The position numbers and the translations under genes are program-made. Shown one piece after another: positions 1-64,000 of a DNA stretch of 64,000 nucleotides; within the stretch, counting starts at the first letter, position 1; each line of letters starts with the position of its first letter. Origin of the DNA: Agrobacterium fabrum str. C58 (lineage in GTDB: Bacteria > Pseudomonadota > Alphaproteobacteria > Rhizobiales > Rhizobiaceae); NCBI RefSeq assembly GCF_000092025.1, contig NC_003063.2, positions 248,001-312,000 on the forward strand, in the 5' to 3' direction. The notes beneath the pieces are model-generated. The model did not search any database and was not told the origin of the DNA. It worked only from the letters and a program-made list of their open reading frames with translations.

Positions 1-18
1 GGTTTGGAGGAACCGCCG

Positions 19-372
19 ATGATCGCCAGCATTCTGATTGCCGTGGTTGCGGCCATCCATATCTACATCGTCATCCTGGAAATGCTGCTGTGGGAAAAAC
101 CGGCCGGCCGCAAGGCCTTCGGTCTCTCGGCGGATTTTGCCCGGCAGACGAAAGTGCTCGCCGCCAATCAGGGGCTTTATAACGGGTTTCTGGCGGCCGG
201 GCTGATCTATGGGCTCACACAGGGCGATGAAGGGCTGAGCTTCAAGGTGTTTTTCCTGCTGTGTGTCCTGGTGGCCGGTATTTTCGGCGCCGTTACCGCC
301 AATATGAAGATCCTGTTCATTCAGGCACTGCCAGCCTTGTTTGCACTCGGATTTCTCTGGATCGGAGCATGA
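19..372 (+). CDS. DUF1304 family small integral membrane protein
   Basis: A 117-residue, almost entirely hydrophobic protein with about four predicted membrane segments: roughly residues 1-20, 48-65, 74-95 and 97-115. A conserved-looking loop after the first helix reads LEMLLWEKP and is followed by a short polar stretch. Length and pattern match the DUF1304 family of inner-membrane proteins, whose function is unknown. The ATG at 19 is chosen because a GGAGG at 6-10 sits at correct spacing; a TTG at 4 would overlap that site. Its stop overlaps the start of the glycerate kinase gene in an ATGA, so the two are probably co-translated. The family call is from pattern recognition, not a search. Confidence 0.75.
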   Translation: MIASILIAVVAAIHIYIVILEMLLWEKPAGRKAFGLSADFARQTKVLAANQGLYNGFLAAGLIYGLTQGDEGLSFKVFFLLCVLVAGIFGAVTANMKILFIQALPALFALGFLWIGA

Positions 373-1649
373 ACCCGATGACCGCATGGAACGACACCCG
401 CGCCAAAGATGCCCTCAACCGGATATTCATGGCGGCAGTCGCAAGTGCTGATCCGGCGAAGGTGTTGCAAAAGCATCTCCCATCCCCACCCAAGGGTCGC
501 TGCGTGGTCGTCGGTGCAGGCAAGGCCTCAGCCGCCATGGCCGCAGCGCTGGAAGAGGCATGGCCGCATGTCGATCTCTCCGGTGTGGTGGTGACGCGTT
601 ATGGCCATGCGGTTCCGACCTCCCGTATCGAGATCATCGAGGCCTCCCATCCCGTACCTGATGACAAAAGTGCGGAAGCGGCCAAACGCATTCTCGCCGC
701 CGTTGAGGGACTGACTGCCGACGATATGGTCATCGCGCTGATTTCCGGCGGCGGTTCGGCGCTGATGGTGGCGCCGGCCGAAGGCATGACGCTTGCCGAC
801 AAGATGGCCGTCAATCGTGCTTTGCTTGCCAGCGGTGCGACAATTTCGGAAATGAACGCCGTGCGCAAACATCTCTCCCGCATCAAGGGCGGACGGCTGG
901 CGCTGGCCGCCAAACCGGCCAAGGTTGTTTCGCTGCTGATTTCCGACGTGCCCGGAGACGACCCCTCCGAGATCGCCTCCGGCCCGACGGTTGCCGATCC
1001 GAGTGATATCGCGACCGTGCGCGAAATCGTCGCCCGATACGGGCTCGATCTTCCCGAAACCGTGCGCAAAGTGCTGGAAAAGGGTGAGGAAACCCCGAAG
1101 TCTGGTGATATCGAAGAGGATGTCAGGATGATCGCGGCGCCCTCGCTTGCCCTGCAGGCGGCGGCGTATGAGGCCGTGAAGCTCGGCCTGACGCCGCTTA
1201 TCCTCGGGGATTCCCTCGAAGGCGAATCCAGGGATGTCGGTGCCGTCATGGCCGGCATCGCGTCCTCCGCCAGCCGCAAGGGCCTGCCGGTCAAAGGTCC
1301 GGCCGTGCTGCTTTCAGGCGGCGAAACCACGGTCACGATTGGCAAGGGACCGGCCGGCAAGGGCGGCCGCAACACGGAGTTCCTGCTGAGCCTCGCGCTG
1401 ACGCTGAAAGGCGCAGACGGCATCTGGGCGATTGCAGGCGATAGCGACGGCATAGACGGCGTGGAAGATGCGGCAGGTGCCGTGGTGACGCCGGATACGC
1501 TTGACCGTATTCGCGCCGCCGGTGTCGATCCGCGCCAATCGCTGGTGAGCCATGATAGCTATACCGCTTTCAAGGCGGCGGGCGATCTTGTCGTGACCGG
1601 TCCGACCCTGACGAATGTGAATGATATCAGGGCGATTTTGATATGGTGA
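369..1649 (+). CDS. Glycerate 2-kinase / hydroxypyruvate reductase-like, MOFRL family
   Basis: A 426-residue cytoplasmic enzyme of the MOFRL (GckA/TtuD) family, which phosphorylates D-glycerate to 2-phosphoglycerate. Older annotations call members hydroxypyruvate reductase (TtuD). Visible signatures are the N-terminal VVVGAGKASAAMA glycine-rich loop, LISGGGSALM in the middle, and the C-terminal MOFRL motif region with LLSGGETTVT and GKGGRNTEFLLSLAL. The ATG at 369 overlaps the stop of the upstream DUF1304 gene (ATGA); the reading frame is open further upstream but that part lies inside the upstream gene. Length is normal for the family. Role inferred: entry of glyoxylate- or tartrate-derived glycerate into central metabolism. 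Confidence 0.85.
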   Translation: MNPMTAWNDTRAKDALNRIFMAAVASADPAKVLQKHLPSPPKGRCVVVGAGKASAAMAAALEEAWPHVDLSGVVVTRYGHAVPTSRIEIIEASHPVPDDKSAEAAKRILAAVEGLTADDMVIALISGGGSALMVAPAEGMTLADKMAVNRALLASGATISEMNAVRKHLSRIKGGRLALAAKPAKVVSLLISDVPGDDPSEIASGPTVADPSDIATVREIVARYGLDLPETVRKVLEKGEETPKSGDIEEDVRMIAAPSLALQAAAYEAVKLGLTPLILGDSLEGESRDVGAVMAGIASSASRKGLPVKGPAVLLSGGETTVTIGKGPAGKGGRNTEFLLSLALTLKGADGIWAIAGDSDGIDGVEDAAGAVVTPDTLDRIRAAGVDPRQSLVSHDSYTAFKAAGDLVVTGPTLTNVNDIRAILIW

Positions 1650-1717
1650 AGGTGTAAGCGTTCGAGCCGGCTCTCCCGTCCGGCCGTGCGTATCCTCAGG
1701 CAGAGGCCGTTTTTGAC

Positions 1718-1750
1718 TATGCCGCCGGAGAGGTATAAATTGGCGGCATA
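1718..1750. promoter_or_regulatory. Inverted repeat enclosing a TATAAAT box
   Basis: TATGCCGCC at 1718-1726 is exactly repeated in inverse as GGCGGCATA at 1742-1750. The TATAAAT box (1734-1740) lies between the arms, and a TTGACT (1713-1718) touches the left arm. The downstream start is at 1769. This may be a promoter with an overlapping operator; the 15-bp spacing between the boxes is short, so the promoter call is tentative. Confidence 0.4.
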
Positions 1751-1768
1751 TCCTTGGGAGCCTCAGCC

Positions 1769-2017
1769 ATGCGTCTTGGAGTGCTCGTACCCGGCCTGAT
1801 AGTGGCCCTTAGCCCCGCCTTGGCGGATGCCCATAATTGCAAATGCCGAAATCGCGGCACCATGTTCGAACTCGGCCAGACATCCTGCCTGAAGGTCGAT
1901 GGTGCTTCTTATCTCGCGCGCTGCGAGATGAAGCTCAATGTTTCGTCCTGGACCAAGATCGAGGATGGCTGCCCGGTGACAGAGCGGACACAGCAGCAGT
2001 CGACACGCGTTAATTGA
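1769..2017 (+). CDS. Small secreted cysteine-containing protein of unknown function
   Basis: An 82-residue protein with a clear Sec signal peptide (MRLGVLVPGLIVALSPALADA, probable cleavage after Ala-Asp-Ala around residue 21). The mature part is only about 60 residues and has five cysteines (NCKCRN, TSC, RCEM, DGCPV), which suggests a disulfide-stabilised periplasmic protein. I do not recognise a named family. The ATG at 1769 is preferred over an in-frame TTG at 1754 because it begins the signal peptide directly. It stands alone between the glycerate kinase gene and a convergent dehydrogenase gene. Confidence 0.6.
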   Translation: MRLGVLVPGLIVALSPALADAHNCKCRNRGTMFELGQTSCLKVDGASYLARCEMKLNVSSWTKIEDGCPVTERTQQQSTRVN

Positions 2018-2085
2018 TGTGTCGAGGCAGATCAGGCTCTGGAGCACGGAGGCGTATCGCAAAGGAAAGAAGCGAGCGGAGGCCG

Positions 2086-2107
2086 CTTCTCCCCCGAGGG
2101 GGAGAAG
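2086..2107. repeat. Perfect GC-rich palindrome between convergent genes
   Basis: CTTCTCCCCC followed by GA and GGGGGAGAAG: two perfect 10-base arms with a 2-base centre. It sits between the small secreted-protein gene and the end of the convergent dehydrogenase gene. It resembles the short intergenic palindromes scattered in rhizobial genomes and could act as a bidirectional terminator, though no T-run follows on either side. Confidence 0.55.
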
Positions 2108-2128
2108 AAACCAGGCCGCAACGTTGTT

Positions 2129-3316
2129 TTACAGCTTCACCCAGCCGCCATTCTTCTTGCCTGACTCGATGCAGGCCGTGACGAAGGCCACACCTTTGAC
2201 GCCGTCATCCACCGTCGGATAGATGACCGCCTTATCCAGCGCCGAACCGGTGCGGCGCGCCTCAATGGCATGCGCAGCCTCGGTATAGATGGTAGCGAAG
2301 GCTTCCAGATATCCTTCCGGATGGCCGGAGGGTATGCGGGTAACGCGAGCGGCTGCGGCCCCTGCCCCGGCCCCGCCGCGGGTGATCAACTGCTTCGGTT
2401 CGCCGAGCTTCGTAAACCACAGATAATTCGGATCGGCCTGCGTCCATTCGAGACCGGCCTTGTCGCCATAAAGGCGGATCTTCAGCCCATTTTCATGGCC
2501 GACTGCCACCTGGCTGCACCAGAGCATGCCCCTGGCGGGTTGCTTGCCGCCCTTGGGCTTGAAGCGCATCATCACATGAGCATTGTCATCGAGCCGACGG
2601 CCTTCGACGAAGGTATGCACATCCGCCGCCAGCTCATCCGCTTCGAGACCGGAAATGAAGCAGCCGAGATTATAGGCATGGGTGCCGATGTCACCGGTGG
2701 AACCGCCAACGCCAGATTGGGCCGGATCGGTACGCCAGACTGCCTGTTTCGCGCCGGTCTGTTCCACCGCCTCCGTCAGCCAGTCCTGCGGATATTCCAT
2801 TTGCACCAGACGGATATTGCCGAGTGCACCGGCCTCCACCAGCTCGCGCGCATGCCGCACCATTGGATAACCGGTGTAGTTATGCGTCAGGATGAACAGC
2901 GCATCGGCCTTATCGGCCACGTCCTTCAGCTTTTTCGCGTCTTCGAGATTGGAAGTCAGCGGCTTGTCGCAGATGACATGGATGCCGCGCTCCAGGAAGG
3001 CCTTTGCAGCGGGATAGTGCACATGGTTGGGGGTGACGATCGCCACCGCCTCGATACCATCCTCGCGCAGCGCTTCTTTTTCGGCCATTTCTTCAAACGA
3101 GCCGTAGCAACGCTCAGAGTCGAGCCCCAGCTCACGCCCGGAAGCTAGGGATTTTTCCGGTGTCGAGGACAGGGCCCCCGCCACGAGATCGAAGCGATTG
3201 TCGAGCCGCGCTGCCATGCGATGAACGCCGCCGATGAATGCGCCCGAACCGCCGCCGACCATGCCGAGGCGAATCCGCTTGTTCGCCACGTCGGTTGTCT
3301 TTCCTTCAATAGCCAT
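2129..3316 (-). CDS. Gfo/Idh/MocA family sugar dehydrogenase
   Basis: A 395-residue NAD(P)-dependent oxidoreductase. The N-terminal Rossmann fold shows IRLGMVGGGSGAFIGGVHR. The substrate domain carries the family motif ICDKPLTSNLEDA, whose lysine follows the conserved Asp, and a later GDIGTHAYNL that supplies the catalytic His region. It is the last gene of a leftward operon: binding protein, two permeases, ATPase, TIM-barrel isomerase, then this gene, starting 22 bases after the isomerase stop. An AGGGGAA ribosome site precedes the ATG. The family oxidises or reduces sugar and inositol hydroxyls; pairing with a xylose-isomerase-like TIM barrel suggests a keto-sugar step. The exact substrate is unknown. 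Confidence 0.8.
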   Translation of the reverse strand: MAIEGKTTDVANKRIRLGMVGGGSGAFIGGVHRMAARLDNRFDLVAGALSSTPEKSLASGRELGLDSERCYGSFEEMAEKEALREDGIEAVAIVTPNHVHYPAAKAFLERGIHVICDKPLTSNLEDAKKLKDVADKADALFILTHNYTGYPMVRHARELVEAGALGNIRLVQMEYPQDWLTEAVEQTGAKQAVWRTDPAQSGVGGSTGDIGTHAYNLGCFISGLEADELAADVHTFVEGRRLDDNAHVMMRFKPKGGKQPARGMLWCSQVAVGHENGLKIRLYGDKAGLEWTQADPNYLWFTKLGEPKQLITRGGAGAGAAAARVTRIPSGHPEGYLEAFATIYTEAAHAIEARRTGSALDKAVIYPTVDDGVKGVAFVTACIESGKKNGGWVKL

Positions 3317-3337
3317 AATATTTCCCCTGAAATGCTT

Positions 3338-4390
3338 TCAAAGCCCAAGCATACGGCGGTTGGCCGCATCGTCGGTGCCACCAGATGCGAAATCGTCAAA
3401 GGCCTTTTCCGTGACGCGGATGATATGTGCCTTGACGAACTCGGCGCCTTCGCGCGCGCCATCTTCAGGGTGTTTCAGCGCGCATTCCCACTCGACCACG
3501 GCCCAGCCGTCGAAATCATTGGCCGCCATTTTCGAGAAGATCGCACCGAAATCAACCTGCCCGTCGCCCAGCGAGCGGAAACGGCCGGCACGGTTCACCC
3601 AGCCCTGATACCCGCCATACACGCCCTGCCGTCCGGTCGGATTGAACTCCGCATCCTTGACGTGGAACATCTTGATGCGATCCTTGTAGATGTCGATATT
3701 GTCAAGATAATCAAGGCATTGCAGCACGTAATGCGAGGGGTCGTAGAGCATGTTGGCGCGGGGATGGTTCTTCACCCGCTCCAGGAACATCTCGAAGGTG
3801 ACGCCGTCATGCAGATCTTCGCCGGGATGAATTTCGTAGCAGACGTCGACGCCCTGCTCATCGGCATAATCAAGGATCGGCGTCCAGCGTTTTGCCAGCT
3901 CGTCAAAGGCGGTTTCCACCAGACCAGCCGGGCGCTGTGGCCACGGGTAGACGAACGGCCAGGCAAGCGCGCCGGAAAAGGTCGCATGCGCCTTGATGCC
4001 GAGATTCCTCGAGGCTTTCAGCGCAAACTTCACCTGCTCAACCGCCCACTCCTGGCGCGCTTTGGGGTTGCCGCGCACTTCCGGTGCGGCAAAACCATCA
4101 AAGGCTTCGTCATAAGCGGGGTGAACCGCAACGAGCTGGCCCTGCAAGTGGGTGGAAAGCTCCGTTACTTCCACGCCGTTCTGGCGCGCTACACCGGCGA
4201 ACTCGTCGCAATAATCCTTCGATTCCGCCGCTTTTTTGAGATCGATCAGCTGGCCTGCCCAGCTTGGCACCTGCACGCCGGCATAACCTTTTTCCGCCGC
4301 CCATTTGGTGATGGCATCCCAGCTGTTGAAGGGGGCAACATCACCGGCAAACTGGCCGAGAAAAAGACCCGGGCCCTTGATCGTTCTCAT
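3338..4390 (-). CDS. Sugar phosphate isomerase/epimerase-type TIM-barrel protein
   Basis: A 350-residue member of the xylose-isomerase-like TIM-barrel superfamily (AP endonuclease 2 family). Expected metal-ligand regions are visible: VCYEIHPGED, MLYDPSHYVLQ, KMFHVKDAEF and the C-terminal VVEWECALKHPEDG. The start at 4390 is chosen because AGGAGGAGATTTTA lies just upstream; the frame is open further upstream but without a ribosome site. Members isomerise or epimerise sugars and inosose, and related proteins act as lyases or hydratases on 3-keto-glycosides. Here it sits between the ABC ATPase gene (144-base gap) and the Gfo/Idh dehydrogenase gene, so a joint oxidise-then-rearrange role is likely. 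Substrate unknown. Confidence 0.75.
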   Translation of the reverse strand: MRTIKGPGLFLGQFAGDVAPFNSWDAITKWAAEKGYAGVQVPSWAGQLIDLKKAAESKDYCDEFAGVARQNGVEVTELSTHLQGQLVAVHPAYDEAFDGFAAPEVRGNPKARQEWAVEQVKFALKASRNLGIKAHATFSGALAWPFVYPWPQRPAGLVETAFDELAKRWTPILDYADEQGVDVCYEIHPGEDLHDGVTFEMFLERVKNHPRANMLYDPSHYVLQCLDYLDNIDIYKDRIKMFHVKDAEFNPTGRQGVYGGYQGWVNRAGRFRSLGDGQVDFGAIFSKMAANDFDGWAVVEWECALKHPEDGAREGAEFVKAHIIRVTEKAFDDFASGGTDDAANRRMLGL

Positions 4391-4534
4391 TAAAATCTCC
4401 TCCTGCATCGATACAGTTGCGCGGTAACCCGCTTTTTTCTCCAGCGCCAAGCTAACCGCTCGTAGTTTTCAAACAAGCCCCAAAAGCGGAGGGACAAAAG
4501 AATTTTCGCACTCCACTAAAAATGCACATGGCGC

Positions 4535-5608
4535 TTAAAGCGCCAGGCCGCTCGCCCTGTCGAAGACATGCACACGCTCATGATGCACGGTGGCGGCGAA
4601 GGGCGTATTGACCTTCACCGGCTGCTCGCCATCCACCACCGCCGTCACCTGATCACCCGCCAATTCAAAGACCACATGCGTCTGCGCGCCGGTCGGTTCC
4701 ACCAGCACCGTTCGTCCGGATAGCGCAATATCGCCGCCGATGCTCGAGCCGATATGTTCCGGTCTCAAGCCAATCGTCACCGGCTGGCCGCGTTTGACCT
4801 TTCTGGAGGCGGCAATGCGGATCGCGGTTCCATCCTTCAGCCGGGCAGCGGGCTGGTCGCCCTCGCCGTCGACCACGCCTTCGATGAGGTTCATGGCGGG
4901 TGAGCCGATAAAGGCGGCAACGAAGAGATTGGCGGGCGTCTTGTAAAGCTCGAGCGGCGTGCCCTGCTGTTCGATGCGGCCGTGATTGAGCACCACCACC
5001 CGGTCCGCCAGCGTCATGGCTTCGATCTGGTCATGGGTGACATAGATGGATGTCGTGCCGACCTTCTGGTGCAAAGCCTTGATTTCGCTCCGCATCTGTA
5101 CGCGGAGCTTGGCATCCAGGTTGGAGAGCGGCTCATCGAACAGGAAAACCGCCGGATTGCGCACCACTGCGCGGCCCATGGCGACACGCTGGCGCTGGCC
5201 GCCGGAAAGCTGCGAGGGCTTGCGATCCAGAAGCTTGCCGAGATCGAGCATGCGGGCGGCTTCCGCCACGCGCTCCTCGATGACGTTTTTCGGCTGGCCG
5301 GCGAGCTTCAGGTTGAAGCCCATGTTTTCGGCCACCGTCATATGCGGATAAAGCGCATAGGACTGGAACACCATGGCGATGTTGCGTTCTCGCGGGGTCA
5401 TGGAATTGACTACCTTGTCGCCGATGAGAATATCCCCATCGGTGATTTCCTCCAGCCCGGCGATCATGCGCAGCAGCGTGGACTTGCCGCAGCCCGAAGG
5501 CCCGACCAGCGCGATGAATTCGCCGTCGGCTATATCAAGCGAGATGCCGTGAATGACATCGAGTGCGGCATAGGACTTGCGGATATCCCTAAGTTCGACG
5601 GAAGCCAT
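4535..5608 (-). CDS. Sugar ABC transporter ATP-binding protein (UgpC/MalK type)
   Basis: A 357-residue ATPase of a CUT1 sugar importer. Walker A GPSGCGKST is at residues 36-44, the Q-loop at FQSYALYPH, signature LSGGQ at 134-138 and Walker B VFLFDEP at 154-160. A C-terminal MalK-type OB/TOBE domain follows, with IGLRPEHIG. It belongs to the leftward operon and follows the MalG-type permease gene. AAGGAGC lies upstream of its ATG. It energises uptake by the binding protein and permeases encoded at 5626-8772. Confidence 0.9.
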   Translation of the reverse strand: MASVELRDIRKSYAALDVIHGISLDIADGEFIALVGPSGCGKSTLLRMIAGLEEITDGDILIGDKVVNSMTPRERNIAMVFQSYALYPHMTVAENMGFNLKLAGQPKNVIEERVAEAARMLDLGKLLDRKPSQLSGGQRQRVAMGRAVVRNPAVFLFDEPLSNLDAKLRVQMRSEIKALHQKVGTTSIYVTHDQIEAMTLADRVVVLNHGRIEQQGTPLELYKTPANLFVAAFIGSPAMNLIEGVVDGEGDQPAARLKDGTAIRIAASRKVKRGQPVTIGLRPEHIGSSIGGDIALSGRTVLVEPTGAQTHVVFELAGDQVTAVVDGEQPVKVNTPFAATVHHERVHVFDRASGLAL

Positions 5609-5625
5609 ATTTTGCTCCTTTCAAG

Positions 5626-6474
5626 TCACGATTTGACGGCACCGGCCGTCAGGCCCGCGATGATGTGTTTCTGGGCGAGGAAGAAGACGATGACAGTCGG
5701 CAGGATCGTCAGCGTGATGAAGGCGAGCACGAGTTGCCATTCGGTGCCGAATTCGCCGCGATAGACCATGATGCCGAGCGGCCAGGGATATTTCGATTCC
5801 GAATTCAGCATGATCAGCGGCAGGATGTAGCTGTTCCAGCTGCCGACAAACGAAACGATGCCAACGGTCGCCACGATCGGCCGCGAAAGCGGCACGGAAA
5901 TATGCCAGAAGAACCGTAGATAACCGCAGCCATCCACGAAGGCTGCCTGAAACAGCTCGTCCGGCAGATTACGGAAGTAATTGCGGAACAGAAGGATGCT
6001 CATGCCCAGCCCGAAGGCCACCTGCGGCAGAACCACGCCCCAATAGGTGTCGAGCAGGCCGAGATCGCGGATGCGGATGAACAGCGGCAGAATGGCGGTG
6101 GCCGCCGGGAACATCAGCCCCAGCAGGAAATAATTGAGCAGGAAGGACGAGCCGAAAAACTTCACATGCGCGAAGGTGAAAGCCGCCATGGCCGAGACGG
6201 TCAGCGTCAGGAACACCGTCAACAGCGCGATAACAAGCGAATTGAAGATTTGCAGCCAGTAGCGTTTGCCGAAGAGAATATCGCCGTAATTGGCCCATTG
6301 CCATTCGGCCGGAATGCCGAAGGGGTTGACGCGCAGGTCCCCCAGCGTCTTGAAGCCGCCAAGCGCCGTTGTCAGAAGCGGGATGAGCACGATGGCCGCA
6401 ATCAGGCTCAGCGATATATAAAGATAAAGCTTGGTTTGCAGCGGCATGCGGACGGAGGTGGAGGTGTCAGTCAT
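5626..6474 (-). CDS. Sugar ABC transporter permease (MalG type)
   Basis: A 282-residue inner-membrane permease with about six membrane segments. The EAA loop that contacts the ATPase reads ELFQAAFVDGCGYLRFFWHI, and the C-terminus (HIIAGLTAGAVKS) is typical of MalG-type CUT1 permeases. Its start overlaps the end of the MalF-type gene by eight bases, indicating translational coupling. It forms the channel together with the product of the preceding gene. Confidence 0.9.
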   Translation of the reverse strand: MTDTSTSVRMPLQTKLYLYISLSLIAAIVLIPLLTTALGGFKTLGDLRVNPFGIPAEWQWANYGDILFGKRYWLQIFNSLVIALLTVFLTLTVSAMAAFTFAHVKFFGSSFLLNYFLLGLMFPAATAILPLFIRIRDLGLLDTYWGVVLPQVAFGLGMSILLFRNYFRNLPDELFQAAFVDGCGYLRFFWHISVPLSRPIVATVGIVSFVGSWNSYILPLIMLNSESKYPWPLGIMVYRGEFGTEWQLVLAFITLTILPTVIVFFLAQKHIIAGLTAGAVKS

Positions 6475-7399
6475 GGCGCATGAAAATCCTTTTGTAACCG
6501 AAGGCGAGCGTTACGCAGATGACGAAGAGAACGACGCCGACCGCGCTGCCAAGCCCCACCTGCATGCGCATGACGCCGTAGGTGTAAAGGAAGGTGACCA
6601 TGGTCTGCGTGGAGTTGGAGGGGCCACCGCCGGTGAGCGGCATGATCATGTCGAACAGCTGCAGCGAGCCGATGACCGCAAAGAACACGGAAAGGCGCAC
6701 CGTGGAGCCAAGCATCGGCAGCGTGACGTAACGGAATTTCTGCCAGCCCGACGCGCCGTCGATTTCTGCCGCTTCCAGCACGTTCTTGTCGACGGACTGA
6801 AGCCCAGCGATAAACAGCATCATGTGGAAACCGAAATATTTCCAGACGATGACGCCGAGCACGGCATAGATCGCCACATCCTTGTCGGCCAGCACGTAGG
6901 GATTGGCGAAGCCGAAGAAATTGGAGATGGCGGCGAAAAGACCGTAATCGCCATCATAAACGAAACGCCAGATCAGACCCGCCGCAACGTCAGCCAAAAC
7001 ATAGGGCAAAAAGAACACCAGCCGGAAGGCGACGACGCCGGGAATACGGTGCGCCAGCATCATGGCGAGCCAGATCGCCAGCGGAATCTGGATCAGGATC
7101 GAGATAAGGATGATCAGGCCATTATTCATCAAGGCCTGCGAGAAGGCGGCATTGCCGAACAGGACCTGGAAATTCTTCAAGCCCACGAAATCGGTCGGCG
7201 TGCCGTATCCGTTCCAGCGATAAAGGCTGTACCACGCCGCCTCGCCCATGGGCAGGATGACGAACAGGGTAAAGAGCAGAAGTGCCGGCGGCAGAAACAC
7301 CAGCAGGGTCAGCGCCCGGTCATGTGCGACCGAGCTTTGCTTGCGCTTTGCCGCGCGCCGCGCCGGTATGGACGCAGAAGTCATGGAAATATCCGTCAT
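6467..7399 (-). CDS. Sugar ABC transporter permease (MalF type)
   Basis: A 310-residue inner-membrane permease with a cytoplasmic N-terminus (about 30 basic and polar residues) and six predicted membrane segments. The EAA motif is NVLEAAEIDGASGWQKFRYV, and MPLTGGGPSNSTQTM is the typical periplasmic loop of MalF-like proteins. It follows the binding-protein gene after 71 bases that hold a repeated GC-rich element, and it overlaps the MalG-type gene. An alternative ATG five codons downstream (7384) is possible. Confidence 0.88.
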   Translation of the reverse strand: MTDISMTSASIPARRAAKRKQSSVAHDRALTLLVFLPPALLLFTLFVILPMGEAAWYSLYRWNGYGTPTDFVGLKNFQVLFGNAAFSQALMNNGLIILISILIQIPLAIWLAMMLAHRIPGVVAFRLVFFLPYVLADVAAGLIWRFVYDGDYGLFAAISNFFGFANPYVLADKDVAIYAVLGVIVWKYFGFHMMLFIAGLQSVDKNVLEAAEIDGASGWQKFRYVTLPMLGSTVRLSVFFAVIGSLQLFDMIMPLTGGGPSNSTQTMVTFLYTYGVMRMQVGLGSAVGVVLFVICVTLAFGYKRIFMRHD

Positions 7400-7426
7400 C
7401 TCTATCCGCTTTCATGGAGGCAGATA

Positions 7427-7452
7427 GGCGGCGCCACATATTCGGCGGCGCC
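7427..7452. repeat. Self-complementary direct repeat between binding-protein and permease genes
   Basis: GGCGGCGCC occurs twice, at 7427-7435 and 7444-7452. Each copy contains the palindrome GGCGCC, so the two copies can pair as a hairpin in the mRNA. Its place after the binding-protein stop and before the permease fits a structure that protects the upstream mRNA or limits read-through. Confidence 0.4.
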
Positions 7453-7470
7453 ACCATGGAAATCGTCAGA

Positions 7471-8772
7471 TCAGCGCAGTTCGAATGCGTCCTGAATCTG
7501 CTTGGCGCCTTCCTCTGCGGTCATCTGGCCGGACACGATCTCAACCGAGACGTCGTTGACGACGCGGCCGACGGCAGCACCCAGCGTCTGGTCGAAGAAG
7601 TTCTGGTGCCAGGTGGAGGCGGCAAGCTGCTTGGCGGAATCCGCGAGCAGCGGGTTTTTCACCGCACCGGCAGCGCCCGTTGCAACCGGCAGGATCATGC
7701 CAGCGGTCGCCATCTTCTCTTCGCTTGCCTTGCTGGTCAGGAAGGTCGCGAAATCGATCGCTTCCTTGGAAGCGTTCTTGGTGAGCGCCCAACCGTTCAG
7801 GCCGCCCAGCGTATCGGTGGCCTTGCCGGCGCCGCCTTCAACGACCGGGAAGGCAAAGCGGCCGATATTTTCGGGGGCGAGCCCCTTGCCGTCGCCGGCA
7901 TTCTTGCGCTGGTTGGCTTCGGTATTATCGAAGCCGAGGATGATCGCCGCCTTGCCGTCCCCGAAGACGCCGAGCGCCTGCGGCCAGGTGGAGCCGAGAT
8001 AACCGGGCTGGAAAGGTTCGAGCTTGCCGAACTCGGCCAGTTGCTCACCCGCCTTGATGATGGCAGGGTCCATGAAGCCTTCGCCTTCGCCCTTGCGGGC
8101 GGCGTCAAACACGGGCTGCCCGCCATTGCGCATGACGAGGTAGCTCCAGTAGAAATGGATCGGCCATTTCTCACCGCCACCGCCGGCAATCGGCACGATG
8201 CCCGCGTCCTTGATCTTCTTGACTGTTGTGCTGAAATCCGCCCAGGTCTTGATATCCTCGGCCTTCACGCCGGCCTTGGCGAACAGCTCCTTGTTGTAAA
8301 AGAAGCTGACGAGGCTGACCCGATACGGCACGGCCCAGACCTTGCCGTCAAAAGACAGGCCGTCGATTGCGGAGGCATTATAGGCCTGGCGCAGCTTGCC
8401 GCCATCGGCATCGAAAACTTCGGTCAGGTCCTTCAGCGCTCCGGTTTTGGACTGCTCTTCAAGGACGCCGCCGCCCCAGCTGTAAAAGAAGTCAGGCACG
8501 TCGTTGGATTGCAGCAGCGTCGGCAATTTTGCCTTGAAGGCCTCGTTTTCAAGGAACTGCAGCTGAACATCGACATCGGGGTGCTTGGCCTCATATTCCT
8601 TGGCAATCTCCTCCCAGACAGCCACGGATTTCGGGTCAAGCTCCACATGCATCCATTTAACGACCGTCGCGGCCGAGGCGCTTGCGGCGCCGAGCATGAG
8701 AGCAATACTTGTCGTTGTGGCAAAGCCTGTCAGCTTGCCGCCCAGGCTTGCGCCTGCGTGCCAAATCGTCAT
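7471..8772 (-). CDS. Sugar ABC transporter periplasmic binding protein (family 1)
   Basis: A 433-residue extracellular solute-binding protein with a Sec signal peptide (hydrophobic stretch about residues 15-35 ending LGAASASA). The mature part begins ATVVKWMHVELDPKS and shows family-1 features such as FYNKELFAKAGV, TWADFSTTVKKIKDAGI and GLNGWALTKNA. It is the first gene of the leftward operon and has a strong AGGGAGGA ribosome site. Transcription probably starts from the divergent promoter region at 8773-8966 under ROK control. The sugar is not evident from sequence; the adjoining dehydrogenases and ThuA-like protein suggest a glycoside or disaccharide. Confidence 0.88.
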   Translation of the reverse strand: MTIWHAGASLGGKLTGFATTTSIALMLGAASASAATVVKWMHVELDPKSVAVWEEIAKEYEAKHPDVDVQLQFLENEAFKAKLPTLLQSNDVPDFFYSWGGGVLEEQSKTGALKDLTEVFDADGGKLRQAYNASAIDGLSFDGKVWAVPYRVSLVSFFYNKELFAKAGVKAEDIKTWADFSTTVKKIKDAGIVPIAGGGGEKWPIHFYWSYLVMRNGGQPVFDAARKGEGEGFMDPAIIKAGEQLAEFGKLEPFQPGYLGSTWPQALGVFGDGKAAIILGFDNTEANQRKNAGDGKGLAPENIGRFAFPVVEGGAGKATDTLGGLNGWALTKNASKEAIDFATFLTSKASEEKMATAGMILPVATGAAGAVKNPLLADSAKQLAASTWHQNFFDQTLGAAVGRVVNDVSVEIVSGQMTAEEGAKQIQDAFELR

Positions 8773-8812
8773 GATGGTGATCCTCCCTCGGGGATTTCCT
8801 CATTTATTCCCC

Positions 8813-8824
8813 AATGCGGATTAA
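8813..8824. promoter_or_regulatory. Operator copy 1 (AATGCGGATTAA), leftward promoter
   Basis: This 12-base sequence is the exact reverse complement of the one at 8910-8921. It lies 21 bases downstream of a leftward TTGACA (complement of 8846-8851), so it overlaps the -10/start region of the binding-protein operon. It is a candidate binding site for the ROK protein encoded next door. Confidence 0.6.
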
Positions 8825-8845
8825 TTCATATCAGGGTTCGCTCAT

Positions 8846-8851
8846 TGTCAA
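8846..8851 (-). promoter_or_regulatory. -35 element of the leftward sugar operon
   Basis: The minus strand reads TTGACA here. A TATGAA or TGAATT sequence 15-17 bases further (8823-8830) can serve as the -10 box. It is the only perfect -35 hexamer found upstream of the binding-protein gene. Confidence 0.5.
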
Positions 8852-8881
8852 GGCACAATGCCGATTTTTTGCGCTTAACGC

Positions 8882-8887
8882 TTGACA
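8882..8887 (+). promoter_or_regulatory. -35 element of the ROK regulator gene
   Basis: TTGACA followed after 17 bases by GTTATT (8905-8910), with TATTTA slightly further on. The second operator copy starts 22 bases downstream, so a bound repressor would cover the -10 and start region. The layout mirrors the leftward promoter. Confidence 0.5.
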
Positions 8888-8909
8888 CACCCCACCCCCA
8901 CCCCGTTAT

Positions 8910-8921
8910 TTAATCCGCATT
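8910..8921. promoter_or_regulatory. Operator copy 2 (TTAATCCGCATT), rightward promoter
   Basis: Exact inverted copy of 8813-8824. It overlaps the likely -10/start region of the ROK gene, implying autoregulation as well as control of the leftward operon. Confidence 0.6.
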
Positions 8922-8966
8922 CCGATATAAATCGGGAAGCAACGGCATTGATCGCAGCAGGACACC

Positions 8967-10166
8967 ATGAAGACCGCAGACCCAGAATTGATGCGCGCGA
9001 TCAACAGGCTGAGCGTGCTGGACAGCATCCGCCGCCACGGGCCGATCTCGCGGGTGGAAATCAGCGAAAGAACGCAGCTCTCCACCACGACCGTTTCGGC
9101 GATCACCGCCTCGCTGCTGGATGACGGGCTTATCCTTACCCGCCATATCGGCGATATCCGCACCGAAGGCGCACGCGGCAGACCGCGCGTGATGCTGGAG
9201 CTGAACCCGGATGCCGCCCGCGTAGTGGGTGCCAAGATCGCCGCGAACCGCATGGTTTTCGTCGTCACTGATTTCTGCGGCAATGTGTTGTCCACTCTTG
9301 CCCTGCCGATCCGTGTAGACCGCCAGCCGATCGGCGTCATTGCCGATCTGGTGGAAGACGGGGTGCGACGTTGCGTGGTCGATGCCGGACTGTCGCTGGA
9401 AGATGTGGACATGGTCTGCCTTGGCCTGCCAGGCGTCATCGAACATCGCACCGGCAGGATCCGCAGCAGCCCTATCCTGCGGGAAGTAAACGTCAATTTC
9501 GCCGAGGAAATGACGGCGCGGCTGAATTCGCCGACCATCATCGAAAGCGACGCCCACGCCATCACGCTCGCCCACCACTGGTTCGGCCATGCGCGTGACC
9601 TCGAAGACATGGTGCTGATTTCGCTCGAACAGACGCTCGGGCTTGGCGTGCTGCATCAGAACCAGCTCTTCCGCGGTGCGGGCGGCCTCAGCCACAATCT
9701 CGGCGATCTCGTCATCGGCCTTGCCAATGAAGGCACGGTGCGGCTGGCAAGCCAGGCGGGCGAAAATGCCATTCTTGGCTCTCGTCCGGTGGACGGACGT
9801 TTTGCCGAGGCGATCCGGCTCGGTCGCGGCATGCAGCATGCCCATGCGCTGATTGCGGCGGAAGACCACGATCTCATCGCTGCGGCGTTGCGCGCCGGTG
9901 CGGCCCTCGGCCTGACACTTGCCAATATCGTCACGCTGTTTGCGCCGCCGCGGGTCATCATCACGGGCTCCAGTCTGGAGCTTGGCGAGCCCTTCATCAC
10001 CAGCATTCGAAACAGCTACAATGCTGCCGTGCCGCCATCACTGGCCGGCGTAGCGGAGCTGGTTTTCGACATTGCGAGCGACGACTTATGGGCGCAGGGG
10101 GCTGCGGCCGTCGCGCTTTATGAACTTTACGAATCGCCATGGAACACCACGGGGCCGGCGCTCTAG
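8967..10166 (+). CDS. ROK family transcriptional repressor (NagC/XylR type)
   Basis: A 399-residue regulator. An N-terminal winged helix-turn-helix (about residues 10-75, with RVEISERTQLSTTTVSAIT) is followed by a ROK sugar-kinase-like domain (CLGLPGVIEHRTG, ALGLTLANIVTLF and VIITGSSLELGE). The usual zinc motif with three cysteines after the GH loop is absent; the corresponding region reads GAGGLSHNLGDLVIG. It stands between two divergent sugar-catabolic arms and is probably co-transcribed with the downstream Gfo/Idh and ThuA-like genes. The paired 12-base operators upstream suggest it represses both arms until a sugar ligand binds. Confidence 0.88.
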   Translation: MKTADPELMRAINRLSVLDSIRRHGPISRVEISERTQLSTTTVSAITASLLDDGLILTRHIGDIRTEGARGRPRVMLELNPDAARVVGAKIAANRMVFVVTDFCGNVLSTLALPIRVDRQPIGVIADLVEDGVRRCVVDAGLSLEDVDMVCLGLPGVIEHRTGRIRSSPILREVNVNFAEEMTARLNSPTIIESDAHAITLAHHWFGHARDLEDMVLISLEQTLGLGVLHQNQLFRGAGGLSHNLGDLVIGLANEGTVRLASQAGENAILGSRPVDGRFAEAIRLGRGMQHAHALIAAEDHDLIAAALRAGAALGLTLANIVTLFAPPRVIITGSSLELGEPFITSIRNSYNAAVPPSLAGVAELVFDIASDDLWAQGAAAVALYELYESPWNTTGPAL

Positions 10167-10218
10167 CCGAAAGGCTCGTGCACAGGATTCGGCATTTCTG
10201 ATTTACGGGAGGAATCAC

Positions 10219-11319
10219 ATGAAAAAGGTCGGTATCGGCATCATCGGCTGCGGCAACATTTCCAGCGCCTATCTCAAGGCCATGGCCTCGTTTCCAATTC
10301 TCGATATTCGCGGTCTGGCGGATATGAACGAGGAGGTGGCGAAGGCCCGCGCGGCAGAATTTGGCCTTCAGGCAACAAGCGTCGACGCGCTTCTTTCTGA
10401 CCCTTCAGTGGAAATCATCGTCAACCTGACGATCCCCAAGGCGCATGTGGAAGTGGGTCTGCGAGCGCTGGACGCCGGCAAACATGCCTATTCCGAAAAA
10501 CCGCTGGGCATCAATTTCACCGAAGGCAAACGTCTTGCGGATGCGGCAAAAGCAAAGGGCCTGCGTATCGGCTCGGCGCCGGATACATTCCTCGGCGGTG
10601 GCCACCAGACAGCACGCCGGTTGATCGACGAGGGGGTGCTGGGCCAGCCGGTCGGCGGAACGGCCACTTTCATGTGCCCCGGCCATGAGCGCTGGCACCC
10701 CAACCCCGCCTTCTATTACGAGGTTGGCGGCGGGCCTATGCTGGACATGGGCCCCTATTACATCACCGATCTCGTCAATCTGTTCGGCCCGGTCGCCAAG
10801 GTCGCAGGCTTTGCCATTGCGCCGCGCAATGAGCGTCTTATCACCAGCGAACCGAAGAACGGCGAGAAAATCCCTGTTCATGTCGCGACTCATGTCTCCG
10901 GCGTTCTGGCGTTTGAGAATGGCGCTGTGGTGCAAGTGGGAATGAGCTTCGATGTCGCCGGCCATAAACATGTGCCGCTGGAAATCTACGGCACGGAAGG
11001 CACACTGATCGTGCCCGACCCCAACCACTTCGGCGGCGAGGTGCAATTGCTGAAAAAGGGCGGCCAGTTCGAACCGCAGGCGCTGTCATCCCCCTATGCT
11101 GATGGCAATTACCGCTCGATCGGCGTGGCGGACATGGCCCATGCGATCCGCGAAAACCGTCCGCACCGCGCCAATGGCGATCTTGCGCTACATGTGCTGG
11201 AGGTCATGGAAGCTTTCCAGACGGCATCGGACAGTGGCACCACCGTTTCCATCACCACCAAGGTGGAGCGCCCTGCTCCGCTTGAAACATCGCTGGTCGA
11301 CGGCCAGCTCGGCAAATAA
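10219..11319 (+). CDS. Gfo/Idh/MocA family oxidoreductase
   Basis: A 366-residue NAD(P)-dependent sugar oxidoreductase. The nucleotide-binding motif is GIGIIGCGNISSAYLKAM, the family motif is AYSEKPLGINFTEGKRLAD and the catalytic region GGPMLDMGPYYITDLVNLFGP carries an Asp-Met-Gly-Pro-Tyr-Tyr in place of the common His. The start at 10219 follows GGGAGGA; the frame is open further upstream but that part runs inside the ROK gene. It lies 52 bases after the ROK gene and 17 before the ThuA-like gene. In rhizobia, ThuA with a Gfo/Idh partner (ThuB) acts on keto-disaccharides, and this pair looks analogous. Confidence 0.82.
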   Translation: MKKVGIGIIGCGNISSAYLKAMASFPILDIRGLADMNEEVAKARAAEFGLQATSVDALLSDPSVEIIVNLTIPKAHVEVGLRALDAGKHAYSEKPLGINFTEGKRLADAAKAKGLRIGSAPDTFLGGGHQTARRLIDEGVLGQPVGGTATFMCPGHERWHPNPAFYYEVGGGPMLDMGPYYITDLVNLFGPVAKVAGFAIAPRNERLITSEPKNGEKIPVHVATHVSGVLAFENGAVVQVGMSFDVAGHKHVPLEIYGTEGTLIVPDPNHFGGEVQLLKKGGQFEPQALSSPYADGNYRSIGVADMAHAIRENRPHRANGDLALHVLEVMEAFQTASDSGTTVSITTKVERPAPLETSLVDGQLGK

Positions 11320-11336
11320 TCCTGAGGAGGAAATAA

Positions 11337-11978
11337 ATGCGCGAAGCACTCATCGTCTGGGGCGGCTGGAGCGGCCACGAGCCACAGGAATGTGCCACCA
11401 TCGTCAAGGACATTCTGGAGGAAGACGGGTTCAAGGTCTATGTCGAGCATAGCACCGAAGCCTTCGCCGATCCTTCAGTGCATGATCTCAGCCTTGTGGT
11501 GCCGATCGTCACCATGTCGAAGATCGAGAAGGAAGAAATCAAGAACCTGACGGCCGCCGTCGAAAACGGCGTCGGCATTGCCGGCTTCCATGGCGGTGCA
11601 GGCGACAGTTTCCGCGAATGTGTGGAATATCAGTTCATGATCGGCGGCCAGTGGGTCGCCCATCCCGGCAATATCATCGATTACACGGTCAATATCACCC
11701 GGCCGGATGATCCGCTGATGGAGGGGATTTCCGATTTCCCCTATACGTCGGAACAATATTACATGCATGTCGACCCCTCGAACGAGGTTCTGGCGACAAC
11801 GACATTCACCGGCGATCACGCCTGGTGGATCGACGGCGTGGTGATGCCGGTCGTCTGGAAGCGCAAATACGGCAAGGGCCGCGTCTTTTATTCGGCACTC
11901 GGCCATCAGGCCAAGGAATTTTCCGTGCCGCAGATGAAGACCATGTTCCGCCGCGGCGCCAACTGGGCCGCACGCTAA
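11337..11978 (+). CDS. ThuA-like protein (trehalose utilisation family)
   Basis: A 213-residue protein of the ThuA family, a glutamine-amidotransferase-like fold. Visible features are EALIVWGGWSGHEPQEC at the N-terminus, GIAGFHGGAGDSFRECVEYQFMIGGQW in the middle, and PVVWKRKYGKGRVFYSALGHQAKEF near the end. Ribosome site AGGAGGAAA. ThuA proteins in Sinorhizobium take part in catabolism of trehalose-type disaccharides through 3-keto intermediates. Here the gene closes a ROK, Gfo/Idh, ThuA operon opposite a sugar ABC importer. Which sugar is used cannot be told from sequence. Confidence 0.82.
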   Translation: MREALIVWGGWSGHEPQECATIVKDILEEDGFKVYVEHSTEAFADPSVHDLSLVVPIVTMSKIEKEEIKNLTAAVENGVGIAGFHGGAGDSFRECVEYQFMIGGQWVAHPGNIIDYTVNITRPDDPLMEGISDFPYTSEQYYMHVDPSNEVLATTTFTGDHAWWIDGVVMPVVWKRKYGKGRVFYSALGHQAKEFSVPQMKTMFRRGANWAAR

Positions 11979-11989
11979 CGGTTGCATCG

Positions 11990-12013
11990 AGAGCGGCCCT
12001 GAAAGGCCGCTCT
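11990..12013. terminator. Bidirectional terminator-like hairpin
   Basis: AGAGCGGCC (11990-11998), a six-base loop and GGCCGCTCT (12005-12013) form a perfect nine-pair stem between the convergent ThuA-like and amidase genes. Only a weak pyrimidine tract follows on the plus strand. Confidence 0.6.
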
Positions 12014-12019
12014 TCCATC

Positions 12020-13381
12020 TTACCAGTCACGGATAATTTCTTCCGCAGCCATCGCAACACCCAGCAGACGGTCGTCCGTTCCATACAGGCCCGAAAGCAG
12101 CAGGCCGACCGGCATGCCTGCCTCGCCGGTTCCGCAGGGAATAGACACGCCACAGTGATCCAGGAAATTGCCGATCTGGGTGTTACGCAAGGTCTTGGCA
12201 TTCATCGCGAAAAAGGCATCGTCATTTTCAACCAGCGGCGCCACCTTGGCCGCGACATGTGGCAATGTCGGTGAAATCAGAATCTCGTCCCTGCTGATCA
12301 TGGCGGAAAACGCCGCCATCATCCGGTCGCGCGCCTCGATGATGGCGATATAATCAGGCATGGAGATATTCGCTCCGAGCCTTGTTCGCACGACCACGCG
12401 CGGGTCCATGCGCGCGGCGTCGGCACCTTCAAGTCGGGCTTTGTGCAGGGAAAAGGCTTCCGCCGTCACCAGCGCGCCCTTTTCCCTGATGAGATCGAAC
12501 AATTCCGAAAAAACCGGAAATGCCTGCCGCCGAACCGAAGCGCCGGCACGGACCAACCGTTCCACCGCCTGTTCGAATGCGGCCGCGACGCCCGGCTCGA
12601 TGCCATCAAAAACCACCGTTTCCGGCACCACCAACGACACGCCGGACAAAGGCATGCGCGCCAGATCCGCAGCCGTTCTGCCGCGCATGGCGGCATCCAC
12701 CCAGACGGCGTCCTGCACGGTGCGGGTAAGCGGCCCGAGCGAATCGAGGCTTTTCGCCAGAGGATAAACCCCATGCATCGAATAGCGGCCACGGCTCGCC
12801 TTATATCCAACCACGCCATTGAAGGCGGCCGGAATGCGCACCGATCCACCCGTATCCGTACCGATAGCCACCGGCACCAGACCGGCGGCAACGACAACGC
12901 CCGCTCCCGATGAAGAACCGCCCGGCAGGCGATGGCCATCCGTGGAGACGGGATTGCGCGGCGTACCGTAATGCGGGTTGATGCCGAGACCGGAAAAAGC
13001 GAACTCGCTCATATTGGTGCGGCCGATGGAAACCATTCCGGCCTGCTTCAGCGCCGCCACCACATCCGCATCGCGGGACGCAGGCGCATCATCCGACAAT
13101 ACCTTCGACCCGGCAGTCGTGGGCATCCCCTCGAGATCGAACAGATCCTTCCAGGCCACCGGAATCCCATCGAGCACGCCGCAGGAACGGCCCTCGCGAA
13201 TGCGTTTCGAGGCGCTTTCCGCCTCCGCCATGGCCCGCGCCGATGTTACGCTGACAAAGATCGCCTGGTCATCCTCTTTGCCGATCGCATCCAGCGTCTC
13301 CTCCGCCAAGGCGCGCGGATCGAGATGGCCGCTTTGGATAAGAACGGAAAGCTGCGCGATGTTTTTGCCCCGGTGAGCCAT
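12020..13381 (-). CDS. Amidase signature family hydrolase
   Basis: A 453-residue amidase related to the GatA subunit. The catalytic triad can be placed at Lys78 (PVAWKDL), Ser156 in GGSSSGAG (residues 154-161) and Ser179 in GTDTGGSVRIP. Members hydrolyse amides such as indoleacetamide, nicotinamide or small aliphatic amides; this gene has no GatB or GatC neighbours, so it is not the tRNA amidotransferase. It is a single-gene unit with AGGGAAGA before the ATG and converges with the ThuA-like gene. Its substrate is not evident, and auxin-type indoleacetamide hydrolase should not be assumed. Confidence 0.85.
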   Translation of the reverse strand: MAHRGKNIAQLSVLIQSGHLDPRALAEETLDAIGKEDDQAIFVSVTSARAMAEAESASKRIREGRSCGVLDGIPVAWKDLFDLEGMPTTAGSKVLSDDAPASRDADVVAALKQAGMVSIGRTNMSEFAFSGLGINPHYGTPRNPVSTDGHRLPGGSSSGAGVVVAAGLVPVAIGTDTGGSVRIPAAFNGVVGYKASRGRYSMHGVYPLAKSLDSLGPLTRTVQDAVWVDAAMRGRTAADLARMPLSGVSLVVPETVVFDGIEPGVAAAFEQAVERLVRAGASVRRQAFPVFSELFDLIREKGALVTAEAFSLHKARLEGADAARMDPRVVVRTRLGANISMPDYIAIIEARDRMMAAFSAMISRDEILISPTLPHVAAKVAPLVENDDAFFAMNAKTLRNTQIGNFLDHCGVSIPCGTGEAGMPVGLLLSGLYGTDDRLLGVAMAAEEIIRDW

Positions 13382-13691
13382 GATATCTTCCCTGAAACCC
13401 GCATGTCGCGCTCAACATGCCGTTTCTCGGCCACTTGGCAAGGCCAATCACCACAGCCATGATCAACCGGGCGGCGTAAAATAACCCCGCGCTGCGTTTC
13501 CGCCAGACCGGTTTTTTCAACCACAGGTACAGGCCCGTGACGCAGCGTATCAGCAACGACTATAAAAAGACGGACTAATTCTTAATCGCATCTAAACTTT
13601 GTTGAATTATTTAGCAGACACCGCCGAAATACATGCCCTATAAAAATTCCATAAAACAATTATAACGCGACATCGCGGGGGACTATCGCGA
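13382..13691. other. Intergenic region upstream of GGDEF-EAL and amidase genes
   Basis: 310 bases between divergent genes. The right half (about 13560-13665) is AT-rich with several TATAAA-like boxes. A short inverted repeat CGCGA-CA-TCGCG lies at 13666-13677, and another TCGCGA (13686-13691) touches the downstream start. No coding sequence or known RNA was recognised. Confidence 0.4.
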
Positions 13692-16010
13692 ATGGAAGAG
13701 ACTGCCTATCAGGGGACAGATAGACAGATTGAACCCGGCCAAACGCTTCGCTCAACGACGCAGCCGGAAATGGGCCGGTTTTCGCGGCGGCGCTCGCTCG
13801 CCAGCAAGATAACCCTGATATTCCTTGGTGGTGTGATTTTTTCCTACAGTATTGGTGCACTCGTCGGCTGGTACATGTTCGTGGCTGCCTCCAGCGAACA
13901 ATGGCTCAATCAGGCCCGCGTCAATTCACAGATCGCCAGCGCGACGTTGCGCAGCATCTATACCTATGTCAGCGTCACCGCCGATGCGGACGGACAGGTC
14001 AACGGCATATTGAGCGACAAGCCGATTGGCGACGACGGATCCATTCTCGTTACCGGCTTCAATCCTAGCGACGTTCTCGCCCTCATCGGCGCACAGACAA
14101 AAAATGCCGTCTGGCTTTTTCGTTATGACGAGGACGATGCCGGTTTCAGGCAGATCGCCGCGGCCTTTGACAATGCCACCGACGACAACGAAAAACCGCT
14201 TGCCACCGACCCCATCTTTTCGAGGGATGCAGTTGCCGCGCGTTTTTCGACCGGTTTTGCCACCATCGGCGAGTCCAGCCATTATATCGGCCTGCTGCCG
14301 ATCATCAGCACGGAAACGAAGAAACCCATCGGCGCGGTCGCCGTCAGCATCGGCGGTTCGGACGCGCTTTATGGCGCACAGCGCAAGCTGATCTATAATT
14401 CGCTCGCCGCGCTGATCGTGGTCCTGACCGTCACCGGCGTGCTTGTGACCGTCATTGCCCGGCATTTCCTCAAACCGGTCCCGGCGCTGGTGCAGGCCAC
14501 ACTTCGAATTGCCCGCGAAGAAACCGACGTCGTCACACCGTTTCAGGAACGACGGGACGAGATCGGCGATATGGCGACCGCCATCGAAACGCTGCGTGAG
14601 GCGGTACTGGAGCGCGGACGTCTGCGGCAGATACGCGATATGGCGCAGCAACTCGAACATATGGCCCATCACGATGCGCTGACCGGACTGCCCAACCGCG
14701 TGCTGCTGATGAAGACGCTGGAAACCAGGCTGGAACATCTTTCCGCGTCAGGCCAGCCATTCAATGTCATGCTGCTCGATCTCGACCGCTTCAAGGCCGT
14801 CAACGACACGCTGGGACACGCCGCAGGCGATGCCCTCTTGGTGGCGGTGGCCTCGCGCATTTCCGCCGTGCTCGGTGAAAACGACATGGTGAGCCGTCTT
14901 GGCGGCGACGAGTTCGCGATCATCCAGTCAACAAACGCCGACTGCGAGAGCGATGCAGCGATGCTGGCGGCGCGGGTGGTGCACGCGGTCTCGCGCAGTT
15001 TCAGCCTGGAAGGCAGCACCATCAGCATCGATACCAGCATCGGCATCGCCTGCGCGCCGGTCCATGGCACATCGGCCACACAACTTCTGCAACATGCTGA
15101 TCTTGGCCTTTACCGTGCAAAATCCATGGGCTGCGGTTATTTCGTGTTTTACGAGCCGGGCATGGACATGGCGGCGAAGCACAAGCATGCGCTGGAAATA
15201 GACATGAAATCCGCGCTCGAAAACCAGGAATTCGAGCTGTATTACCAGCCCGTGGTCAATCTGCAGAGCGGCCGCATCGTCGCTTACGAGGCGCTGGCCC
15301 GCTGGCGGCACAGCAAACTCGGCCTCATTACCCCGGACCGCTTCATCACCCTCGCCGAAGAAAACAACTTCATCAAACCATTGGGTGAATGGGTTCTGGC
15401 ACAGGCCTGCATGGATGCCATGACCTGGCCGAAAGATATCAGGCTTGCCGTCAATCTGTCCGCCGTTCAGCTCTCCAATGACGATATCGTCCCTGTTGTC
15501 GACCGGGCATTGGAAAAATCCGGCTTCCCGGCCGAGCGGCTGGAGCTTGAAGTGACGGAAACCGCGATGCTGGAGCGCGACAGCAGTACGAAAGCGCTGA
15601 AACTGCTGAAGGAAAGAGGCGTCCGTTTAGCACTTGATGATTTCGGCACCGGTTATGCCGGGCTCAGCACGCTGACCCATGTCGCCTTCGACAAGATCAA
15701 GATCGACCGCGAATTTGTTTCCGGCCTGCCCACCAATCCCATGTGTTCGGCCATCGTCAACACCATCATCGACATGGCCGAGCAGATCGGCCTGAAGGTG
15801 ACCGCCGAGGGCGTTGAAAACAGGGATCAGGTCGAAGCCCTCAAGCTTTCGGGATGCGATGAGGCGCAAGGCTATTATTTTGCTGAACCTGCCCCTCTGG
15901 CCCGAATCTTCAAAAACCGCGCTGTTATTACCCCGGCCGCCAAGGACGAGTACGGCGATGCCGGTCGGTCGGCACCGGGTTCTTATCATCCACCACAAAA
16001 AGCGATTTGA
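13692..16010 (+). CDS. Membrane-bound GGDEF-EAL cyclic-di-GMP enzyme
   Basis: A 772-residue sensor with two membrane helices (about residues 40-66 and 233-258) flanking a periplasmic sensing domain of about 165 residues, then a HAMP-like linker, a GGDEF domain and an EAL domain. The GGDEF motif is intact at 404-408 (RLGGDEF) and the EAL motif is intact at 533-535 (AYEALARW). Metal and catalytic motifs of the EAL domain such as DDFGTGYAGLSTL, FDKIKIDREFV and AEGVEN are also present, so both cyclase and phosphodiesterase activities look possible. A GGGGGA lies nine bases before the ATG. A periplasmic binding protein gene begins 30 bases after its stop, suggesting an operon. Confidence 0.92.
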   Translation: MEETAYQGTDRQIEPGQTLRSTTQPEMGRFSRRRSLASKITLIFLGGVIFSYSIGALVGWYMFVAASSEQWLNQARVNSQIASATLRSIYTYVSVTADADGQVNGILSDKPIGDDGSILVTGFNPSDVLALIGAQTKNAVWLFRYDEDDAGFRQIAAAFDNATDDNEKPLATDPIFSRDAVAARFSTGFATIGESSHYIGLLPIISTETKKPIGAVAVSIGGSDALYGAQRKLIYNSLAALIVVLTVTGVLVTVIARHFLKPVPALVQATLRIAREETDVVTPFQERRDEIGDMATAIETLREAVLERGRLRQIRDMAQQLEHMAHHDALTGLPNRVLLMKTLETRLEHLSASGQPFNVMLLDLDRFKAVNDTLGHAAGDALLVAVASRISAVLGENDMVSRLGGDEFAIIQSTNADCESDAAMLAARVVHAVSRSFSLEGSTISIDTSIGIACAPVHGTSATQLLQHADLGLYRAKSMGCGYFVFYEPGMDMAAKHKHALEIDMKSALENQEFELYYQPVVNLQSGRIVAYEALARWRHSKLGLITPDRFITLAEENNFIKPLGEWVLAQACMDAMTWPKDIRLAVNLSAVQLSNDDIVPVVDRALEKSGFPAERLELEVTETAMLERDSSTKALKLLKERGVRLALDDFGTGYAGLSTLTHVAFDKIKIDREFVSGLPTNPMCSAIVNTIIDMAEQIGLKVTAEGVENRDQVEALKLSGCDEAQGYYFAEPAPLARIFKNRAVITPAAKDEYGDAGRSAPGSYHPPQKAI

Positions 16011-16040
16011 GAAACCAGCCGCCGACCAAAAGGACATAAA

Positions 16041-16934
16041 ATGCGCCTTTCAGTATTTTGCCTTTTCCTCACATGCTTTGCTCCTGTTACCCCGCTGCAG
16101 GCCGCCGATGAAGGCGACACGCTTCAGCAGATTGCCAAAACCGCAAAAATCCGTATCGGTTATCGCGAGGCCGAACCGCCCTTTTCCTATCAATTGCCAA
16201 ACGGGGAAATCACCGGTTTCTCTACCGATCTCTGTAGGGCAATCAGCGAGGATATTCGCAGCAAGCTGAAGCTCGACAAGATCGAGCTCGAATATGTCAA
16301 GGCAACGCCCGCGACCCGCTTCATTCTTGTCCGCAGTGGCCAGATCGACATTGAATGCGCCGCCACGACCAATAATAGCGAACGTCGCAAGATCGTCGAT
16401 TTCTCCTATCCCAATTTCATGACCGCGACACAGTTTCTCTCCCGCAAGCAGGACAATTTGAAAAGCCTTGCCGATCTCGCCGGGCGATCCGTCACATCCG
16501 CTTCCGGCACCGTCAATATCGAACAGCTGAACGCCGTGAACCGGGCGAAGAACCTCAATATCTCTGTCATGCCGACCAAGACCAATGAAGAAGCCTTCGA
16601 CCTCGTTGTTGCCGGCAAGGCCTCCGCCTTCGTGATGGATGGCATATTGCTGGCGGCGCTGGCGGCGACCTCGGAAAATCCTGACCTTTATGCACTCTCC
16701 GAGGAAACGCTCAGCGCTCCCGAACCCTATGGTCTGGTTTTCCGGCGGAACGACCCGGCGTTCAAGGCGGCGGTCAATGATAGTCTTCGGCATATGTACA
16801 CCAGTTCGACCATTCACGGCCTTTATGAAAAGTGGTTCACCAAACCCATTCCGCCGAACGGCATGAACCTGAACCTGCCGATGGCCGCCTCCCTGAAACA
16901 GGCCTACGACCATCCGAGCGAATACCAGGACTGA
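16041..16934 (+). CDS. Periplasmic amino-acid-type binding protein (SBP family 3), copy 1
   Basis: A 297-residue periplasmic binding protein. Signal peptide at residues 1-22 (MRLSVFCLFLTCFAPVTPLQA), then the family-3 core: KIRIGYREAEPPFSYQLPNG, ITGFSTDLCRAI, IDIECAATTNNSERR and SFVMDGILLA-like stretches (seen as SAFVMDGILL). No permease or ATPase genes are nearby. It lies directly after the GGDEF-EAL gene and is followed by a paralogue at 17006. It may therefore feed a sensor rather than a transporter, or share a distant transporter. Ligand probably an amino acid, by family (glutamate/aspartate type). Confidence 0.85.
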   Translation: MRLSVFCLFLTCFAPVTPLQAADEGDTLQQIAKTAKIRIGYREAEPPFSYQLPNGEITGFSTDLCRAISEDIRSKLKLDKIELEYVKATPATRFILVRSGQIDIECAATTNNSERRKIVDFSYPNFMTATQFLSRKQDNLKSLADLAGRSVTSASGTVNIEQLNAVNRAKNLNISVMPTKTNEEAFDLVVAGKASAFVMDGILLAALAATSENPDLYALSEETLSAPEPYGLVFRRNDPAFKAAVNDSLRHMYTSSTIHGLYEKWFTKPIPPNGMNLNLPMAASLKQAYDHPSEYQD

Positions 16935-17005
16935 AAGCGCAAGACGCCGAACCGCATTGATTTGATGACGATGTTTTAACGGATTGTTTTAGCTGGAGAT
17001 GCGCG

Positions 17006-17908
17006 ATGCAGAGATCGACATTGTGGCTGTTGTTGTTTTTCCTGAGCTTTCTGCCCGTGGCGGCGGCCAGCGACAATGCCCAACCACCGACACTTGAAAC
17101 CATTGCCAGGACCGGCACGATCCGGCTCGGTTTTGCCGATCGCAATATTCCCTTTTCCTATCTGGGCACCGGCCCGGAGCCGATCGGCTACAGCATCGAA
17201 CTGTGCCTCCGCGTGGCGGATTCCATCAAGAGAAAGCTCGCCCTGCCGGAACTGAAGGTCGAATTCGTCAAGCGCACGCCCAGCAACCGCATCATGCTTC
17301 TCAATGACGGCACCATAGACATGGAATGCGTGGCGAGCACGAATACGGAGGAAAGACGCAAGGCCGTCTGGTTTTCCTACAGCCACTTCATCACCGGCAC
17401 GCGTTATGTCGCGCTGAAATCAAGCGGCCTGAACACTGTCGCCGATCTTGCCGGGCGAACGGTGGTGGTGACGACAGGCACCATCAATATCAGCCAGCTC
17501 AACGTGCTCAATCGCAAACTGGGAATGAACATCGCCGTCCTGCAGAATGACAGCACGGAGGGCAGTTTCGACATGGTGACGGAAAATCGCGCCTCTGCCT
17601 TCGTCATGGACGATATCCTCCTGCGATCCTTCATCGCCGAGACCGGCAGGCCGGAAGATTACGTCATCTCGAACGAATATCTTGCCCCGCCGCAGCCCTA
17701 TGGCCTGATGCTGCGGCACGGCGATACCGGCTTCCGGGACGCCGTCAACGAAGCGCTGGGGCAGATTTATCAAAGCGGCGAAATCGAAAAAATCTACGAC
17801 AAATGGTTCAACGCGCCGATCCCGCCGAATGGCATCAACCTGAAACGCCCGCTGCCCGGCGATCTGGCAGAAGCGTTTCGAAGCCCTGTGGATACGACGG
17901 CAGAATGA
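17006..17908 (+). CDS. Periplasmic amino-acid-type binding protein (SBP family 3), copy 2
   Basis: A 300-residue paralogue of the preceding protein, similar along its whole length. Shared blocks include TLETIARTGTIRLGF, IDMECVASTNTEERRK, LADLAGRTV, RASAFVMDDILL, PQPYGLMLR and KWFNAPIPPNGINL. Signal peptide at residues 1-21. It arose by tandem duplication, as both copies lie in the same direction with 71 bases between them. The two differ at the likely ligand-pocket segment near the start (EAEPPFSY against DRNIPFSY), so ligand preference may differ. No transporter partners are present nearby. Confidence 0.85.
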   Translation: MQRSTLWLLLFFLSFLPVAAASDNAQPPTLETIARTGTIRLGFADRNIPFSYLGTGPEPIGYSIELCLRVADSIKRKLALPELKVEFVKRTPSNRIMLLNDGTIDMECVASTNTEERRKAVWFSYSHFITGTRYVALKSSGLNTVADLAGRTVVVTTGTINISQLNVLNRKLGMNIAVLQNDSTEGSFDMVTENRASAFVMDDILLRSFIAETGRPEDYVISNEYLAPPQPYGLMLRHGDTGFRDAVNEALGQIYQSGEIEKIYDKWFNAPIPPNGINLKRPLPGDLAEAFRSPVDTTAE

Positions 17909-17914
17909 GAAACG

Positions 17915-17932
17915 CCGCCCGGAGGTGGGCGG
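17915..17932. terminator. Terminator-like hairpin between binding-protein and minE genes
   Basis: CCGCCC, six-base loop, GGGCGG in the 42-base gap between convergent genes. Short but perfect stem, with a pyrimidine-rich AGTCTCTT after it on the plus strand. Confidence 0.5.
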
Positions 17933-17950
17933 AGTCTCTTATCAAGTGCC

Positions 17951-18211
17951 TTATGCAGCGCGCAGATGGGCGCCCAACGGAATTTCGACATCGATCTCCA
18001 ATATGGAGACATGTTCGTCGCGATCCATTTTCACATGCACCCGGTCATTGTCGATCTGTACATGCTTGGCGATGACGCTAAGAATTTCTTCCCGCAGAAC
18101 GGCGACGAGATCGGTTCCCGACGACGCCCTTTCGTGGGCGAGCAGCACCTGCAGGCGTTCACGCGCAAGCGGTGCGGACTTCTGTTTACGGAAGATACTG
18201 AAGATGCTCAT
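17951..18211 (-). CDS. minE: Cell division topological specificity factor MinE
   Basis: An 86-residue MinE. The N-terminal membrane-targeting segment is [14 protein letters not shown], followed by the MinD-contact region [17 protein letters not shown], and the C-terminal dimerisation domain with [25 protein letters not shown]. MinE stimulates MinD ATPase and confines MinCD inhibition to the poles. The start at 18211 follows AAGGAGGG, and the ATG overlaps the minD stop (ATGA). Length is standard. Confidence 0.96.
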
Positions 18212-19023
18212 GCAGCCCTCCTTGCGAAGATCTTGGAGAAGATGCCACGCTTCTCGCCCGGGATGACGACCGGAATATCCTCGCCGGAGAGGCGACGGGC
18301 GGCGTCGAAATAGGCCATGGCCGGCGCGCAACGGGCATCCGCCAGCGTGACAGGCGCACCGACGTTCGAAGCACGCAGCACATCCGTGCTTTCCGGAATG
18401 ATGCCGAGCAGCGGAATGGAAAGGATTTCGAGGACGTCATCCACTTTCAGCATGTCGCCGCGTTCGGCGCGGACGGAATCATAACGCGTCAGGAGCAGGT
18501 GCTTTTCCATGCGCTCGCCGCGTTCGGCCTTCAGCGTCTTGGAATCGAGCAGGCCGATGATGCGGTCGCTGTCACGCACCGAAGAGACCTCCGGATTGGT
18601 GACGACGACAGCCACATCCGCGTGGCGCATGGCCAGCGTTGCGCCGCGTTCGATACCGGCCGGGCTGTCGCAGATCACCCAGTCGAAGTGCTTCTTCAAC
18701 TCGGCGATGACCCATTCGACACCTTCCGGCGTCAGATTGTCCTTGTCGCGGGTCTGCGAGGCCGGCAGAAGGAACAGCGTCTCGAGCCGCTTGTCGCGGA
18801 TCAGCGCCTGCGTCAGCTTGGCGTCGCCCTGGATGACGTTGACGAGATCGTAAACCACGCGGCGTTCAGCACCCATGACGAGATCGAGATTGCGCAGCCC
18901 GACATCAAAATCGACGACCACGACCTTCTCTTTGTTCTGCGCCAATGCGGCGCCAAGCGCTGCGGTCGAGGTGGTCTTGCCGACCCCGCCCTTGCCGGAA
19001 GTTACAACGACTACCTTCCCCAT
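18208..19023 (-). CDS. minD: Septum site-determining ATPase MinD
   Basis: A 271-residue ParA-type ATPase with the deviant Walker A motif GKGGVGKTT (residues 10-18), the switch region [13 protein letters not shown] and a C-terminal amphipathic membrane helix ([11 protein letters not shown]). MinD recruits MinC to the membrane and oscillates with MinE, placing the division septum. It lies 35 bases after minC and overlaps minE by four bases, the standard minCDE order. Confidence 0.97.
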
Positions 19024-19058
19024 ATGGCTCTCTCCTGTTCCTGTTCGTTTCTCTGTTA

Positions 19059-19787
19059 TCAGCCGAGCTTCGCGGCCTTGATCGTATCGTTTTCCAGCCA
19101 GAGCTGAACGGGCTGGCCGCGCAGCTTGTCGTCAATGTCCTCGGCAACCTTGTAGACGCCGTCGATGGCCAAAAGCTCCGCTTCAAGCTTGCGGCAGAAG
19201 ATGCGCGCCGAGACATTGCCGAGCGAACCCGCCATGGCCCGTCCGCGCAGCGCACCGTAAATATGCACCGAACCGCCGGCGATGATTTCAGCGCCCGAGG
19301 CGACCGAACCGATGACGGTGACGTCACCTTCCGGAAACATGATCGACTGACCAGAGCGCACCGGCTCATTGATGACCAGCGACTGCACGACGGCGCGAAC
19401 TTCGCCCGAAGCGTGCGGCTTGTCTTCCGGCAATTCGGCAGCTACGGCGACCGGCTCCACCTCGACATCGGAAGCAGGCTTGCCACCCTTCAGCGACGGC
19501 GGCATGCCCGGCTCGATCATCGACGGGCGAACACCCTCAATGCCCATGATGCCGACATTGCGTTCTCTCAGCGCCGCCAGCAGTTCCTTCAGGCCCGCCT
19601 TGTCGAGCGACAGCTCCGACACATCGAGAACCACCGGCCGCGACAGGAAGAACCCGGCCGAGCGGGCAGCCAGATCATCAAGCCTTTCGAGCCATTGATC
19701 GACCGGAGATTCGGGGGACAGGACGACCGCGAGGAAGGAGCGGCCTTTGATACGGATCGAACGCTGGTCTGTTAGCACTTTGGTCAT
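19059..19787 (-). CDS. minC: Septum formation inhibitor MinC
   Basis: A 242-residue FtsZ inhibitor. The N-terminal FtsZ-binding domain (about 1-105) is joined by a proline- and acid-rich linker to the C-terminal beta-helical domain, which carries VVQSLVINEPVRSGQSI, GDVTVIGSVASGAEIIAGGSVHIYGALRGRAMAG and the MinD-contact region. The ATG at 19787 (MTKVLTDQ) is preferred to an in-frame TTG at 19799. Neither has a clear Shine-Dalgarno site, which is unusual for this window. A CtrA-type box lies upstream at 19830-19845. Confidence 0.95.
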   Translation of the reverse strand: MTKVLTDQRSIRIKGRSFLAVVLSPESPVDQWLERLDDLAARSAGFFLSRPVVLDVSELSLDKAGLKELLAALRERNVGIMGIEGVRPSMIEPGMPPSLKGGKPASDVEVEPVAVAAELPEDKPHASGEVRAVVQSLVINEPVRSGQSIMFPEGDVTVIGSVASGAEIIAGGSVHIYGALRGRAMAGSLGNVSARIFCRKLEAELLAIDGVYKVAEDIDDKLRGQPVQLWLENDTIKAAKLG

Positions 19788-20196
19788 CTTGGTAAACAAA
19801 TCGTTGACAATTAGGTACCTCGAATATGGTTAACAAATGGTTAACGCAGCCCCTGAAGCGATGAATTCGTTAATAAAATTCCGCTTGCAAAAGCCTTCGC
19901 GCAAAACATTCGAAAACAGCTGTTACGCCTTGAATTCATGTCACTGCCTTGCAAATGAAGACGCATGATAGCAGAGCATCCTTGCTGCAAGCTGACGCCT
20001 CCTTTCAGCAGGCAACCCTCGCCCTCCCCGCTTTTCGGGCTCGACTCGCAGGCATCACGCAGCGTCCGATTCTGGAACAACATTCTTTCAACACTCAGGA
20101 GACGATCATCTGCTTCTGGCGGCCGAAAAGCGATTCCGTTATGTCTCCGGATACTGTAGATACGGCTATACCCGAGAGTTCCAACGGAAGAATAAG
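19788..20196. other. Intergenic region between minC and the HAD phosphatase gene
   Basis: 409 bases between divergent genes. The minC-proximal 100 bases are AT-rich and hold the CtrA-type box and a third TTAA (19870-19873). The remainder shows no convincing gene or RNA; short open frames there lack ribosome sites and recognisable products. Confidence 0.4.
19830..19845. promoter_or_regulatory. CtrA-type box upstream of minC
   Basis: TTAA, seven bases, TTAAC: a full match to the alphaproteobacterial CtrA consensus TTAA-N7-TTAA(C). It lies 43 bases upstream of the minC start. It can also be read as a tandem repeat of TGGTTAAC separated by AAA. CtrA control of min genes has been reported in Sinorhizobium, so cell-cycle control here is plausible. 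Confidence 0.6.
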
Positions 20197-20883
20197 ATGC
20201 ACAGCAAAGTCCCGCCGCAGACCCAGATATTTTCGCAAGAGTTCGCGGCCTTCCTGTTCGACATGGACGGAACGCTGGTCAATTCGATTGCCGTTGTCGA
20301 GCGCGTCTGGCGGGAGTGGGCCGTTGCAAACGGTATCGAGCCGAACGCATTTCTGCAACGTATCCATGGCATGCGGGCTTCCGAGGTAATACGCCGCGAG
20401 GCGGTTCCCGGCCTGGACGTGGATGCCGAGGCCGACATGATCTTGCGCGCCGAGATGGATGACGTGGAGGGCATCATTCCGATACCGGGCGCCGCAGACT
20501 TTCTTGCGTCTTTGCCCGCGGGAAAATGGGCTATCGTCACCTCCGCCGTGCGTGAACTGGCGGAAAAACGGCTCGCGGCGGCCGGCATCACACCGCCACC
20601 CGTGATGATCTGCGCCGACGATGTGGTCAACGGCAAGCCCGATCCCGAAGGTTACCGGAAGGCCGCCGAAAGGCTCGGCGTTGCGCCGGAAAGCTGCGTC
20701 GTCTTCGAAGATGCGCCCGCGGGCATCCAGGCCGGCGAACGCATGGGGGCTGCGGTGGTGGTCATCAACGTGACCCATTCCCACCCGATCGAGACGCCGC
20801 ATCTTGCCATCGGCAGTTACGGTGAACTGGATGTGGTGATCGACGGGAATGGTGGCCTGAAGCTGACCAGCAGCAAAGCCTAA
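20197..20883 (+). CDS. HAD superfamily phosphatase (beta-phosphoglucomutase-like)
   Basis: A 228-residue subfamily I HAD hydrolase. Motif I FDMDGTLVNS places the nucleophile at Asp22 and the general acid at Asp24. Motif II is AIVTSAV, and motif III/IV is NGKPDPEGY then VVFEDAPAGIQAG. Such proteins dephosphorylate small sugar phosphates such as glycerol-phosphate or hexose-phosphates. GGAAGAA precedes the ATG. The gene is alone; downstream lies the promoter of the GntR/TRAP operon. The substrate is not evident. Confidence 0.85.
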   Translation: MHSKVPPQTQIFSQEFAAFLFDMDGTLVNSIAVVERVWREWAVANGIEPNAFLQRIHGMRASEVIRREAVPGLDVDAEADMILRAEMDDVEGIIPIPGAADFLASLPAGKWAIVTSAVRELAEKRLAAAGITPPPVMICADDVVNGKPDPEGYRKAAERLGVAPESCVVFEDAPAGIQAGERMGAAVVVINVTHSHPIETPHLAIGSYGELDVVIDGNGGLKLTSSKA

Positions 20884-20954
20884 GAGCTGCCGGCGACCAC
20901 CGACCGGCTGAGCTGCCCTCAAGCATAACCTGTAAGCTTTTCCAAGACGGCTAA

Positions 20955-20985
20955 TTGACAGCCATCCATAAATACGTCCTAATAA
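20955..20985 (+). promoter_or_regulatory. Probable promoter of the GntR/TRAP operon
   Basis: TTGACA at 20955-20960 with an AT-rich -10 region (CTAATA or TAATAA, 20979-20985) 18-19 bases away. The spacing is slightly long. The operator palindrome begins five bases after it. Confidence 0.45.
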
Positions 20986-20989
20986 AATT

Positions 20990-21006
20990 GGTAAGACCAT
21001 CTTACC
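20990..21006. promoter_or_regulatory. GntR-type operator palindrome
   Basis: GGTAAGA-CCA-TCTTACC: perfect seven-base arms with a three-base centre, placed at the expected transcription start of the regulator gene (start codon 21049). The size and symmetry suit FadR-type GntR repressors, so autoregulation is likely. Confidence 0.6.
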
Positions 21007-21048
21007 GCTTGCGCGAACGGGGGGAGACCTTCGCGCTGGGAGGACATC

Positions 21049-21765
21049 ATGTTTGTGGCTCTGGAGCCGCGCCGCCTTTACCGGCTGGTCGCGGAACAAA
21101 TTCGCTTGCTCATCGAGAGCGGGGAGCTGACCGAAGGTCAGCGCCTGCCGGCAGAGCGTGACCTTGCGGAACGCTTCGGCGTTTCCCGCCCTACCGTTCG
21201 TGAAGCCCTCATCGTTCTGGAAGTGGAAGGCCACATCCATATCCGCATGGGTTCGGGCGTTTACGTCAACGCTGCCGGCAGGCAGGCGAGGGAAAAGCCG
21301 CCGGTGCCAGACGCGCATGGCCCATTCGAAATCCTGCAGGCGCGCTGCATCATCGAGAGCGCGATTGCGGAGGAAGCCGCGCGACTTGCGACGCCGGAAT
21401 GCATCGCCAAGCTCGATGACATCATCGAACGCATGGCCGGCGCGCTCGACAGTTCGCCACAGGCGCTCAATTTCGACCGGGCCTTCCACACCGCCATCGC
21501 CGACATCATCGGCAATTCGGCGCTCAATCGCTTCACCGGCCTGATTTATGACGAGCGCAGCCTGTCGCCCTTTTTCGAAAAGCTCGCCAGCTATTTCGAG
21601 GGCCCGTACACCTGGAACCTCGCCGTTCAGGAACACCGAGCGATCCGCGACGCCATTGCCGCCAACGACCCGGAAGGGGCTCGTGAGGCGATGCGACAGC
21701 ATCTGACGCTGTCGCAAAAGAGATTTTCCGAAAGTTTCGGGGAGGAAACGATCGGAGAAGAGTGA
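21049..21765 (+). CDS. GntR family regulator, FadR/UxuR type with FCD domain
   Basis: A 238-residue repressor. The winged helix-turn-helix covers residues 8-75 (LPAERDLAERFGVSRPTVREALIVLE). The all-helical FCD ligand domain follows, with likely metal-binding histidines in FDRAFHTAIADI, VQEHRAIRDAI and REAMRQHLTL. Related proteins (UxuR, ExuR, LldR) respond to hexuronates or organic acids. It heads an operon with a TRAP importer, an idonate-type dehydrogenase and mannonate dehydratase, so a hexuronate or aldonate is the likely inducer. A palindromic operator precedes it. Confidence 0.88.
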   Translation: MFVALEPRRLYRLVAEQIRLLIESGELTEGQRLPAERDLAERFGVSRPTVREALIVLEVEGHIHIRMGSGVYVNAAGRQAREKPPVPDAHGPFEILQARCIIESAIAEEAARLATPECIAKLDDIIERMAGALDSSPQALNFDRAFHTAIADIIGNSALNRFTGLIYDERSLSPFFEKLASYFEGPYTWNLAVQEHRAIRDAIAANDPEGAREAMRQHLTLSQKRFSESFGEETIGEE

Positions 21766-21827
21766 CCGCGCCGTGATCGGCGTCGGGAAAAAACAGAAAT
21801 CTGGCTTTAATTCGGGAGGAGTTAAGA

Positions 21828-22802
21828 ATGAAAATCAGATTGTCGACTTTGATGGGCGCAACAGCCGCCATCCTGCTTTCCGCCTTAGCGGCGCAGGCGG
21901 AAACCACTCTGAAATGGGCGCATGTCTACGAAACATCCGAACCGTTCCACACGGATTCGGTCTGGGCTGCGGAAGAAATCGCCAAACGCACCGACGGCCG
22001 TTACAAGGTGGATGTTTTCCCGGCCTCGCAGCTTGGCAAGGAAGCCGATATCAACCAGGGTCTCAAGATCGGCACCGTTGACATCATCATCTCCGGTTCG
22101 AGCTTTGCCGCGCGTGACTTCAAGCCGATCGGCGTCACCTATTTCCCTTACATCTTCCGCGATCCGAGCCATCTGATCGCCTATACCAAGAGCGATATCT
22201 TCAAGCGCCTCGCCAAGGGTTATGAAGACAAGACCGGCAACCACATCGCCGCTGTCAGCTATTACGGCACGCGCCACACAACATCCAACAAGCCGATTGC
22301 CGCCTGCGCCGATATGGCTGGCTTAAAGATGCGCGTTCCCGACGTTCCTGCCTATCTTGCCATGCCGCGCGCCTGCGGCGCCAACACGACACCGATTGCA
22401 TTTGCGGAAGTCTATCTGGCGCTTCAGAACGGCACCGTCGATGCACAGGAAAACCCGCTGACGACCATCGAGGCGAAGAAGTTCTTCGAAGTGCAGAAGA
22501 ACATCGTGTTGACGGGCCACATCGTTGACCATCTCAACACGGTTGTCTCGAAGAACCTATGGTCCAAGCTTTCCGATGAAGACAAGAAAATTTTCACTGA
22601 TGTCATGCAAGAGGCCGCCGAGCGGACCACAAAGACCATCGAAGGACGCGAAAAAAGCCTCGTGGAAGACTTCAAGAAGCGTGGCCTGAACGTCGCCGAG
22701 GTCGACAAGGCCGACTTCGAAAAGAATGTCATCGAGAAGGTGAAGTTCGAGGACTTCGGTTACGACAAGGCCGACTGGGAAGCCATTCGCGCCGTCAAGT
22801 GA
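21828..22802 (+). CDS. TRAP transporter substrate-binding protein (DctP)
   Basis: A 324-residue periplasmic DctP-type binding protein. Signal peptide at residues 1-24 ends in AQA. The mature protein begins ETTLKWAHVYETSEPFH and shows the conserved GLKMRVPDVPAY with the arginine that pairs with the carboxylate of the ligand, and NGTVDAQENPLTTI. Ribosome site GGGAGGAG. It is 62 bases downstream of the regulator gene and followed by DctQ and DctM genes. With UxuA downstream, the ligand is probably a hexuronate or aldonate. Confidence 0.9.
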   Translation: MKIRLSTLMGATAAILLSALAAQAETTLKWAHVYETSEPFHTDSVWAAEEIAKRTDGRYKVDVFPASQLGKEADINQGLKIGTVDIIISGSSFAARDFKPIGVTYFPYIFRDPSHLIAYTKSDIFKRLAKGYEDKTGNHIAAVSYYGTRHTTSNKPIAACADMAGLKMRVPDVPAYLAMPRACGANTTPIAFAEVYLALQNGTVDAQENPLTTIEAKKFFEVQKNIVLTGHIVDHLNTVVSKNLWSKLSDEDKKIFTDVMQEAAERTTKTIEGREKSLVEDFKKRGLNVAEVDKADFEKNVIEKVKFEDFGYDKADWEAIRAVK

Positions 22803-22812
22803 GCCAAGATCC

Positions 22813-22834
22813 GGTGCGGCCCTTGCGCCGCACC
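22813..22834 (+). other. Hairpin between dctP and dctQ
   Basis: GGTGCGGC, six-base loop, GCCGCACC directly after the binding-protein stop. Without a T-run, it is more likely an mRNA-stabilising structure that raises binding-protein over permease expression than a full terminator. Confidence 0.5.
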
Positions 22835-22862
22835 GCCCTTTCTCTCCAGACGGGATATCTCA

Positions 22863-23435
22863 ATGTCGCAGGAAATCCATACTCAGGTCACGCCTGAGGA
22901 ACTCGCCCATACGTTCGACGAGGCACCGCCCGAGGTCGATCTCAAGGTCTACGCCTTCGAGGACTGGGTCACGCTCGCCCTGTTCTGGTTGATGACGGGT
23001 TGCGTGTTCCTTCAGTTCTTCACCCGCTACGTTCTCAACAACAGCTACGCCTGGACGGAAGAAATCGCCGTCAACTGCCTGATTGGCGTGGTGTTTTTAG
23101 GCTCCGTCATGTGCGTGCGCATGTCGCGCCACATCCAGGTGGATGTGCTTTATCATTATGTACCGCCGCAGGTGGCCCACGCCATGTCGATCCTGGTCGA
23201 TGTGCTGCGCATCCTGTTCTTCGCCTACACATCCTGGCTGATGTGGCGTTATCTGGAAATCGTTGCGGATGAGGAGATGGTCACCGTGGCGCTGCCGCGC
23301 AATATCGTCTTCTACACCGTTCTGGCGGCTTTCGTTTTGATGTTCTTCCGCTCCGTGCAGGTCTTCATTGAAAATATGCGACGTGGCTATTCCGTTCTGG
23401 AACGGCCAGAAGAATTCCAGAGCGCGGGGGATTGA
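22863..23435 (+). CDS. TRAP transporter small permease (DctQ)
   Basis: A 190-residue protein with four predicted membrane helices (starting about residues 33, 67, 99 and 142) and the DctQ hallmark AWTEEIAVNCLIGVVFLGSV. It forms the membrane complex with DctM and lies four bases before it. The N-terminal 30 residues are acidic and soluble. Confidence 0.88.
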   Translation: MSQEIHTQVTPEELAHTFDEAPPEVDLKVYAFEDWVTLALFWLMTGCVFLQFFTRYVLNNSYAWTEEIAVNCLIGVVFLGSVMCVRMSRHIQVDVLYHYVPPQVAHAMSILVDVLRILFFAYTSWLMWRYLEIVADEEMVTVALPRNIVFYTVLAAFVLMFFRSVQVFIENMRRGYSVLERPEEFQSAGD

Positions 23436-23439
23436 TCAC

Positions 23440-24846
23440 ATGTTGCTTCTCATCAGCTCATTCCTTCTTCTGATGCTGATCGGCCTTCCGGTCGCCATTT
23501 CCATGGCCTCGGCTTCGCTGCTCTACATCGTCTTTTATAATGTCGCGCCTGATATCATCGCGGCGCAGCGCCTGATTGCGGGTGTGGAAAGCTTCCCGCT
23601 CCTAGCGGTTCCCTTCTTCATCCTTGCCGGCAATCTCATGAATACGGCAGGTGTAACGGGACGTATCTATTCCTTCGCTGTCGCGCTCGTCGGCTGGATG
23701 AAGGGCGGCCTCGCGCAGGTCAACATCATCGGTTCGGTGATCTTTTCCGGCATGTCCGGCACCGCACTGGCCGATGCTGCCGGCATCGGCACCATCGAAA
23801 TCAAGGCCATGAAGGATCATGGTTATCCGGTCGAGGCGGCCGTCGGCGTCACCGCCGCTTCCGCAACGCTCGGGCCGATCTTCCCGCCGTCCCTGCCCTT
23901 CGTCATCTACGGCATGATGGCGAATGTCTCGATCGGTGCGCTGTTCATGGCCGGCATCGTTCCGGGCGTCGTCATGACGCTGCTGATGATGATCACGGTT
24001 GCGGTCTTTGCCTATATCAAGGGCTGGGGTTCCGATACGCCGTTTAATCTCAGGACAATCTTCGGCGCATCGCTTGAAGTCCTCGTTGTCATGATGGTGC
24101 CGCTCGGCATCTATATCCTCACGGCATTTGGCCTGTCGCTCAACCTGTCGATCCTGATCGTGCTGGTCATCCTGCTTGCCTGCGACTGGTATTTCGATTT
24201 CTCCGCCGTCATGGCGCTGATGACGCCGGTGATCCTGATCGGCGGCATGACGATGGGTTGGTTTACACCGACGGAGGCAGCCGTTGCGGCCGTTCTCTGG
24301 TCGCTGTTCCTCGGCCTCGTCCGTTATCGCACGATGACCTTCAAGACGCTGGCGAAATCGACCTTCGACACCATCGAGACGACCGCATCGGTGCTCTTCA
24401 TCGTTGCGGCAGCCTCGGTCTTCGCATGGTTGCTGACGGTCAGTCAGGCGGCACAGCTTCTGTCGGCGGCGATCCTGACGATCACTGACAGCAAGTGGAT
24501 TTTCCTCGTGCTGGTCAACCTGTTGATGCTGTTCGTCGGCTGCTTCCTCGACACGATTGCGGCTATCACCATCCTCGTGCCGATCCTTCTGCCGCTGGTG
24601 CTGCAATTCAACATCGATCCGGTGCATTTCGGCCTCATCATCACGCTCAACCTGATGATCGGGCTGCTGCATCCACCGCTCGGCATGGTGCTGTTCGTGC
24701 TCTCGCGCGTGGCGAAACTCTCGGTCGAGCGCACGACCATCGCCATCCTGCCCTGGCTGGTGCCGCTATTCGTGGCGCTGCTGCTGATCACCTTCATTCC
24801 GGCAATCACCTTGTGGCTGCCGACCGAAATGGGCCTGATCCGCTAA
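23440..24846 (+). CDS. TRAP transporter large permease (DctM)
   Basis: A 468-residue sodium-coupled transporter subunit with about 12 membrane helices. Typical segments are FPLLAVPFFILAGNLMNTAGV, the GMSGTALADAAGIGTIEIKAM substrate/sodium loop, GPIFPPSLPFVIYGM and the second repeat around NLMIGLLHPPLGMVLFV. The ATG at 23440 is preceded by GGGGG and lies four bases after dctQ. The open frame extends upstream into dctQ, which is not the start. Confidence 0.92.
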   Translation: MLLLISSFLLLMLIGLPVAISMASASLLYIVFYNVAPDIIAAQRLIAGVESFPLLAVPFFILAGNLMNTAGVTGRIYSFAVALVGWMKGGLAQVNIIGSVIFSGMSGTALADAAGIGTIEIKAMKDHGYPVEAAVGVTAASATLGPIFPPSLPFVIYGMMANVSIGALFMAGIVPGVVMTLLMMITVAVFAYIKGWGSDTPFNLRTIFGASLEVLVVMMVPLGIYILTAFGLSLNLSILIVLVILLACDWYFDFSAVMALMTPVILIGGMTMGWFTPTEAAVAAVLWSLFLGLVRYRTMTFKTLAKSTFDTIETTASVLFIVAAASVFAWLLTVSQAAQLLSAAILTITDSKWIFLVLVNLLMLFVGCFLDTIAAITILVPILLPLVLQFNIDPVHFGLIITLNLMIGLLHPPLGMVLFVLSRVAKLSVERTTIAILPWLVPLFVALLLITFIPAITLWLPTEMGLIR

Positions 24847-24860
24847 GGCAAACATCATCG

Positions 24861-24882
24861 CCCGCGCGGTTCGCCGTGCGGG
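24861..24882 (+). terminator. UUCG-loop hairpin after dctM
   Basis: CCCGCGCGG, TTCG, CCGTGCGGG: nine pairs (one G-U) closed by a very stable UUCG tetraloop. It lies in the 75-base gap between dctM and the dehydrogenase gene. It may attenuate transcription or protect the upstream mRNA. Confidence 0.5.
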
Positions 24883-24921
24883 TTCATTCCTTCCACACAC
24901 AGACTATATGAGGGCATCGTC

Positions 24922-25968
24922 ATGCAGACACGCGTGGCACGTCTATATTCCCGTGAAGATATCCGCGTCGAAACGCAGGACGTTGCGCCCCCCGGCCCCG
25001 GCGAAGTGTTGCTTGCCATGGCGGCAGGTGGCATTTGCGGCTCCGATCTGCATTATTATCAGGATGGCGGTTTCGGCCCGGTGCGGGTGCGCGAGCCGAT
25101 CATCTGCGGTCATGAGGCATCCGGCCATATCGCGGCTTTGGGTGCGGGTGTCAGTGGGCTTGCCATCGGCCAACTCGTCGCCGTCAATCCCTCGCAGCCC
25201 TGCGGCCACTGCCAGTTCTGCCTGAAGGGCCAGCCGATCCATTGCCTCGACATGCGCTTCATGGGCAGCGCCATGCGCCTGCCGCATGAGCAGGGCATGT
25301 TCCGCGACCGGCTGGTTGTTCCCGCAAAACAATGCGCGACATTTTCGGACGCTACCTCGCCCGCCGAGGCCGCCTGTACCGAGCCGCTTGCGGTGTGCCT
25401 GCATGCCGTCGCACAGGCTGGCGATCTGGCAGGTGCGAAGGTACTGGTGACCGGTGCCGGCCCCATCGGCCTCCTCACCATAGCCGCTGCCCGCCAGGCC
25501 GGCGCAGGCATCATCGTCGCCACCGATCTCACCGATGCGGCGCTGGAACGGGCCCCCGCCATGGGTGCGGACCGCACCATCAATGTCGCAAAGGACGCCG
25601 ATGCGCTTTTGCCCTATCAGGACAACAAAGGTTATTTCGACGTCATTTTCGATTGTTCAGCCGCCGGTCCCGCGCTCCGCTCCGCCTTCGCCTGCGTCCG
25701 CCCGCGCGGCACCATCGTGCAGGTGGGGGTGACAGGCGACGTCACCATTCCGCTTAATGCGCTGGTGGGCAAAGAGATTGTCTGGCGTGGGTCGCAGCGT
25801 TTCCATGACGAATTCGCCATAGCCGCCGGGCTCATCTCGTCGCGCAAAATCGATGTGCGACCGATCATTTCCCACAGCTTCCCGCTTGGCGACGCCAAAG
25901 CGGCATTCGAACAGGCCGGAGACCGCTCCGCCGCCTGCAAGGTGCAGCTGACATTTTCCGCAGACTGA
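24922..25968 (+). CDS. Zinc-dependent dehydrogenase, L-idonate 5-dehydrogenase type
   Basis: A 348-residue medium-chain dehydrogenase. Catalytic zinc ligands are Cys39, His64 and Glu65 (GGICGSDLHYY; CGHEASGHI). Structural zinc cysteines are 94, 97, 100 and 108. The nucleotide-binding motif is VLVTGAGPIGLLT. It resembles L-idonate 5-dehydrogenases, which interconvert L-idonate or related aldonates and 5-keto acids with NAD(P). It sits between a TRAP importer and UxuA, so it may oxidise an imported aldonate (for example L-gulonate or L-idonate) to a keto acid. The exact substrate is inferred only from context. Confidence 0.82.
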   Translation: MQTRVARLYSREDIRVETQDVAPPGPGEVLLAMAAGGICGSDLHYYQDGGFGPVRVREPIICGHEASGHIAALGAGVSGLAIGQLVAVNPSQPCGHCQFCLKGQPIHCLDMRFMGSAMRLPHEQGMFRDRLVVPAKQCATFSDATSPAEAACTEPLAVCLHAVAQAGDLAGAKVLVTGAGPIGLLTIAAARQAGAGIIVATDLTDAALERAPAMGADRTINVAKDADALLPYQDNKGYFDVIFDCSAAGPALRSAFACVRPRGTIVQVGVTGDVTIPLNALVGKEIVWRGSQRFHDEFAIAAGLISSRKIDVRPIISHSFPLGDAKAAFEQAGDRSAACKVQLTFSAD

Positions 25969-25984
25969 TATTTGAGGATCAAAG

Positions 25985-27193
25985 ATGAGACATACATGGC
26001 GCTGGTTCGGCCCGGTCGACAAGGTCACGGTTCAGGATGCGGCTCAGGCGGGCGCGGAAGGCATCGTCAGCGCGCTGCATCACATAACAACCGGCGATGT
26101 CTGGCCGGTGGACGAAATCACCAAACGACATGAAGCAATCAAGGCCGGCGGGCTTTATTGGGACGTGGTGGAAAGCGTGCCGGTTTCCGAGGATATCAAG
26201 ACCCAGACCGGCGACTGGAAAAATCACATCGCCAACTGGCAGGAGACGCTACGCCGCCTCTCCGCCTCCGGCATCCGCACCGTTTGTTACAATTTCATGC
26301 CAGTGCTGGACTGGACGCGCACCGACCTGCGCTGGGAAACCAGACATGGCGCAAGGGCGATGCGTTTCGATCTCACCGATTTCGCCGCTTTCGACATTCA
26401 TATTCTGAAACGCCCTGACGCAAAGGCAGATTATCCGGACTGGCTGCTGGAGGAAGCGGCAAAACGTTTTGCCGAGATGCCGGATACGAAAATTGCCGCT
26501 CTGGGGCGCAATATCGGTGCGGGCCTGCCCGGGTCGGCGGATGGTTATACGCTCGCCCAGCTTCTGGAAAAGCTGCGCTCCTATCACGGCATCAACCGGG
26601 GAAGACTGCAGCAGAACCTGATCGACTTTCTCTCCGAAGTGACGCCGGTTGCGGAAGAGGTCGGTATCAACATCTGCGCCCATGGCGACGATCCGCCATG
26701 GCCGCTGCTCGGCCTGCCGCGCATTCTGTCAACGGAAGCGGATTACGCCCATATGCTGTCTCAGGTCGACAGCCGCGCCAATGGCGTGACGCTGTGCACC
26801 GGCTCCCTCGGGGCGCGCGCCGATAACGATCTGCCCTTCATTGCCGGCCGTTTTGCCGATCGTATTCATTTCGTGCATCTGCGCAATGTGACGCGCGATA
26901 CCGATACCGTTCCCTGCTCCTTCTTCGAGGACGAGCATCTGGAGGGCGGAACTGATATGGTCGCCGTCATCGCCGCACTCATCACCGAAGAGGCCCGTCG
27001 CCGGGCGGAGGGCCGCGACGACCATACCATTCCGATGCGGCCCGACCACGGTCAGGAAATACTCGACGACCTGACGCGCGGCGCGCAGCCCGGTTATCCC
27101 GCCATCGGCAGGCTGAAGGGGCTGGCGGAGCTGCGCGGCATCGAGCGCACGCTGTCGCATGGCCGTTTCGGCCTTGCGACCGGCAAAGGCTGA
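25985..27193 (+). CDS. uxuA: Mannonate dehydratase UxuA
   Basis: A 402-residue enzyme that dehydrates D-mannonate to 2-keto-3-deoxygluconate in hexuronate breakdown. The N-terminus MRHTWRWFGPVDKVTVQDA and the motifs ICAHGDDPPWPLLGLPRIL, GVTLCTGSLGARADNDL and FVHLRNV are characteristic, including metal ligands His, Cys and Asp. Length is near that of the E. coli enzyme. It is the last gene of the GntR/TRAP operon, 16 bases after the dehydrogenase gene. The usual partner UxuB (fructuronate reductase) is not in the window. Confidence 0.94.
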   Translation: MRHTWRWFGPVDKVTVQDAAQAGAEGIVSALHHITTGDVWPVDEITKRHEAIKAGGLYWDVVESVPVSEDIKTQTGDWKNHIANWQETLRRLSASGIRTVCYNFMPVLDWTRTDLRWETRHGARAMRFDLTDFAAFDIHILKRPDAKADYPDWLLEEAAKRFAEMPDTKIAALGRNIGAGLPGSADGYTLAQLLEKLRSYHGINRGRLQQNLIDFLSEVTPVAEEVGINICAHGDDPPWPLLGLPRILSTEADYAHMLSQVDSRANGVTLCTGSLGARADNDLPFIAGRFADRIHFVHLRNVTRDTDTVPCSFFEDEHLEGGTDMVAVIAALITEEARRRAEGRDDHTIPMRPDHGQEILDDLTRGAQPGYPAIGRLKGLAELRGIERTLSHGRFGLATGKG

Positions 27194-27206
27194 GCGGGAA
27201 AATTGA

Positions 27207-27231
27207 CCGCAGGCGATGCGTCAGCCTGCGG
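27207..27231. terminator. Terminator-like hairpin after uxuA
   Basis: CCGCAGGC, nine-base loop, GCCTGCGG lies right after uxuA and overlaps the stop of the convergent VanZ-like gene. Perfect eight-pair stem, no strong T-run. Confidence 0.5.
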
Positions 27232-27574
27232 CCAACCGCGCCCGGAACGTGAGATAGGAGAAGGTTGCAAGTCCGCCGGCAACCGCTCCAGCGGCTTTCA
27301 CGGTGGCGTCCATCAGATGCGGGTGGCGTGTCGGCGAGAGGAATTGCAACGCCTCGATACCGAACGCCGCAACAATACCCGCCACGATGATCGCCAGCCA
27401 ATAACGCGGATAGGCCAGCACGAAGGCCGCCGAACAGAAGGCAAAGGCAGCCGCGCGATCGAGGCCAACACTCGTCAGCGTGTGCGGACGAAAGCCGATC
27501 GGGCAGATTGTAACGATCACGATCAGTAGAAGAACCGACCAGGCGATATATTTTGGAAGTCTGTTTGTCATCAT
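27221..27574 (-). CDS. VanZ-like small membrane protein
   Basis: A 117-residue protein with three to four membrane helices and the VanZ-like features VTICPIGFRPHT, FGIEALQFLSPTRHPHLMDATVKAAGA, where an acidic residue, a Pro-Thr-Arg segment and a His-Asp segment recur in this family. VanZ-type proteins are of uncertain function outside glycopeptide resistance. The start is set at 27574 (ATG ATG); a longer frame exists upstream but lacks a clear ribosome site. It lies alone between uxuA and the divergent semialdehyde dehydrogenase gene. Confidence 0.65.
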   Translation of the reverse strand: MMTNRLPKYIAWSVLLLIVIVTICPIGFRPHTLTSVGLDRAAAFAFCSAAFVLAYPRYWLAIIVAGIVAAFGIEALQFLSPTRHPHLMDATVKAAGAVAGGLATFSYLTFRARLAAG

Positions 27575-27817
27575 GGCGTAACAATAGAGTGCCACCCGCG
27601 CAAACGGAAGCACGTCTTTTTCACGCCTCGCCCAATTAATCACACTTTTTGGTCAGATAGTTCAAAAACCGGCTTTCGCTCAGGCCCCACACGGGCTAAG
27701 GCAGAAGGCAACCGGACGAGGATCGTGGCTGATGGCCTTGGCGCTGTCGCCTTTCGATGCGATGTCACGGTATCGGTGGATTTTCCACACAGGATCAGAT
27801 TTTCAGGGAAGAGCACA

Positions 27818-29329
27818 ATGAGTTTCAAGCCGCATGGCAAACATCTGGTTGCAGGAGAATGGGTCGCAACGGAAGCAAAATTCCGCAGTGAGCCTGCACA
27901 TGGCGAAGCTTTCGATTTTTCGGTCGGCACCGTCGATCTGGTGAATGCGGCCGCAGAAGCAGCCGAAGAGGCCTTCTGGAGCTACGGCTATACCACCCGC
28001 GAAGAGCGCGCCGCATTCCTCGACACCATCGCCGATGAAATCGAAGCCCGCGCCGACGCCATCACCGAAATCGGCTCGTCCGAGACCGGCCTGCCCGCCG
28101 GACGCCTGCAGGGCGAACGTGGCCGCACCGTTGGTCAGCTACACCTTTTCGCATCGCATATCCGCAAGGGCGATTATCTCGACCGCCGCCACGACGAAGC
28201 CCTGCCGGATCGCCAGCCGCTGCCGCGCCCGGATATCCGCCTGATGCAGCGTCCGATCGGCCCCGTCGCCGTCTTCGGCGCTTCCAACTTCCCGCTCGCC
28301 TTCTCCACGGCCGGTGGTGATACCGCCGCTGCTCTGGCTGCCGGCTGCCCCGTCGTCGTCAAGGGCCATTCCGCCCATCCCGGCACCGGTGAAATCGTTG
28401 CCGAAGCCGTGCTTGCTGCCGTCAAGAAGCACAATCTGCATCCCGGCGTCTTCTCGCTGATCCAGGGCGGTCGCCGCGATGTCGGTTCCGCACTCGTGCA
28501 GCATCCACGCATCAAGGCGGTCGGTTTCACCGGCTCGCTCGCCGGCGGTCGCGCACTGTTCGATCTCTGCGCCCAACGCCCCGAGCCGATCCCGTTCTTC
28601 GGCGAACTCGGTTCCGTCAACCCGATGTTCCTGCTGCCGGAAGCAGTTGCCGCCCGTGGTGAAGCCATCGCCAAGGGTTGGGCCGGTTCGCTCACCATGG
28701 GTGCGGGCCAGTTCTGCACCAATCCCGGCATCGCCGTCATTCTCTCCGAGCAGGCGGATGCCGTGGCTGAAACCGCCCGCGCAGCACTTTCCGAAGTCGG
28801 CCCGCAGGTCATGCTGACGGACGGCATCGCCGCCGCCTATCGTGACGGTCGCGACCGTATCGCTGCCGGCAACGGCGTGCGCGACGTGCTGACGACCACC
28901 TGCAATCTGCGCAATGCAACGCCTTATCTCTACCGTGTTGCCGGCAAGGACTGGGTTGCCAACCACGCGCTTGCTGAAGAAGTCTTCGGACCACTCGGCC
29001 TGATCGTGACTGTTGATAGCGCGGAAGAAATGCTTGAAGTCGCCAAGAGCTTCGAAGGCCAGCTGACGGCGACCATGCATCTGGATGCCGGCGACGCGGA
29101 ACTCGGCCGCAAGCTGCTGCCGATCCTGGAGCGCAAGGCCGGCCGCGTTCTTGCCAACGGTTTCCCGACCGGCGTGGAAGTGTCCGAAGCCATGGTTCAC
29201 GGCGGCCCCTACCCGGCCTCGACGAACTTCGGCGCAACCTCTGTCGGCACCATGTCGATCCGCCGCTTCATGCGCCCGGTTTCCTACCAGAACATCCCTT
29301 CGGACGTTCTGCCCGAAGACATCCGCTAA
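27818..29329 (+). CDS. Alpha-ketoglutarate semialdehyde dehydrogenase
   Basis: A 503-residue aldehyde dehydrogenase of the 2,5-dioxovalerate (ketoglutarate semialdehyde) type, the last step of oxidative pentose, uronate and glucarate breakdown. The catalytic Glu is at 263 (FFGELGSVNP) and the catalytic Cys at 300 (GAGQFCTNPG). The N-terminal MSFKPHGKHLVAGEW and PVVVKGHSAHPGTGEIV match this subgroup. The start at 27818 has AGGGAAGAG upstream. A terminator follows its stop. The gene is a monocistronic unit between two TRAP loci; it could serve hexarate products of either. Confidence 0.85.
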   Translation: MSFKPHGKHLVAGEWVATEAKFRSEPAHGEAFDFSVGTVDLVNAAAEAAEEAFWSYGYTTREERAAFLDTIADEIEARADAITEIGSSETGLPAGRLQGERGRTVGQLHLFASHIRKGDYLDRRHDEALPDRQPLPRPDIRLMQRPIGPVAVFGASNFPLAFSTAGGDTAAALAAGCPVVVKGHSAHPGTGEIVAEAVLAAVKKHNLHPGVFSLIQGGRRDVGSALVQHPRIKAVGFTGSLAGGRALFDLCAQRPEPIPFFGELGSVNPMFLLPEAVAARGEAIAKGWAGSLTMGAGQFCTNPGIAVILSEQADAVAETARAALSEVGPQVMLTDGIAAAYRDGRDRIAAGNGVRDVLTTTCNLRNATPYLYRVAGKDWVANHALAEEVFGPLGLIVTVDSAEEMLEVAKSFEGQLTATMHLDAGDAELGRKLLPILERKAGRVLANGFPTGVEVSEAMVHGGPYPASTNFGATSVGTMSIRRFMRPVSYQNIPSDVLPEDIR

Positions 29330-29333
29330 AACA

Positions 29334-29363
29334 AAAGGGAAGGCGCAAAAGCGCCTTCCCTTT
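29334..29363. terminator. Strong bidirectional Rho-independent terminator
   Basis: AAAGGGAAGGCGC, AAAA loop, GCGCCTTCCCTTT: a perfect 13-pair stem with A-rich 5' and T-rich 3' ends between the convergent semialdehyde dehydrogenase and dctP genes. Confidence 0.9.
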
Positions 29364-29382
29364 CACGTCCGATGCGGCTGAC

Positions 29383-30381
29383 TCAGATAGACTGGATCGC
29401 TTCGATCTTTTCGAGACCGCCGACAATTCCGGCAAAATCCTGCCAGACGCCCTGCGCGCCCTTGCGCCATTCATCCAGCATTTCCGGCTGCAGCACCTTG
29501 CCACCCTTCGAGAGCGCGAGGTCGACGGACTTTACTTCATCTTCCACGATCAACTGGTTGAAATAACGGGCACCTTCGCTGGAGGCTTCCAAGAAGACCT
29601 TCTTTTCCTCATCGTCCAGCTGGTTCCAGAAGGCTGCACCGTAATAAACAACGCCCGTGGCCCAGATATGGCCGGTCTCGGTCAGATAAGGCACGACCTC
29701 GTAAAGCTTGAAACCGGCATAGGCCGATTTGGTGAGGTCCATGGCGTCGGCCACCCCGGTCGCCAGCGCATTATAGGTTTCGGTGATCGGAATGCCGACC
29801 GGTGTCATGCCGAAGGCGCTCCACAATTTGGTGTGCAGCGGGCTCTGAATGACGCGGATTTTCTTGCCCTTCAACTGTTCCGGCCGGGTCACAGGCTCCT
29901 TGGCCAGAAGATGACGTGCGCCGTAATTGATGAAATCGGCGGCGACGAATTGCTGTGCGGCAAGCTTTGTCTTCAGTTCTTCGCCGGTCTCACCCGTCAC
30001 CACCTTGCGCACATGTTCACTATCTCGAAACAAGAAGGGCAGATCGAGGATCTGCAGTTCCGGCACCCAGCCGGACAGGGAAGAGACGGTGGAGAGGCTC
30101 GCCTGAACCGATCCGAGGCGGATGTTTTCTGCCACCTCCTTTTCGCCGCCCAGGGCCCCGCTCTTGACGATGTTGAAGTGGAAACGGCCGGGCAATTTCG
30201 CCTCCACCAGCTCGCTGATCTTCACCCAGATCTTCGTCTCGGGCTTGTCGTCGGCAAATAGCGATGCGACCGTGAGGCGGCGGGTCCTGGCCTGCGCCGG
30301 GCGCATCAGGGCCGGTGCGGCAAGCGTCGCGGCACCGAGAGCGGAGAGTTTGAGGAGATGACGGCGATCGATAATGGTCAT
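29383..30381 (-). CDS. TRAP transporter substrate-binding protein (DctP), second system
   Basis: A 332-residue DctP-type protein. The start at 30381 gives an N-terminus with a twin-arginine-like signal (DRRHLLKLSALGAATLAAPAL, cleavage after AQA near residue 32); a longer upstream frame would bury it. The ligand-binding arginine region is LKGKKIRVIQSPLHTKLWSAFGM, followed by TETYNALATGVADAMD. It follows the fused DctQM gene by 16 bases. It belongs to a different subgroup from the protein at 21828. Ligand unknown. Confidence 0.87.
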   Translation of the reverse strand: MTIIDRRHLLKLSALGAATLAAPALMRPAQARTRRLTVASLFADDKPETKIWVKISELVEAKLPGRFHFNIVKSGALGGEKEVAENIRLGSVQASLSTVSSLSGWVPELQILDLPFLFRDSEHVRKVVTGETGEELKTKLAAQQFVAADFINYGARHLLAKEPVTRPEQLKGKKIRVIQSPLHTKLWSAFGMTPVGIPITETYNALATGVADAMDLTKSAYAGFKLYEVVPYLTETGHIWATGVVYYGAAFWNQLDDEEKKVFLEASSEGARYFNQLIVEDEVKSVDLALSKGGKVLQPEMLDEWRKGAQGVWQDFAGIVGGLEKIEAIQSI

Positions 30382-30397
30382 GACAAAAACCTCTGAC

Positions 30398-32218
30398 TTA
30401 AAACAATATGGCCCATAGGCATAAAATGGCGAGGGCAACGAGCAGCGAGACGAGATAGGGAATGACCGCCCGGAAAAGTGCTGCCGCCGGAACACGGGTC
30501 ACGCCGCTGACCACGAAAATGAGCATGCCGAGCGGCGGTGTCAGGCCGTGGATCATCAGATTAACCACCAGAATGACACCGAAATGAATGGGATCGATGC
30601 CGGCCGCCACGGCGGCGGGCAGCAGGATGGGCCCGAAGAGCAGGATCGCCGCGCCGATATCCAGCACCAGACCGACCGCGAGCAGGATGAGATTGGAGAG
30701 CAGCAATACGGTGATCTTGCTGCCGCCAAGCACAGTGACAAAATCCGTGACGAGGCCGGAGACATTGTCCACTGCCAGCAGAAAGGCGAAAGGACCGGCG
30801 GTGCCGATCAGAAGACCAATTGCTGCCGCCTCCCCAGCCGATTGCCGGAAGGTCGCGAAAATGCGGCCCACGCCCAGCCGGTAACCGAAGCCAAGGAGCA
30901 GCGTATAGAGCGCCGCAAGGGCCGCCGCTTCCGTGGTTGTGACGATGCCGATACGGATGCCAACCACCACGATGACGCCGAGGCCGAAGGCCGGTATGGC
31001 CGCGATGGCCGAGCGCCATCGCTCTGCCCCGGTGGCGCGTGGCAGGGTATCGACGCTGCGCACGCTCAAATGGATCGCCACGCCGAGGCAGACCGCCATC
31101 AGCCCACCGGCGAAAAAGCCGCCGACCAGCAGCGAGCCCACCGAAAGATTGGTGGCCGTGGCGAGGATCAGGAAAGCGATGGACGGCGGAATGACATTGT
31201 CGAGCACGGATGTCGCGGCAATAATCGCGCCCGCCTGCGCCGGCGGATAGCCGTGTTTGACGAGTTCCGGCTGAAAGGTGGACGCGCCGAAGGCGGCGTT
31301 GGCGACCGATGAACCGGACGCGCCGGAAAACAGCACGCTGGTCAAAAGCGTCGTCTGCGCCAGACCCGCCCGGCGGTGGCCGACCACGGAAGCGGCGAAA
31401 CGGACGAGCTGGTTGGCGACACCCGATATTGTCAGCAGGCTTCCGGCCAGCAGGAAGAAGGGGATGGCGAGCAGCAGGAATTTCGACATGCCCGTTACGG
31501 TCGAGGAAACGATCGCCGGCTCGGGCAAGGTGCTGCCAAAGGCAATCGCCACATAAGCGGCAGCAAGAAAAGCGTGAGCGAGCGGTGCCGCCAGAACCAG
31601 TCCCACCGCCGCCGTCAGCGCCAGAAACAGGCTGGGCGGCAGGGTCGTATCAACGAATATTTGCGGCAGTCCGACATAGGCCACAAGTGCGATGGTCATG
31701 GACAGCAGAACGGCGAATGTCTTGCCTTCGCTGAAACGCTGAAGCGTCAGATAGACAAAGATAAGCGCGCCGCCTGCGCCAAGAAAACCGAAACGCACCC
31801 ATTCCGGCAGGCCGAGCGTCGGCGAAGTACCACCCAGCATCGCCGCGATCTCCACCCCACCCAAAGCGAGGATGAGCGCCGCAACAAAGGAGAAGGCATC
31901 GGCGAGAATTTCAGTGGCGGCATGAAACCGCGGCGGCAGGAAGCGCACGAAGACATCAAGCCGCATCGCCAATGCGCTTTTGAGGCTGAGCGGTGCGCCA
32001 ACGGCGATCATCGCCACATTGAGCCATATGCCTAGATCTTCCGCGCCGATGAAGCCGGTGTGGAACAGATATCGCAGGGTGACATTGATCAGCACCACCA
32101 AGAGAAGGGCCGCAAGGATCAACGCGGCCACCGCGCCGAGCACGGCATCGAAGCGCGACAGCATCACCGCTGCCGCCGTCTCGAAGCCTTTGCGCCTCTG
32201 CTTTTCCGCTACCGCCAT
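30398..32218 (-). CDS. TRAP transporter fused permease (DctQM)
   Basis: A 606-residue fusion of the small and large TRAP permeases. The DctQ part (residues 20-170) shows FIGAEDLGIWLNVAMIAVG. The DctM part (from about 190) shows FLLLAIPFFLLAGSLLTISGV, LFSGASGSSVANAAFGAS and NLMIHGLTPPLGMLIFVVSG. The start at 32218 is preceded by GGAAGGCGG; an ATG at 32248 is less well supported. Together with the DctP gene at 29383 it forms a complete importer. It lies 100 bases after an ABC ATPase gene in the same direction, so partial co-transcription with that cluster is possible. Confidence 0.9.
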   Translation of the reverse strand: MAVAEKQRRKGFETAAAVMLSRFDAVLGAVAALILAALLLVVLINVTLRYLFHTGFIGAEDLGIWLNVAMIAVGAPLSLKSALAMRLDVFVRFLPPRFHAATEILADAFSFVAALILALGGVEIAAMLGGTSPTLGLPEWVRFGFLGAGGALIFVYLTLQRFSEGKTFAVLLSMTIALVAYVGLPQIFVDTTLPPSLFLALTAAVGLVLAAPLAHAFLAAAYVAIAFGSTLPEPAIVSSTVTGMSKFLLLAIPFFLLAGSLLTISGVANQLVRFAASVVGHRRAGLAQTTLLTSVLFSGASGSSVANAAFGASTFQPELVKHGYPPAQAGAIIAATSVLDNVIPPSIAFLILATATNLSVGSLLVGGFFAGGLMAVCLGVAIHLSVRSVDTLPRATGAERWRSAIAAIPAFGLGVIVVVGIRIGIVTTTEAAALAALYTLLLGFGYRLGVGRIFATFRQSAGEAAAIGLLIGTAGPFAFLLAVDNVSGLVTDFVTVLGGSKITVLLLSNLILLAVGLVLDIGAAILLFGPILLPAAVAAGIDPIHFGVILVVNLMIHGLTPPLGMLIFVVSGVTRVPAAALFRAVIPYLVSLLVALAILCLWAILF

Positions 32219-32318
32219 GATCCGCCTTCCGCGCGTGATCGGTGTCACGCGGCCAGAAGCGGTATAGAAGAATGTTCCCCGGTGTAAAGCGCCGCGCTCC
32301 GGGAAAACGGGGCAGCAG

Positions 32319-34154
32319 TCAGAGCGCCACGAGGTGGCCGGGTGAAACCTCGCGATACGCCCGCGGATTGGCTGTGTAATCCACCGGACGGATCGGGCTT
32401 TTCAGCTCATCATTCGCCGCACCACGCCGCGTATTCCGGCGGTCCGGGTCCGGCACCGGCACTGCGGCCATCAACTTGCGGGTGTAATCATGCTGCGGAT
32501 TGTCGAAGACATCAGCGCGCGGGCCGATTTCGACGATCTCGCCGAGATACATCACCGCCACGCGATGGCTCACGCGTTCCACCACCGCCATGTCATGGGA
32601 AATGAACAGGAAGGCGAGATCAAGGCTCTGCTGCAGATCCAGCATCAGGTTGATGACCTGCGCCTTGATCGACACGTCAAGCGCCGACACGCTTTCATCG
32701 GCAACGATGACCTTCGGCTGCAATGCCAGCGCGCGGGCAATGCAGATGCGCTGACGCTGGCCGCCGGAAAATTCGTGCGGGTAACGCGCCGCCATATCAG
32801 GGGAGAGGCCGACCTTGTTCAGCATGTCGGCGACCACCTCCTTCGCCTCGCGAGCGCTGCCCATGCGATGCTCCAGAAAAGGTTCGGCAATCGCAGCCCC
32901 CACCGTCATACGCGGATTGAGCGAGGCGAAAGGATCCTGAAAGATCATCTGCACCGTCTTGCGCATCTCGCGCATGCCTGATTTGTCGAGGGTAAGAATA
33001 TTCTCGCCATTGACCACCACAGAACCGGCATCCGGCTCGATCAGCCGCATGATGGCGCGACCGGTGGTGGACTTGCCGCAGCCACTTTCACCGACCAATG
33101 ACAATGTTTCGCCGGCCCTGAGATCGAACGACACATTCTCCACCGCATGGACCCGGCCGCTGAGCCGTCCCAACAGGCCGGAGTGAATGTCGAAACGCTT
33201 GGTCAGCCCCTCCACCTTCAGCACCGGCTGGGCGCTGGCATCGACGGTATCGGCCGGACGAACCGGTTCCTGCGTTTCCCCCGTCGCGGTGTTGACGATG
33301 GGGAAGCGGAGCGGCCTTTCTTCACCCTTCATCGACCCCAGAACCGGAACTGCGGACAGAAGCGCACGGGTATAGGGGTGTTTGCCGCGATGGAAGATAT
33401 CGGCCGTCGCGCCGACCTCCACCTGCTCGCCGCGATACATGACGACGGTGCGGTCGGCGATTTCGGCCACCACGCCCATATCATGGGTGATGAACAGGAC
33501 GGAGGTGCCCTCCTCTTCCTGAAGCGTCTTGATAAGGTCGAGAATCTGGCCCTGGATCGTGACGTCAAGTGCAGTCGTCGGTTCGTCTGCGATCAACAAC
33601 TTTGGTTTTGAGGCAAGCGCCATGGCGATCATCACGCGTTGGCGCATGCCACCGGAAAAGCGGTGCGGATATTCATCGAAACGGGACGCAGCGGAAGGGA
33701 TTCGTACCTTTTCAAGAAGGCGGACCGTCTCCGCTCTTGCCTCTGCTTTCGACATTGGCTGGTGGCAGAGCAGAGCTTCGGAAATCTGGTCACCGATGGT
33801 GAACAGCGGATTGAGGCTGGTCATCGGCTCCTGAAAGATCATGGCGACCTCGTTACCCCTGACCCGCCGCATGGCGTCTTCGGAAAGGGACAGCAGGTTG
33901 CGACCGCCGAGCAAGATCTCACCCTGAACCCTGCTGCTTTCCCGATCCAGCAGCCGCATGATGGAGAGCGACGTCACGCTCTTGCCCGAACCGCTTTCAC
34001 CGACGATCGCGACGGTCTCGCCCGGCCCGACATCGAAGGAAATATCACGCACCACCGGTTTCCAGCCGCCATCCACGTGAAAGGACGTGGTGAGATTGCG
34101 GACGGAAAGCACGGCATCTTCGGCACCAAGCGGTGCTGCCTGCGGCATGGTCAT
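32319..34154 (-). CDS. Dual-domain peptide-type ABC transporter ATPase
   Basis: A 611-residue protein made of fused DppD- and DppF-like ATPases. Walker A motifs are at 52-59 (GESGSGKS) and 355-362 (GESGCGKS). Each half has FSGGMRQRV or FSGGQRQRI signatures and Walker B (LLIADEPTTALD; VIVADESVSALD). The oligopeptide C-terminal extensions (around MYLGEIVEIGPR) are present. No permease gene adjoins it; the matching DppB, DppC and binding-protein genes lie at 38142-41814 beyond the IclR and amidohydrolase genes, and I infer they form one transporter. It follows the SelA-like gene by 55 bases. Confidence 0.88.
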   Translation of the reverse strand: MTMPQAAPLGAEDAVLSVRNLTTSFHVDGGWKPVVRDISFDVGPGETVAIVGESGSGKSVTSLSIMRLLDRESSRVQGEILLGGRNLLSLSEDAMRRVRGNEVAMIFQEPMTSLNPLFTIGDQISEALLCHQPMSKAEARAETVRLLEKVRIPSAASRFDEYPHRFSGGMRQRVMIAMALASKPKLLIADEPTTALDVTIQGQILDLIKTLQEEEGTSVLFITHDMGVVAEIADRTVVMYRGEQVEVGATADIFHRGKHPYTRALLSAVPVLGSMKGEERPLRFPIVNTATGETQEPVRPADTVDASAQPVLKVEGLTKRFDIHSGLLGRLSGRVHAVENVSFDLRAGETLSLVGESGCGKSTTGRAIMRLIEPDAGSVVVNGENILTLDKSGMREMRKTVQMIFQDPFASLNPRMTVGAAIAEPFLEHRMGSAREAKEVVADMLNKVGLSPDMAARYPHEFSGGQRQRICIARALALQPKVIVADESVSALDVSIKAQVINLMLDLQQSLDLAFLFISHDMAVVERVSHRVAVMYLGEIVEIGPRADVFDNPQHDYTRKLMAAVPVPDPDRRNTRRGAANDELKSPIRPVDYTANPRAYREVSPGHLVAL

Positions 34155-34209
34155 GATCGTTCCCTTCTCTTTATTGTCGTTGCAATGCTCGCGGCACCCG
34201 CTCGCTTAC

Positions 34210-35406
34210 TCAGTCCGGCCAGCACAGCATGCCGTCGAAGCGGTGGCGGCTGCGGTCTTCGAACGGTGTCGCAATCATCTCGTTGGAGGCGCGTGCCTTG
34301 TCCAGCTCCTCGGCCAGCCGGGAAGCCACGATGGTTTCCTGACCGGGATGCAGGTTGCAGGGGTCGAGATAGAAATAGCGATGCTCGACCTCGTGATCGC
34401 GGGTGATGATCGGCGGATTGCCTCTGGCCAGCGCCGTCGTCAGGTCCCAGGCGGTGATATGCGCTTCGTCGGCATCGATGATGACACGCATGCGGTCGAG
34501 CGGATTGTTGGTCGGGTCGGGCTCGATCAGCGCCGTCACGCCCGGGCGTCCGTCCAGCGTCTTTTTCCAGAGATTGAGATAGCCGGTTTCGCGCTCGCGA
34601 ATGCCGGCATGGTCGCGTTTTTCCCAGGCTTCCAGCGCCGCCATCACGCCATAGATGCTTTCCTTGCCGACCTTCATGCCGCGGCCGATGCCCATGTTCT
34701 GCAGAAAGGCATGCCGCACCAGTTCCTTGCTTCCGGCGACGATGCCGGACGTGGGGCCGCCAAGGAACTTGTGGCCGGAATAGAGCACCACATCCGCGCC
34801 CGTCGCCAGAAACAACTCCAGATCATATTCGGAGGCCGCATCGACGATGACAGGCACGCCCTTCGCATGGGCGATTTCGACGAATTCGGACAGATGCAGC
34901 AACCCATAATCGACCACATGATGCGAGACCACATAGACCGCTGCCGCGGTTTTTTCAGTGATGGCGTTTTCCATGTGGTAGCGATGGGTTGATGTCGCCT
35001 GCCCGACCAGCACCACCTTGCCACCGCCGAGCCGGATCGCCTGATCCACCGGCGCGCCGTAGCTCACCACATGGCCCATCTGGACCAGAACCTCGTTCTT
35101 TTCAGGCGCGATATCGGGCAATTTTTCGATGGCGAGCAGATTATTGCCGGTAATCGCACCCGCCACAGCAAGGCTGATGCCGGACGAGCAGGACGCCGTG
35201 ACGAAGCCGGCCTCGCCGCCCGTCAGCCTCGCGATGATCGCGCTCGCCTTGCGCTGCAGATCGTTGATCTCCACGAATTGCGGAAGGATCGCCGCCATGG
35301 CCTCGACCGCCTCGGGGACGACGATGGAAGCACCGAGCGACGTCATTGTGCCCGAGACGTTGATGACCGGGCGAAGGCCGATCCTGCTTCTGATATCCTC
35401 GGTCAT
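34210..35406 (-). CDS. SelA-like PLP-dependent enzyme (possible ammonia-lyase)
   Basis: A 398-residue fold-type I PLP protein related to selenocysteine synthase SelA and to DgaE-type ammonia-lyases. The PLP-binding lysine is Lys213 ([14 protein letters not shown]), with the preceding Asp in [13 protein letters not shown]. It lacks the long N-terminal tRNA-binding region of SelA, and no selB or tRNA-Sec is nearby, so a role in selenocysteine synthesis is unlikely. The start at 35406 has AGGAGAAA upstream. It is divergent from the IclR gene and followed by the ATPase gene. In other bacteria such proteins occur beside cog3964 amidohydrolases, as here. Substrate unknown. Confidence 0.8.
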
Positions 35407-35442
35407 GTCTTTCTCCTGTCTTTGCGATGCGATGGGCATCGA

Positions 35443-35461
35443 CATATATGCCATAATAATG
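35443..35461. promoter_or_regulatory. Shared CATTATTATG motif upstream of the SelA-like gene
   Basis: The minus strand reads CATTATTATGGCATATATG. Its first ten bases are identical to the element at 41852-41871 upstream of the Dpp-type binding-protein gene, and the remainder is similar (ATATA core). It lies between the divergent SelA-like and IclR genes and is a candidate IclR operator. Confidence 0.5.
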
Positions 35462-35480
35462 TAATAGCTTCTCAAAATGC

Positions 35481-36332
35481 ATGAGGAGCCGGAATTTGGA
35501 CGCCCATCGACTGGACGAAATAGCTTCAACCGCCCTTTCCGACACAGCGGAAAACCCGGACGTGAAGGCGGCCAAGCGCTCGCGCGTCAGCGGCATCGAC
35601 CGTGCGCTGCAGGTGATTGACTACCTTTACGAAACCGGATCGCCAGCCGGCGCTTACGCGATTGCCAAGGCCATCAAGGCGCCGCTTTCCACCGTCTATG
35701 TGATCGTCGACGATCTCGTCGAGAAGACCATGCTGGCGCGCAACGCCGACGGCAACATCTGGCTTGGCGCACGGCTTTACCACTATGGCCTCGCCTATGC
35801 GCGCTCGCTGGATTTCATGGGTGTCGCCACCCATGAAATGCATGATCTGTGCCGCCATGCCGGCGAAACCGTGCAGCTTTGCGGACGCGATGGTGATCAT
35901 ATGCTTGTGCTGGCGATGGCCGATGGACCCAGCCACTTTCAGGTTGCGTCCCGCGTCGGCACCCGTGTTCCGCTGAACTGGACGGCATCCGGCCGCCTGC
36001 TCGTCGGTCATCTGCCGGAAACCGAACGCCTCGAACTTTTCAGGCGTTGCGCCCGCTCCTCGCCCACGGGCCGTGCGGAAATCAATCCCGAGACCCTGTC
36101 GCAATCGGCGGCGGCCGCTTTTCATGACCGCCTGTCGATACAGGTCGCCGAATCCGATTACGCCGTCGCCTGCATCGCCTCGCCGATCTGCGACATCAAC
36201 GGTGAATGCGTCGCGACGATTTCCATCGTGCTGCCGGAACAGAAGGTGCTGGCGGACGAAAACCACTATACCGAACAGGTCAGGGTCTCGGCGGAACGGA
36301 TCGAAAAGCTGATGGGCTGGCGCAACCATTAA
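35481..36332 (+). CDS. IclR family transcriptional regulator
   Basis: A 283-residue regulator. The helix-turn-helix is at about residues 37-95 ([39 protein letters not shown]) and the C-terminal ligand domain carries [15 protein letters not shown] and the typical [21 protein letters not shown]. The ATG at 35481 has no ribosome site; a TTG at 35496 lies after GAGGAGCCGG and may be the true start (278 residues). It is embedded in the split Dpp/amidohydrolase/SelA-like cluster, read against its neighbours, and is likely its regulator. Its end nearly meets the end of the RidA-like gene. Confidence 0.87.
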
Positions 36333-36338
36333 ATAGCC

Positions 36339-36833
36339 TCAACCCTTCAGCGCGACGATGGCTTCGATTTCAACGGTAATGTTGCCCGGCAGCGAGCCAA
36401 AACCCACGGCGGAGCGGGCATGCTGCCCCGCATCGCCGAACACGTCGATGAACAGATCGGAGCAGCCGTTGATGACGCTCGGATGATCGCGGAAATCGCT
36501 GACGGCATTGACCATGCCGAGCAGCTTGACCACCTTCTTCACCCGCGACAGGTCCCCCAGCGCCTCATGCATGACAGCAAGCAGGTTGATGCCGGTGAGG
36601 CGCGCATGATTATAGGCCTCTTCCAGCCCGATTTCCGCGCCAACCTTGCCGGCGTAAAGATGGCCGTTTTCTTCCCGCGGCCCCTGCCCCGAAAGATAGA
36701 GCATGTTGCCTTCCACCACATGGGTGACGAAATTGGCAATCGGCGGCGGCGGCGGCGGCAGAGAGATGCCGAGCGCAGCGAGCCGGTCATAGGGCGAAAG
36801 GTGCCCTTCAGCATCAAGCAAAGACTGTTTCAC
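36339..36833 (-). CDS. RidA-like enamine/imine deaminase family protein
   Basis: A 164-residue RidA/YjgF family protein. The conserved arginine that binds the carboxylate is Arg140 in HARSAVGFGSLPGNITVEIEAIV-type context (seen as ARSAVGFGSLP then VEIEAIV). It is longer than typical RidA (about 128 residues) because of an N-terminal extension with a run of seven prolines. The start is GTG at 36833 with GAGGAATT upstream. RidA proteins hydrolyse reactive enamines released by PLP enzymes to keto acids. Its neighbours, a SelA-like PLP enzyme and an amidohydrolase, fit such a role. It follows the amidohydrolase gene after 83 bases holding two hairpins. Confidence 0.85.
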   Translation of the reverse strand: MKQSLLDAEGHLSPYDRLAALGISLPPPPPPIANFVTHVVEGNMLYLSGQGPREENGHLYAGKVGAEIGLEEAYNHARLTGINLLAVMHEALGDLSRVKKVVKLLGMVNAVSDFRDHPSVINGCSDLFIDVFGDAGQHARSAVGFGSLPGNITVEIEAIVALKG

Positions 36834-36851
36834 GCGAATTCCTCATAATGC

Positions 36852-36903
36852 CGGGATGGGTATCCCGCCTTGTCTGCGGAAGGCGCAGGGCAGACCCTGC
36901 GCC
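36852..36903 (-). other. Two adjacent hairpins between amidohydrolase and ridA-like genes
   Basis: CGGGAT-GGGT-ATCCCG (36852-36867) and GGCGCAGGG-CAGA-CCCTGCGCC (36882-36903). Both stems are perfect. They lie in the leader of the RidA-like gene within the leftward operon and could attenuate transcription or protect the upstream mRNA. No T-run follows in the leftward direction. Confidence 0.55.
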
Positions 36904-36916
36904 ATTCCAGTCGGGT

Positions 36917-38140
36917 TCAGCGCCAGGAATAACCATGGCTATGGCGCACCAACTTGCGCGCCCTTGGAATGTAACGGCTGGCGGCTATGGCTTCCGCACC
37001 GATGACCGCGTAACGCGGCTCGAACAGGCGCTTCAGACGCGACACGTCACCATTGGAATCCGTGGCTTCCAGATCGGCATCGACAAGATCGAAAACCGTA
37101 AAATCCGCCCGCTGGCCGACATCGAGGCGGTTTTCCATGTCAAGGCGGATGACGGAGGCCGGATTGCGGGTGACTGCCTCGACGACGTTTTCGAAAGGCA
37201 TATCAACCGACAGCAGCTTCGACATGGTCGTCGCCAGGTCCCAGACCGGGAAATTCATCGAATGGCCGTGCAAATCCGTCGAGATCGAGAACGGCAACAG
37301 GCCGCGCGCAATCGCCGCCTCCGCCACCTTGAAGGAGAAGGATGCGCCGCCATGGCCGATATCCAGCCGGATGCCTTCACCCGCGCAGCGTTCGGCAAGG
37401 TTGAACAGGTCCTCGTCTTCCATGATGCTGGAGCCCGACTTGCCGTTGAAGCAATGGGTCACGACATCCCCGGGACCGAGGATTTCCAGCACCTCGTCAT
37501 AAAGTGCGGGCGGTTCGCCCACATGCACCATCATCGGCACTTTGAGGATCTTGGCGATCTTCTTGCCGAGCTTCACCGGCGTCACACCCCAGGAACCGGT
37601 GATGACATGGCTCGCCCGCACCTTCAGGCCGACAATATGTTCGCTGTTTTCGGCGTAACATTCGAGGATACGATCGAGGTCGATATCCTTGATGTCGCGC
37701 AGTTCCGGCACGCGGTTGCAGGCGACGAGGCCGATGGAACCGAGATTGAGGAAAGCCTTGATGCGCTCTCTCGAAGGTTCGATGATATATTCGCGGAAAC
37801 CATGGAAATTCGCCTCCCCCGCCGAGCCGGCATCCACCAGCGTCGTGACGCCGCGTTCCGCCCCGCATTCGGAGGGGCGGATGGAAATATCGGTGCCGCC
37901 ATGCCAGATATGCACATGCAGATCGACCCAGCCGGGTGAAATGAAGGCGCCTTTGGCATCAATGCGCTGCGTATCCGCAGGCGCCTGCAGGGCAGAACCT
38001 ACCGCGGCGATCTTGCCGTCGCCGCCGATCAGAATATCGGTCGAGGATTGGGACGCCCCCTTTCCGAAACCGACAGGTTTGACATTGGTGAGAAGAATGG
38101 GAGCTTGAAGAGGCGTTTTTGCCTGTTCACCTGATGTCAT
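36917..38140 (-). CDS. Amidohydrolase superfamily metallohydrolase (cog3964)
   Basis: A 407-residue binuclear metal hydrolase. Metal ligands can be placed at His75 and His77 (DLHVHIWHGG), carboxylated Lys173 (GLKVRASHV), His206 (MVHVGEPP), His229 (VTHCFNG) and Asp289 (STDLHG). Proteins of this group were long annotated as dihydroorotase or adenine deaminase. I recall that an Agrobacterium cog3964 enzyme, likely this one, was shown to hydrolyse acetyl-(R)-mandelate-type esters. The natural substrate is unknown. The start at 38140 follows AAGGGA; the gene begins one base after dppC ends. Its operon partners suggest it deacylates an imported N- or O-acyl compound. Confidence 0.85.
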   Translation of the reverse strand: MTSGEQAKTPLQAPILLTNVKPVGFGKGASQSSTDILIGGDGKIAAVGSALQAPADTQRIDAKGAFISPGWVDLHVHIWHGGTDISIRPSECGAERGVTTLVDAGSAGEANFHGFREYIIEPSRERIKAFLNLGSIGLVACNRVPELRDIKDIDLDRILECYAENSEHIVGLKVRASHVITGSWGVTPVKLGKKIAKILKVPMMVHVGEPPALYDEVLEILGPGDVVTHCFNGKSGSSIMEDEDLFNLAERCAGEGIRLDIGHGGASFSFKVAEAAIARGLLPFSISTDLHGHSMNFPVWDLATTMSKLLSVDMPFENVVEAVTRNPASVIRLDMENRLDVGQRADFTVFDLVDADLEATDSNGDVSRLKRLFEPRYAVIGAEAIAASRYIPRARKLVRHSHGYSWR

Positions 38141-38141
38141 C

Positions 38142-39017
38142 TTACAAATCCCTTCGCAGTCTTGGGTCGAGCATGTCCCGCAGCCCGTCGCCGACCATTT
38201 GCAGCGACAGCACGGAAAGAATGATGGCAAAGCCGGGGAAATAGGTCATCCAGTCAGCCTGACCGATATATTGGCGACCAGCGGAGATCATGGTTCCCCA
38301 GGTTGGAATTTCAGGGCTGACACCGAGCCCCAGAAACGACAGGCCGGCCTCGGCCAGCATGGCACTGGCGAAAAGGAAGGTGCATTGCACGAGGATCGGC
38401 GAGACCAGATTGCGCAGGACATGCCGCGTCATGATGTGGAAGGTGGAGATGCCGAGCGCCCTGGCCGCTTCCACATAGGGCAACTCACGAATCACCAGTG
38501 TCGAGGCGCGCACGATGCGGGCAAGGCGAGGCGAATAAACCACGGCGAGCGCGATGATGACAGTCGTCAGCGACGGACCGAGTGCCGCCACCAGCGCGAT
38601 GGCCAGCAGAATATCCGGAAAGGCCATCATTGCGTCGATCAGGCGGGCAATCGGCGTATCCAGCTTCTGGAAGAAACCGGCGAGCAGGCCGAGCGTGATG
38701 CCGATAATGGACGATAGCGCCACAACGGCGGCCCCCACGAGAAGCGACAGTCTGCCGGCATAGATGGTGCGGGAAAACACGTCGCGACCGAATTCGTCGG
38801 TGCCGAACCAGTAGAGTTCGCTCGGCGGCTTCAGGCGGTTGACGATCGACAGTTTCGACGGCGAGTAAGGCGCAATCATCGGCGCGAAAACGGCAAGCAG
38901 CACGAAGACGAGCAGCACGATAAGACCAGCGGCGACAGTCCTGCGTTTCAGGAGACGCCGAATGAACAGGATGGTCGGGTTGCGCGTCGGAGGGGCGGTG
39001 GAGGTGATATCGGCCAT
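38142..39017 (-). CDS. Peptide-type ABC transporter permease (DppC)
   Basis: A 291-residue inner-membrane permease with six helices. The N-terminal OppC domain (RRLLKRRTVAAGLIVLLVFV) is followed by FGTDEFGRDVFSRTIYAGR and the EAA loop YVEAARALGISTFHIMTRHVL. The C-terminal LGLGVSPEIPTWGTMISAGR is diagnostic of DppC/OppC. Its ATG overlaps the dppB stop by one base. It works with DppB and, by inference, the fused ATPase at 32319-34154. Confidence 0.92.
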   Translation of the reverse strand: MADITSTAPPTRNPTILFIRRLLKRRTVAAGLIVLLVFVLLAVFAPMIAPYSPSKLSIVNRLKPPSELYWFGTDEFGRDVFSRTIYAGRLSLLVGAAVVALSSIIGITLGLLAGFFQKLDTPIARLIDAMMAFPDILLAIALVAALGPSLTTVIIALAVVYSPRLARIVRASTLVIRELPYVEAARALGISTFHIMTRHVLRNLVSPILVQCTFLFASAMLAEAGLSFLGLGVSPEIPTWGTMISAGRQYIGQADWMTYFPGFAIILSVLSLQMVGDGLRDMLDPRLRRDL

Positions 39018-39958
39018 CAGTAACGAACCCTCGGATCGACCAGCAAATAAAGCATGTCGATTGCAAAATTGATGAGGACGTAAAGCCCGGCGATGACGAG
39101 AAGCGCGCCCTGAATGACCGGATAATCACGCCGGAGCACGGCGGACACGACGAGATTGCCGACACCCGGCAGGCCGAAGACGGTCTCCGTGACGACCGCG
39201 CCGGAAATCAGCACGGCGGCGGTGAGGCCAAGCACGGTGAGGATGGGGATGAGCGCATTTTTGAGCGCATGTTTCATCACCACGCGGCGCTCTTTGACGC
39301 CCTTGGCTCTGGCGGTGCGAACATAGTCGTCACCCAGAACATCCAGCATCGAGGCGCGGGTGAAGCGTAGAATGAGGGCGGAAGAAACGAGGCCGAGCGC
39401 AATCGCCGGAAGGGTCAGGTGATACATGCGCTCAAGGAAGCTCGCACCGGGCCCGCCATAACCCGACACCGGGAACAGATCGAGCCGCACGGCGAAGAAC
39501 TGCATGAGAATGAGGCCGAGCCAGAAGCTCGGAATGCTCGCTGCCAGCATCGCGATGGTGGTCGCGGCCTGGTCCACGAAGGAACCGCGACGGTAAGCAG
39601 CATAGATACCGATGGGGAGCGCGATGACACCGGCAATCAGCAGCGAAAAAATCGTCAGGAAGAAGGTCGGTTCCGCCCGGTCGAGAAGCGCCGAGCCGAC
39701 CGGCATGTTAAGAAAGATCGACTGGCCGAGATCACCCTTCAGCAATTGGCCGATATAATAGACATATTGCACCCCGAGCGACTGGTCGAGACCAAGCCGG
39801 GTGCGAAGCTCGGCAATATCCTGCGCCGTGGCATCCGGCCCCAGCATCACGGCGGCCGGATCACCGGGGGTGACGCGCAGGATAACGAAAACGATGGTGA
39901 CGACGAGGAACATCACCACGATCATTCCCGCAAGTCTTTGGAAAATATAGCGTATCAC
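39017..39958 (-). CDS. Peptide-type ABC transporter permease (DppB)
   Basis: A 313-residue permease with the classic N-terminus MIRYIFQRLAGMIVVMFLVVT, TPGDPAAVMLGPDATAQDIAELRTRLGLDQ, the EAA-type loop DVLGDDYVRTARAKGVKERRVVMKHALKNA and the end TVFGLPGVGNLVVSAVLRRDYPVIQ. It is separated from the upstream binding-protein gene by 329 bases containing a mosaic repeat, but is directly coupled to dppC downstream. Confidence 0.92.
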   Translation of the reverse strand: MIRYIFQRLAGMIVVMFLVVTIVFVILRVTPGDPAAVMLGPDATAQDIAELRTRLGLDQSLGVQYVYYIGQLLKGDLGQSIFLNMPVGSALLDRAEPTFFLTIFSLLIAGVIALPIGIYAAYRRGSFVDQAATTIAMLAASIPSFWLGLILMQFFAVRLDLFPVSGYGGPGASFLERMYHLTLPAIALGLVSSALILRFTRASMLDVLGDDYVRTARAKGVKERRVVMKHALKNALIPILTVLGLTAAVLISGAVVTETVFGLPGVGNLVVSAVLRRDYPVIQGALLVIAGLYVLINFAIDMLYLLVDPRVRY

Positions 39959-40287
39959 GTATGAAAGCTCCGAAGCGCGTGATTGCCGCGACCAGGCGAC
40001 GGTTGAACCGAGTTCTCGAGGGTGCCGGCAATTCCGGCACTCGCAGTAGTAAAATCGAACGTTCTCTTCGCACGTCCTCCTTATACCCCACCCTCATTCC
40101 TGTGCTTGTCACAGGAATCTAGCCAGCCCCAAGTCCTTGGGCTGAAAGGACTCCTCTCGCCGTGCAGACGCGCGTCGGCTGGATTCCCGTGACAAGCACA
40201 GGAATGAGGGCGGAGGCGAAGCGGGCTCACAGGTCCGGCATGAAAGAGCGCCGGATGCAAAGCCCGGCGCCCGATTGCCAACCAGTC
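39959..40287 (-). other. Intergenic gap between binding-protein and permease genes
   Basis: 329 bases in an otherwise compact operon. It holds a mosaic-type inverted repeat (40091-40210) and a separate hairpin GTGCCGG-CAATT-CCGGCAC (40022-40040). Nothing coding was recognised. The structures probably separate high expression of the binding protein from low expression of the permeases. Confidence 0.5.
40091..40210. repeat. RIME-like intergenic mosaic element
   Basis: A 120-base element. Its 34-base ends (40091-40124 and 40177-40210) are inverted copies differing at two positions, starting CCCTCATTCCTGTGCTTGTC and ending with its complement. Inside lies a second palindrome CCAAGTCCTTGG and the pair AGTCC/GGACT. 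Size and double-palindrome design match rhizobial intergenic mosaic elements (RIME type). It does not code for anything. Confidence 0.75.
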
Positions 40288-41814
40288 TTATTTCGTGACC
40301 GAAGCATTCCAGAAATAAGGCCAGGGAGCCGGATCGACGCCTTCCAGCTTGTTGGATTTAGCCGCCGCGGCGTTGAAGTCGCCGATCTTGATGAGCGGCA
40401 GCTCGGCATAGATCGTTTTTTGCACATTGGCCCACAGCGCAAGGCGCTTTTCCGGATCGGCTTCCGACGTGAAGGCGTCAACTGCCGCCTTGCGTGCCGG
40501 CGTATCCCACCAGCCCGGCGAGCTGGTGGACAGCGCTCCCATCAGCGCCGGTTCCGGCAGGAAGGGGCTGTGGCTGATATAAATGTCCCAGAGCTTCGGA
40601 TCGGCGCGGCGCTGCGTCAGCGTTGCCCAGTCCACCACCTGCATATCCACCTTGAAGCCGGCAAGCTTCAGATATTCCGCCGCCACCTGCGCCATTTTGT
40701 AATGGAACTCGTATTGGCGGCTGGTGAGGATGCGCAACGGCTCGCCATTATAACCGGCAGCCTTCAGCTTTTCGGCTGCTGCCTCCGGGTTGCCGACATT
40801 ATAATTGCCGTCGACGCCCTCTTCCGTGTGCCAGGAGAAATTGTCGGGATAATAGGCGCCGTCAAGGGCGTAGAAATCGGTGCTGCCGAAAGCGGCGGCC
40901 AGCATGTCCTCCATGTTCAGCGCTTCGGTTACGGCCTTGCGAACCTCAAGCTTGGAAGCAAGCCCCTCCTTGGTGTTGAACACGAAGACCGGGAAACCGA
41001 ATGGCTTCAGCATCATGGGCTGCGAGGCTGACGAGGACTTCACCTTTTCGAAGGACTCCACCGGAATGGAATCGACGTAATCATATTGACCTGAGACGGC
41101 CGCCTCGACGCGGGTATTGGGATCGGGCACCGGAACGAAGCGGATTTCGTCGAGATATTGATGGCGCGCACCACCATAACCGTCGCTTTCGCCATCACGG
41201 GACTTGTAGCCATCAAAACGCACGAGCTGGATATATTGGTCCGCCTTGCGTTCCTTCAGCATATAGGGGCCGGTGCCGACAAATTCGGCCATCGGCTCCG
41301 CCTGCTTTTCAGCCGGCAGGATGATGGCTGCCGAATTGTTGAAAGCCAGCAGCGAGGTCAGCGGCGCATAGGGCTGCTTAAGGGTAATCGTCACCGTTCC
41401 GGCATCGGGTGCAGAAATATTGTCGATAAAACCGGCGGCCTGCTTGCCGCGCGATGCGATCTTCATCCACCGGCCGAGCGAGGCGACGACGTCTTCCGAG
41501 GTCATGTCGCTGCCGTCATGGAACTTGATGCCCTGGCGCAGCTTGATGGTGTAGGTTTTGCCATCCGCACTGATCTCAGGCAGGCTTTCGGCCAGAAGAG
41601 GCGTCACCTTCCAGCCCTTGTCGAAGGTGTAGAGCGTCTCGAAAATATGCTGCGTGACGATGCCGACCAGATCGGCGGTCGAGGCCATCGGGTCGAGTGT
41701 CGGCGGCTCGCCGATCGTCGCGACGTTGATGACGCCGCCCTTCTCCGCAGCCGTCATCACACCCGGCGCCAGCAACAGCGCGGCGGTGGCGAGAAATGCA
41801 ATTTTACGTCTCAT
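40288..41814 (-). CDS. Peptide-type ABC transporter binding protein (DppA, SBP family 5)
   Basis: A 508-residue periplasmic protein of SBP family 5. Signal peptide at residues 1-23 (RRKIAFLATAALLLAPGVMTAA). Family signatures are EPPTLDPMASTADLVGIVTQHIFETLY, KTYTIKLRQGIKFHDGSDMTSEDV and RKAVTEALNMEDM. The start at 41814 is preceded by GGGAG; an upstream ATG at 41841 is less likely. It is the first gene of the leftward cluster with DppB, DppC, the amidohydrolase and the RidA-like protein. Family-5 proteins bind peptides but also glycosides, opines and other solutes, so the ligand is open. Confidence 0.9.
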   Translation of the reverse strand: MRRKIAFLATAALLLAPGVMTAAEKGGVINVATIGEPPTLDPMASTADLVGIVTQHIFETLYTFDKGWKVTPLLAESLPEISADGKTYTIKLRQGIKFHDGSDMTSEDVVASLGRWMKIASRGKQAAGFIDNISAPDAGTVTITLKQPYAPLTSLLAFNNSAAIILPAEKQAEPMAEFVGTGPYMLKERKADQYIQLVRFDGYKSRDGESDGYGGARHQYLDEIRFVPVPDPNTRVEAAVSGQYDYVDSIPVESFEKVKSSSASQPMMLKPFGFPVFVFNTKEGLASKLEVRKAVTEALNMEDMLAAAFGSTDFYALDGAYYPDNFSWHTEEGVDGNYNVGNPEAAAEKLKAAGYNGEPLRILTSRQYEFHYKMAQVAAEYLKLAGFKVDMQVVDWATLTQRRADPKLWDIYISHSPFLPEPALMGALSTSSPGWWDTPARKAAVDAFTSEADPEKRLALWANVQKTIYAELPLIKIGDFNAAAAKSNKLEGVDPAPWPYFWNASVTK

Positions 41815-41851
41815 GGTCAAGCTCCCAGCTCTTTGTTCCAACTCGATGTTC

Positions 41852-41871
41852 CATTATTATGTTATATACAT
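41852..41871. promoter_or_regulatory. Shared CATTATTATG motif upstream of the Dpp-type operon
   Basis: Reads CATTATTATGTTATATACAT on the plus strand, matching the site at 35443-35461 over its first ten bases and an ATATA core. It lies 10-30 bases downstream of the predicted -10 box (41881-41886), that is, over the transcription start, as expected for a repressor site. Confidence 0.5.
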
Positions 41872-41880
41872 CTTTATAAC

Positions 41881-41908
41881 AGAATATCTCGATAAGATGC
41901 CTTGTCAA
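41881..41908 (-). promoter_or_regulatory. Promoter of the Dpp-type binding-protein operon
   Basis: On the minus strand TTGACA (41908-41903), 16-base spacer, TATTCT (41886-41881). The start codon is at 41814, giving a leader of about 60 bases that contains the shared motif. Confidence 0.5.
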
Positions 41909-42252
41909 TGACCTTGCGGCGCGATGACGGATTTCCGGTATCGGCAAACTGGAAACAGGATTTTTCGGGGGAACAAAAAGGAGCTAGCCGGCAGGGAGGA
42001 TATTGCTGCACGCATTCGCGAGGGAAACGCCGGCGGAGAATTACGCAGCTTGGTTGTTTCGCATTTGCGAAGGAAGTGTTATTGAAGATCGGACTAGGAC
42101 AGACATAACCGCCCATTCTTATTTATCTTTACCTTATTCGCCTTCCCGCAGCCGTGTTTTCAAGGGCTGCAGACAGACCTAATATTCGATACCGCCGAGC
42201 TTGTTCAAAGCGGACAATAAATTTTTATTACGTTGAAATTATTGAGGAAATT

Positions 42253-43377
42253 ATGAAGACGGCAATCGTGCATGACTGGCTCACCGACCGCGGTGGGGCC
42301 GAGAAAGTGCTTCACAACCTTCTCGAAATTTATCCTCACGCGGACCTTTATTGCCTCGTCGATTTCATGAGCGAGCGCGACCGGGGCTTTCTCGGCGGGC
42401 GTCCCGTCAACACCTCCTTCATCCAGAAGCTGCCCTTCGCCCGGAAGAAATATCGCTCCTATCTGCCGTTTATGCCGCTCGCCATCGAGCAGTTCGATCT
42501 TAGCGGTTATGACCTCGTCATCTCCTCCAGCTATGCGGTCGCCAAGGGCGTCATCACCGGTCCCGGCCAGTTTCACGTCTCCTACATCCACAGCCCCATT
42601 CGCTACGCCTGGGATCTCCAGCATCAATATCTCAAGGAAACCCGGCTCAATCGCGGCTTCGCCTCGTGGATTGCGCGCGCCATTCTTCACTACATTCGCA
42701 TGTGGGATATCCGCACCACCCATGGCGTCGATCTGATGACGGTGAATTCCAAATTCATCCGCAGCCGCGTGCGCAAATGTTATGGGCGCGATTCCACGGT
42801 GATCTACCCGCCGGTCGATACCGCGCATCTTTCCCCTTCCGACAGGAAAGGCGATTATTTCGTCACCGCCTCACGGCTGGTGCCCTACAAGAAAGTGCAC
42901 CTGATCGTGGAGGCCTTTGCGAAGATGCCCGATAAACGGCTTGTCGTGATCGGCGACGGGCCGGACATGAAACGCATCCGCGACATCGCCACGCCTAATG
43001 TCGAAATTCTCGGTTTTGTCGGCAATGAGGAGCTTCACAAATACATGGCGGAAGCCAAGGCATTCGTTTTTGCCGCTGAAGATGATTTCGGCATCGTTCC
43101 CGTCGAGTCGCAGGCGCTGGGCACCCCAGTCATCGCCTATGGCAAGGGCGGCGTACTGGAAACCGTCATTCCACTCGGCGCCTCAAACCAGCCGACCGGC
43201 CTCTATTTCGGCGAGCAGACACCGGAGGCGATCTGTGCCGCGGTCCAGGAATTCGTCGACAATTCCGACCGTTTCGACAAGAGTGCCTGCGTCGACAATG
43301 CCGCCCGCTTCTCGCGCGAGCGATTCCTGAGGGAATTCGCAGATACGGTGAATTTCGCCCTGGCTGAGCGGGCCTGA
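42253..43377 (+). CDS. Glycosyltransferase family 4 protein
   Basis: A 374-residue cytoplasmic GT-B glycosyltransferase. The N-terminal acceptor domain begins MKTAIVHDWLTDRGGAEKVLHNL. The donor domain shows VTASRLVPYKKVHLIVEAF, VVIGDGPDMKRI, and the nucleotide-sugar motif EDDFGIVPVESQALGTPVIAYGKGG with the paired glutamates. The start at 42253 follows TTGAGGAAATT; the frame is open upstream without a ribosome site. The next gene encodes a polysaccharide export lipoprotein, so it probably adds a sugar (such as mannose) to an exopolysaccharide. The specificity is unknown. Confidence 0.87.
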   Translation: MKTAIVHDWLTDRGGAEKVLHNLLEIYPHADLYCLVDFMSERDRGFLGGRPVNTSFIQKLPFARKKYRSYLPFMPLAIEQFDLSGYDLVISSSYAVAKGVITGPGQFHVSYIHSPIRYAWDLQHQYLKETRLNRGFASWIARAILHYIRMWDIRTTHGVDLMTVNSKFIRSRVRKCYGRDSTVIYPPVDTAHLSPSDRKGDYFVTASRLVPYKKVHLIVEAFAKMPDKRLVVIGDGPDMKRIRDIATPNVEILGFVGNEELHKYMAEAKAFVFAAEDDFGIVPVESQALGTPVIAYGKGGVLETVIPLGASNQPTGLYFGEQTPEAICAAVQEFVDNSDRFDKSACVDNAARFSRERFLREFADTVNFALAERA

Positions 43378-43853
43378 ACCGGATTTCCCGTCCACGCCAA
43401 AGCTCATCATCACCGCCAAGTACTCAGCTTGGTCCGCCTTGAATGTAAAAGTCTTTTACAAAACAATTGATTAGACGTCACTCACGTCAACCGAAAAAGA
43501 AACCGCGCAAGCGTGACAAAACTGCACTAGCGCGATGCAGCAATCAAAGAGATTATGACGATAACTGAATATTGAAGAGCAACAATACTGATACCGTCGG
43601 GGAATTTGAATATCGCGCCTGATCCGGATTTTTCCGGGGCGGTTGAGCAATGAAGAACTTGAAGCATCGCCTTAAATTAGGCATATGCCTGATTGGGGGA
43701 ATTAAACATCTTCGAATGCGATTCCGCTGAAGGGATGTAATGCCGGTTGGGATTTCCTTTACCGGTGTCATGTAAGAAGTGCTTATTTTTAATAACTTAT
43801 ACGGTGTCCGGACTATTTTCACTTTTTCGGACGGAATTTATTTTGAGGACCAA
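43378..43853. other. Long AT-rich intergenic region before the export lipoprotein gene
   Basis: 476 bases, markedly AT-richer than the neighbouring genes. It carries the palindrome at 43444-43460 and several AT-rich promoter-like stretches near 43780-43840. A short reverse frame at 43553-43822 was judged not a gene. A regulated promoter with a long leader is the most likely content. Confidence 0.4.
43444..43460. promoter_or_regulatory. TGTAAAA-GTC-TTTTACA palindrome
   Basis: Perfect seven-base inverted repeat with a three-base centre, 67 bases after the glycosyltransferase stop and about 400 before the export gene. It has the form of a dimeric regulator site. No T-run or GC stem, so it is unlikely to be a terminator. 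The regulator is unknown. Confidence 0.4.
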
Positions 43854-45050
43854 ATGCGTTTATTGAATGTTTCGATCCTGCTTGCCTCTGCAGCACTTTC
43901 GGGTTGCACGGTCACTGCGGCCTCCGGCCCTGACGCGGCGACGATCGAATCCAACGCTTCCGTAAAATTTGCGTCCAAGGACAAACACAAGACCGCAGGC
44001 GTCGATTACGCCCTGATCGACGTCAACAGCGCCGTTCTCAATTACGTGGGAGATACCACCAATACGACCTTGCTCGGCAGCTTCGGCGGCGGCAAGGGTG
44101 GCGTGCCGGCACTGCCGATGGGTGTCGGCGACGTGGTGCAGGTGGCGATCTTTGAAAGCCAGGCAGGTGGCCTGTTCATTCCAAGCGAGGCCGGCAGCCG
44201 TCCCGGCAACTTCATCAGCCTGCCGAACCAGACGGTGGACCGTGAGGGGAATATCAGCGTTCCCTATGCCGGCAAGATTCGCGCCACCGGCCGCAATGTC
44301 GAGAATGTGCAGACCGAAATCGAGGAGCGGCTCGCCAACCGCGCCATCGAACCGCAGGTTCTCATCACCAAGATTTCCAGCCGCTCCGCACAGGCATCGG
44401 TGCTGGGCGACGTCAAGGAGCCGACAAAGGTTCAGCTTTCGGAAGCGGGAGACCGCGTTCTCGACGTCATCTCCTATGCCAAAGGCTTGAGCGCGCCGAA
44501 TATCGAATCCTACGTCACACTGATCCGCCGCGGCAAGACTGCGCGCATCAACTACAACCACCTCGTCAGCACCCCGTCGGAAAACATCTATGTGGTTCCC
44601 GGCGACACAATCATGGTGGAGCGTGAGCGCCGCACCTATCTCGCCTTCGGCGCTTCCGGCCTGAACGGACGTTTCGAGTTCGAGGACGCCAGCCTCAAGC
44701 TTTCGGATGCGCTCGGCAAAGCCGGCGGCCTGCTCGATTCCCGCGCAGACCCCGCGCAGGTCTATATCTATCGTACCGTGAAACGTGATCTTCTCGTGAA
44801 ACTCGGCATCGATACGTCGAAATTCCCGGGGCAAGAAATTCCGGTCATCTTCCGCGCCAATCTGCGCGATCCGTCGACCTTCTTCGCCACAACGAAGTTC
44901 CCGATGCAGGATCGCGACATCATCTACGTCACCAATTCGCAGGCCACCGAACTTTACAAGTTCCTGGATCTCGTCGGCTCCGTTCCGGCAACGACGGGCA
45001 ATGTTGCAGAGGACGTGCTGACGACACGCAACGCCATCCGGGCTTTCTGA
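43854..45050 (+). CDS. Polysaccharide export outer-membrane lipoprotein (Wza/Poly_export)
   Basis: A 398-residue lipoprotein. The signal peptide ends in the lipobox LSGC (Cys19). The Poly_export domain begins around GVGDVVQVAIFESQ, with NISVPYAGKIRATGRNVENVQTEIEERL. SLBB repeats follow (SVLGDVKEPTKVQLSEAGDRVLDVI and AFGASGLNGRFEFEDASLKLSDALGKAGGL). Such proteins form the outer-membrane channel for exopolysaccharide. The start at 43854 follows TTGAGGA. No Wzc-, Wzx- or Wzy-like genes are nearby, so it must serve a pathway encoded elsewhere. A terminator follows. Confidence 0.92.
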   Translation: MRLLNVSILLASAALSGCTVTAASGPDAATIESNASVKFASKDKHKTAGVDYALIDVNSAVLNYVGDTTNTTLLGSFGGGKGGVPALPMGVGDVVQVAIFESQAGGLFIPSEAGSRPGNFISLPNQTVDREGNISVPYAGKIRATGRNVENVQTEIEERLANRAIEPQVLITKISSRSAQASVLGDVKEPTKVQLSEAGDRVLDVISYAKGLSAPNIESYVTLIRRGKTARINYNHLVSTPSENIYVVPGDTIMVERERRTYLAFGASGLNGRFEFEDASLKLSDALGKAGGLLDSRADPAQVYIYRTVKRDLLVKLGIDTSKFPGQEIPVIFRANLRDPSTFFATTKFPMQDRDIIYVTNSQATELYKFLDLVGSVPATTGNVAEDVLTTRNAIRAF

Positions 45051-45074
45051 TACTCGGCATCCCGACGCCCCATC

Positions 45075-45105
45075 AAAGCCGCCCCGGAAACGAGGCGGCT
45101 TTTTT
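45075..45105 (+). terminator. Rho-independent terminator after the export lipoprotein gene
   Basis: AAAGCCGCC, ten-base loop, GGCGGCTTTTTT. Nine-pair stem followed by a run of six T, 24 bases after the stop codon. Confidence 0.88.
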
Positions 45106-45316
45106 CATTGGCCGAACCTGACGATGACCGGGCAACCTTGCCCGAAAGTGCTCGAGCCCCTGCGTGGCAAGGCGATGCAGCCGTGGCATTGTCGCCGCCA
45201 TTACAAAAGTTTAAGGTGATTTCGCAGCGCATTGGGTGTCTTGTGGGGGAAAGCTGCTCCCAAGGCTTGCCGCACATGTTCGGGAAACATGTACTCTCAT
45301 TACGCGGAATCGTCAG

Positions 45317-46594
45317 ATGAAACGTTTCTGGACCGCCCTTAGCGTTCTTGCCATTGCAGCCGCCGGTACCTGGTATTTTAGGGATCGCCTGCCGCTCGAT
45401 CAAATTCCCTATCTCAAACAATTTTCCAGCGCGTCTCCGCAGCCCGGCGCCGAAACTGCAGCGCAATCCTCCCAAAACGGCCAGCCGGCCCGGCAGTCGG
45501 GACAAAGACAGGGCGGCGGACGTCGCAATGGCGCGCCGCCCACGGTCAGCACCATCGCCGTCGCCAAGGCGACGCTGCCGATGGATGCAACGGCGACGGG
45601 ATGGGCAGTTGCGGCCGATATCACCAATATCGCCCCGCTTCAGGCCGGTCTCGTCACGGAAATTAGCGCGAAGGACGGCCAGCATATCAAGGCGGGCGAT
45701 CTGATCCTCAAGTTGGATGACCGCATCGCCCGTGCCGCCGTCGACAAGGACAAGGCCAATATCGCCGCCGACCAGGCGACGCTGGAGCAGACCGAGGCCG
45801 CCTTCCAGCGTGCCACCAATCTGGTCAAGCAGAGCGCGGAATCGCAACAGGTACTGGATCAGGCCAGGGCAGCGCGCGACGGCGCCAGCGCCAAGATCGA
45901 TGCCGACAAGGCAACGCTCGCCTCAGATCAGGTGACGCTCGAACATATGGAAATCCGTGCCCCATTCGACGGGCGGCTCGGCGATATCACCGTCAGCCCC
46001 GGCGCCTACCTCAGTGCCGGCGTCAATATCGTGACGATTACCAAATATGATCCGATCTCGGTCAGTTTCCGGCTTTCCCAGCGCTACCTGCCGCAATTGC
46101 GTGAAGGCGTGACAAAAGAAACCGCCGTTGATGTCGATCCGGCGGCGACGGGGGGCGAGCCCATGCGCGGCGTCCTGCGTTTTTACGACAATGCGGTGGA
46201 CCAGACCTCGGGCACCGTGCTGGCAAAAGCGGAGTTCAAGAATGACCGCGGTCTTTTGTGGCCCGGCCAGTCAGTGAACGTCACCGCCCACTTCGTCTCG
46301 GACGATGAAATGATCGTGGTGCCGACTGTCGCCGTGCGGCCCGGGCCGAAGGGCAATTTCGTCTATACGGTCGATAGCGAACACCATGCCCATATGACAT
46401 CGGTGGAAGTTGCCCGCTCGAATGGCGACCTCACCGCCATAACAAGCGGCCTCAATGGCGGCGAACATATCATCGTTGAAGGTCAGTCCGAACTTGCCGA
46501 TGGCCAGACGGTGGTCGAGCAATTTTCCGACAAGGGCGGTGCGGCTGCCAATGTGGCCGCCAATATTCCGCAGGAACAGGTTGGCGGCCAATGA
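45317..46594 (+). CDS. RND efflux periplasmic adaptor (membrane fusion protein)
   Basis: A 425-residue HlyD/AcrA-type adaptor. An N-terminal membrane anchor (residues 1-18, FWTALSVLAIAAAGTWYF) is followed by a Gln/Gly/Arg-rich linker (about 40-65). The lipoyl half-motifs (ITNIAPLQAGLVTEISAKDGQHIKAGDLILKLDD) flank a coiled-coil hairpin rich in Ala, Asp and Gln, and beta-barrel domains come last. It lacks a lipobox. The ATG at 45317 has only a weak ribosome site (GGAA). It overlaps the pump gene by four bases (ATGA). No outer-membrane partner gene is present, so a shared TolC is likely. Confidence 0.9.
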   Translation: MKRFWTALSVLAIAAAGTWYFRDRLPLDQIPYLKQFSSASPQPGAETAAQSSQNGQPARQSGQRQGGGRRNGAPPTVSTIAVAKATLPMDATATGWAVAADITNIAPLQAGLVTEISAKDGQHIKAGDLILKLDDRIARAAVDKDKANIAADQATLEQTEAAFQRATNLVKQSAESQQVLDQARAARDGASAKIDADKATLASDQVTLEHMEIRAPFDGRLGDITVSPGAYLSAGVNIVTITKYDPISVSFRLSQRYLPQLREGVTKETAVDVDPAATGGEPMRGVLRFYDNAVDQTSGTVLAKAEFKNDRGLLWPGQSVNVTAHFVSDDEMIVVPTVAVRPGPKGNFVYTVDSEHHAHMTSVEVARSNGDLTAITSGLNGGEHIIVEGQSELADGQTVVEQFSDKGGAAANVAANIPQEQVGGQ

Positions 46595-49500
46595 TCCCAA
46601 ATTTCTGTATCAACCGCCCCGTCGCCACCACACTTCTCGCCATCGGCCTTGTGCTCGCCGGGCTTGCCGGCTTCCGCCTGCTGCCCGTCGCTGCCCTGCC
46701 GAAGGTGGATTTTCCGACGATCAACGTCTCCTCGTCGCTCTCGGGCGCCTCGCCGCAAACCATGGCCACATCGGTCACCACACCGCTGGTCAAGCAGTTC
46801 GAAACCATTCCCGGCGTCAGCGAAATCAGCGCCACCAACACGCTCGGCAACAGCTCGATCGTGCTGCAGTTCGATCTCAACCGCGATATCGACGCCGCAG
46901 CAGCCGATGTTCAGGCCGCCATTTCGCGCGCCCAACGGCAATTGCCGAGCAACATGACGACAACCCCAAGCTATCGCAAGACCAATCCGGCCGATGCGCC
47001 GGTGCTGCTGCTTGCCGTCAACAGCAAGGAAATGCCGACCAGCAAGGTGGATGAGATCGCCGAAAACATCATCTCGCCGCTTCTCTCCACCATTTCGGGC
47101 GTCGCACAGGTGAGCATCTATGGTGCGCAAACCTATGCCGTGCGCATTGGTCTCGATCCAACGCAGCTTCAGGCAAGAGGGCTCGGTGTTGATACGGTCA
47201 CAACGGCCATCACCCAGGCGAACAATCAGGTACCCGTGGGTGCCTTGCAGACCGACAATCAGCGCTTGACCATCGAGGCCGATACCCAGCGGACCAATGC
47301 GGCCGCCTTCCGCTCGCTGGTCGTCTCCACGAATAATGGCGCGCCGATTCATCTCGGCGATATCGCCAATGTCACTGACAGCATCGACAATACCAATGCC
47401 GGCAGCTGGTTCGATGGCGAACAGGCTATTATTCTTGCCGTGCAGCGGCAGCCGGATGCCAATACCGTCGAAGTGGTTGATGCCATCAAGGCCAAGCTGC
47501 CGGCGCTGCAACAGCAATTGCCGCCATCCGTCAATATCCACGTCATGAACGATGCTTCGACCGCCATCAAGGATGCGATCTCTGACGTTCAGTTCACCCT
47601 GTTCCTCACCATCGGGCTGGTGGTTGCGGTCATCTATCTTTTCACCGGGCACCTGACGGCAACCATCATTCCGGGCCTTGCCGTGCCGCTGTCACTCATC
47701 ACCGCTTTCGGCATGATGTATGTTCTGGGCTACAGCATCGACAATATCTCGCTGCTCGGGCTGACGCTATCGGTGGGCCTGGTGGTGGATGACGCCATCG
47801 TCATGCTGGAGAACATCCTGCGGCTGCATGAAAAAGGCCTGCCCATGCGTGAGGCGGCCTTGCAGGGGGCGGCGGAAGTCAGCGGCACCATCCTGTCCAT
47901 GTCCGTCTCGCTGGTGGCCGTCTTCATTCCCATTCTGTTGATGGGCGGCGTGATCGGCAGGCTCTTCAACGAGTTCGGTATGGTCGTCACGCTGGCGATC
48001 ATGGCCTCGGCGCTGGTCTCACTGACAGTAACGCCGATGCTCGCTTCGCGCCTGTCCGGCCACTCCTCGCGGCCGCCGGCCATCATCCGCTGGTTCGATG
48101 CCGGCTTCGAGCGCACGCTTCGCCTCTACGGCAAGGCCGTCGGCTGGTGCCTTTCCCATCGCCGCATCGTGCTTGCCTCATTTCTCGCCTCGGTCGCCGC
48201 CTCGGTCTACCTGTTCGAAACCCTGCCCTCCAGCTTCTTCCCGCAGGAAGATATCGGCCGCCTTTCTGTCTCGACACAGGCGCGTGAGGATATTTCCTAC
48301 ACGGCGATGCGGGATCTCCAGGCACAGGTCGCCGATCAGATCCGCAAGAACCCGGCGGTCGTGCATGTCACTTCCATCGTCGGTGGCAATTCACGCAATC
48401 CGCTGAACAACGGTTCGATGTTTGTGGAATTGAAGCCAAAGGAAGAACGCGCGCCGATAAGCCAGGTGCTGACCGAACTGGGTCAGGCCACGTCGAAAGT
48501 GGCGGGCATTCGCACCTATATCAACCCGCAGCAGAGCCTGCGTTTCGGCGGACGCAGTTCCGCCAGCCAATATCAGCTCGTCGTTCAGGGCTTGAATGCC
48601 GATACGACCAATGAATGGTCGAACAAGCTGATGGAGGCGATGCGCCGCGACCACACATTCACCGCCGTCACCACCGACGCCCAGAACGGGGCGATTGCCG
48701 CGACGATCTCCGTCGATCCGGAAAAAGCGGCCGCCTTCGGCATCACCAATGACCAGTTACGCAAGACACTGGAAATGTCCTTCGGCGGCTATACCGCGGC
48801 ACAAATCCAGTCGACGGGCGATAGCTACGACGTCATCGTGGAATTCGACAGCTCCAAATCCTGGAATGACGATTTCCTCAGCGATATCAATATTCTTTCG
48901 GCGAAATCAGGAGTTCTGGTTCCACTTTCCAACTTCGCCTCGCTGACCCGTACGCAGGCGCCGGTTACCATCAACCAGACGGGCCAGCTCGTCTCCACCA
49001 CCATCTCCTTCAACCTGCCGGATGGCGTGGCGCTTTCCGATGCCACAAGCCGGATCGACCAGATCAAGACCACGATCGGCCTGCCGCAGGATGTGTTCAC
49101 CAGCTATGGCGGTACGGCGGCGATCTTCCAGCAGAGCCAGGGCAATACCGGCGTCCTCATTCTGGCGGCAGTGCTGACCATCTATGTGGTGCTGGGCGTG
49201 CTCTATGAAAGCTTCATCCACCCGCTGACCATCCTCTCCGGCCTGCCGGCCGCAGCCTTTGGCGCTCTTGTGGCGCTGAAAGTGATGGGCATGGATTTCT
49301 CGATCATCGCGCTCATCGGCCTTTTGATGCTGATCGGTATCGTGAAGAAAAACGCGATCATGATGATCGACGTGGCGGTGGAGTTGATGCGCGAAAAGGC
49401 GGAACCGCCCGCAATCGCCATTCACGAAGCCTGCGTGCGCCGGTTCCGGCCGATCATGATGACCACCTTCTGCGCATTGCTGGGCGCACTGCCCATCGCG

Positions 49501-49731
49501 CTCGGCTCCGGCGCAAGTTCGGAACTGCGCCAGCCGCTCGGCATCGCCGTTGTCGGTGGTCTCATCGTCTCGCAACTGCTGACGCTGTTCATCACACCCG
49601 TGATCTTCGTGGAAATGGACCGGTTCGGCCACTTCCTCACCGGGCTATTTTCCCGCAAGAAAAACGTTGAGCCCCATGCAGAACAGCAAAAACCGCGTAG
49701 GAAGGCCGAACCGGATTCCGTGGCGGCCTAA
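46591..49731 (+). CDS. RND multidrug efflux transporter (MdtC/AcrB superfamily)
   Basis: A 1046-residue inner-membrane proton-driven pump with 12 helices and two large periplasmic loops. The N-terminus MIPNFCINRPVATTLLAIGL, the helix-4 motif LSVGLVVDDAIVMLENILRL with its paired Asp residues for proton relay, and helix-10/11 segments (LIGLLMLIGIVKKNAIMMID) are typical of the MdtB/MdtC group. Full length for the family. Substrates are unknown. Its end overlaps the end of the convergent IalB-like gene by four bases. Confidence 0.94.
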   Translation: MIPNFCINRPVATTLLAIGLVLAGLAGFRLLPVAALPKVDFPTINVSSSLSGASPQTMATSVTTPLVKQFETIPGVSEISATNTLGNSSIVLQFDLNRDIDAAAADVQAAISRAQRQLPSNMTTTPSYRKTNPADAPVLLLAVNSKEMPTSKVDEIAENIISPLLSTISGVAQVSIYGAQTYAVRIGLDPTQLQARGLGVDTVTTAITQANNQVPVGALQTDNQRLTIEADTQRTNAAAFRSLVVSTNNGAPIHLGDIANVTDSIDNTNAGSWFDGEQAIILAVQRQPDANTVEVVDAIKAKLPALQQQLPPSVNIHVMNDASTAIKDAISDVQFTLFLTIGLVVAVIYLFTGHLTATIIPGLAVPLSLITAFGMMYVLGYSIDNISLLGLTLSVGLVVDDAIVMLENILRLHEKGLPMREAALQGAAEVSGTILSMSVSLVAVFIPILLMGGVIGRLFNEFGMVVTLAIMASALVSLTVTPMLASRLSGHSSRPPAIIRWFDAGFERTLRLYGKAVGWCLSHRRIVLASFLASVAASVYLFETLPSSFFPQEDIGRLSVSTQAREDISYTAMRDLQAQVADQIRKNPAVVHVTSIVGGNSRNPLNNGSMFVELKPKEERAPISQVLTELGQATSKVAGIRTYINPQQSLRFGGRSSASQYQLVVQGLNADTTNEWSNKLMEAMRRDHTFTAVTTDAQNGAIAATISVDPEKAAAFGITNDQLRKTLEMSFGGYTAAQIQSTGDSYDVIVEFDSSKSWNDDFLSDINILSAKSGVLVPLSNFASLTRTQAPVTINQTGQLVSTTISFNLPDGVALSDATSRIDQIKTTIGLPQDVFTSYGGTAAIFQQSQGNTGVLILAAVLTIYVVLGVLYESFIHPLTILSGLPAAAFGALVALKVMGMDFSIIALIGLLMLIGIVKKNAIMMIDVAVELMREKAEPPAIAIHEACVRRFRPIMMTTFCALLGALPIALGSGASSELRQPLGIAVVGGLIVSQLLTLFITPVIFVEMDRFGHFLTGLFSRKKNVEPHAEQQKPRRKAEPDSVAA

Positions 49732-50306
49732 CGCACTTCCCCGAGGCGTTTCAGCGCCTCGGGAAAACCTTTGCCCTGCAGCTGGAACGACACAATGCGG
49801 CCCTGCAGATCAGGCGCCTCGATGGTGAGCGTCTGTTCCGCTTTCAGCGCCGAGACGAGCTCGATGAAGGGCGTGAAGGACACGATGCAGCCAACCGGCA
49901 GGCATGTGCTGACCTGCACTTCCTGCAAGCGCATATTTCCCGATTTCACCGAAAACAGCTTGGTGACGGCCAGACCGAAAGGCAGAACCATGGTGCCGTT
50001 AAGCCTGTCCGGCGTTGCGGCATCGTCCAGCCGGAACTCGACGGAGACGACCAGCTTGCGGGTTTTTTCCTCCAGCTGAACCTGGGCGATGGCGCAAGGT
50101 GGTTTCGTCTCTCCTCCTGTTGAGGACGCGGCATCGGCACTGTCTTTTTTTGCGGCAGCCGCACAGGCAAGCTGCCAGCTTCCGTGAACCTCATGGAGGC
50201 GCGCTGCGGTTTCCGCCTCCTGCGCAACCGCCTCACCTGCCGTGCCACCGGCGCAAAGAAAAACCGCAAGCGCCGCTTTCACGATTCGCATCTGGCTATG
50301 TCCCAT
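49728..50306 (-). CDS. Invasion-associated locus B (IalB)-like periplasmic protein
   Basis: A 192-residue secreted protein with a signal peptide (MRIVKAALAVFLCAGGTAGEAVA) and an IalB-like core: HGSWQLAC near the start, GTMVLPFGLAVTKLF in the middle, and STCLPVGCIVSFTPFIELVSALK with two cysteines. IalB was linked to erythrocyte invasion in Bartonella but the family is widespread in alphaproteobacteria with unknown role. Its ATG at 50306 overlaps the autotransporter stop (TGATG), suggesting coupling. A second ATG at 50291 would begin the signal peptide directly and is a fair alternative. Confidence 0.82.
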   Translation of the reverse strand: MGHSQMRIVKAALAVFLCAGGTAGEAVAQEAETAARLHEVHGSWQLACAAAAKKDSADAASSTGGETKPPCAIAQVQLEEKTRKLVVSVEFRLDDAATPDRLNGTMVLPFGLAVTKLFSVKSGNMRLQEVQVSTCLPVGCIVSFTPFIELVSALKAEQTLTIEAPDLQGRIVSFQLQGKGFPEALKRLGEVR

Positions 50307-53300
50307 CAGAAACGAACTCCAAGTTCGGCGGCAGCGGATTGATCCAGCACGCCAGCCCCGAAAACTGCACCATAACGGAATGTCAAAGTGGCCGATGGCG
50401 TGAGATCATAGCTCAGCCCCAGGTTCAATATCGCTGCATCGCGCGGGCTCGAAGTGCTCGCAACCGAAAACACACCGCCACCCTCGTAGAACAAGCTGCT
50501 GCCCATGGCCGTATCGCCATAATTGTGACGCCACGCCAGATCGAACATCGCTCGGCCGAGCATGCCTTCAAGCGCGATATCGCGGCTGATCCGCGCACCG
50601 AACGTCGTGTAAAGTTGATCGTATCGTGTAGAGCCGGAGGAAACCGCGGCGATGGCACCCTTCTCCTGGAAGCCGTCCGTGCGTGTATTCACATAGGCGA
50701 TATTGGCATAGGGCTCGATATGGGTGAGATCGAAATCGAAACGCCAGGCTGCTTCGGCAAAGACCTGCGAGGTGGAGCCACCGTAACTTGCGGAAAGGCT
50801 CTCCTGCAGCGTCGAGAAAGAAATCGAGCGGCGGGTTTCGGCATCCTGAAAAGCATGGATTGCGCCGAGCCGCAAAGAAGCGGGGCCGATCTGTGTGCCC
50901 GCATAAGCGGCCAGATAATAGCTGTCCACATCGGCCGAGGCGGCAAGCGCGGTCTGCTTGATACCGTCATGGCCATAACCGGCAGCAACCCCGGCGCGCC
51001 AGCTGTCGCTGAGTTCTCCATCCAGGCCGAACAGGATGCCACCGCCATTCATGTCGACGGATGAACCATTGCCGTCGCTATCGATACGCCCGCGAGACCG
51101 GAAACCGCTGGACCAGAAGCTAAGCGCGCCATCATCAACTGCAAAAGGGTTCTGACCGCCTTCCGCATAAGCGACCGGCAGGATTGGGCGCGCATCGACG
51201 CCCTCGAAAGCACTGCGCAGCCGGTTGAGAATGACATCCCGGCTTTGCCCGCTGCGATTGATCAAAGCCATGGCAAGCGAGGGATGGATTTCTCCGGCAA
51301 GCTGCGAGAAAGCCCCTTGCGTTTCGCCCTGCTGCAAGAAGAGCGCCGCTTCATAGAGCGGCGAGGTTTGCCCGAGCGCCTCGACGGCATTGGCGGCTGC
51401 CCGCGCATTGGCAGTCGATGTCGCGGCGGCCAGTAAGCCGGAATCGGGCGATGTCCTGAGGAAAGAAAGATAGGTGGTAGCGTCATCGCCACTTTGTGCG
51501 ACCTTTGCGGTCAGATAGGCGAAACTTTCGTCAACACTTGAAAATGTGCCCGTCACTCCGCCCGTCGCCGTCAGGATCGTGTATCGCGTGCCAAGGCTGT
51601 AGGCCGAATGGGCGCCAAGCGGCGTGACAATAAGGCTGACATCGTTTGCGATGGTAATCGTACCGGTCACGGCAAGCCTGTCGGAACTGCCGTCCGCATC
51701 GATTTCGACCGCATAGGTGGAGCCGCTTGCAAATGTCGCATTACCCGTGGACGTCAGCGTGCCGATGGAATTGCCGGGCGCTAGCGTGCCGCCTGAATTG
51801 ACGGTCAGACCGCCAATGGTGCCAGTGCCGCCGACCGTCGCGCCGCTACCGACCGAGACGGCGCTTGCAAGCGAACCGTTCACGCTCAGCTTTCCAGCAG
51901 AAACCGCGGTTGCGCCGGAATAGGTGCTGTTTCCGGTCAGGAGCAGATTGCCGTCGCCGGTCTTTTCGAAGCTGCCAGTGCCGCTGATGGCATTGGAAAG
52001 CGTGCCCCCACCGTCAACGACGAGTTCAGCATTATTGACGATGCCGCCAGAGCCGAAACTTTTCGCTGTTCCTTTCAGCATGCCGGCCGAAATGGTGGTT
52101 CCGCCGGAATAGCTGTTATTGCCCGAAAGCGTGGTGACGCCAGCCTCGGCAACCACCCTGCCCGCACCTGAAATATCGGCGGATAGCGTATAGCCCGTCT
52201 CGGAATGATTAAAAACGATACTGCCGTTCCCAGCGCCGAAGGCGATCGCACGCGCCTCGACCGCACCGGCGGACCGCGCCGTTTGGCCGGAGCCTGCGCC
52301 GATACTCAACACCCCCGTCGAACCCGCCTCCGTGGCGATGAGGATGGTGGGGGCAGCAAGCGACGCGCCCCCCGTTATCTCAACGGAACCGTTTCCGGCA
52401 TTTCCGACGACCATAAGACCATCAACGGAAACATGTGATCCCACGCCGCTCACCAGAACCGCGCCACTCGATCCCAACGCATTGCCGACATAAAGATTAT
52501 AGGCATCAAGCGATCCGCCATTTACAACGCTCAAGCTTCCGGAGCCCTGAAAGCCGACATCGACAGAGCCGGAATTTACGGTGCCGTTGTCGACGTAAGC
52601 GGTGACCTTGGAACCGGCTCCGGTGATCGTCATCGTGCCGGAAGCGCCGGCAAGATCCCCGAGAGTGACCCCAGTTGCCCTGATGGCGCCGCCGTTGCTT
52701 ACCGTCACATTTCCCGTGGCCCCGCTTGCGTATCCGACAAAAAAAGTGCCGGTCATCGCCCAGCTCGATCCGTCGCCCGTTACCGTCACGGCGGAAGTGG
52801 ACCCGCCATAGGTGGCAACATAACCGTCACGGCTTTTAACGGCGCCACCGGCCTCGACGGTCATGGAACCGTTGCCGTAAAGGCCGACATTGAGATCGGA
52901 GCGGCTTTTCACGGTGCTGTCTGCCCCCGATACCCGGACCGAGCCATTGCCGCCTGTATTTGTTCCGATGATGATATTCGCTGCGTCGACAAGGCCGCCG
53001 CCTGTCACCGCCAGCGAACCTGCGCCACTCACCCCCACCTCGAGACTGTTGCGGTCCACGGTCCAGACCGACCCCTTTCCATCCACGATGGCAGAGCCGG
53101 TTGCGCCTGCGACGACGCCAAGGTGCGCGACAGTGCTATCCACGGAACCGCCTGCCGTGACGTTGAGCGTGCCGTTGCCGGCCAAGCCGCCCGGATCGGA
53201 GGTGTCGCCTCCGACCTGCAAATCGCCGGTCGTCCATTTCGAGCCGTCGCCCGTCACCGTGGCCTCACTTGCCGAATGGCGGCCGATAATGGCCTCGCCA

Positions 53301-54280
53301 CTGGTGACCGTTGCCGCGGCTTCGACCACAAGCTTTGCAGCTCCACCATTGCCGACGACGAGCGAATCGCTTTGCAGCGAGGAACCCAAACGGCTGACTG
53401 TCACGCTACTGCCGTCTGCGGAATTCAGATCCGCGATTACAGTTGTTGTCTGGCTGATAACCATACCGCCACCGGTGATGGTGAGCGTGCCAACGCCCGC
53501 CTCACCAACAACCAGGTCCGATGACATGTTCCAGCTGCTGCCTCCACCGGAAACCAACGCTGTTCCCACGGTATCGGGGTCGTTTGCCAGCACGCCATTG
53601 GCACTGTACAGCGAGCTGGCGCCAAGGACCTCCACATTGCCGCTACCACCCGCTGCGGATGACGACCAGCTGTTGTAACCCGCAAAAACAGTGTCGGCGA
53701 CGGTCAGGGTCGACGAATTATCGAGTTTGAGGGAGCCGCTTCCCGTCCCGCTCTCGCCAACATAGATATTTTCCGACGATGCCGTCGTACCGTGCAGCAG
53801 AAGAAGGCTGCCCGTTCCGTTGCCGCCGACGGAGACGTCACCATCATTCGCCCAGTTCGCGCCGATGAAACTTGCGGTGCCGGATGAGCCACCGGTAGCA
53901 CCGAGAATAACCGAGTTCGTCTGCAAGCCGCCCTGCACCACCAGTGTGCCGTCGCCCGGAGCATTGCCTATCGACAATTGATGCACTTCAGCGTTGGTGC
54001 CTATCGTGATGACCGGGCCATAGGTGTTGATCATCGCGTCATCGCCCGCATTCGGCACGCGGTGCGACGGCCCCCAGGCGGCGTCGGTGAACCATTCAGC
54101 CCCGTCGGGGCCTGTCCAGAGCAATGTTTCCGCGACGGCATCCGATACGGCGGCAAGTGACAATGTCAGAAAGGAAAGACCCGTTGCCCCGCAAATGAGG
54201 AATCGGCCGAGCGCCACTCCACGCATTTCCGCAGTCGGACAGGCTTTCCCTTCCGAAACATGGCAGAAACCAGCGGACAT
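50306..54280 (-). CDS. Large autotransporter (type Va) with beta-helix repeats
   Basis: A 1324-residue secreted protein. An extended N-terminal region leads to a signal helix (FLICGATGLSFLTLSLAAVSDAVA). The passenger carries at least eight 40-50-residue repeats of the type VTGDGSSW...VGxxGxGxLTVTGGG (T5SS/PEP-CTERM-associated repeat). Two autotransporter-associated strands follow (LSGNNSYSGGTTISAGMLKG; LTGNSTYSGATAVSAGKLSV), and the last 280 residues form a beta-barrel ending ELGVRF. The start at 54280 follows GAGGGAGACTGG, a strong site; an ATG at 54331 lacks one. No protease or lipase motif was noticed, so adhesion is the likely role. Confidence 0.9.
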   Translation of the reverse strand: MSAGFCHVSEGKACPTAEMRGVALGRFLICGATGLSFLTLSLAAVSDAVAETLLWTGPDGAEWFTDAAWGPSHRVPNAGDDAMINTYGPVITIGTNAEVHQLSIGNAPGDGTLVVQGGLQTNSVILGATGGSSGTASFIGANWANDGDVSVGGNGTGSLLLLHGTTASSENIYVGESGTGSGSLKLDNSSTLTVADTVFAGYNSWSSSAAGGSGNVEVLGASSLYSANGVLANDPDTVGTALVSGGGSSWNMSSDLVVGEAGVGTLTITGGGMVISQTTTVIADLNSADGSSVTVSRLGSSLQSDSLVVGNGGAAKLVVEAAATVTSGEAIIGRHSASEATVTGDGSKWTTGDLQVGGDTSDPGGLAGNGTLNVTAGGSVDSTVAHLGVVAGATGSAIVDGKGSVWTVDRNSLEVGVSGAGSLAVTGGGLVDAANIIIGTNTGGNGSVRVSGADSTVKSRSDLNVGLYGNGSMTVEAGGAVKSRDGYVATYGGSTSAVTVTGDGSSWAMTGTFFVGYASGATGNVTVSNGGAIRATGVTLGDLAGASGTMTITGAGSKVTAYVDNGTVNSGSVDVGFQGSGSLSVVNGGSLDAYNLYVGNALGSSGAVLVSGVGSHVSVDGLMVVGNAGNGSVEITGGASLAAPTILIATEAGSTGVLSIGAGSGQTARSAGAVEARAIAFGAGNGSIVFNHSETGYTLSADISGAGRVVAEAGVTTLSGNNSYSGGTTISAGMLKGTAKSFGSGGIVNNAELVVDGGGTLSNAISGTGSFEKTGDGNLLLTGNSTYSGATAVSAGKLSVNGSLASAVSVGSGATVGGTGTIGGLTVNSGGTLAPGNSIGTLTSTGNATFASGSTYAVEIDADGSSDRLAVTGTITIANDVSLIVTPLGAHSAYSLGTRYTILTATGGVTGTFSSVDESFAYLTAKVAQSGDDATTYLSFLRTSPDSGLLAAATSTANARAAANAVEALGQTSPLYEAALFLQQGETQGAFSQLAGEIHPSLAMALINRSGQSRDVILNRLRSAFEGVDARPILPVAYAEGGQNPFAVDDGALSFWSSGFRSRGRIDSDGNGSSVDMNGGGILFGLDGELSDSWRAGVAAGYGHDGIKQTALAASADVDSYYLAAYAGTQIGPASLRLGAIHAFQDAETRRSISFSTLQESLSASYGGSTSQVFAEAAWRFDFDLTHIEPYANIAYVNTRTDGFQEKGAIAAVSSGSTRYDQLYTTFGARISRDIALEGMLGRAMFDLAWRHNYGDTAMGSSLFYEGGGVFSVASTSSPRDAAILNLGLSYDLTPSATLTFRYGAVFGAGVLDQSAAAELGVRF

Positions 54281-54424
54281 CCAGTCTCCCTCAACTGCGC
54301 AGCGCGGTCTTCTCGCGATCCCGCGAATCATCTGTTTAATAAGTCAAATCAACTAGGACAGTTTGGAAGATGATTTCCAGTATGAATAGCAAAAGCGCGG
54401 TTTTTACTGACAGACGAAAACAGA

Positions 54425-54451
54425 AACGGAGCACGACAGGCGTGCTCCGTT
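54425..54451 (-). terminator. Terminator after smoA
   Basis: AACGGAGCACG, five-base loop, CGTGCTCCGTT: perfect eleven-pair stem. On the minus strand it is followed by TTTCTGTTTTCG. It separates the smoCBA operon from the autotransporter promoter. Confidence 0.8.
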
Positions 54452-54504
54452 AAACAACCAAGAGTAAATCTCTCTCGAGATCGAACGGGAAAATCCCGTT
54501 CTGT

Positions 54505-55029
54505 CTATTGCCTTGAAAAACGACCGAAGGCCCCGCCCGAAAAGCACAGCGGATCACCGTCGCGATGGGCGGCGCGCAGCACTTCGCCGACGATGATGGT
54601 GTGGTCACCCGCATCATGGGCGGCGGCGCGACGGCATTCGAAACGGGCGAGCGTGCCCGGAATAACGGGAACACCCTCGTCGTTGATTTCCCAGTCAAGA
54701 TCGTCGAAAGCGCGACCGTTGCGGGTAAAGCGGGCGCTCAGCACATCCTGATCGGCGCTCAGCACATGGATGGCGAAATGGGTCGCCTCACTGAAAGCCG
54801 GATGGCGTGACGAGCTTTTCGCCGGGGACCACAATACCAGCGGCGGATCGAGAGAAACCGACGCAAAGCTGTTGACCGTCATGCCGATAGGGCCTTCCGG
54901 CGTCGTTGCCGTCACCACTGTGACACCTGTCGTGAAAGCGCCGAGCGCGTTGCGAAAGCTGCGGCTGTTCTCGCCGCCGGGAACGAATACATGCTCATTG
55001 GGCATCTTGATTGCCTCTACAACTGTCAT
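54505..55029 (-). CDS. smoA: Flavin reductase of the sulfoquinovose pathway (SmoA)
   Basis: A 174-residue flavin reductase-like protein with RNALGAFTTGVTVVTATTPEGPIGMTVNSFASVSLDPPL, the typical FMN-binding core, and DHTIIVGEVL near the end. SmoA makes reduced FMN with NAD(P)H for the SmoC monooxygenase. The ATG at 55029 overlaps the smoB stop (TGATG); a GTG one codon upstream is possible. Last gene of smoCBA, ahead of a terminator. Assignment rests on family plus the complete smo neighbourhood. Confidence 0.92.
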   Translation of the reverse strand: MTVVEAIKMPNEHVFVPGGENSRSFRNALGAFTTGVTVVTATTPEGPIGMTVNSFASVSLDPPLVLWSPAKSSSRHPAFSEATHFAIHVLSADQDVLSARFTRNGRAFDDLDWEINDEGVPVIPGTLARFECRRAAAHDAGDHTIIVGEVLRAAHRDGDPLCFSGGAFGRFSRQ

Positions 55030-55922
55030 CACGCCACCTCTTTTCCAATCGCAAGGGTGTAGAGTTCAAACCAGGTCTGACGGTCCATCGTCACGCGAAG
55101 CGCATCGGCCGCGGTTCTGATACGTTCGAGATTATTGGTACCCAGTACCGGCACGATCTTTGCCGGATGGCGCAGCAGCCAGGCGATGGCGACCGCCGTC
55201 GCGTCGACGCCCTGTTCCTTGCCGATGCGCTGCAGGGCAGCCATGGTGCCGCCATACGCGCCTGAAAACAGCGAGCCACCGCCGAGCGGCGACCAGGCCA
55301 TGGGCGAGACACGCTTTTCCTGCAGGTAGGCGAGATCGCCATTGGTAAAGGTATCGGTGGCAAGAAGGCTCATTTCGATCTGGTTGGTCACGAGCCGGTT
55401 GCTCATGGCCGATTGCAGCAGCGAAAAATCCCACGGACGGAAGTTGGAGACGCCCACCGCCTTGACCTTGCCGGAAGCGACCAGCGCATCCAGCGCCTTG
55501 CCGGTTTCTTCCGCATCGATCAGCGGGTCCGGACGGTGAATGAGCAGCAGGTCGACATGATCGGTTCCCATGTCGCGCAGCGAGGCTTCGACCGAGACGT
55601 TGATGTGGCCGGCCGTCGTATCGTAATGCTTGACGCGAGCGGAGGAGTGTCGGCCGGCCGGCGCGACGATGCCGCATTTGGTGACGATTTCGATTTTGTC
55701 GCGCAGTCCGGGCGCCGCCTTCAGGCCGCCGCCGAGAATGGCTTCCGCCGTGTACCCACCGTAAATATCGGCCTGATCCATGGTGGTGATGCCCTGCGCG
55801 AGGCAAGCCTCGATCTTCGCCTGCACATGCGCCGGCGAGGTGTCGGCATCGTCACCGATGCGCCACATGCCATAAACGATGCGGCTGAGTTCGAGTTTGT
55901 CAGAAAGAGCGATACGTTGCAT
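55029..55922 (-). CDS. smoB: 6-oxo-glucose reductase, aldo/keto reductase family (SmoB)
   Basis: A 297-residue aldo/keto reductase with the catalytic tetrad Asp49, Tyr54 (ADIYGGY), Lys82 (VTKCG) and His129 (LLIHRP). The NADPH-binding end has GTNNLERIRTAADAL. SmoB reduces the 6-oxo-glucose produced by SmoC to glucose. Its ATG overlaps the smoC stop and its stop overlaps smoA, so all three are translationally coupled. Confidence 0.93.
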   Translation of the reverse strand: MQRIALSDKLELSRIVYGMWRIGDDADTSPAHVQAKIEACLAQGITTMDQADIYGGYTAEAILGGGLKAAPGLRDKIEIVTKCGIVAPAGRHSSARVKHYDTTAGHINVSVEASLRDMGTDHVDLLLIHRPDPLIDAEETGKALDALVASGKVKAVGVSNFRPWDFSLLQSAMSNRLVTNQIEMSLLATDTFTNGDLAYLQEKRVSPMAWSPLGGGSLFSGAYGGTMAALQRIGKEQGVDATAVAIAWLLRHPAKIVPVLGTNNLERIRTAADALRVTMDRQTWFELYTLAIGKEVA

Positions 55923-57079
55923 CAGTGGCGTTCCCCGTTGCCGAGCGGCGTAGCAGGCGTTTCAGAAGGCACCCGGCCGTAGGCATGCGGCAGGGAGCAG
56001 GTTTTCATCTGCGGCAGAACCTTGGTGCCGAAATGTTCCGCCTCGTCGAGATGCGGATAACCGGAGAGGATGAAGGCGCGGATACCCATCTTCTGGTATT
56101 CCTCCAGCGCCGAAAGAACCTGATCCGTCGAACCGACAAGTGCTGCACCGCAGCCCGAGCGCGCCCGGCCGATGCCGGTCCACAGATTGGGCTCGACGTA
56201 ACCGAACTTGTCGGCGAGTTCGCGGGCGCGCGCCTGATGCGACACGCCGAGCGAGCCGCTGTCATGGGCACGGTTGCGGATAAGTTGGCCATATTCGTCA
56301 TCGAGCTTGGAGACTAGATGGTCGGCATATTCGCGGGCTTCCTGTTCGGTATCGCGTACCACCATGTGAACGCGCAGGCCATAATCCAGCGTGCGGCCAT
56401 GGGCGGCGGCGCGCTCATGGGCGGCGCGCATGCGGTCGGCCAGCTGGTCCTTCGTCTCCGGCCACATCAGATAGACGTCACACTGTGCGCCGCAGAGTTC
56501 CAGCGCGTCGGGAGAATAACCGCCGAAATAGAGAAGCGGGCCGCCATTCAGCTGGTAGGGTCTTGCCGGTTCGGTCGACACACCCTTGAACTGGTAAATC
56601 TCGCCGTCATGGTCGATGGTGTCGCGCGTCCAGGCCTGACGCAGGATCTCGACGACCTCGTGGCTGCGCTTGTAACGGAAAGCGCTGTCGGCCACTTCGC
56701 CGGGGAAATCGGAGCTGATGACGTTGAGCGTCAGGCGGCCCTTCAGCATGTGGTCGAGTGTTGCCACGGTCCGCGCCAGCATGATCGGCTGCATCTCGCC
56801 GCAACGGATCGCCGCGAGGAAATTGATGCGGTCGCTAATCGGCGCGCAGCCAGCAACGAAGCTCAACGTATCCTGCCCGACCTGATAGGACGAAGGGCAG
56901 AGAATGTTGCGGAAGCCGAGTTCCTCGGCTTTTTTGACGATATCGGAGCAATGTTCGAAGCTGGAACGCAGGCTTCCATCCGGCACGCCGAGATAGGCGT
57001 AATCATCGGAACACAAAGCGGAAAACCAGGAGACCTCGGCAGCATCGAGATCAGCAGATGTAACGGGTACGACGGTCAT
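55922..57079 (-). CDS. smoC: Sulfoquinovose monooxygenase, flavin-dependent (SmoC)
   Basis: A 385-residue bacterial-luciferase-like monooxygenase similar to alkanesulfonate monooxygenase SsuD. Typical features are NILCPSSYQVGQDTLSFVAGCAP, RLTLNVISSDFPGE and a C-terminal GSTDQVLSALEEYQKMGIRAFILSGYPHLDEAEHFG. It uses reduced FMN and oxygen to cleave the C-S bond of sulfoquinovose, releasing sulfite and 6-oxo-glucose. First gene of the leftward smoCBA operon, divergent from smoD. Its predicted promoter has a -35 element inside the 57135-57156 operator. Confidence 0.94.
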   Translation of the reverse strand: MTVVPVTSADLDAAEVSWFSALCSDDYAYLGVPDGSLRSSFEHCSDIVKKAEELGFRNILCPSSYQVGQDTLSFVAGCAPISDRINFLAAIRCGEMQPIMLARTVATLDHMLKGRLTLNVISSDFPGEVADSAFRYKRSHEVVEILRQAWTRDTIDHDGEIYQFKGVSTEPARPYQLNGGPLLYFGGYSPDALELCGAQCDVYLMWPETKDQLADRMRAAHERAAAHGRTLDYGLRVHMVVRDTEQEAREYADHLVSKLDDEYGQLIRNRAHDSGSLGVSHQARARELADKFGYVEPNLWTGIGRARSGCGAALVGSTDQVLSALEEYQKMGIRAFILSGYPHLDEAEHFGTKVLPQMKTCSLPHAYGRVPSETPATPLGNGERH

Positions 57080-57112
57080 GCAATTCCTCCTCAGGGCCGC
57101 TCTCGTTTTTCT

Positions 57113-57141
57113 TGCATAACATCAAGAAATATGTAAATCAA
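57113..57141 (-). promoter_or_regulatory. smoCBA promoter
   Basis: On the minus strand TTGATT (57141-57136), 17-base spacer, TATGCA (57118-57113); the start codon is at 57079. The -35 box is the end of the operator-like 22-mer. Confidence 0.5.
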
Positions 57142-57156
57142 TGATGTATCAATTTT
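57135..57156. promoter_or_regulatory. Candidate SmoD operator 1
   Basis: The minus strand begins AAAATTGATACATC and ends ATTGATTT; it matches the site at 58026-58047 at 20 of 22 positions. The site contains two direct ATTGAT units. It overlaps the smoC -35 and lies 25 bases before the smoD start, so it can serve both genes. Confidence 0.7.
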
Positions 57157-57180
57157 TGTTTCGGCGGAGGAAACTGCATC

Positions 57181-57885
57181 ATGAAACACACTGGCGGCAG
57201 CCTGCCCATGTATATGCAGATCGCTGAAATGCTGGTGCGCGAGGTGGCGGCGGGCCGGCTGATCGATGGCGAAAAGCTGGCGCCGGAGCGCGACATGGCG
57301 GCAGATCTGGGCATCGCCGTCGGCACGCTGCGCAAGTCACTTGCCGAATTGCAGGAGCGCGGTCTTCTCGAGCGCGTGCAGGGCTCCGGCAATTACATCC
57401 GCGCCGTCAGCGATCCGCAAAGCGTCTACGCCTTTTTCCGGCTTGAACTGATCGAAGGCGGCGGCCTGCCGACGGCAGAGGTTCTGGATGTGGCCCGCCT
57501 TGCCAAGCCAGCCGATCTGCCGGCCTTCGGCACCTCGACAGAAGGGCACAGGATACGCCGCCTGCGGCGCATCGCCGGCAAACCGGCAGCTATCGAGGAA
57601 ATCTGGCTTGATGGTTCTTACGTCGACACAATTACCATCGAAAACATGTCGGAATCCCTCTACCTCTATTACCGCACCCGCCTCAATCTCTGGATATCGA
57701 AGGCGGAAGATCGCATCGATCTCGGTGACGTGCCCGAATGGGCGCCCGAGGTCTTCGGCCAGAAAGCCGGCTCCTCTGTGCCGCGGGTTCTGCGCCTCAG
57801 CCAGGCGCAGGATGGCGCAGTCGCCGAAGTTTCATGGACCTGGTTCGACCATACCGTTGCCCGCTACGTTTCTCGCATACGTTGA
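57181..57885 (+). CDS. smoD: GntR/HutC-type regulator of sulfoquinovose genes (SmoD)
   Basis: A 234-residue regulator. N-terminal winged helix-turn-helix (residues 10-78, MAADLGIAVGTLRKSLAELQERGLLERVQGSGNYI-type sequence) and a C-terminal UTRA ligand domain (FGTSTEGHRIRRLRRIAGKPAAIEEIWL then DRIDL). By position and family it is the repressor of the smo genes, released by sulfoquinovose or a derivative. It is divergent from smoCBA and upstream of smoE, with a candidate operator on each side. Confidence 0.9.
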   Translation: MKHTGGSLPMYMQIAEMLVREVAAGRLIDGEKLAPERDMAADLGIAVGTLRKSLAELQERGLLERVQGSGNYIRAVSDPQSVYAFFRLELIEGGGLPTAEVLDVARLAKPADLPAFGTSTEGHRIRRLRRIAGKPAAIEEIWLDGSYVDTITIENMSESLYLYYRTRLNLWISKAEDRIDLGDVPEWAPEVFGQKAGSSVPRVLRLSQAQDGAVAEVSWTWFDHTVARYVSRIR

Positions 57886-58025
57886 GATTACGCAAATTTC
57901 GCGTGATCCACGTGGACGGAGGAATTTGACGGGAGGCAAGCACGCCACGGCCCGCGCTGCGGGTTATTTTGCAGTTATATTTGTTAGAATCAAAGACTTA
58001 TTAGTTTTTGATTTCTGTCAGAAAT

Positions 58026-58047
58026 AAAATTGATACACTATTGATTT
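58026..58047. promoter_or_regulatory. Candidate SmoD operator 2
   Basis: Begins AAAATTGATACACT and ends ATTGATTT, identical to operator 1 except two central bases. It covers the -35 element of the smoE promoter. Confidence 0.7.
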
Positions 58048-58068
58048 CCTTTTTATGAAAGGTAATAT
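58041..58068 (+). promoter_or_regulatory. smoEFGHI promoter
   Basis: TTGATT (58041-58046), 16-base spacer, TAATAT (58063-58068). The -35 box is the right end of operator 2, the same arrangement as at smoC. Confidence 0.5.
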
Positions 58069-58219
58069 CACGTCCTCAGGGAGACAGGCGTTTCGCCATC
58101 CCCGCTATCGCCAGACAATCGGGATCGATTTTCGAAGATGCGATACGGGGAACTTGAAGGTTGATACCGGCTATTGCGTCCATTCAAATTCTGGGCGCGC
58201 CGGTCGTGAGGAGGAAAAT

Positions 58220-59296
58220 ATGGCTTCGGTCAGCCTGCGCAAGCTGGACAAGAGTTACGGTGCGCTTCGCATCGTCAAGGGCATCGACCTTGAAATCAAC
58301 GATGGCGAATTCGTCGTGTTCGTCGGCCCTTCCGGCTGCGGCAAATCGACGACGCTACGCATGGTCGCGGGGCTGGAGAGCATTACCGGCGGCGAGGTGA
58401 AGATCGGCGACCGCGTCGTCAACCAGCTGCCGCCGCGTGAACGCGACATCGCCATGGTGTTTCAGGACTATGCGCTTTATCCGCACAAGACGGTGCGCGA
58501 AAACATGGGTTTCAGCCTGAAGGTGCGCGGCGTCAGCGCTTCCCAGGCCAATGCCAGCATCGATGAAGCGGCGAAGATGCTGGGCATCGAGCACCTTCTC
58601 GACCGGCGGCCCGGCCAGCTTTCCGGCGGCCAGCGTCAGCGTGTGGCCATGGGACGCGCCATAGTACGCCGCCCGCAGGTCTTCCTGTTCGATGAGCCGC
58701 TTTCCAACCTAGACGCCAAGCTGCGCGGACAGGTGCGCACCGAAATCAAACGCCTGCATCAGCAGCTCGGCACGACGATCATTTACGTTACCCATGATCA
58801 GGTGGAGGCGATGACGCTCGCCGACCGCATCGTCATCCTGCGCGGCGGCGATATCGAACAGGTTGGTACGCCGGATGAGGTTTATAACCGCCCGGAAAGC
58901 GTCTTTGTGGGTGGTTTCGTCGGTGCGCCCGCCATGAATTTCGCCCGCGCCAGGGTCAATGGCGACCGGCTGGCATTTTCCGACGGCAACTCCCTGCCGA
59001 TGGCGGCCATCCGGCCATCGCGCGAAACAGGGCTCGAAGGCCGAGACGTCATCGTCGGCATTCGTCCGGAACATTTCGGTCCCGCCGAAGGCTTCGACAG
59101 CCAGCTTGCCGTCAGCGTGCAGGTGGTGGAACCGTTGGGTTCGGACACGCTCGTCCATTTCAGCCTTGGCGACGCGGCGCTGACCGCACGGATGCCGCCG
59201 CAGCTTCGGCCAACGCCGAACGAGGAACTGCGGATCGGCGTCGATCCATCCAAGGTCCATCTTTTCGACGCGACGACGGAACGCTCGATTCACTGA
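58220..59296 (+). CDS. smoE: ABC transporter ATPase for sulfoquinovosyl glycerol (SmoE)
   Basis: A 358-residue MalK-type ATPase. Walker A GPSGCGKST at 36-44, LSGGQ at 134-138, Walker B VFLFDEP about 154-160, and C-terminal TOBE domains with VGIRPEHFG. The start at 58220 follows GAGGAGGAAAAT; a longer upstream frame has no ribosome site. It energises SmoGH. Very similar in build to the ATPase at 4535-5608 but in a separate regulon. Confidence 0.93.
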   Translation: MASVSLRKLDKSYGALRIVKGIDLEINDGEFVVFVGPSGCGKSTTLRMVAGLESITGGEVKIGDRVVNQLPPRERDIAMVFQDYALYPHKTVRENMGFSLKVRGVSASQANASIDEAAKMLGIEHLLDRRPGQLSGGQRQRVAMGRAIVRRPQVFLFDEPLSNLDAKLRGQVRTEIKRLHQQLGTTIIYVTHDQVEAMTLADRIVILRGGDIEQVGTPDEVYNRPESVFVGGFVGAPAMNFARARVNGDRLAFSDGNSLPMAAIRPSRETGLEGRDVIVGIRPEHFGPAEGFDSQLAVSVQVVEPLGSDTLVHFSLGDAALTARMPPQLRPTPNEELRIGVDPSKVHLFDATTERSIH

Positions 59297-59335
59297 TTGC
59301 CGGGCAAAAAGGCTGCGCGGCCAAGAGTTTAATAA

Positions 59336-60598
<1,263 letters not shown>

Positions 60599-60606
60599 AC
60601 TTCAGG

Positions 60607-60640
60607 CCGGAAGGCGGCATGCGCGCCATGCCCTTTCCGG
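60607..60640 (+). other. Hairpin between smoF and smoG
   Basis: An interrupted stem: CCGG-AAGG and GGCATG on the left pair with CATGCC and CCTTTCCGG on the right. Same position as hairpins in other importer operons in the window. Likely raises stability of the smoF mRNA part. Confidence 0.5.
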
Positions 60641-60724
60641 TCGTTTCGACTGACAGGAATAAAGCCGCCTGAACGGCGCGATAAACGGGCCGGACATAAA
60701 CCGGTCCGATCGGGAGACGATGAC

Positions 60725-61684
60725 GTGAATCCAGTTGCGGGAGCGGCAAAGGTGACAATGCCGGAAAGAACCATGGTCCGGGTGGACGAAAAGCAGCTGC
60801 CGCGCTGGACGCGCTGGCTCGATCTCGGCGACCGGTTGCTGGCCGTGCTACTGCTGGCGCCCGCAGCGATCCTGCTGTCGCTCATCATCGTTTATCCGGT
60901 GGCGCGGCTCGTCTATACCAGCTTCTTCAGCCTGTCGCTGACCTCAGGTCTGCCGGCGGAATTCATCGGCTTTGAAAATTATACGGCGATGTTCGATGAT
61001 CCGATCTTCTGGGAAACGACCTGGAATACGGTGCTGATCACGCTGATCACGGTGCCCGGCGCGCTCTTCATGGGCCTTGGCCTAGCACTGCTCGCCAACC
61101 TGCCTTTCTCCATGCAATGGCCGATGCGGCTTTCGCTTCTGATCCCCTGGGCGCTGCCGCTGTCCTTTGCGGGCCTCATCTTCGCGTGGTTCTTCCATTA
61201 CGAATATGGCGTGGTCAATGATGTGCTGAACCGGCTCGGCTTTGAAGGCATCATCTGGTTCAACTCGCCGAACTGGGCCTTTGCCGCCATCTGCCTGACG
61301 ATCATCTGGAAAACCTCCTCCTTCATGGCGCTGATGATCCTTGCGGGCTTGCAGACCATTCCGCGCTCGCTTTACGAGGCAGCGGATGTGGATGGCGCCG
61401 GCAAGATCAGGCGGTTCTTCGAGATCACCCTGCCGCTGCTCAAGCCCTCGATCGTCGTCGCACTCATCTTCCGCACGATCACGGCGCTGCAAACCTTTGA
61501 TATTCCTTACATGATGACCGGCGGCGGACCCGGCACATCCACCACCACGCTTGCCATGTATATCCACCAGAACACCGTCTCCTTCCTCGATCTCGGTTAC
61601 GGTTCGGCCTTAGCGGTCGTGATGTTTGCGCTTTCCATGTGCGTTACCGCCGTTTACCTCCGCATTATCAGGACGAAGGACTAA
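60725..61684 (+). CDS. smoG: ABC transporter permease (SmoG)
   Basis: A 319-residue MalF-type permease with six helices, EAA loop SLYEAADVDGAGKIRRFFEI and periplasmic YMMTGGGPGTSTTTLAMYI. The listed start is GTG at 60725 with GGGAG upstream; an ATG at 60758 after AAAGGTGA is an alternative. Pairs with SmoH. Confidence 0.92.
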   Translation: MNPVAGAAKVTMPERTMVRVDEKQLPRWTRWLDLGDRLLAVLLLAPAAILLSLIIVYPVARLVYTSFFSLSLTSGLPAEFIGFENYTAMFDDPIFWETTWNTVLITLITVPGALFMGLGLALLANLPFSMQWPMRLSLLIPWALPLSFAGLIFAWFFHYEYGVVNDVLNRLGFEGIIWFNSPNWAFAAICLTIIWKTSSFMALMILAGLQTIPRSLYEAADVDGAGKIRRFFEITLPLLKPSIVVALIFRTITALQTFDIPYMMTGGGPGTSTTTLAMYIHQNTVSFLDLGYGSALAVVMFALSMCVTAVYLRIIRTKD

Positions 61685-61688
61685 ACCC

Positions 61689-62546
61689 ATGAGCACCGTT
61701 GCCACCTCCCCCGGTCTGTCCTCCTTCTTCTCCGGCAAGCCGCTGCGCTTCATCGCCGCCTCCATTCTTCTGGTGAATGGCCTTTTCCCCGCGATCTGGA
61801 TTCTCTTCACCTCGCTGAAGACCGAGGCAGAACTGACCGTGAAACCGATCACATGGTTTCCGCACGCGCCGACGCTTGCCAATTACATGCAGGCCTTTTC
61901 CGATCAGCCGTTGCACCTCTTCCTGTTTAACAGCTTCATGGTGGCGCTGCTCTCCACCGCACTCACCATCCTGATTTCTGTACTGGCGGCTTACGCGCTG
62001 GCGCGGCTGAACCTCAAATACCGCGCGCTGATCCTGTCGCTCATCATCGCCGTTTCCACCTTCCCGCTTGTCACGCTGCTGGTGCCGCTGTTCGAAATCA
62101 TGCGGGCGCTCAATCTGCTGAATAGCTGGACGGCACTGATCCTGCCCTACACGGTGCTGTCGCTACCGGTCTGCACGCTGATGCTGGTATCCTTCTTCGA
62201 AAGCATTCCGCGCGACCTCGAAAACGCCGCCATGATCGATGGCTGCACCCGCATCGGCGCCCTGTTCAAGGTCGTCGTGCCGCTCTGCGCGCCGGGCGTC
62301 TTTACCGCCGGCATTCTCGCCTTCGTCAATGCCTGGGATGAGTTCCTGCTGGCGCTCTCTTTCAACTCCAACCCGGCCCTTCGCACCCTGCCCGTCGGCA
62401 TTCAGCTTTATCAGGGTGAGTTCGCCTTCCCCTGGCCGGTCATCTCGGCGGCGCTGGTGGTCGGCATCGTGCCGGTTGCGATCCTGATCGTCATCTTCCA
62501 GGAACGGGTCGTCTCGGGCCTCACCGCCGGTGGTCTCAAGGGCTAA
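61689..62546 (+). CDS. smoH: ABC transporter permease (SmoH)
   Basis: A 285-residue MalG-type permease with six helices, EAA loop DLENAAMIDGCTRIGALFKVV and C-terminus VSGLTAGGLKG. Starts four bases after the smoG stop with GAAGGA upstream. Completes the sulfoquinovosyl glycerol importer. Confidence 0.93.
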   Translation: MSTVATSPGLSSFFSGKPLRFIAASILLVNGLFPAIWILFTSLKTEAELTVKPITWFPHAPTLANYMQAFSDQPLHLFLFNSFMVALLSTALTILISVLAAYALARLNLKYRALILSLIIAVSTFPLVTLLVPLFEIMRALNLLNSWTALILPYTVLSLPVCTLMLVSFFESIPRDLENAAMIDGCTRIGALFKVVVPLCAPGVFTAGILAFVNAWDEFLLALSFNSNPALRTLPVGIQLYQGEFAFPWPVISAALVVGIVPVAILIVIFQERVVSGLTAGGLKG

Positions 62547-62557
62547 AAGGTTAAGTC

Positions 62558-64000
62558 ATGCATTTCGAAACGACCAAAGACGGCTTCACGATCGCGATCG
62601 GCAACCGCATCATCCTTTCCCATTCGCCCGATAAACCGGCCTTCTTCGCCGGTTTCGGCGAGGAACGAATGGACATGTATCGTGGCAATTTCGATATCGA
62701 GGACTATGTCATCGAGAGAACGGCCCTGCGCCATGCCGAGGTGAGTGGCGACAGCGTCACGCTCTCATCCGCGCCAGGACAGGCGCCGCGCCTTCGCCTG
62801 ACGCTCGACGGCAACGCCATCAGGCTGACGGCGCTGGACGAGACGATCAACCGCCTCTGGCTGCGCGTCGTCGCGGAGACGGACGAGCATGTCTGGGGTG
62901 GCGGCGAGCAGATGTCCTATTTCGACATGCGCGGCCGGCGCTTCCCGCTCTGGACCTCTGAGCCCGGGGTCGGCCGAGACAAGACCACCGAAATCACCTT
63001 CAAGTCTGATGTCAGCGGCAAGGCGGGTGGTGATTATTACAACACCAACTATCCGCAGCCGACCTGGCTCTCCTCGCGCAAATACGCCCTGCATGTGGAA
63101 ACGAGCGCCTATTCGGTCTTCGACTTCCGCAATGGCGATTTCCACGAGATCGAAATCTGGGCCGTCCCCGAAAAGATCGAATTCTTCGCCGGCGACAGTT
63201 TCGCCGATATCGTCTCCGCCCTGTCTCTTCACTTCGGACGCCAGCCCGAATTGCCTGATTGGGTCTATAACGGCGCGATCATCGGATTGAAGGATGGCGT
63301 CAACTCCTTTGCCCGGCTGGAGAAAATCCGTGCGGCCGGAACGAAGGTGTCCGGCCTCTGGTGCGAGGACTGGGTGGGGCTTCGTCAGACGTCCTTCGGC
63401 GCACGCCTCTTCTGGGACTGGCAGGCGAATGACACGCGCTACCCGCATCTGCGCCAGAAGATCGCCGAGTTAGCCGATCAGGGTATCCGCTTTCTGGGTT
63501 ACGTGAACCCCTATCTCTGCGTAGATGGCCCACTCTTTCCGGTCGCTGAATCGGCGGGTTATTTCGCCACCGATGTGGATGGAAAGACGGCGTTGGTGGA
63601 CTTCGGCGAATTCGATTGCGGCGTGGTGGATTTCACCAACCCTGCCGCCGCCGACTGGTTCGCCGAAGAGATCATCGGCAAAAACATGCTGGATTTCGGG
63701 CTTTCCGGCTGGATGGCCGATTTCGGTGAATATCTGCCGATCGATATCAAGCTGTCCAATGGCGTCGACGCCAAGCTGATGCATAATGCCTGGCCGACGC
63801 TCTGGGCCGAAGTCAATGCGAAGGGCGTCGAAAGCCGTGGCAAGACCGGCGAAGCACTGTTCTTCATGCGTGCAGGCTTCACCGGCGTGCAGGCCCATTG
63901 CCCGCTGATCTGGGGTGGCGACCAGTCTGTCGACTTCTCCCGTCATGACGGCCTTGTCACCGTCATCTGCGGCGCGCTCTCCTCCGGCCTCATGGGCAAT
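62558..64000 (+). CDS. smoI: Sulfoquinovosidase, glycoside hydrolase family 31 (SmoI), partial
   Basis: The first 481 residues of a GH31 enzyme that releases sulfoquinovose from its glycosides; the C-terminal end lies beyond the window. The catalytic nucleophile is Asp388 (GWMADFGEYLP) and the acid/base Asp455 (IWGGDQSVDF). Sulfonate-recognition residues Arg283 and Trp286 lie in FGARLFWDW, after the signature DWVGLRQTS. These positions coincide with those I recall for the characterised Agrobacterium enzyme. The ATG at 62558 follows AAAGGTTAAG, eleven bases after smoH. No signal peptide, so it acts in the cytoplasm after uptake. Confidence 0.95.
   Translation, partial: MHFETTKDGFTIAIGNRIILSHSPDKPAFFAGFGEERMDMYRGNFDIEDYVIERTALRHAEVSGDSVTLSSAPGQAPRLRLTLDGNAIRLTALDETINRLWLRVVAETDEHVWGGGEQMSYFDMRGRRFPLWTSEPGVGRDKTTEITFKSDVSGKAGGDYYNTNYPQPTWLSSRKYALHVETSAYSVFDFRNGDFHEIEIWAVPEKIEFFAGDSFADIVSALSLHFGRQPELPDWVYNGAIIGLKDGVNSFARLEKIRAAGTKVSGLWCEDWVGLRQTSFGARLFWDWQANDTRYPHLRQKIAELADQGIRFLGYVNPYLCVDGPLFPVAESAGYFATDVDGKTALVDFGEFDCGVVDFTNPAAADWFAEEIIGKNMLDFGLSGWMADFGEYLPIDIKLSNGVDAKLMHNAWPTLWAEVNAKGVESRGKTGEALFFMRAGFTGVQAHCPLIWGGDQSVDFSRHDGLVTVICGALSSGLMGN

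Follow-up and report, generated by a model that had tools for sequence, protein, structure and literature searches.

The ong cluster of Pseudoalteromonas for catabolism of N-acetyl-D-glucosaminate (GlcNAc1A) (PMC9537276, PMC12017989), the dga pathway, which handles D-glucosaminate via a PTS, DgaE, and DgaF (PMC9529869), and the haloarchaeal chitin clusters, in which a DgaE homologue, RutC, IclR, glucose dehydrogenase, and CE14 are associated and a D-glucosaminate route has been proposed (PMC12343721), are the described systems considered herein. In the window, namely the whole 64,000-nucleotide stretch of Agrobacterium fabrum str. C58 DNA that was analysed, a preliminary description had claimed that an importer, a cog3964 amidohydrolase (AmdH), a SelA-like PLP enzyme, a Rid protein, and an IclR regulator lie side by side. 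All these parts were confirmed at positions 32319–41814, where they are encoded by eight genes (Table 1).

The closest known logic is that of the ong oxidative-chitin pathway, which likewise clusters an amidohydrolase-superfamily deacetylase, a PLP deaminase, a Rid protein, and a repressor, although it is built from different enzymes. OngB is of the D-aminoacylase type and OngC of fold III, whereas the window unit employs cog3964 and SelA-like enzymes; the ong cluster also possesses a hexosaminidase, KdgK, and SSS- and TonB-type transporters, in contrast to the Dpp-type importer of the window unit (PMC9537276). Membership in the ong GlcNAc1A pathway was thus rejected, since the enzymes of the unit belong to other families. 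With the dga pathway (PMC9529869), the unit shares a SelA-like PLP ammonia-lyase, and a cog3964 gene adjoins DgaE in several loci; however, the unit has neither a PTS nor a DgaF aldolase, and Rid and IclR proteins are present. The haloarchaeal clusters show the same SelA-like, Rid-family, and IclR combination with a deacetylase of another family (PMC12343721). The SelA-like relative in Haladaptatus (35% identity) branched outside the window clade and was therefore dropped as direct support.

Table 1. Features of the eight-gene locus, with positions in the window
Feature	Position	Strand	Evidence
Family 5 solute-binding protein (SBP), 508 aa	40288..41814	-	PF00496 249 bits; signal peptide-like start
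DppB-type permease	39017..39958	-	PF00528, PF19300
DppC-type permease	38142..39017	-	PF00528, PF12911
AmdH, cog3964 amidohydrolase, 407 aa	36917..38140	-	PDB 2OGJ identity; NF006689 459 bits (cut-off 371)
Rid-family protein	36339..36833	-	PF14588 82 bits (cut-off 35); Arg and Glu align with 2B33
IclR-family regulator	35562 (or 35481)..36332	+	PF01614 93 bits, PF09339 25 bits
SelA-like PLP enzyme, 398 aa, Lys213	34210..35406	-	PF03841 50 bits; TIGR01437 326 bits (cut-off 385)
Importer ATPase with two fused ABC domains	32319..34154	-	Two PF00005 and two PF08352 stretches
Operator-like motif ahead of the SBP gene	41846..41867	-	Motif search; genome scan
Operator-like motif between the SelA-like and IclR genes	35446..35467	+	Motif search; genome scan
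TTGACA-16-TATTCT, promoter-like, located upstream of the SBP-side motif	41881..41908	-	1 found versus 0.8 in shuffles

Identity of the enzymes, the regulator, and the importer

Comparison of AmdH with PDB 2OGJ revealed that 406 of the 408 aligned residues were identical, the only mismatches falling at the two positions with which the alignment to the 2OGJ construct begins, and that the metal-ligand residues were present. Because AmdH is the same as PDB 2OGJ, the structure of which has been solved, it is not an undescribed protein. Its residues His75, His77, Lys173, His206, His229, and Asp289 stood at the quoted positions, as did Lys213 of the SelA-like protein. Deacylase activity is known from the cog3964 family, and AmdH is Atu3266 (2OGJ), reportedly a cog3964 deacetylase. 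In vitro substrates of Atu3266 (PDB 2OGJ) were reportedly described by Ornelas et al. in 2013 without a pathway, the protein being said to act on acetyl-(R)-mandelate at approximately 10^5 versus approximately 4 per M per s on N-acetyl-D-serine; to our knowledge, the structure was solved without a physiological role. Literature searches under the tag Atu3266, and under Atu3262–3265, Atu3268, and Atu3269 (tags guessed by counting), gave no match.

The SelA-like protein scored 310 bits as such and fell short of the cut-off of subfamily TIGR01437 (Table 1), and a true SelA (L-seryl-tRNA(Sec) selenium transferase) was rejected on a TIGR00474 score of 66 bits against a cut-off of 267.9. It keeps His162, His163, and the PLP lysine Lys213 of DgaE, and two of the DgaE phosphate arginines (Arg305 and Arg336), the third being replaced by Cys350; this position is Cys in 13 of the 14 aligned rows of the window clade and Thr in the other. 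In the tree, the protein fell into its own clade of 20 rows (support 99/98), while the three DgaE rows were placed elsewhere (100/100). Given the sub-cut-off scores, the separate clade, and the loss of one phosphate arginine, membership of this protein in DgaE was rejected; as judged from its sequence, it is DgaE-related, yet outside DgaE.

In the alignment with 2B33, the Rid-family protein has the same Arg and Glu as the active members of its family, presumably the catalytic residues, which agrees with the RidA-like deaminase claimed previously; it scored below the cut-off of the RidA subfamily proper (TIGR00004, 35 bits versus 106.25). Both domains of the IclR protein exceeded their thresholds (HTH_IclR, 25 versus 22 bits; IclR_C, 93 versus 24 bits), and its reading frame is open from the ATG at 35481. 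The best PDB sequence matches of the SBP were 8VDX (137 bits) and AgaA 6HLX (125 bits). Since the Gsi/Dpp equivalog cut-offs of NCBIfam were not reached (GsiA, 838 versus 1077; DppB, 255 versus 590), only the general importer type could be assigned.

Conservation, partner exchange, and the operator-like motif

In the compared loci, the gene content of which was derived from homology-labelled ORFs, the SBP, DppB, DppC, Rid, and SelA-like genes occurred together in all 80 loci fetched, and complete units were found in Phyllobacterium, Sagittula, and Ensifer, among others. The eight genes form one unit. A lack of co-occurrence beyond close relatives would have refuted the preliminary description, but the unit does recur there. 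Genes for a TRAP transporter, an aldehyde dehydrogenase, and a mannonate dehydratase (22–32 kb) were rejected as members, because the flanks of the eight genes varied among the 18 of the 80 loci that were read gene by gene.

AmdH was located outside the operon in 25 of the 80 loci, and the AmdH and SelA-like families were both also found with other partners, as would be expected if the two enzymes acted on different substrates and merely had the locus in common. Such a loose assembly seems highly improbable, considering that displaced AmdH and IclR genes were kept elsewhere in every genome tested (11/11 split genomes for AmdH and 5/5 genomes with IclR out of the locus) and that the displaced genes carry the operator-like motif of the unit. 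This motif had two matches in the 5.67-Mb genome, both within the unit, versus none in the control, and it preceded the displaced AmdH and IclR genes in 4/4 split genomes examined. Being common to both, it ties the SBP-side and IclR-side transcription units together. The best site lay off the expected promoter in two of the 80 loci, where either the gene start had been called too early (L055) or a second binding-protein gene was present (L058). One GH1 glucosidase gene lay downstream of the motif. Promoter-like matches at both unit promoters were weak; on the SBP side, TTGACA-16-TATTCT was found once with 0.8 expected in shuffles.

Within 8 kb, AmdH places were paired with three unrelated PLP families 8, 9, and 4 times versus 0.23, 0.50, and 0.18 expected, and with PF14588 Rid proteins 13 times (at 10 of 65 places) versus 0.46 expected, these expectations presupposing uniform gene placement. 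None of the three PLP families lay within this distance at 46 of the 65 AmdH places, nor did a PF14588 Rid at 55, and 31 of the 39 SelA-like places in the genomes used for AmdH linkage were unlinked to AmdH. The PLP enzyme beside cog3964 hydrolases is swapped among three unrelated families. The PF14031 and TIGR01747 relatives near AmdH are serine/threonine/diaminopropionate-type enzymes. The earlier statement that DgaE genes occur near cog3964 hydrolases proved correct for several loci, and the linkage of AmdH, PLP enzymes, and Rid upheld the order of deacylase, PLP lyase, and Rid as general logic; no linked Rid was found in the DgaE units of the loci read. The importer was exchanged as well: amino-acid ABC or GntP types went without linked AmdH in 7/7 loci, whereas the Dpp type went with AmdH. 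The GntP match was of the gluconate type. Lactonase genes were also seen among the compared loci.

Proposed pathway and substrate class

Conservation of the unit, the motif, and the exchange of PLP families support a scheme of import, deacylation, PLP-dependent elimination, and Rid hydrolysis. On balance, we lean toward the view that the eight genes constitute a single dedicated catabolic regulon for the degradation of an acylated D-amino compound. The Dpp-type ABC importer would take up the acylated or otherwise conjugated compound, and the cog3964 amidohydrolase, reportedly a deacetylase, would cut off the acyl group in the cytoplasm. By analogy with DgaE, the SelA-like enzyme, carrying PLP on Lys213, may then eliminate the beta-hydroxyl from the resulting D-alpha-amino acid to yield an enamine/imine, from which the Rid protein would produce a 2-keto acid and ammonia. 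The IclR protein would act at the shared motif of both promoters, sensing the compound or its product. A precedent for this scheme is provided by OngB-OngC-OngD (PMC9537276).

An unphosphorylated substrate resembling N-acyl-glucosaminate or D-serine is favoured by the importer swaps, the lactonases, and the single glucosidase. The likeliest class is an unphosphorylated N-acyl-2-amino-2-deoxy-aldonate, for example N-acetyl-D-glucosaminate, with N-acyl-D-serine or -threonine as the second choice. Salvage of the latter instead of a sugar acid, a sub-case with the same steps, is rather unlikely in view of the lactonases, the GH1 glucosidase, the gluconate-type GntP match, and the reportedly very low activity of AmdH on N-acetyl-D-serine. 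It would nevertheless give pyruvate or 2-oxobutyrate, for which no further dedicated enzyme is needed, and neither a KDG kinase nor an aldolase is encoded among the eight genes; moreover, the PF14031 and TIGR01747 relatives fit such substrates, and D-serine and D-threonine are also deaminated by OngC (PMC9537276). In the most specific form of the preferred scheme, which we put forward tentatively, soil bacteria would import N-acetyl-D-glucosaminate (or a glycoside thereof), deacetylate it by the cog3964 enzyme, and convert it to 2-keto-3-deoxygluconate by the SelA-like ammonia-lyase and Rid.

Several observations count against the scheme, namely the AmdH places lacking a linked PLP or Rid gene, the SelA-like places unlinked to AmdH, the absence of a KDG kinase and an aldolase from the unit, and the DgaE units devoid of a linked Rid. 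The main evidence against it is the preference for (R)-hydroxy-acid esters that AmdH is said to display. Together with the dipeptide type of the importer, this preference would suit uptake of a small depsipeptide-like ester, in which an (R)-alpha-hydroxy acid is joined to an amino acid or to a different acyl group; AmdH would split this ester, and deamination of the amino acid moiety would fall to the SelA-like enzyme and Rid. FMN-dependent 2-hydroxyacid dehydrogenase genes indeed adjoin the SelA-like and AmdH genes in two loci (L097 and L101), and D-2-hydroxyacid dehydrogenase-like genes adjoin AmdH in three (L113, L114, and L116). The unit itself, however, is devoid of a hydroxy-acid dehydrogenase, and an amino-aldonic or amino acid is suggested by the lactonases and by the importers of free compounds (amino-acid ABC and GntP), so that we consider an ester substrate improbable.

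Under the acylated D-amino compound scheme, AmdH, a protein of solved structure, would gain a pathway and a regulon, and a DgaE-like, non-DgaE clade would receive a named substrate class. The placement of Rid next to deacylases and unrelated PLP lyases bears on the retention of dedicated Rid proteins. Should the substrate prove to be an oxidised amino sugar, oxidative chitin breakdown products would have a route of their own in rhizobia and agrobacteria; if it is glucosaminate-derived, cog3964 enzymes would be N-acyl-D-amino-acid deacylases feeding three unrelated PLP folds. A glucosaminate ammonia-lyase was reportedly once purified from Agrobacterium, and we know of no gene assigned to it; the SelA-like gene would, on the glucosaminate reading, be a candidate. 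In this SelA-like protein, position 226 was uninformative, being Ser here and Lys in all three DgaE rows; an Arg at this position in DgaE is docked near the alpha-carboxylate.

Organization and conservation of the eight-gene unit

In the source genome (5.67 Mb, four contigs), the genes for the family 5 solute-binding protein (SBP), DppB, DppC, the cog3964 amidohydrolase (AmdH) and the PF14588-type Rid protein were all located on the minus strand of the window, with the IclR gene on the plus strand between the Rid and SelA-like genes and the fused ABC ATPase gene after the latter. Every residue listed in the preliminary description was confirmed at its given position. AmdH matched PDB 2OGJ, which we take to be Atu3266 of Agrobacterium C58, at 406 of 408 aligned residues, the mismatches being only the first two residues of the construct. 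The SelA-like gene was single-copy genome-wide save for two matches with E above 1e-4, and its product showed 96-97% identity in the nearest named loci, mostly of Agrobacterium.

Of 80 named loci (the best 80 of 92 relatives), all carried the SBP, DppB, DppC, Rid and SelA-like genes, 78 had the ATPase, 55 had AmdH and 50 had IclR, and gene-by-gene reading of 18 loci revealed that genes beyond the eight vary. The 25 loci without AmdH also lacked IclR; AmdH was found elsewhere in the genome, at 85-87% identity, in 11/11 of these genomes tested, and for another five loci without IclR alone, IclR was found elsewhere in 5/5 genomes (84-85%). On R. johnstonii pRL11, about 33 kb separates the importer genes from AmdH, which adjoins the IclR gene and has a rhamnose isomerase gene nearby, and in Phyllobacterium the intact unit adjoins rhamnose genes. 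The simplest history is that the unit was originally one and was split afterwards. The co-occurrence on which the preliminary description had staked its pathway indeed extends beyond close relatives, as complete units were found in Phyllobacterium (SelA-like identity 74%), Sagittula (53%) and the fetched loci L084 (66%), L094 (52%), L173 (Ensifer) and L201. The region adjoining the unit is a sugar-acid neighbourhood particular to some relatives.

Coordinates of the unit and of side observations in the window and in loci fetched from other genomes (L-numbers)
Sequence	Coordinates	Feature
Window	32319-41814	Eight-gene unit
Window	21852-32248	Adjoining the unit: two TRAP transporters, idonate-dehydrogenase-like gene, aldehyde dehydrogenase, mannonate dehydratase UxuA (525 bits)
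Window	46591-49731	1046-aa ORF
Window	48632-49008	tmRNA-like match (ARAGORN), antisense within the 1046-aa ORF
L091	6036-14243	SelA-like gene flanked by gamma-glutamyltranspeptidase and hydantoinase/oxoprolinase A and B genes
L174	6869-8509	More distant SelA-like protein, ~515 aa, Rhizobiaceae plasmid; CDP-alcohol phosphatidyltransferase gene near
L175	6920-8515	As L174; phosphoenolpyruvate mutase gene also near
L179	3745-8903	Clostridioides difficile plasmid: PTS genes, MupG-family protein, cog3964 hydrolase, DgaE, KDGP aldolase, sugar kinase

A shared promoter motif

A 22-bp motif, ATATAACATAATAATGGAACAT, was identified ahead of the SBP gene and recurs, in the form ATATGCCATAATAATGTAATAG, in the interval separating the IclR gene from the SelA-like gene. 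Its information content over 76 loci was 22.4 bits versus 8.0-8.7 in five shuffles; with up to two mismatches it gave two matches genome-wide, both within the unit, and the reversed control gave 0. In four split genomes (6.3-7.8 Mb), where AmdH and IclR are displaced from the importer locus, a 14-base pattern partly derived from the same sites it was counted on gave 10 matches (control 2). Its three matches in R. johnstonii precede AmdH, IclR and SBP, and scored sites stood ahead of AmdH and IclR in all four genomes. When a weight matrix built from 21 training loci was scanned over 11-21 kb per locus, its top site fell at one of the two promoters (SBP or SelA/IclR) in 78/80 loci (training 21/21, others 57/59), the exceptions being L055, with a misplaced gene start, and L058, with a second binding-protein gene. 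IclR would bind this motif. The finding is real, and the eight genes constitute a separately regulated unit, beyond what the preliminary description could know.

PLP enzymes accompanying AmdH

Across 385 genomes of the class, cog3964 relatives (E up to 1e-30) were found in 50 genomes at 65 places, SelA-like relatives (E up to 1e-20) in 34, and both in 23. Two more PLP families were searched in the 50 AmdH genomes, namely PF14031 (D-serine dehydratase/D-threonine aldolase type) and TIGR01747 (diaminopropionate ammonia-lyase), which together with SelA presumably represent fold types III, II and I, respectively. Within 8 kb of the 65 AmdH places, 8 SelA-like (0.23 expected), 9 PF14031 (0.50), 4 TIGR01747 (0.18) and 13 PF14588 Rid pairs (0.46; 10 places) were counted, Poisson values not being literal because uniform placement was assumed and kinship and operon clustering were ignored. 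At least one of the three PLP families lay within this distance at 19/65 places, and none at 46/65. One locus (L144) runs importer, diaminopropionate-lyase type, AmdH, Rid and PF14031-like type. That three unrelated PLP families replace one another at the same spot is a stronger argument than the pair statistics.

In four loci (L117, L131, L135, L138), AmdH, Rid genes (three of these genomes having two) and a creatininase-like gene adjoin a Dpp importer, nearby ORFs appear amidase-like by eye, and a SelA-like gene is absent from the stretch. MlrC-type (M81) genes accompany the Dpp importer and/or cog3964 genes in L097, L101 and L149, and in the first two also SelA-like and FMN-dependent hydroxyacid dehydrogenase genes, perhaps a related pathway for a peptide-like substrate.

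The nearest named family of the SelA-like protein was DgaE, the ammonia-lyase of the dga pathway, yet the match was under both cut-offs; the protein fell in a 20-row clade (support 99/98) separate from three DgaE rows (100/100). In the published DgaE study, docking put the phosphate close to Arg301, Arg332 and Arg346, and His163 was shown to be the proton donor (PMC9529869). The aligned equivalents are Arg305, Arg336, Cys350 and His163. At the third phosphate position, 13 of the 14 aligned rows from the window clade carry Cys and one carries Thr, whereas all three DgaE rows carry Arg; judged from this replacement, a phosphorylated substrate would be less likely. The PLP lysine, called Lys-217 in that study (PMC9529869), aligns with residue 213 of the deposited chain of PDB 7LC0, the remaining numbers matching. 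Because of their neighbours, the distant proteins of L174 and L175 may represent a SelA-like branch in phosphonate biosynthesis.

Importer exchange and the possible substrate

The importer type varied among SelA-like orthologues of one clade: an amino-acid ABC importer (L085, L088, L089, L090, L200) or a GntP-type symporter (L171, from Paraburkholderia, and L199) replaced Dpp. AmdH was absent from the fetched stretch in all seven, a relative lying on other contigs in some of these genomes, and was linked to Dpp in L084, L092, L094, L109, L110, L173, L201 and L202 as well as in 55 of the best 80 of 92 relatives. Therefore, the acylated compound may enter via Dpp and the free compound via the others. 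The GntP protein matched the gluconate subfamily model at 480 bits (cut-off 293) and D-serine DsdX at 318 (cut-off 618). A lactonase gene was found in the L086 operon with Dpp and AmdH, and adjoined AmdH-DgaE-DgaF in 4/7 short loci of one family; one locus, Pseudorhizobium L058, has a further binding protein together with a GH1 beta-glucosidase (550 bits, cut-off 478.5), both preceded by their own motif copy.

The Pseudoalteromonas ong cluster is an experimentally tested precedent for deacylase, PLP deaminase and Rid chemistry: OngB removes the acetyl group from N-acetyl-D-glucosaminate, and OngC deaminates the resulting compound, acting on D-serine and D-threonine too; growth requires the Rid protein OngD, whose role is unknown (PMC9537276). 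In published haloarchaeal chitin clusters, a DgaE homologue occurs together with a RutC protein, IclR and glucose dehydrogenase (PMC12343721). No printed description of the eight-gene unit was found in searches of open-licence literature.

Based on the importer swaps, gluconate-type GntP, lactonases, GH1 glucosidase and haloarchaeal clusters together, we favour an amino-aldonic acid as the substrate, with D-serine or D-threonine next. Counted against the amino-aldonic acid are the reported preference of AmdH for esters and the lack of a KDG kinase in the eight-gene unit. We lean slightly toward the order proposed in the preliminary description (import, deacylation, PLP elimination, Rid hydrolysis), with clearly lower confidence in any specific compound. 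For its own substrate, the C. difficile plasmid cluster (L179) suggests a disaccharide of an N-acyl amino-sugar acid.

Elsewhere in the window, the tmRNA-like match is probably a false positive.
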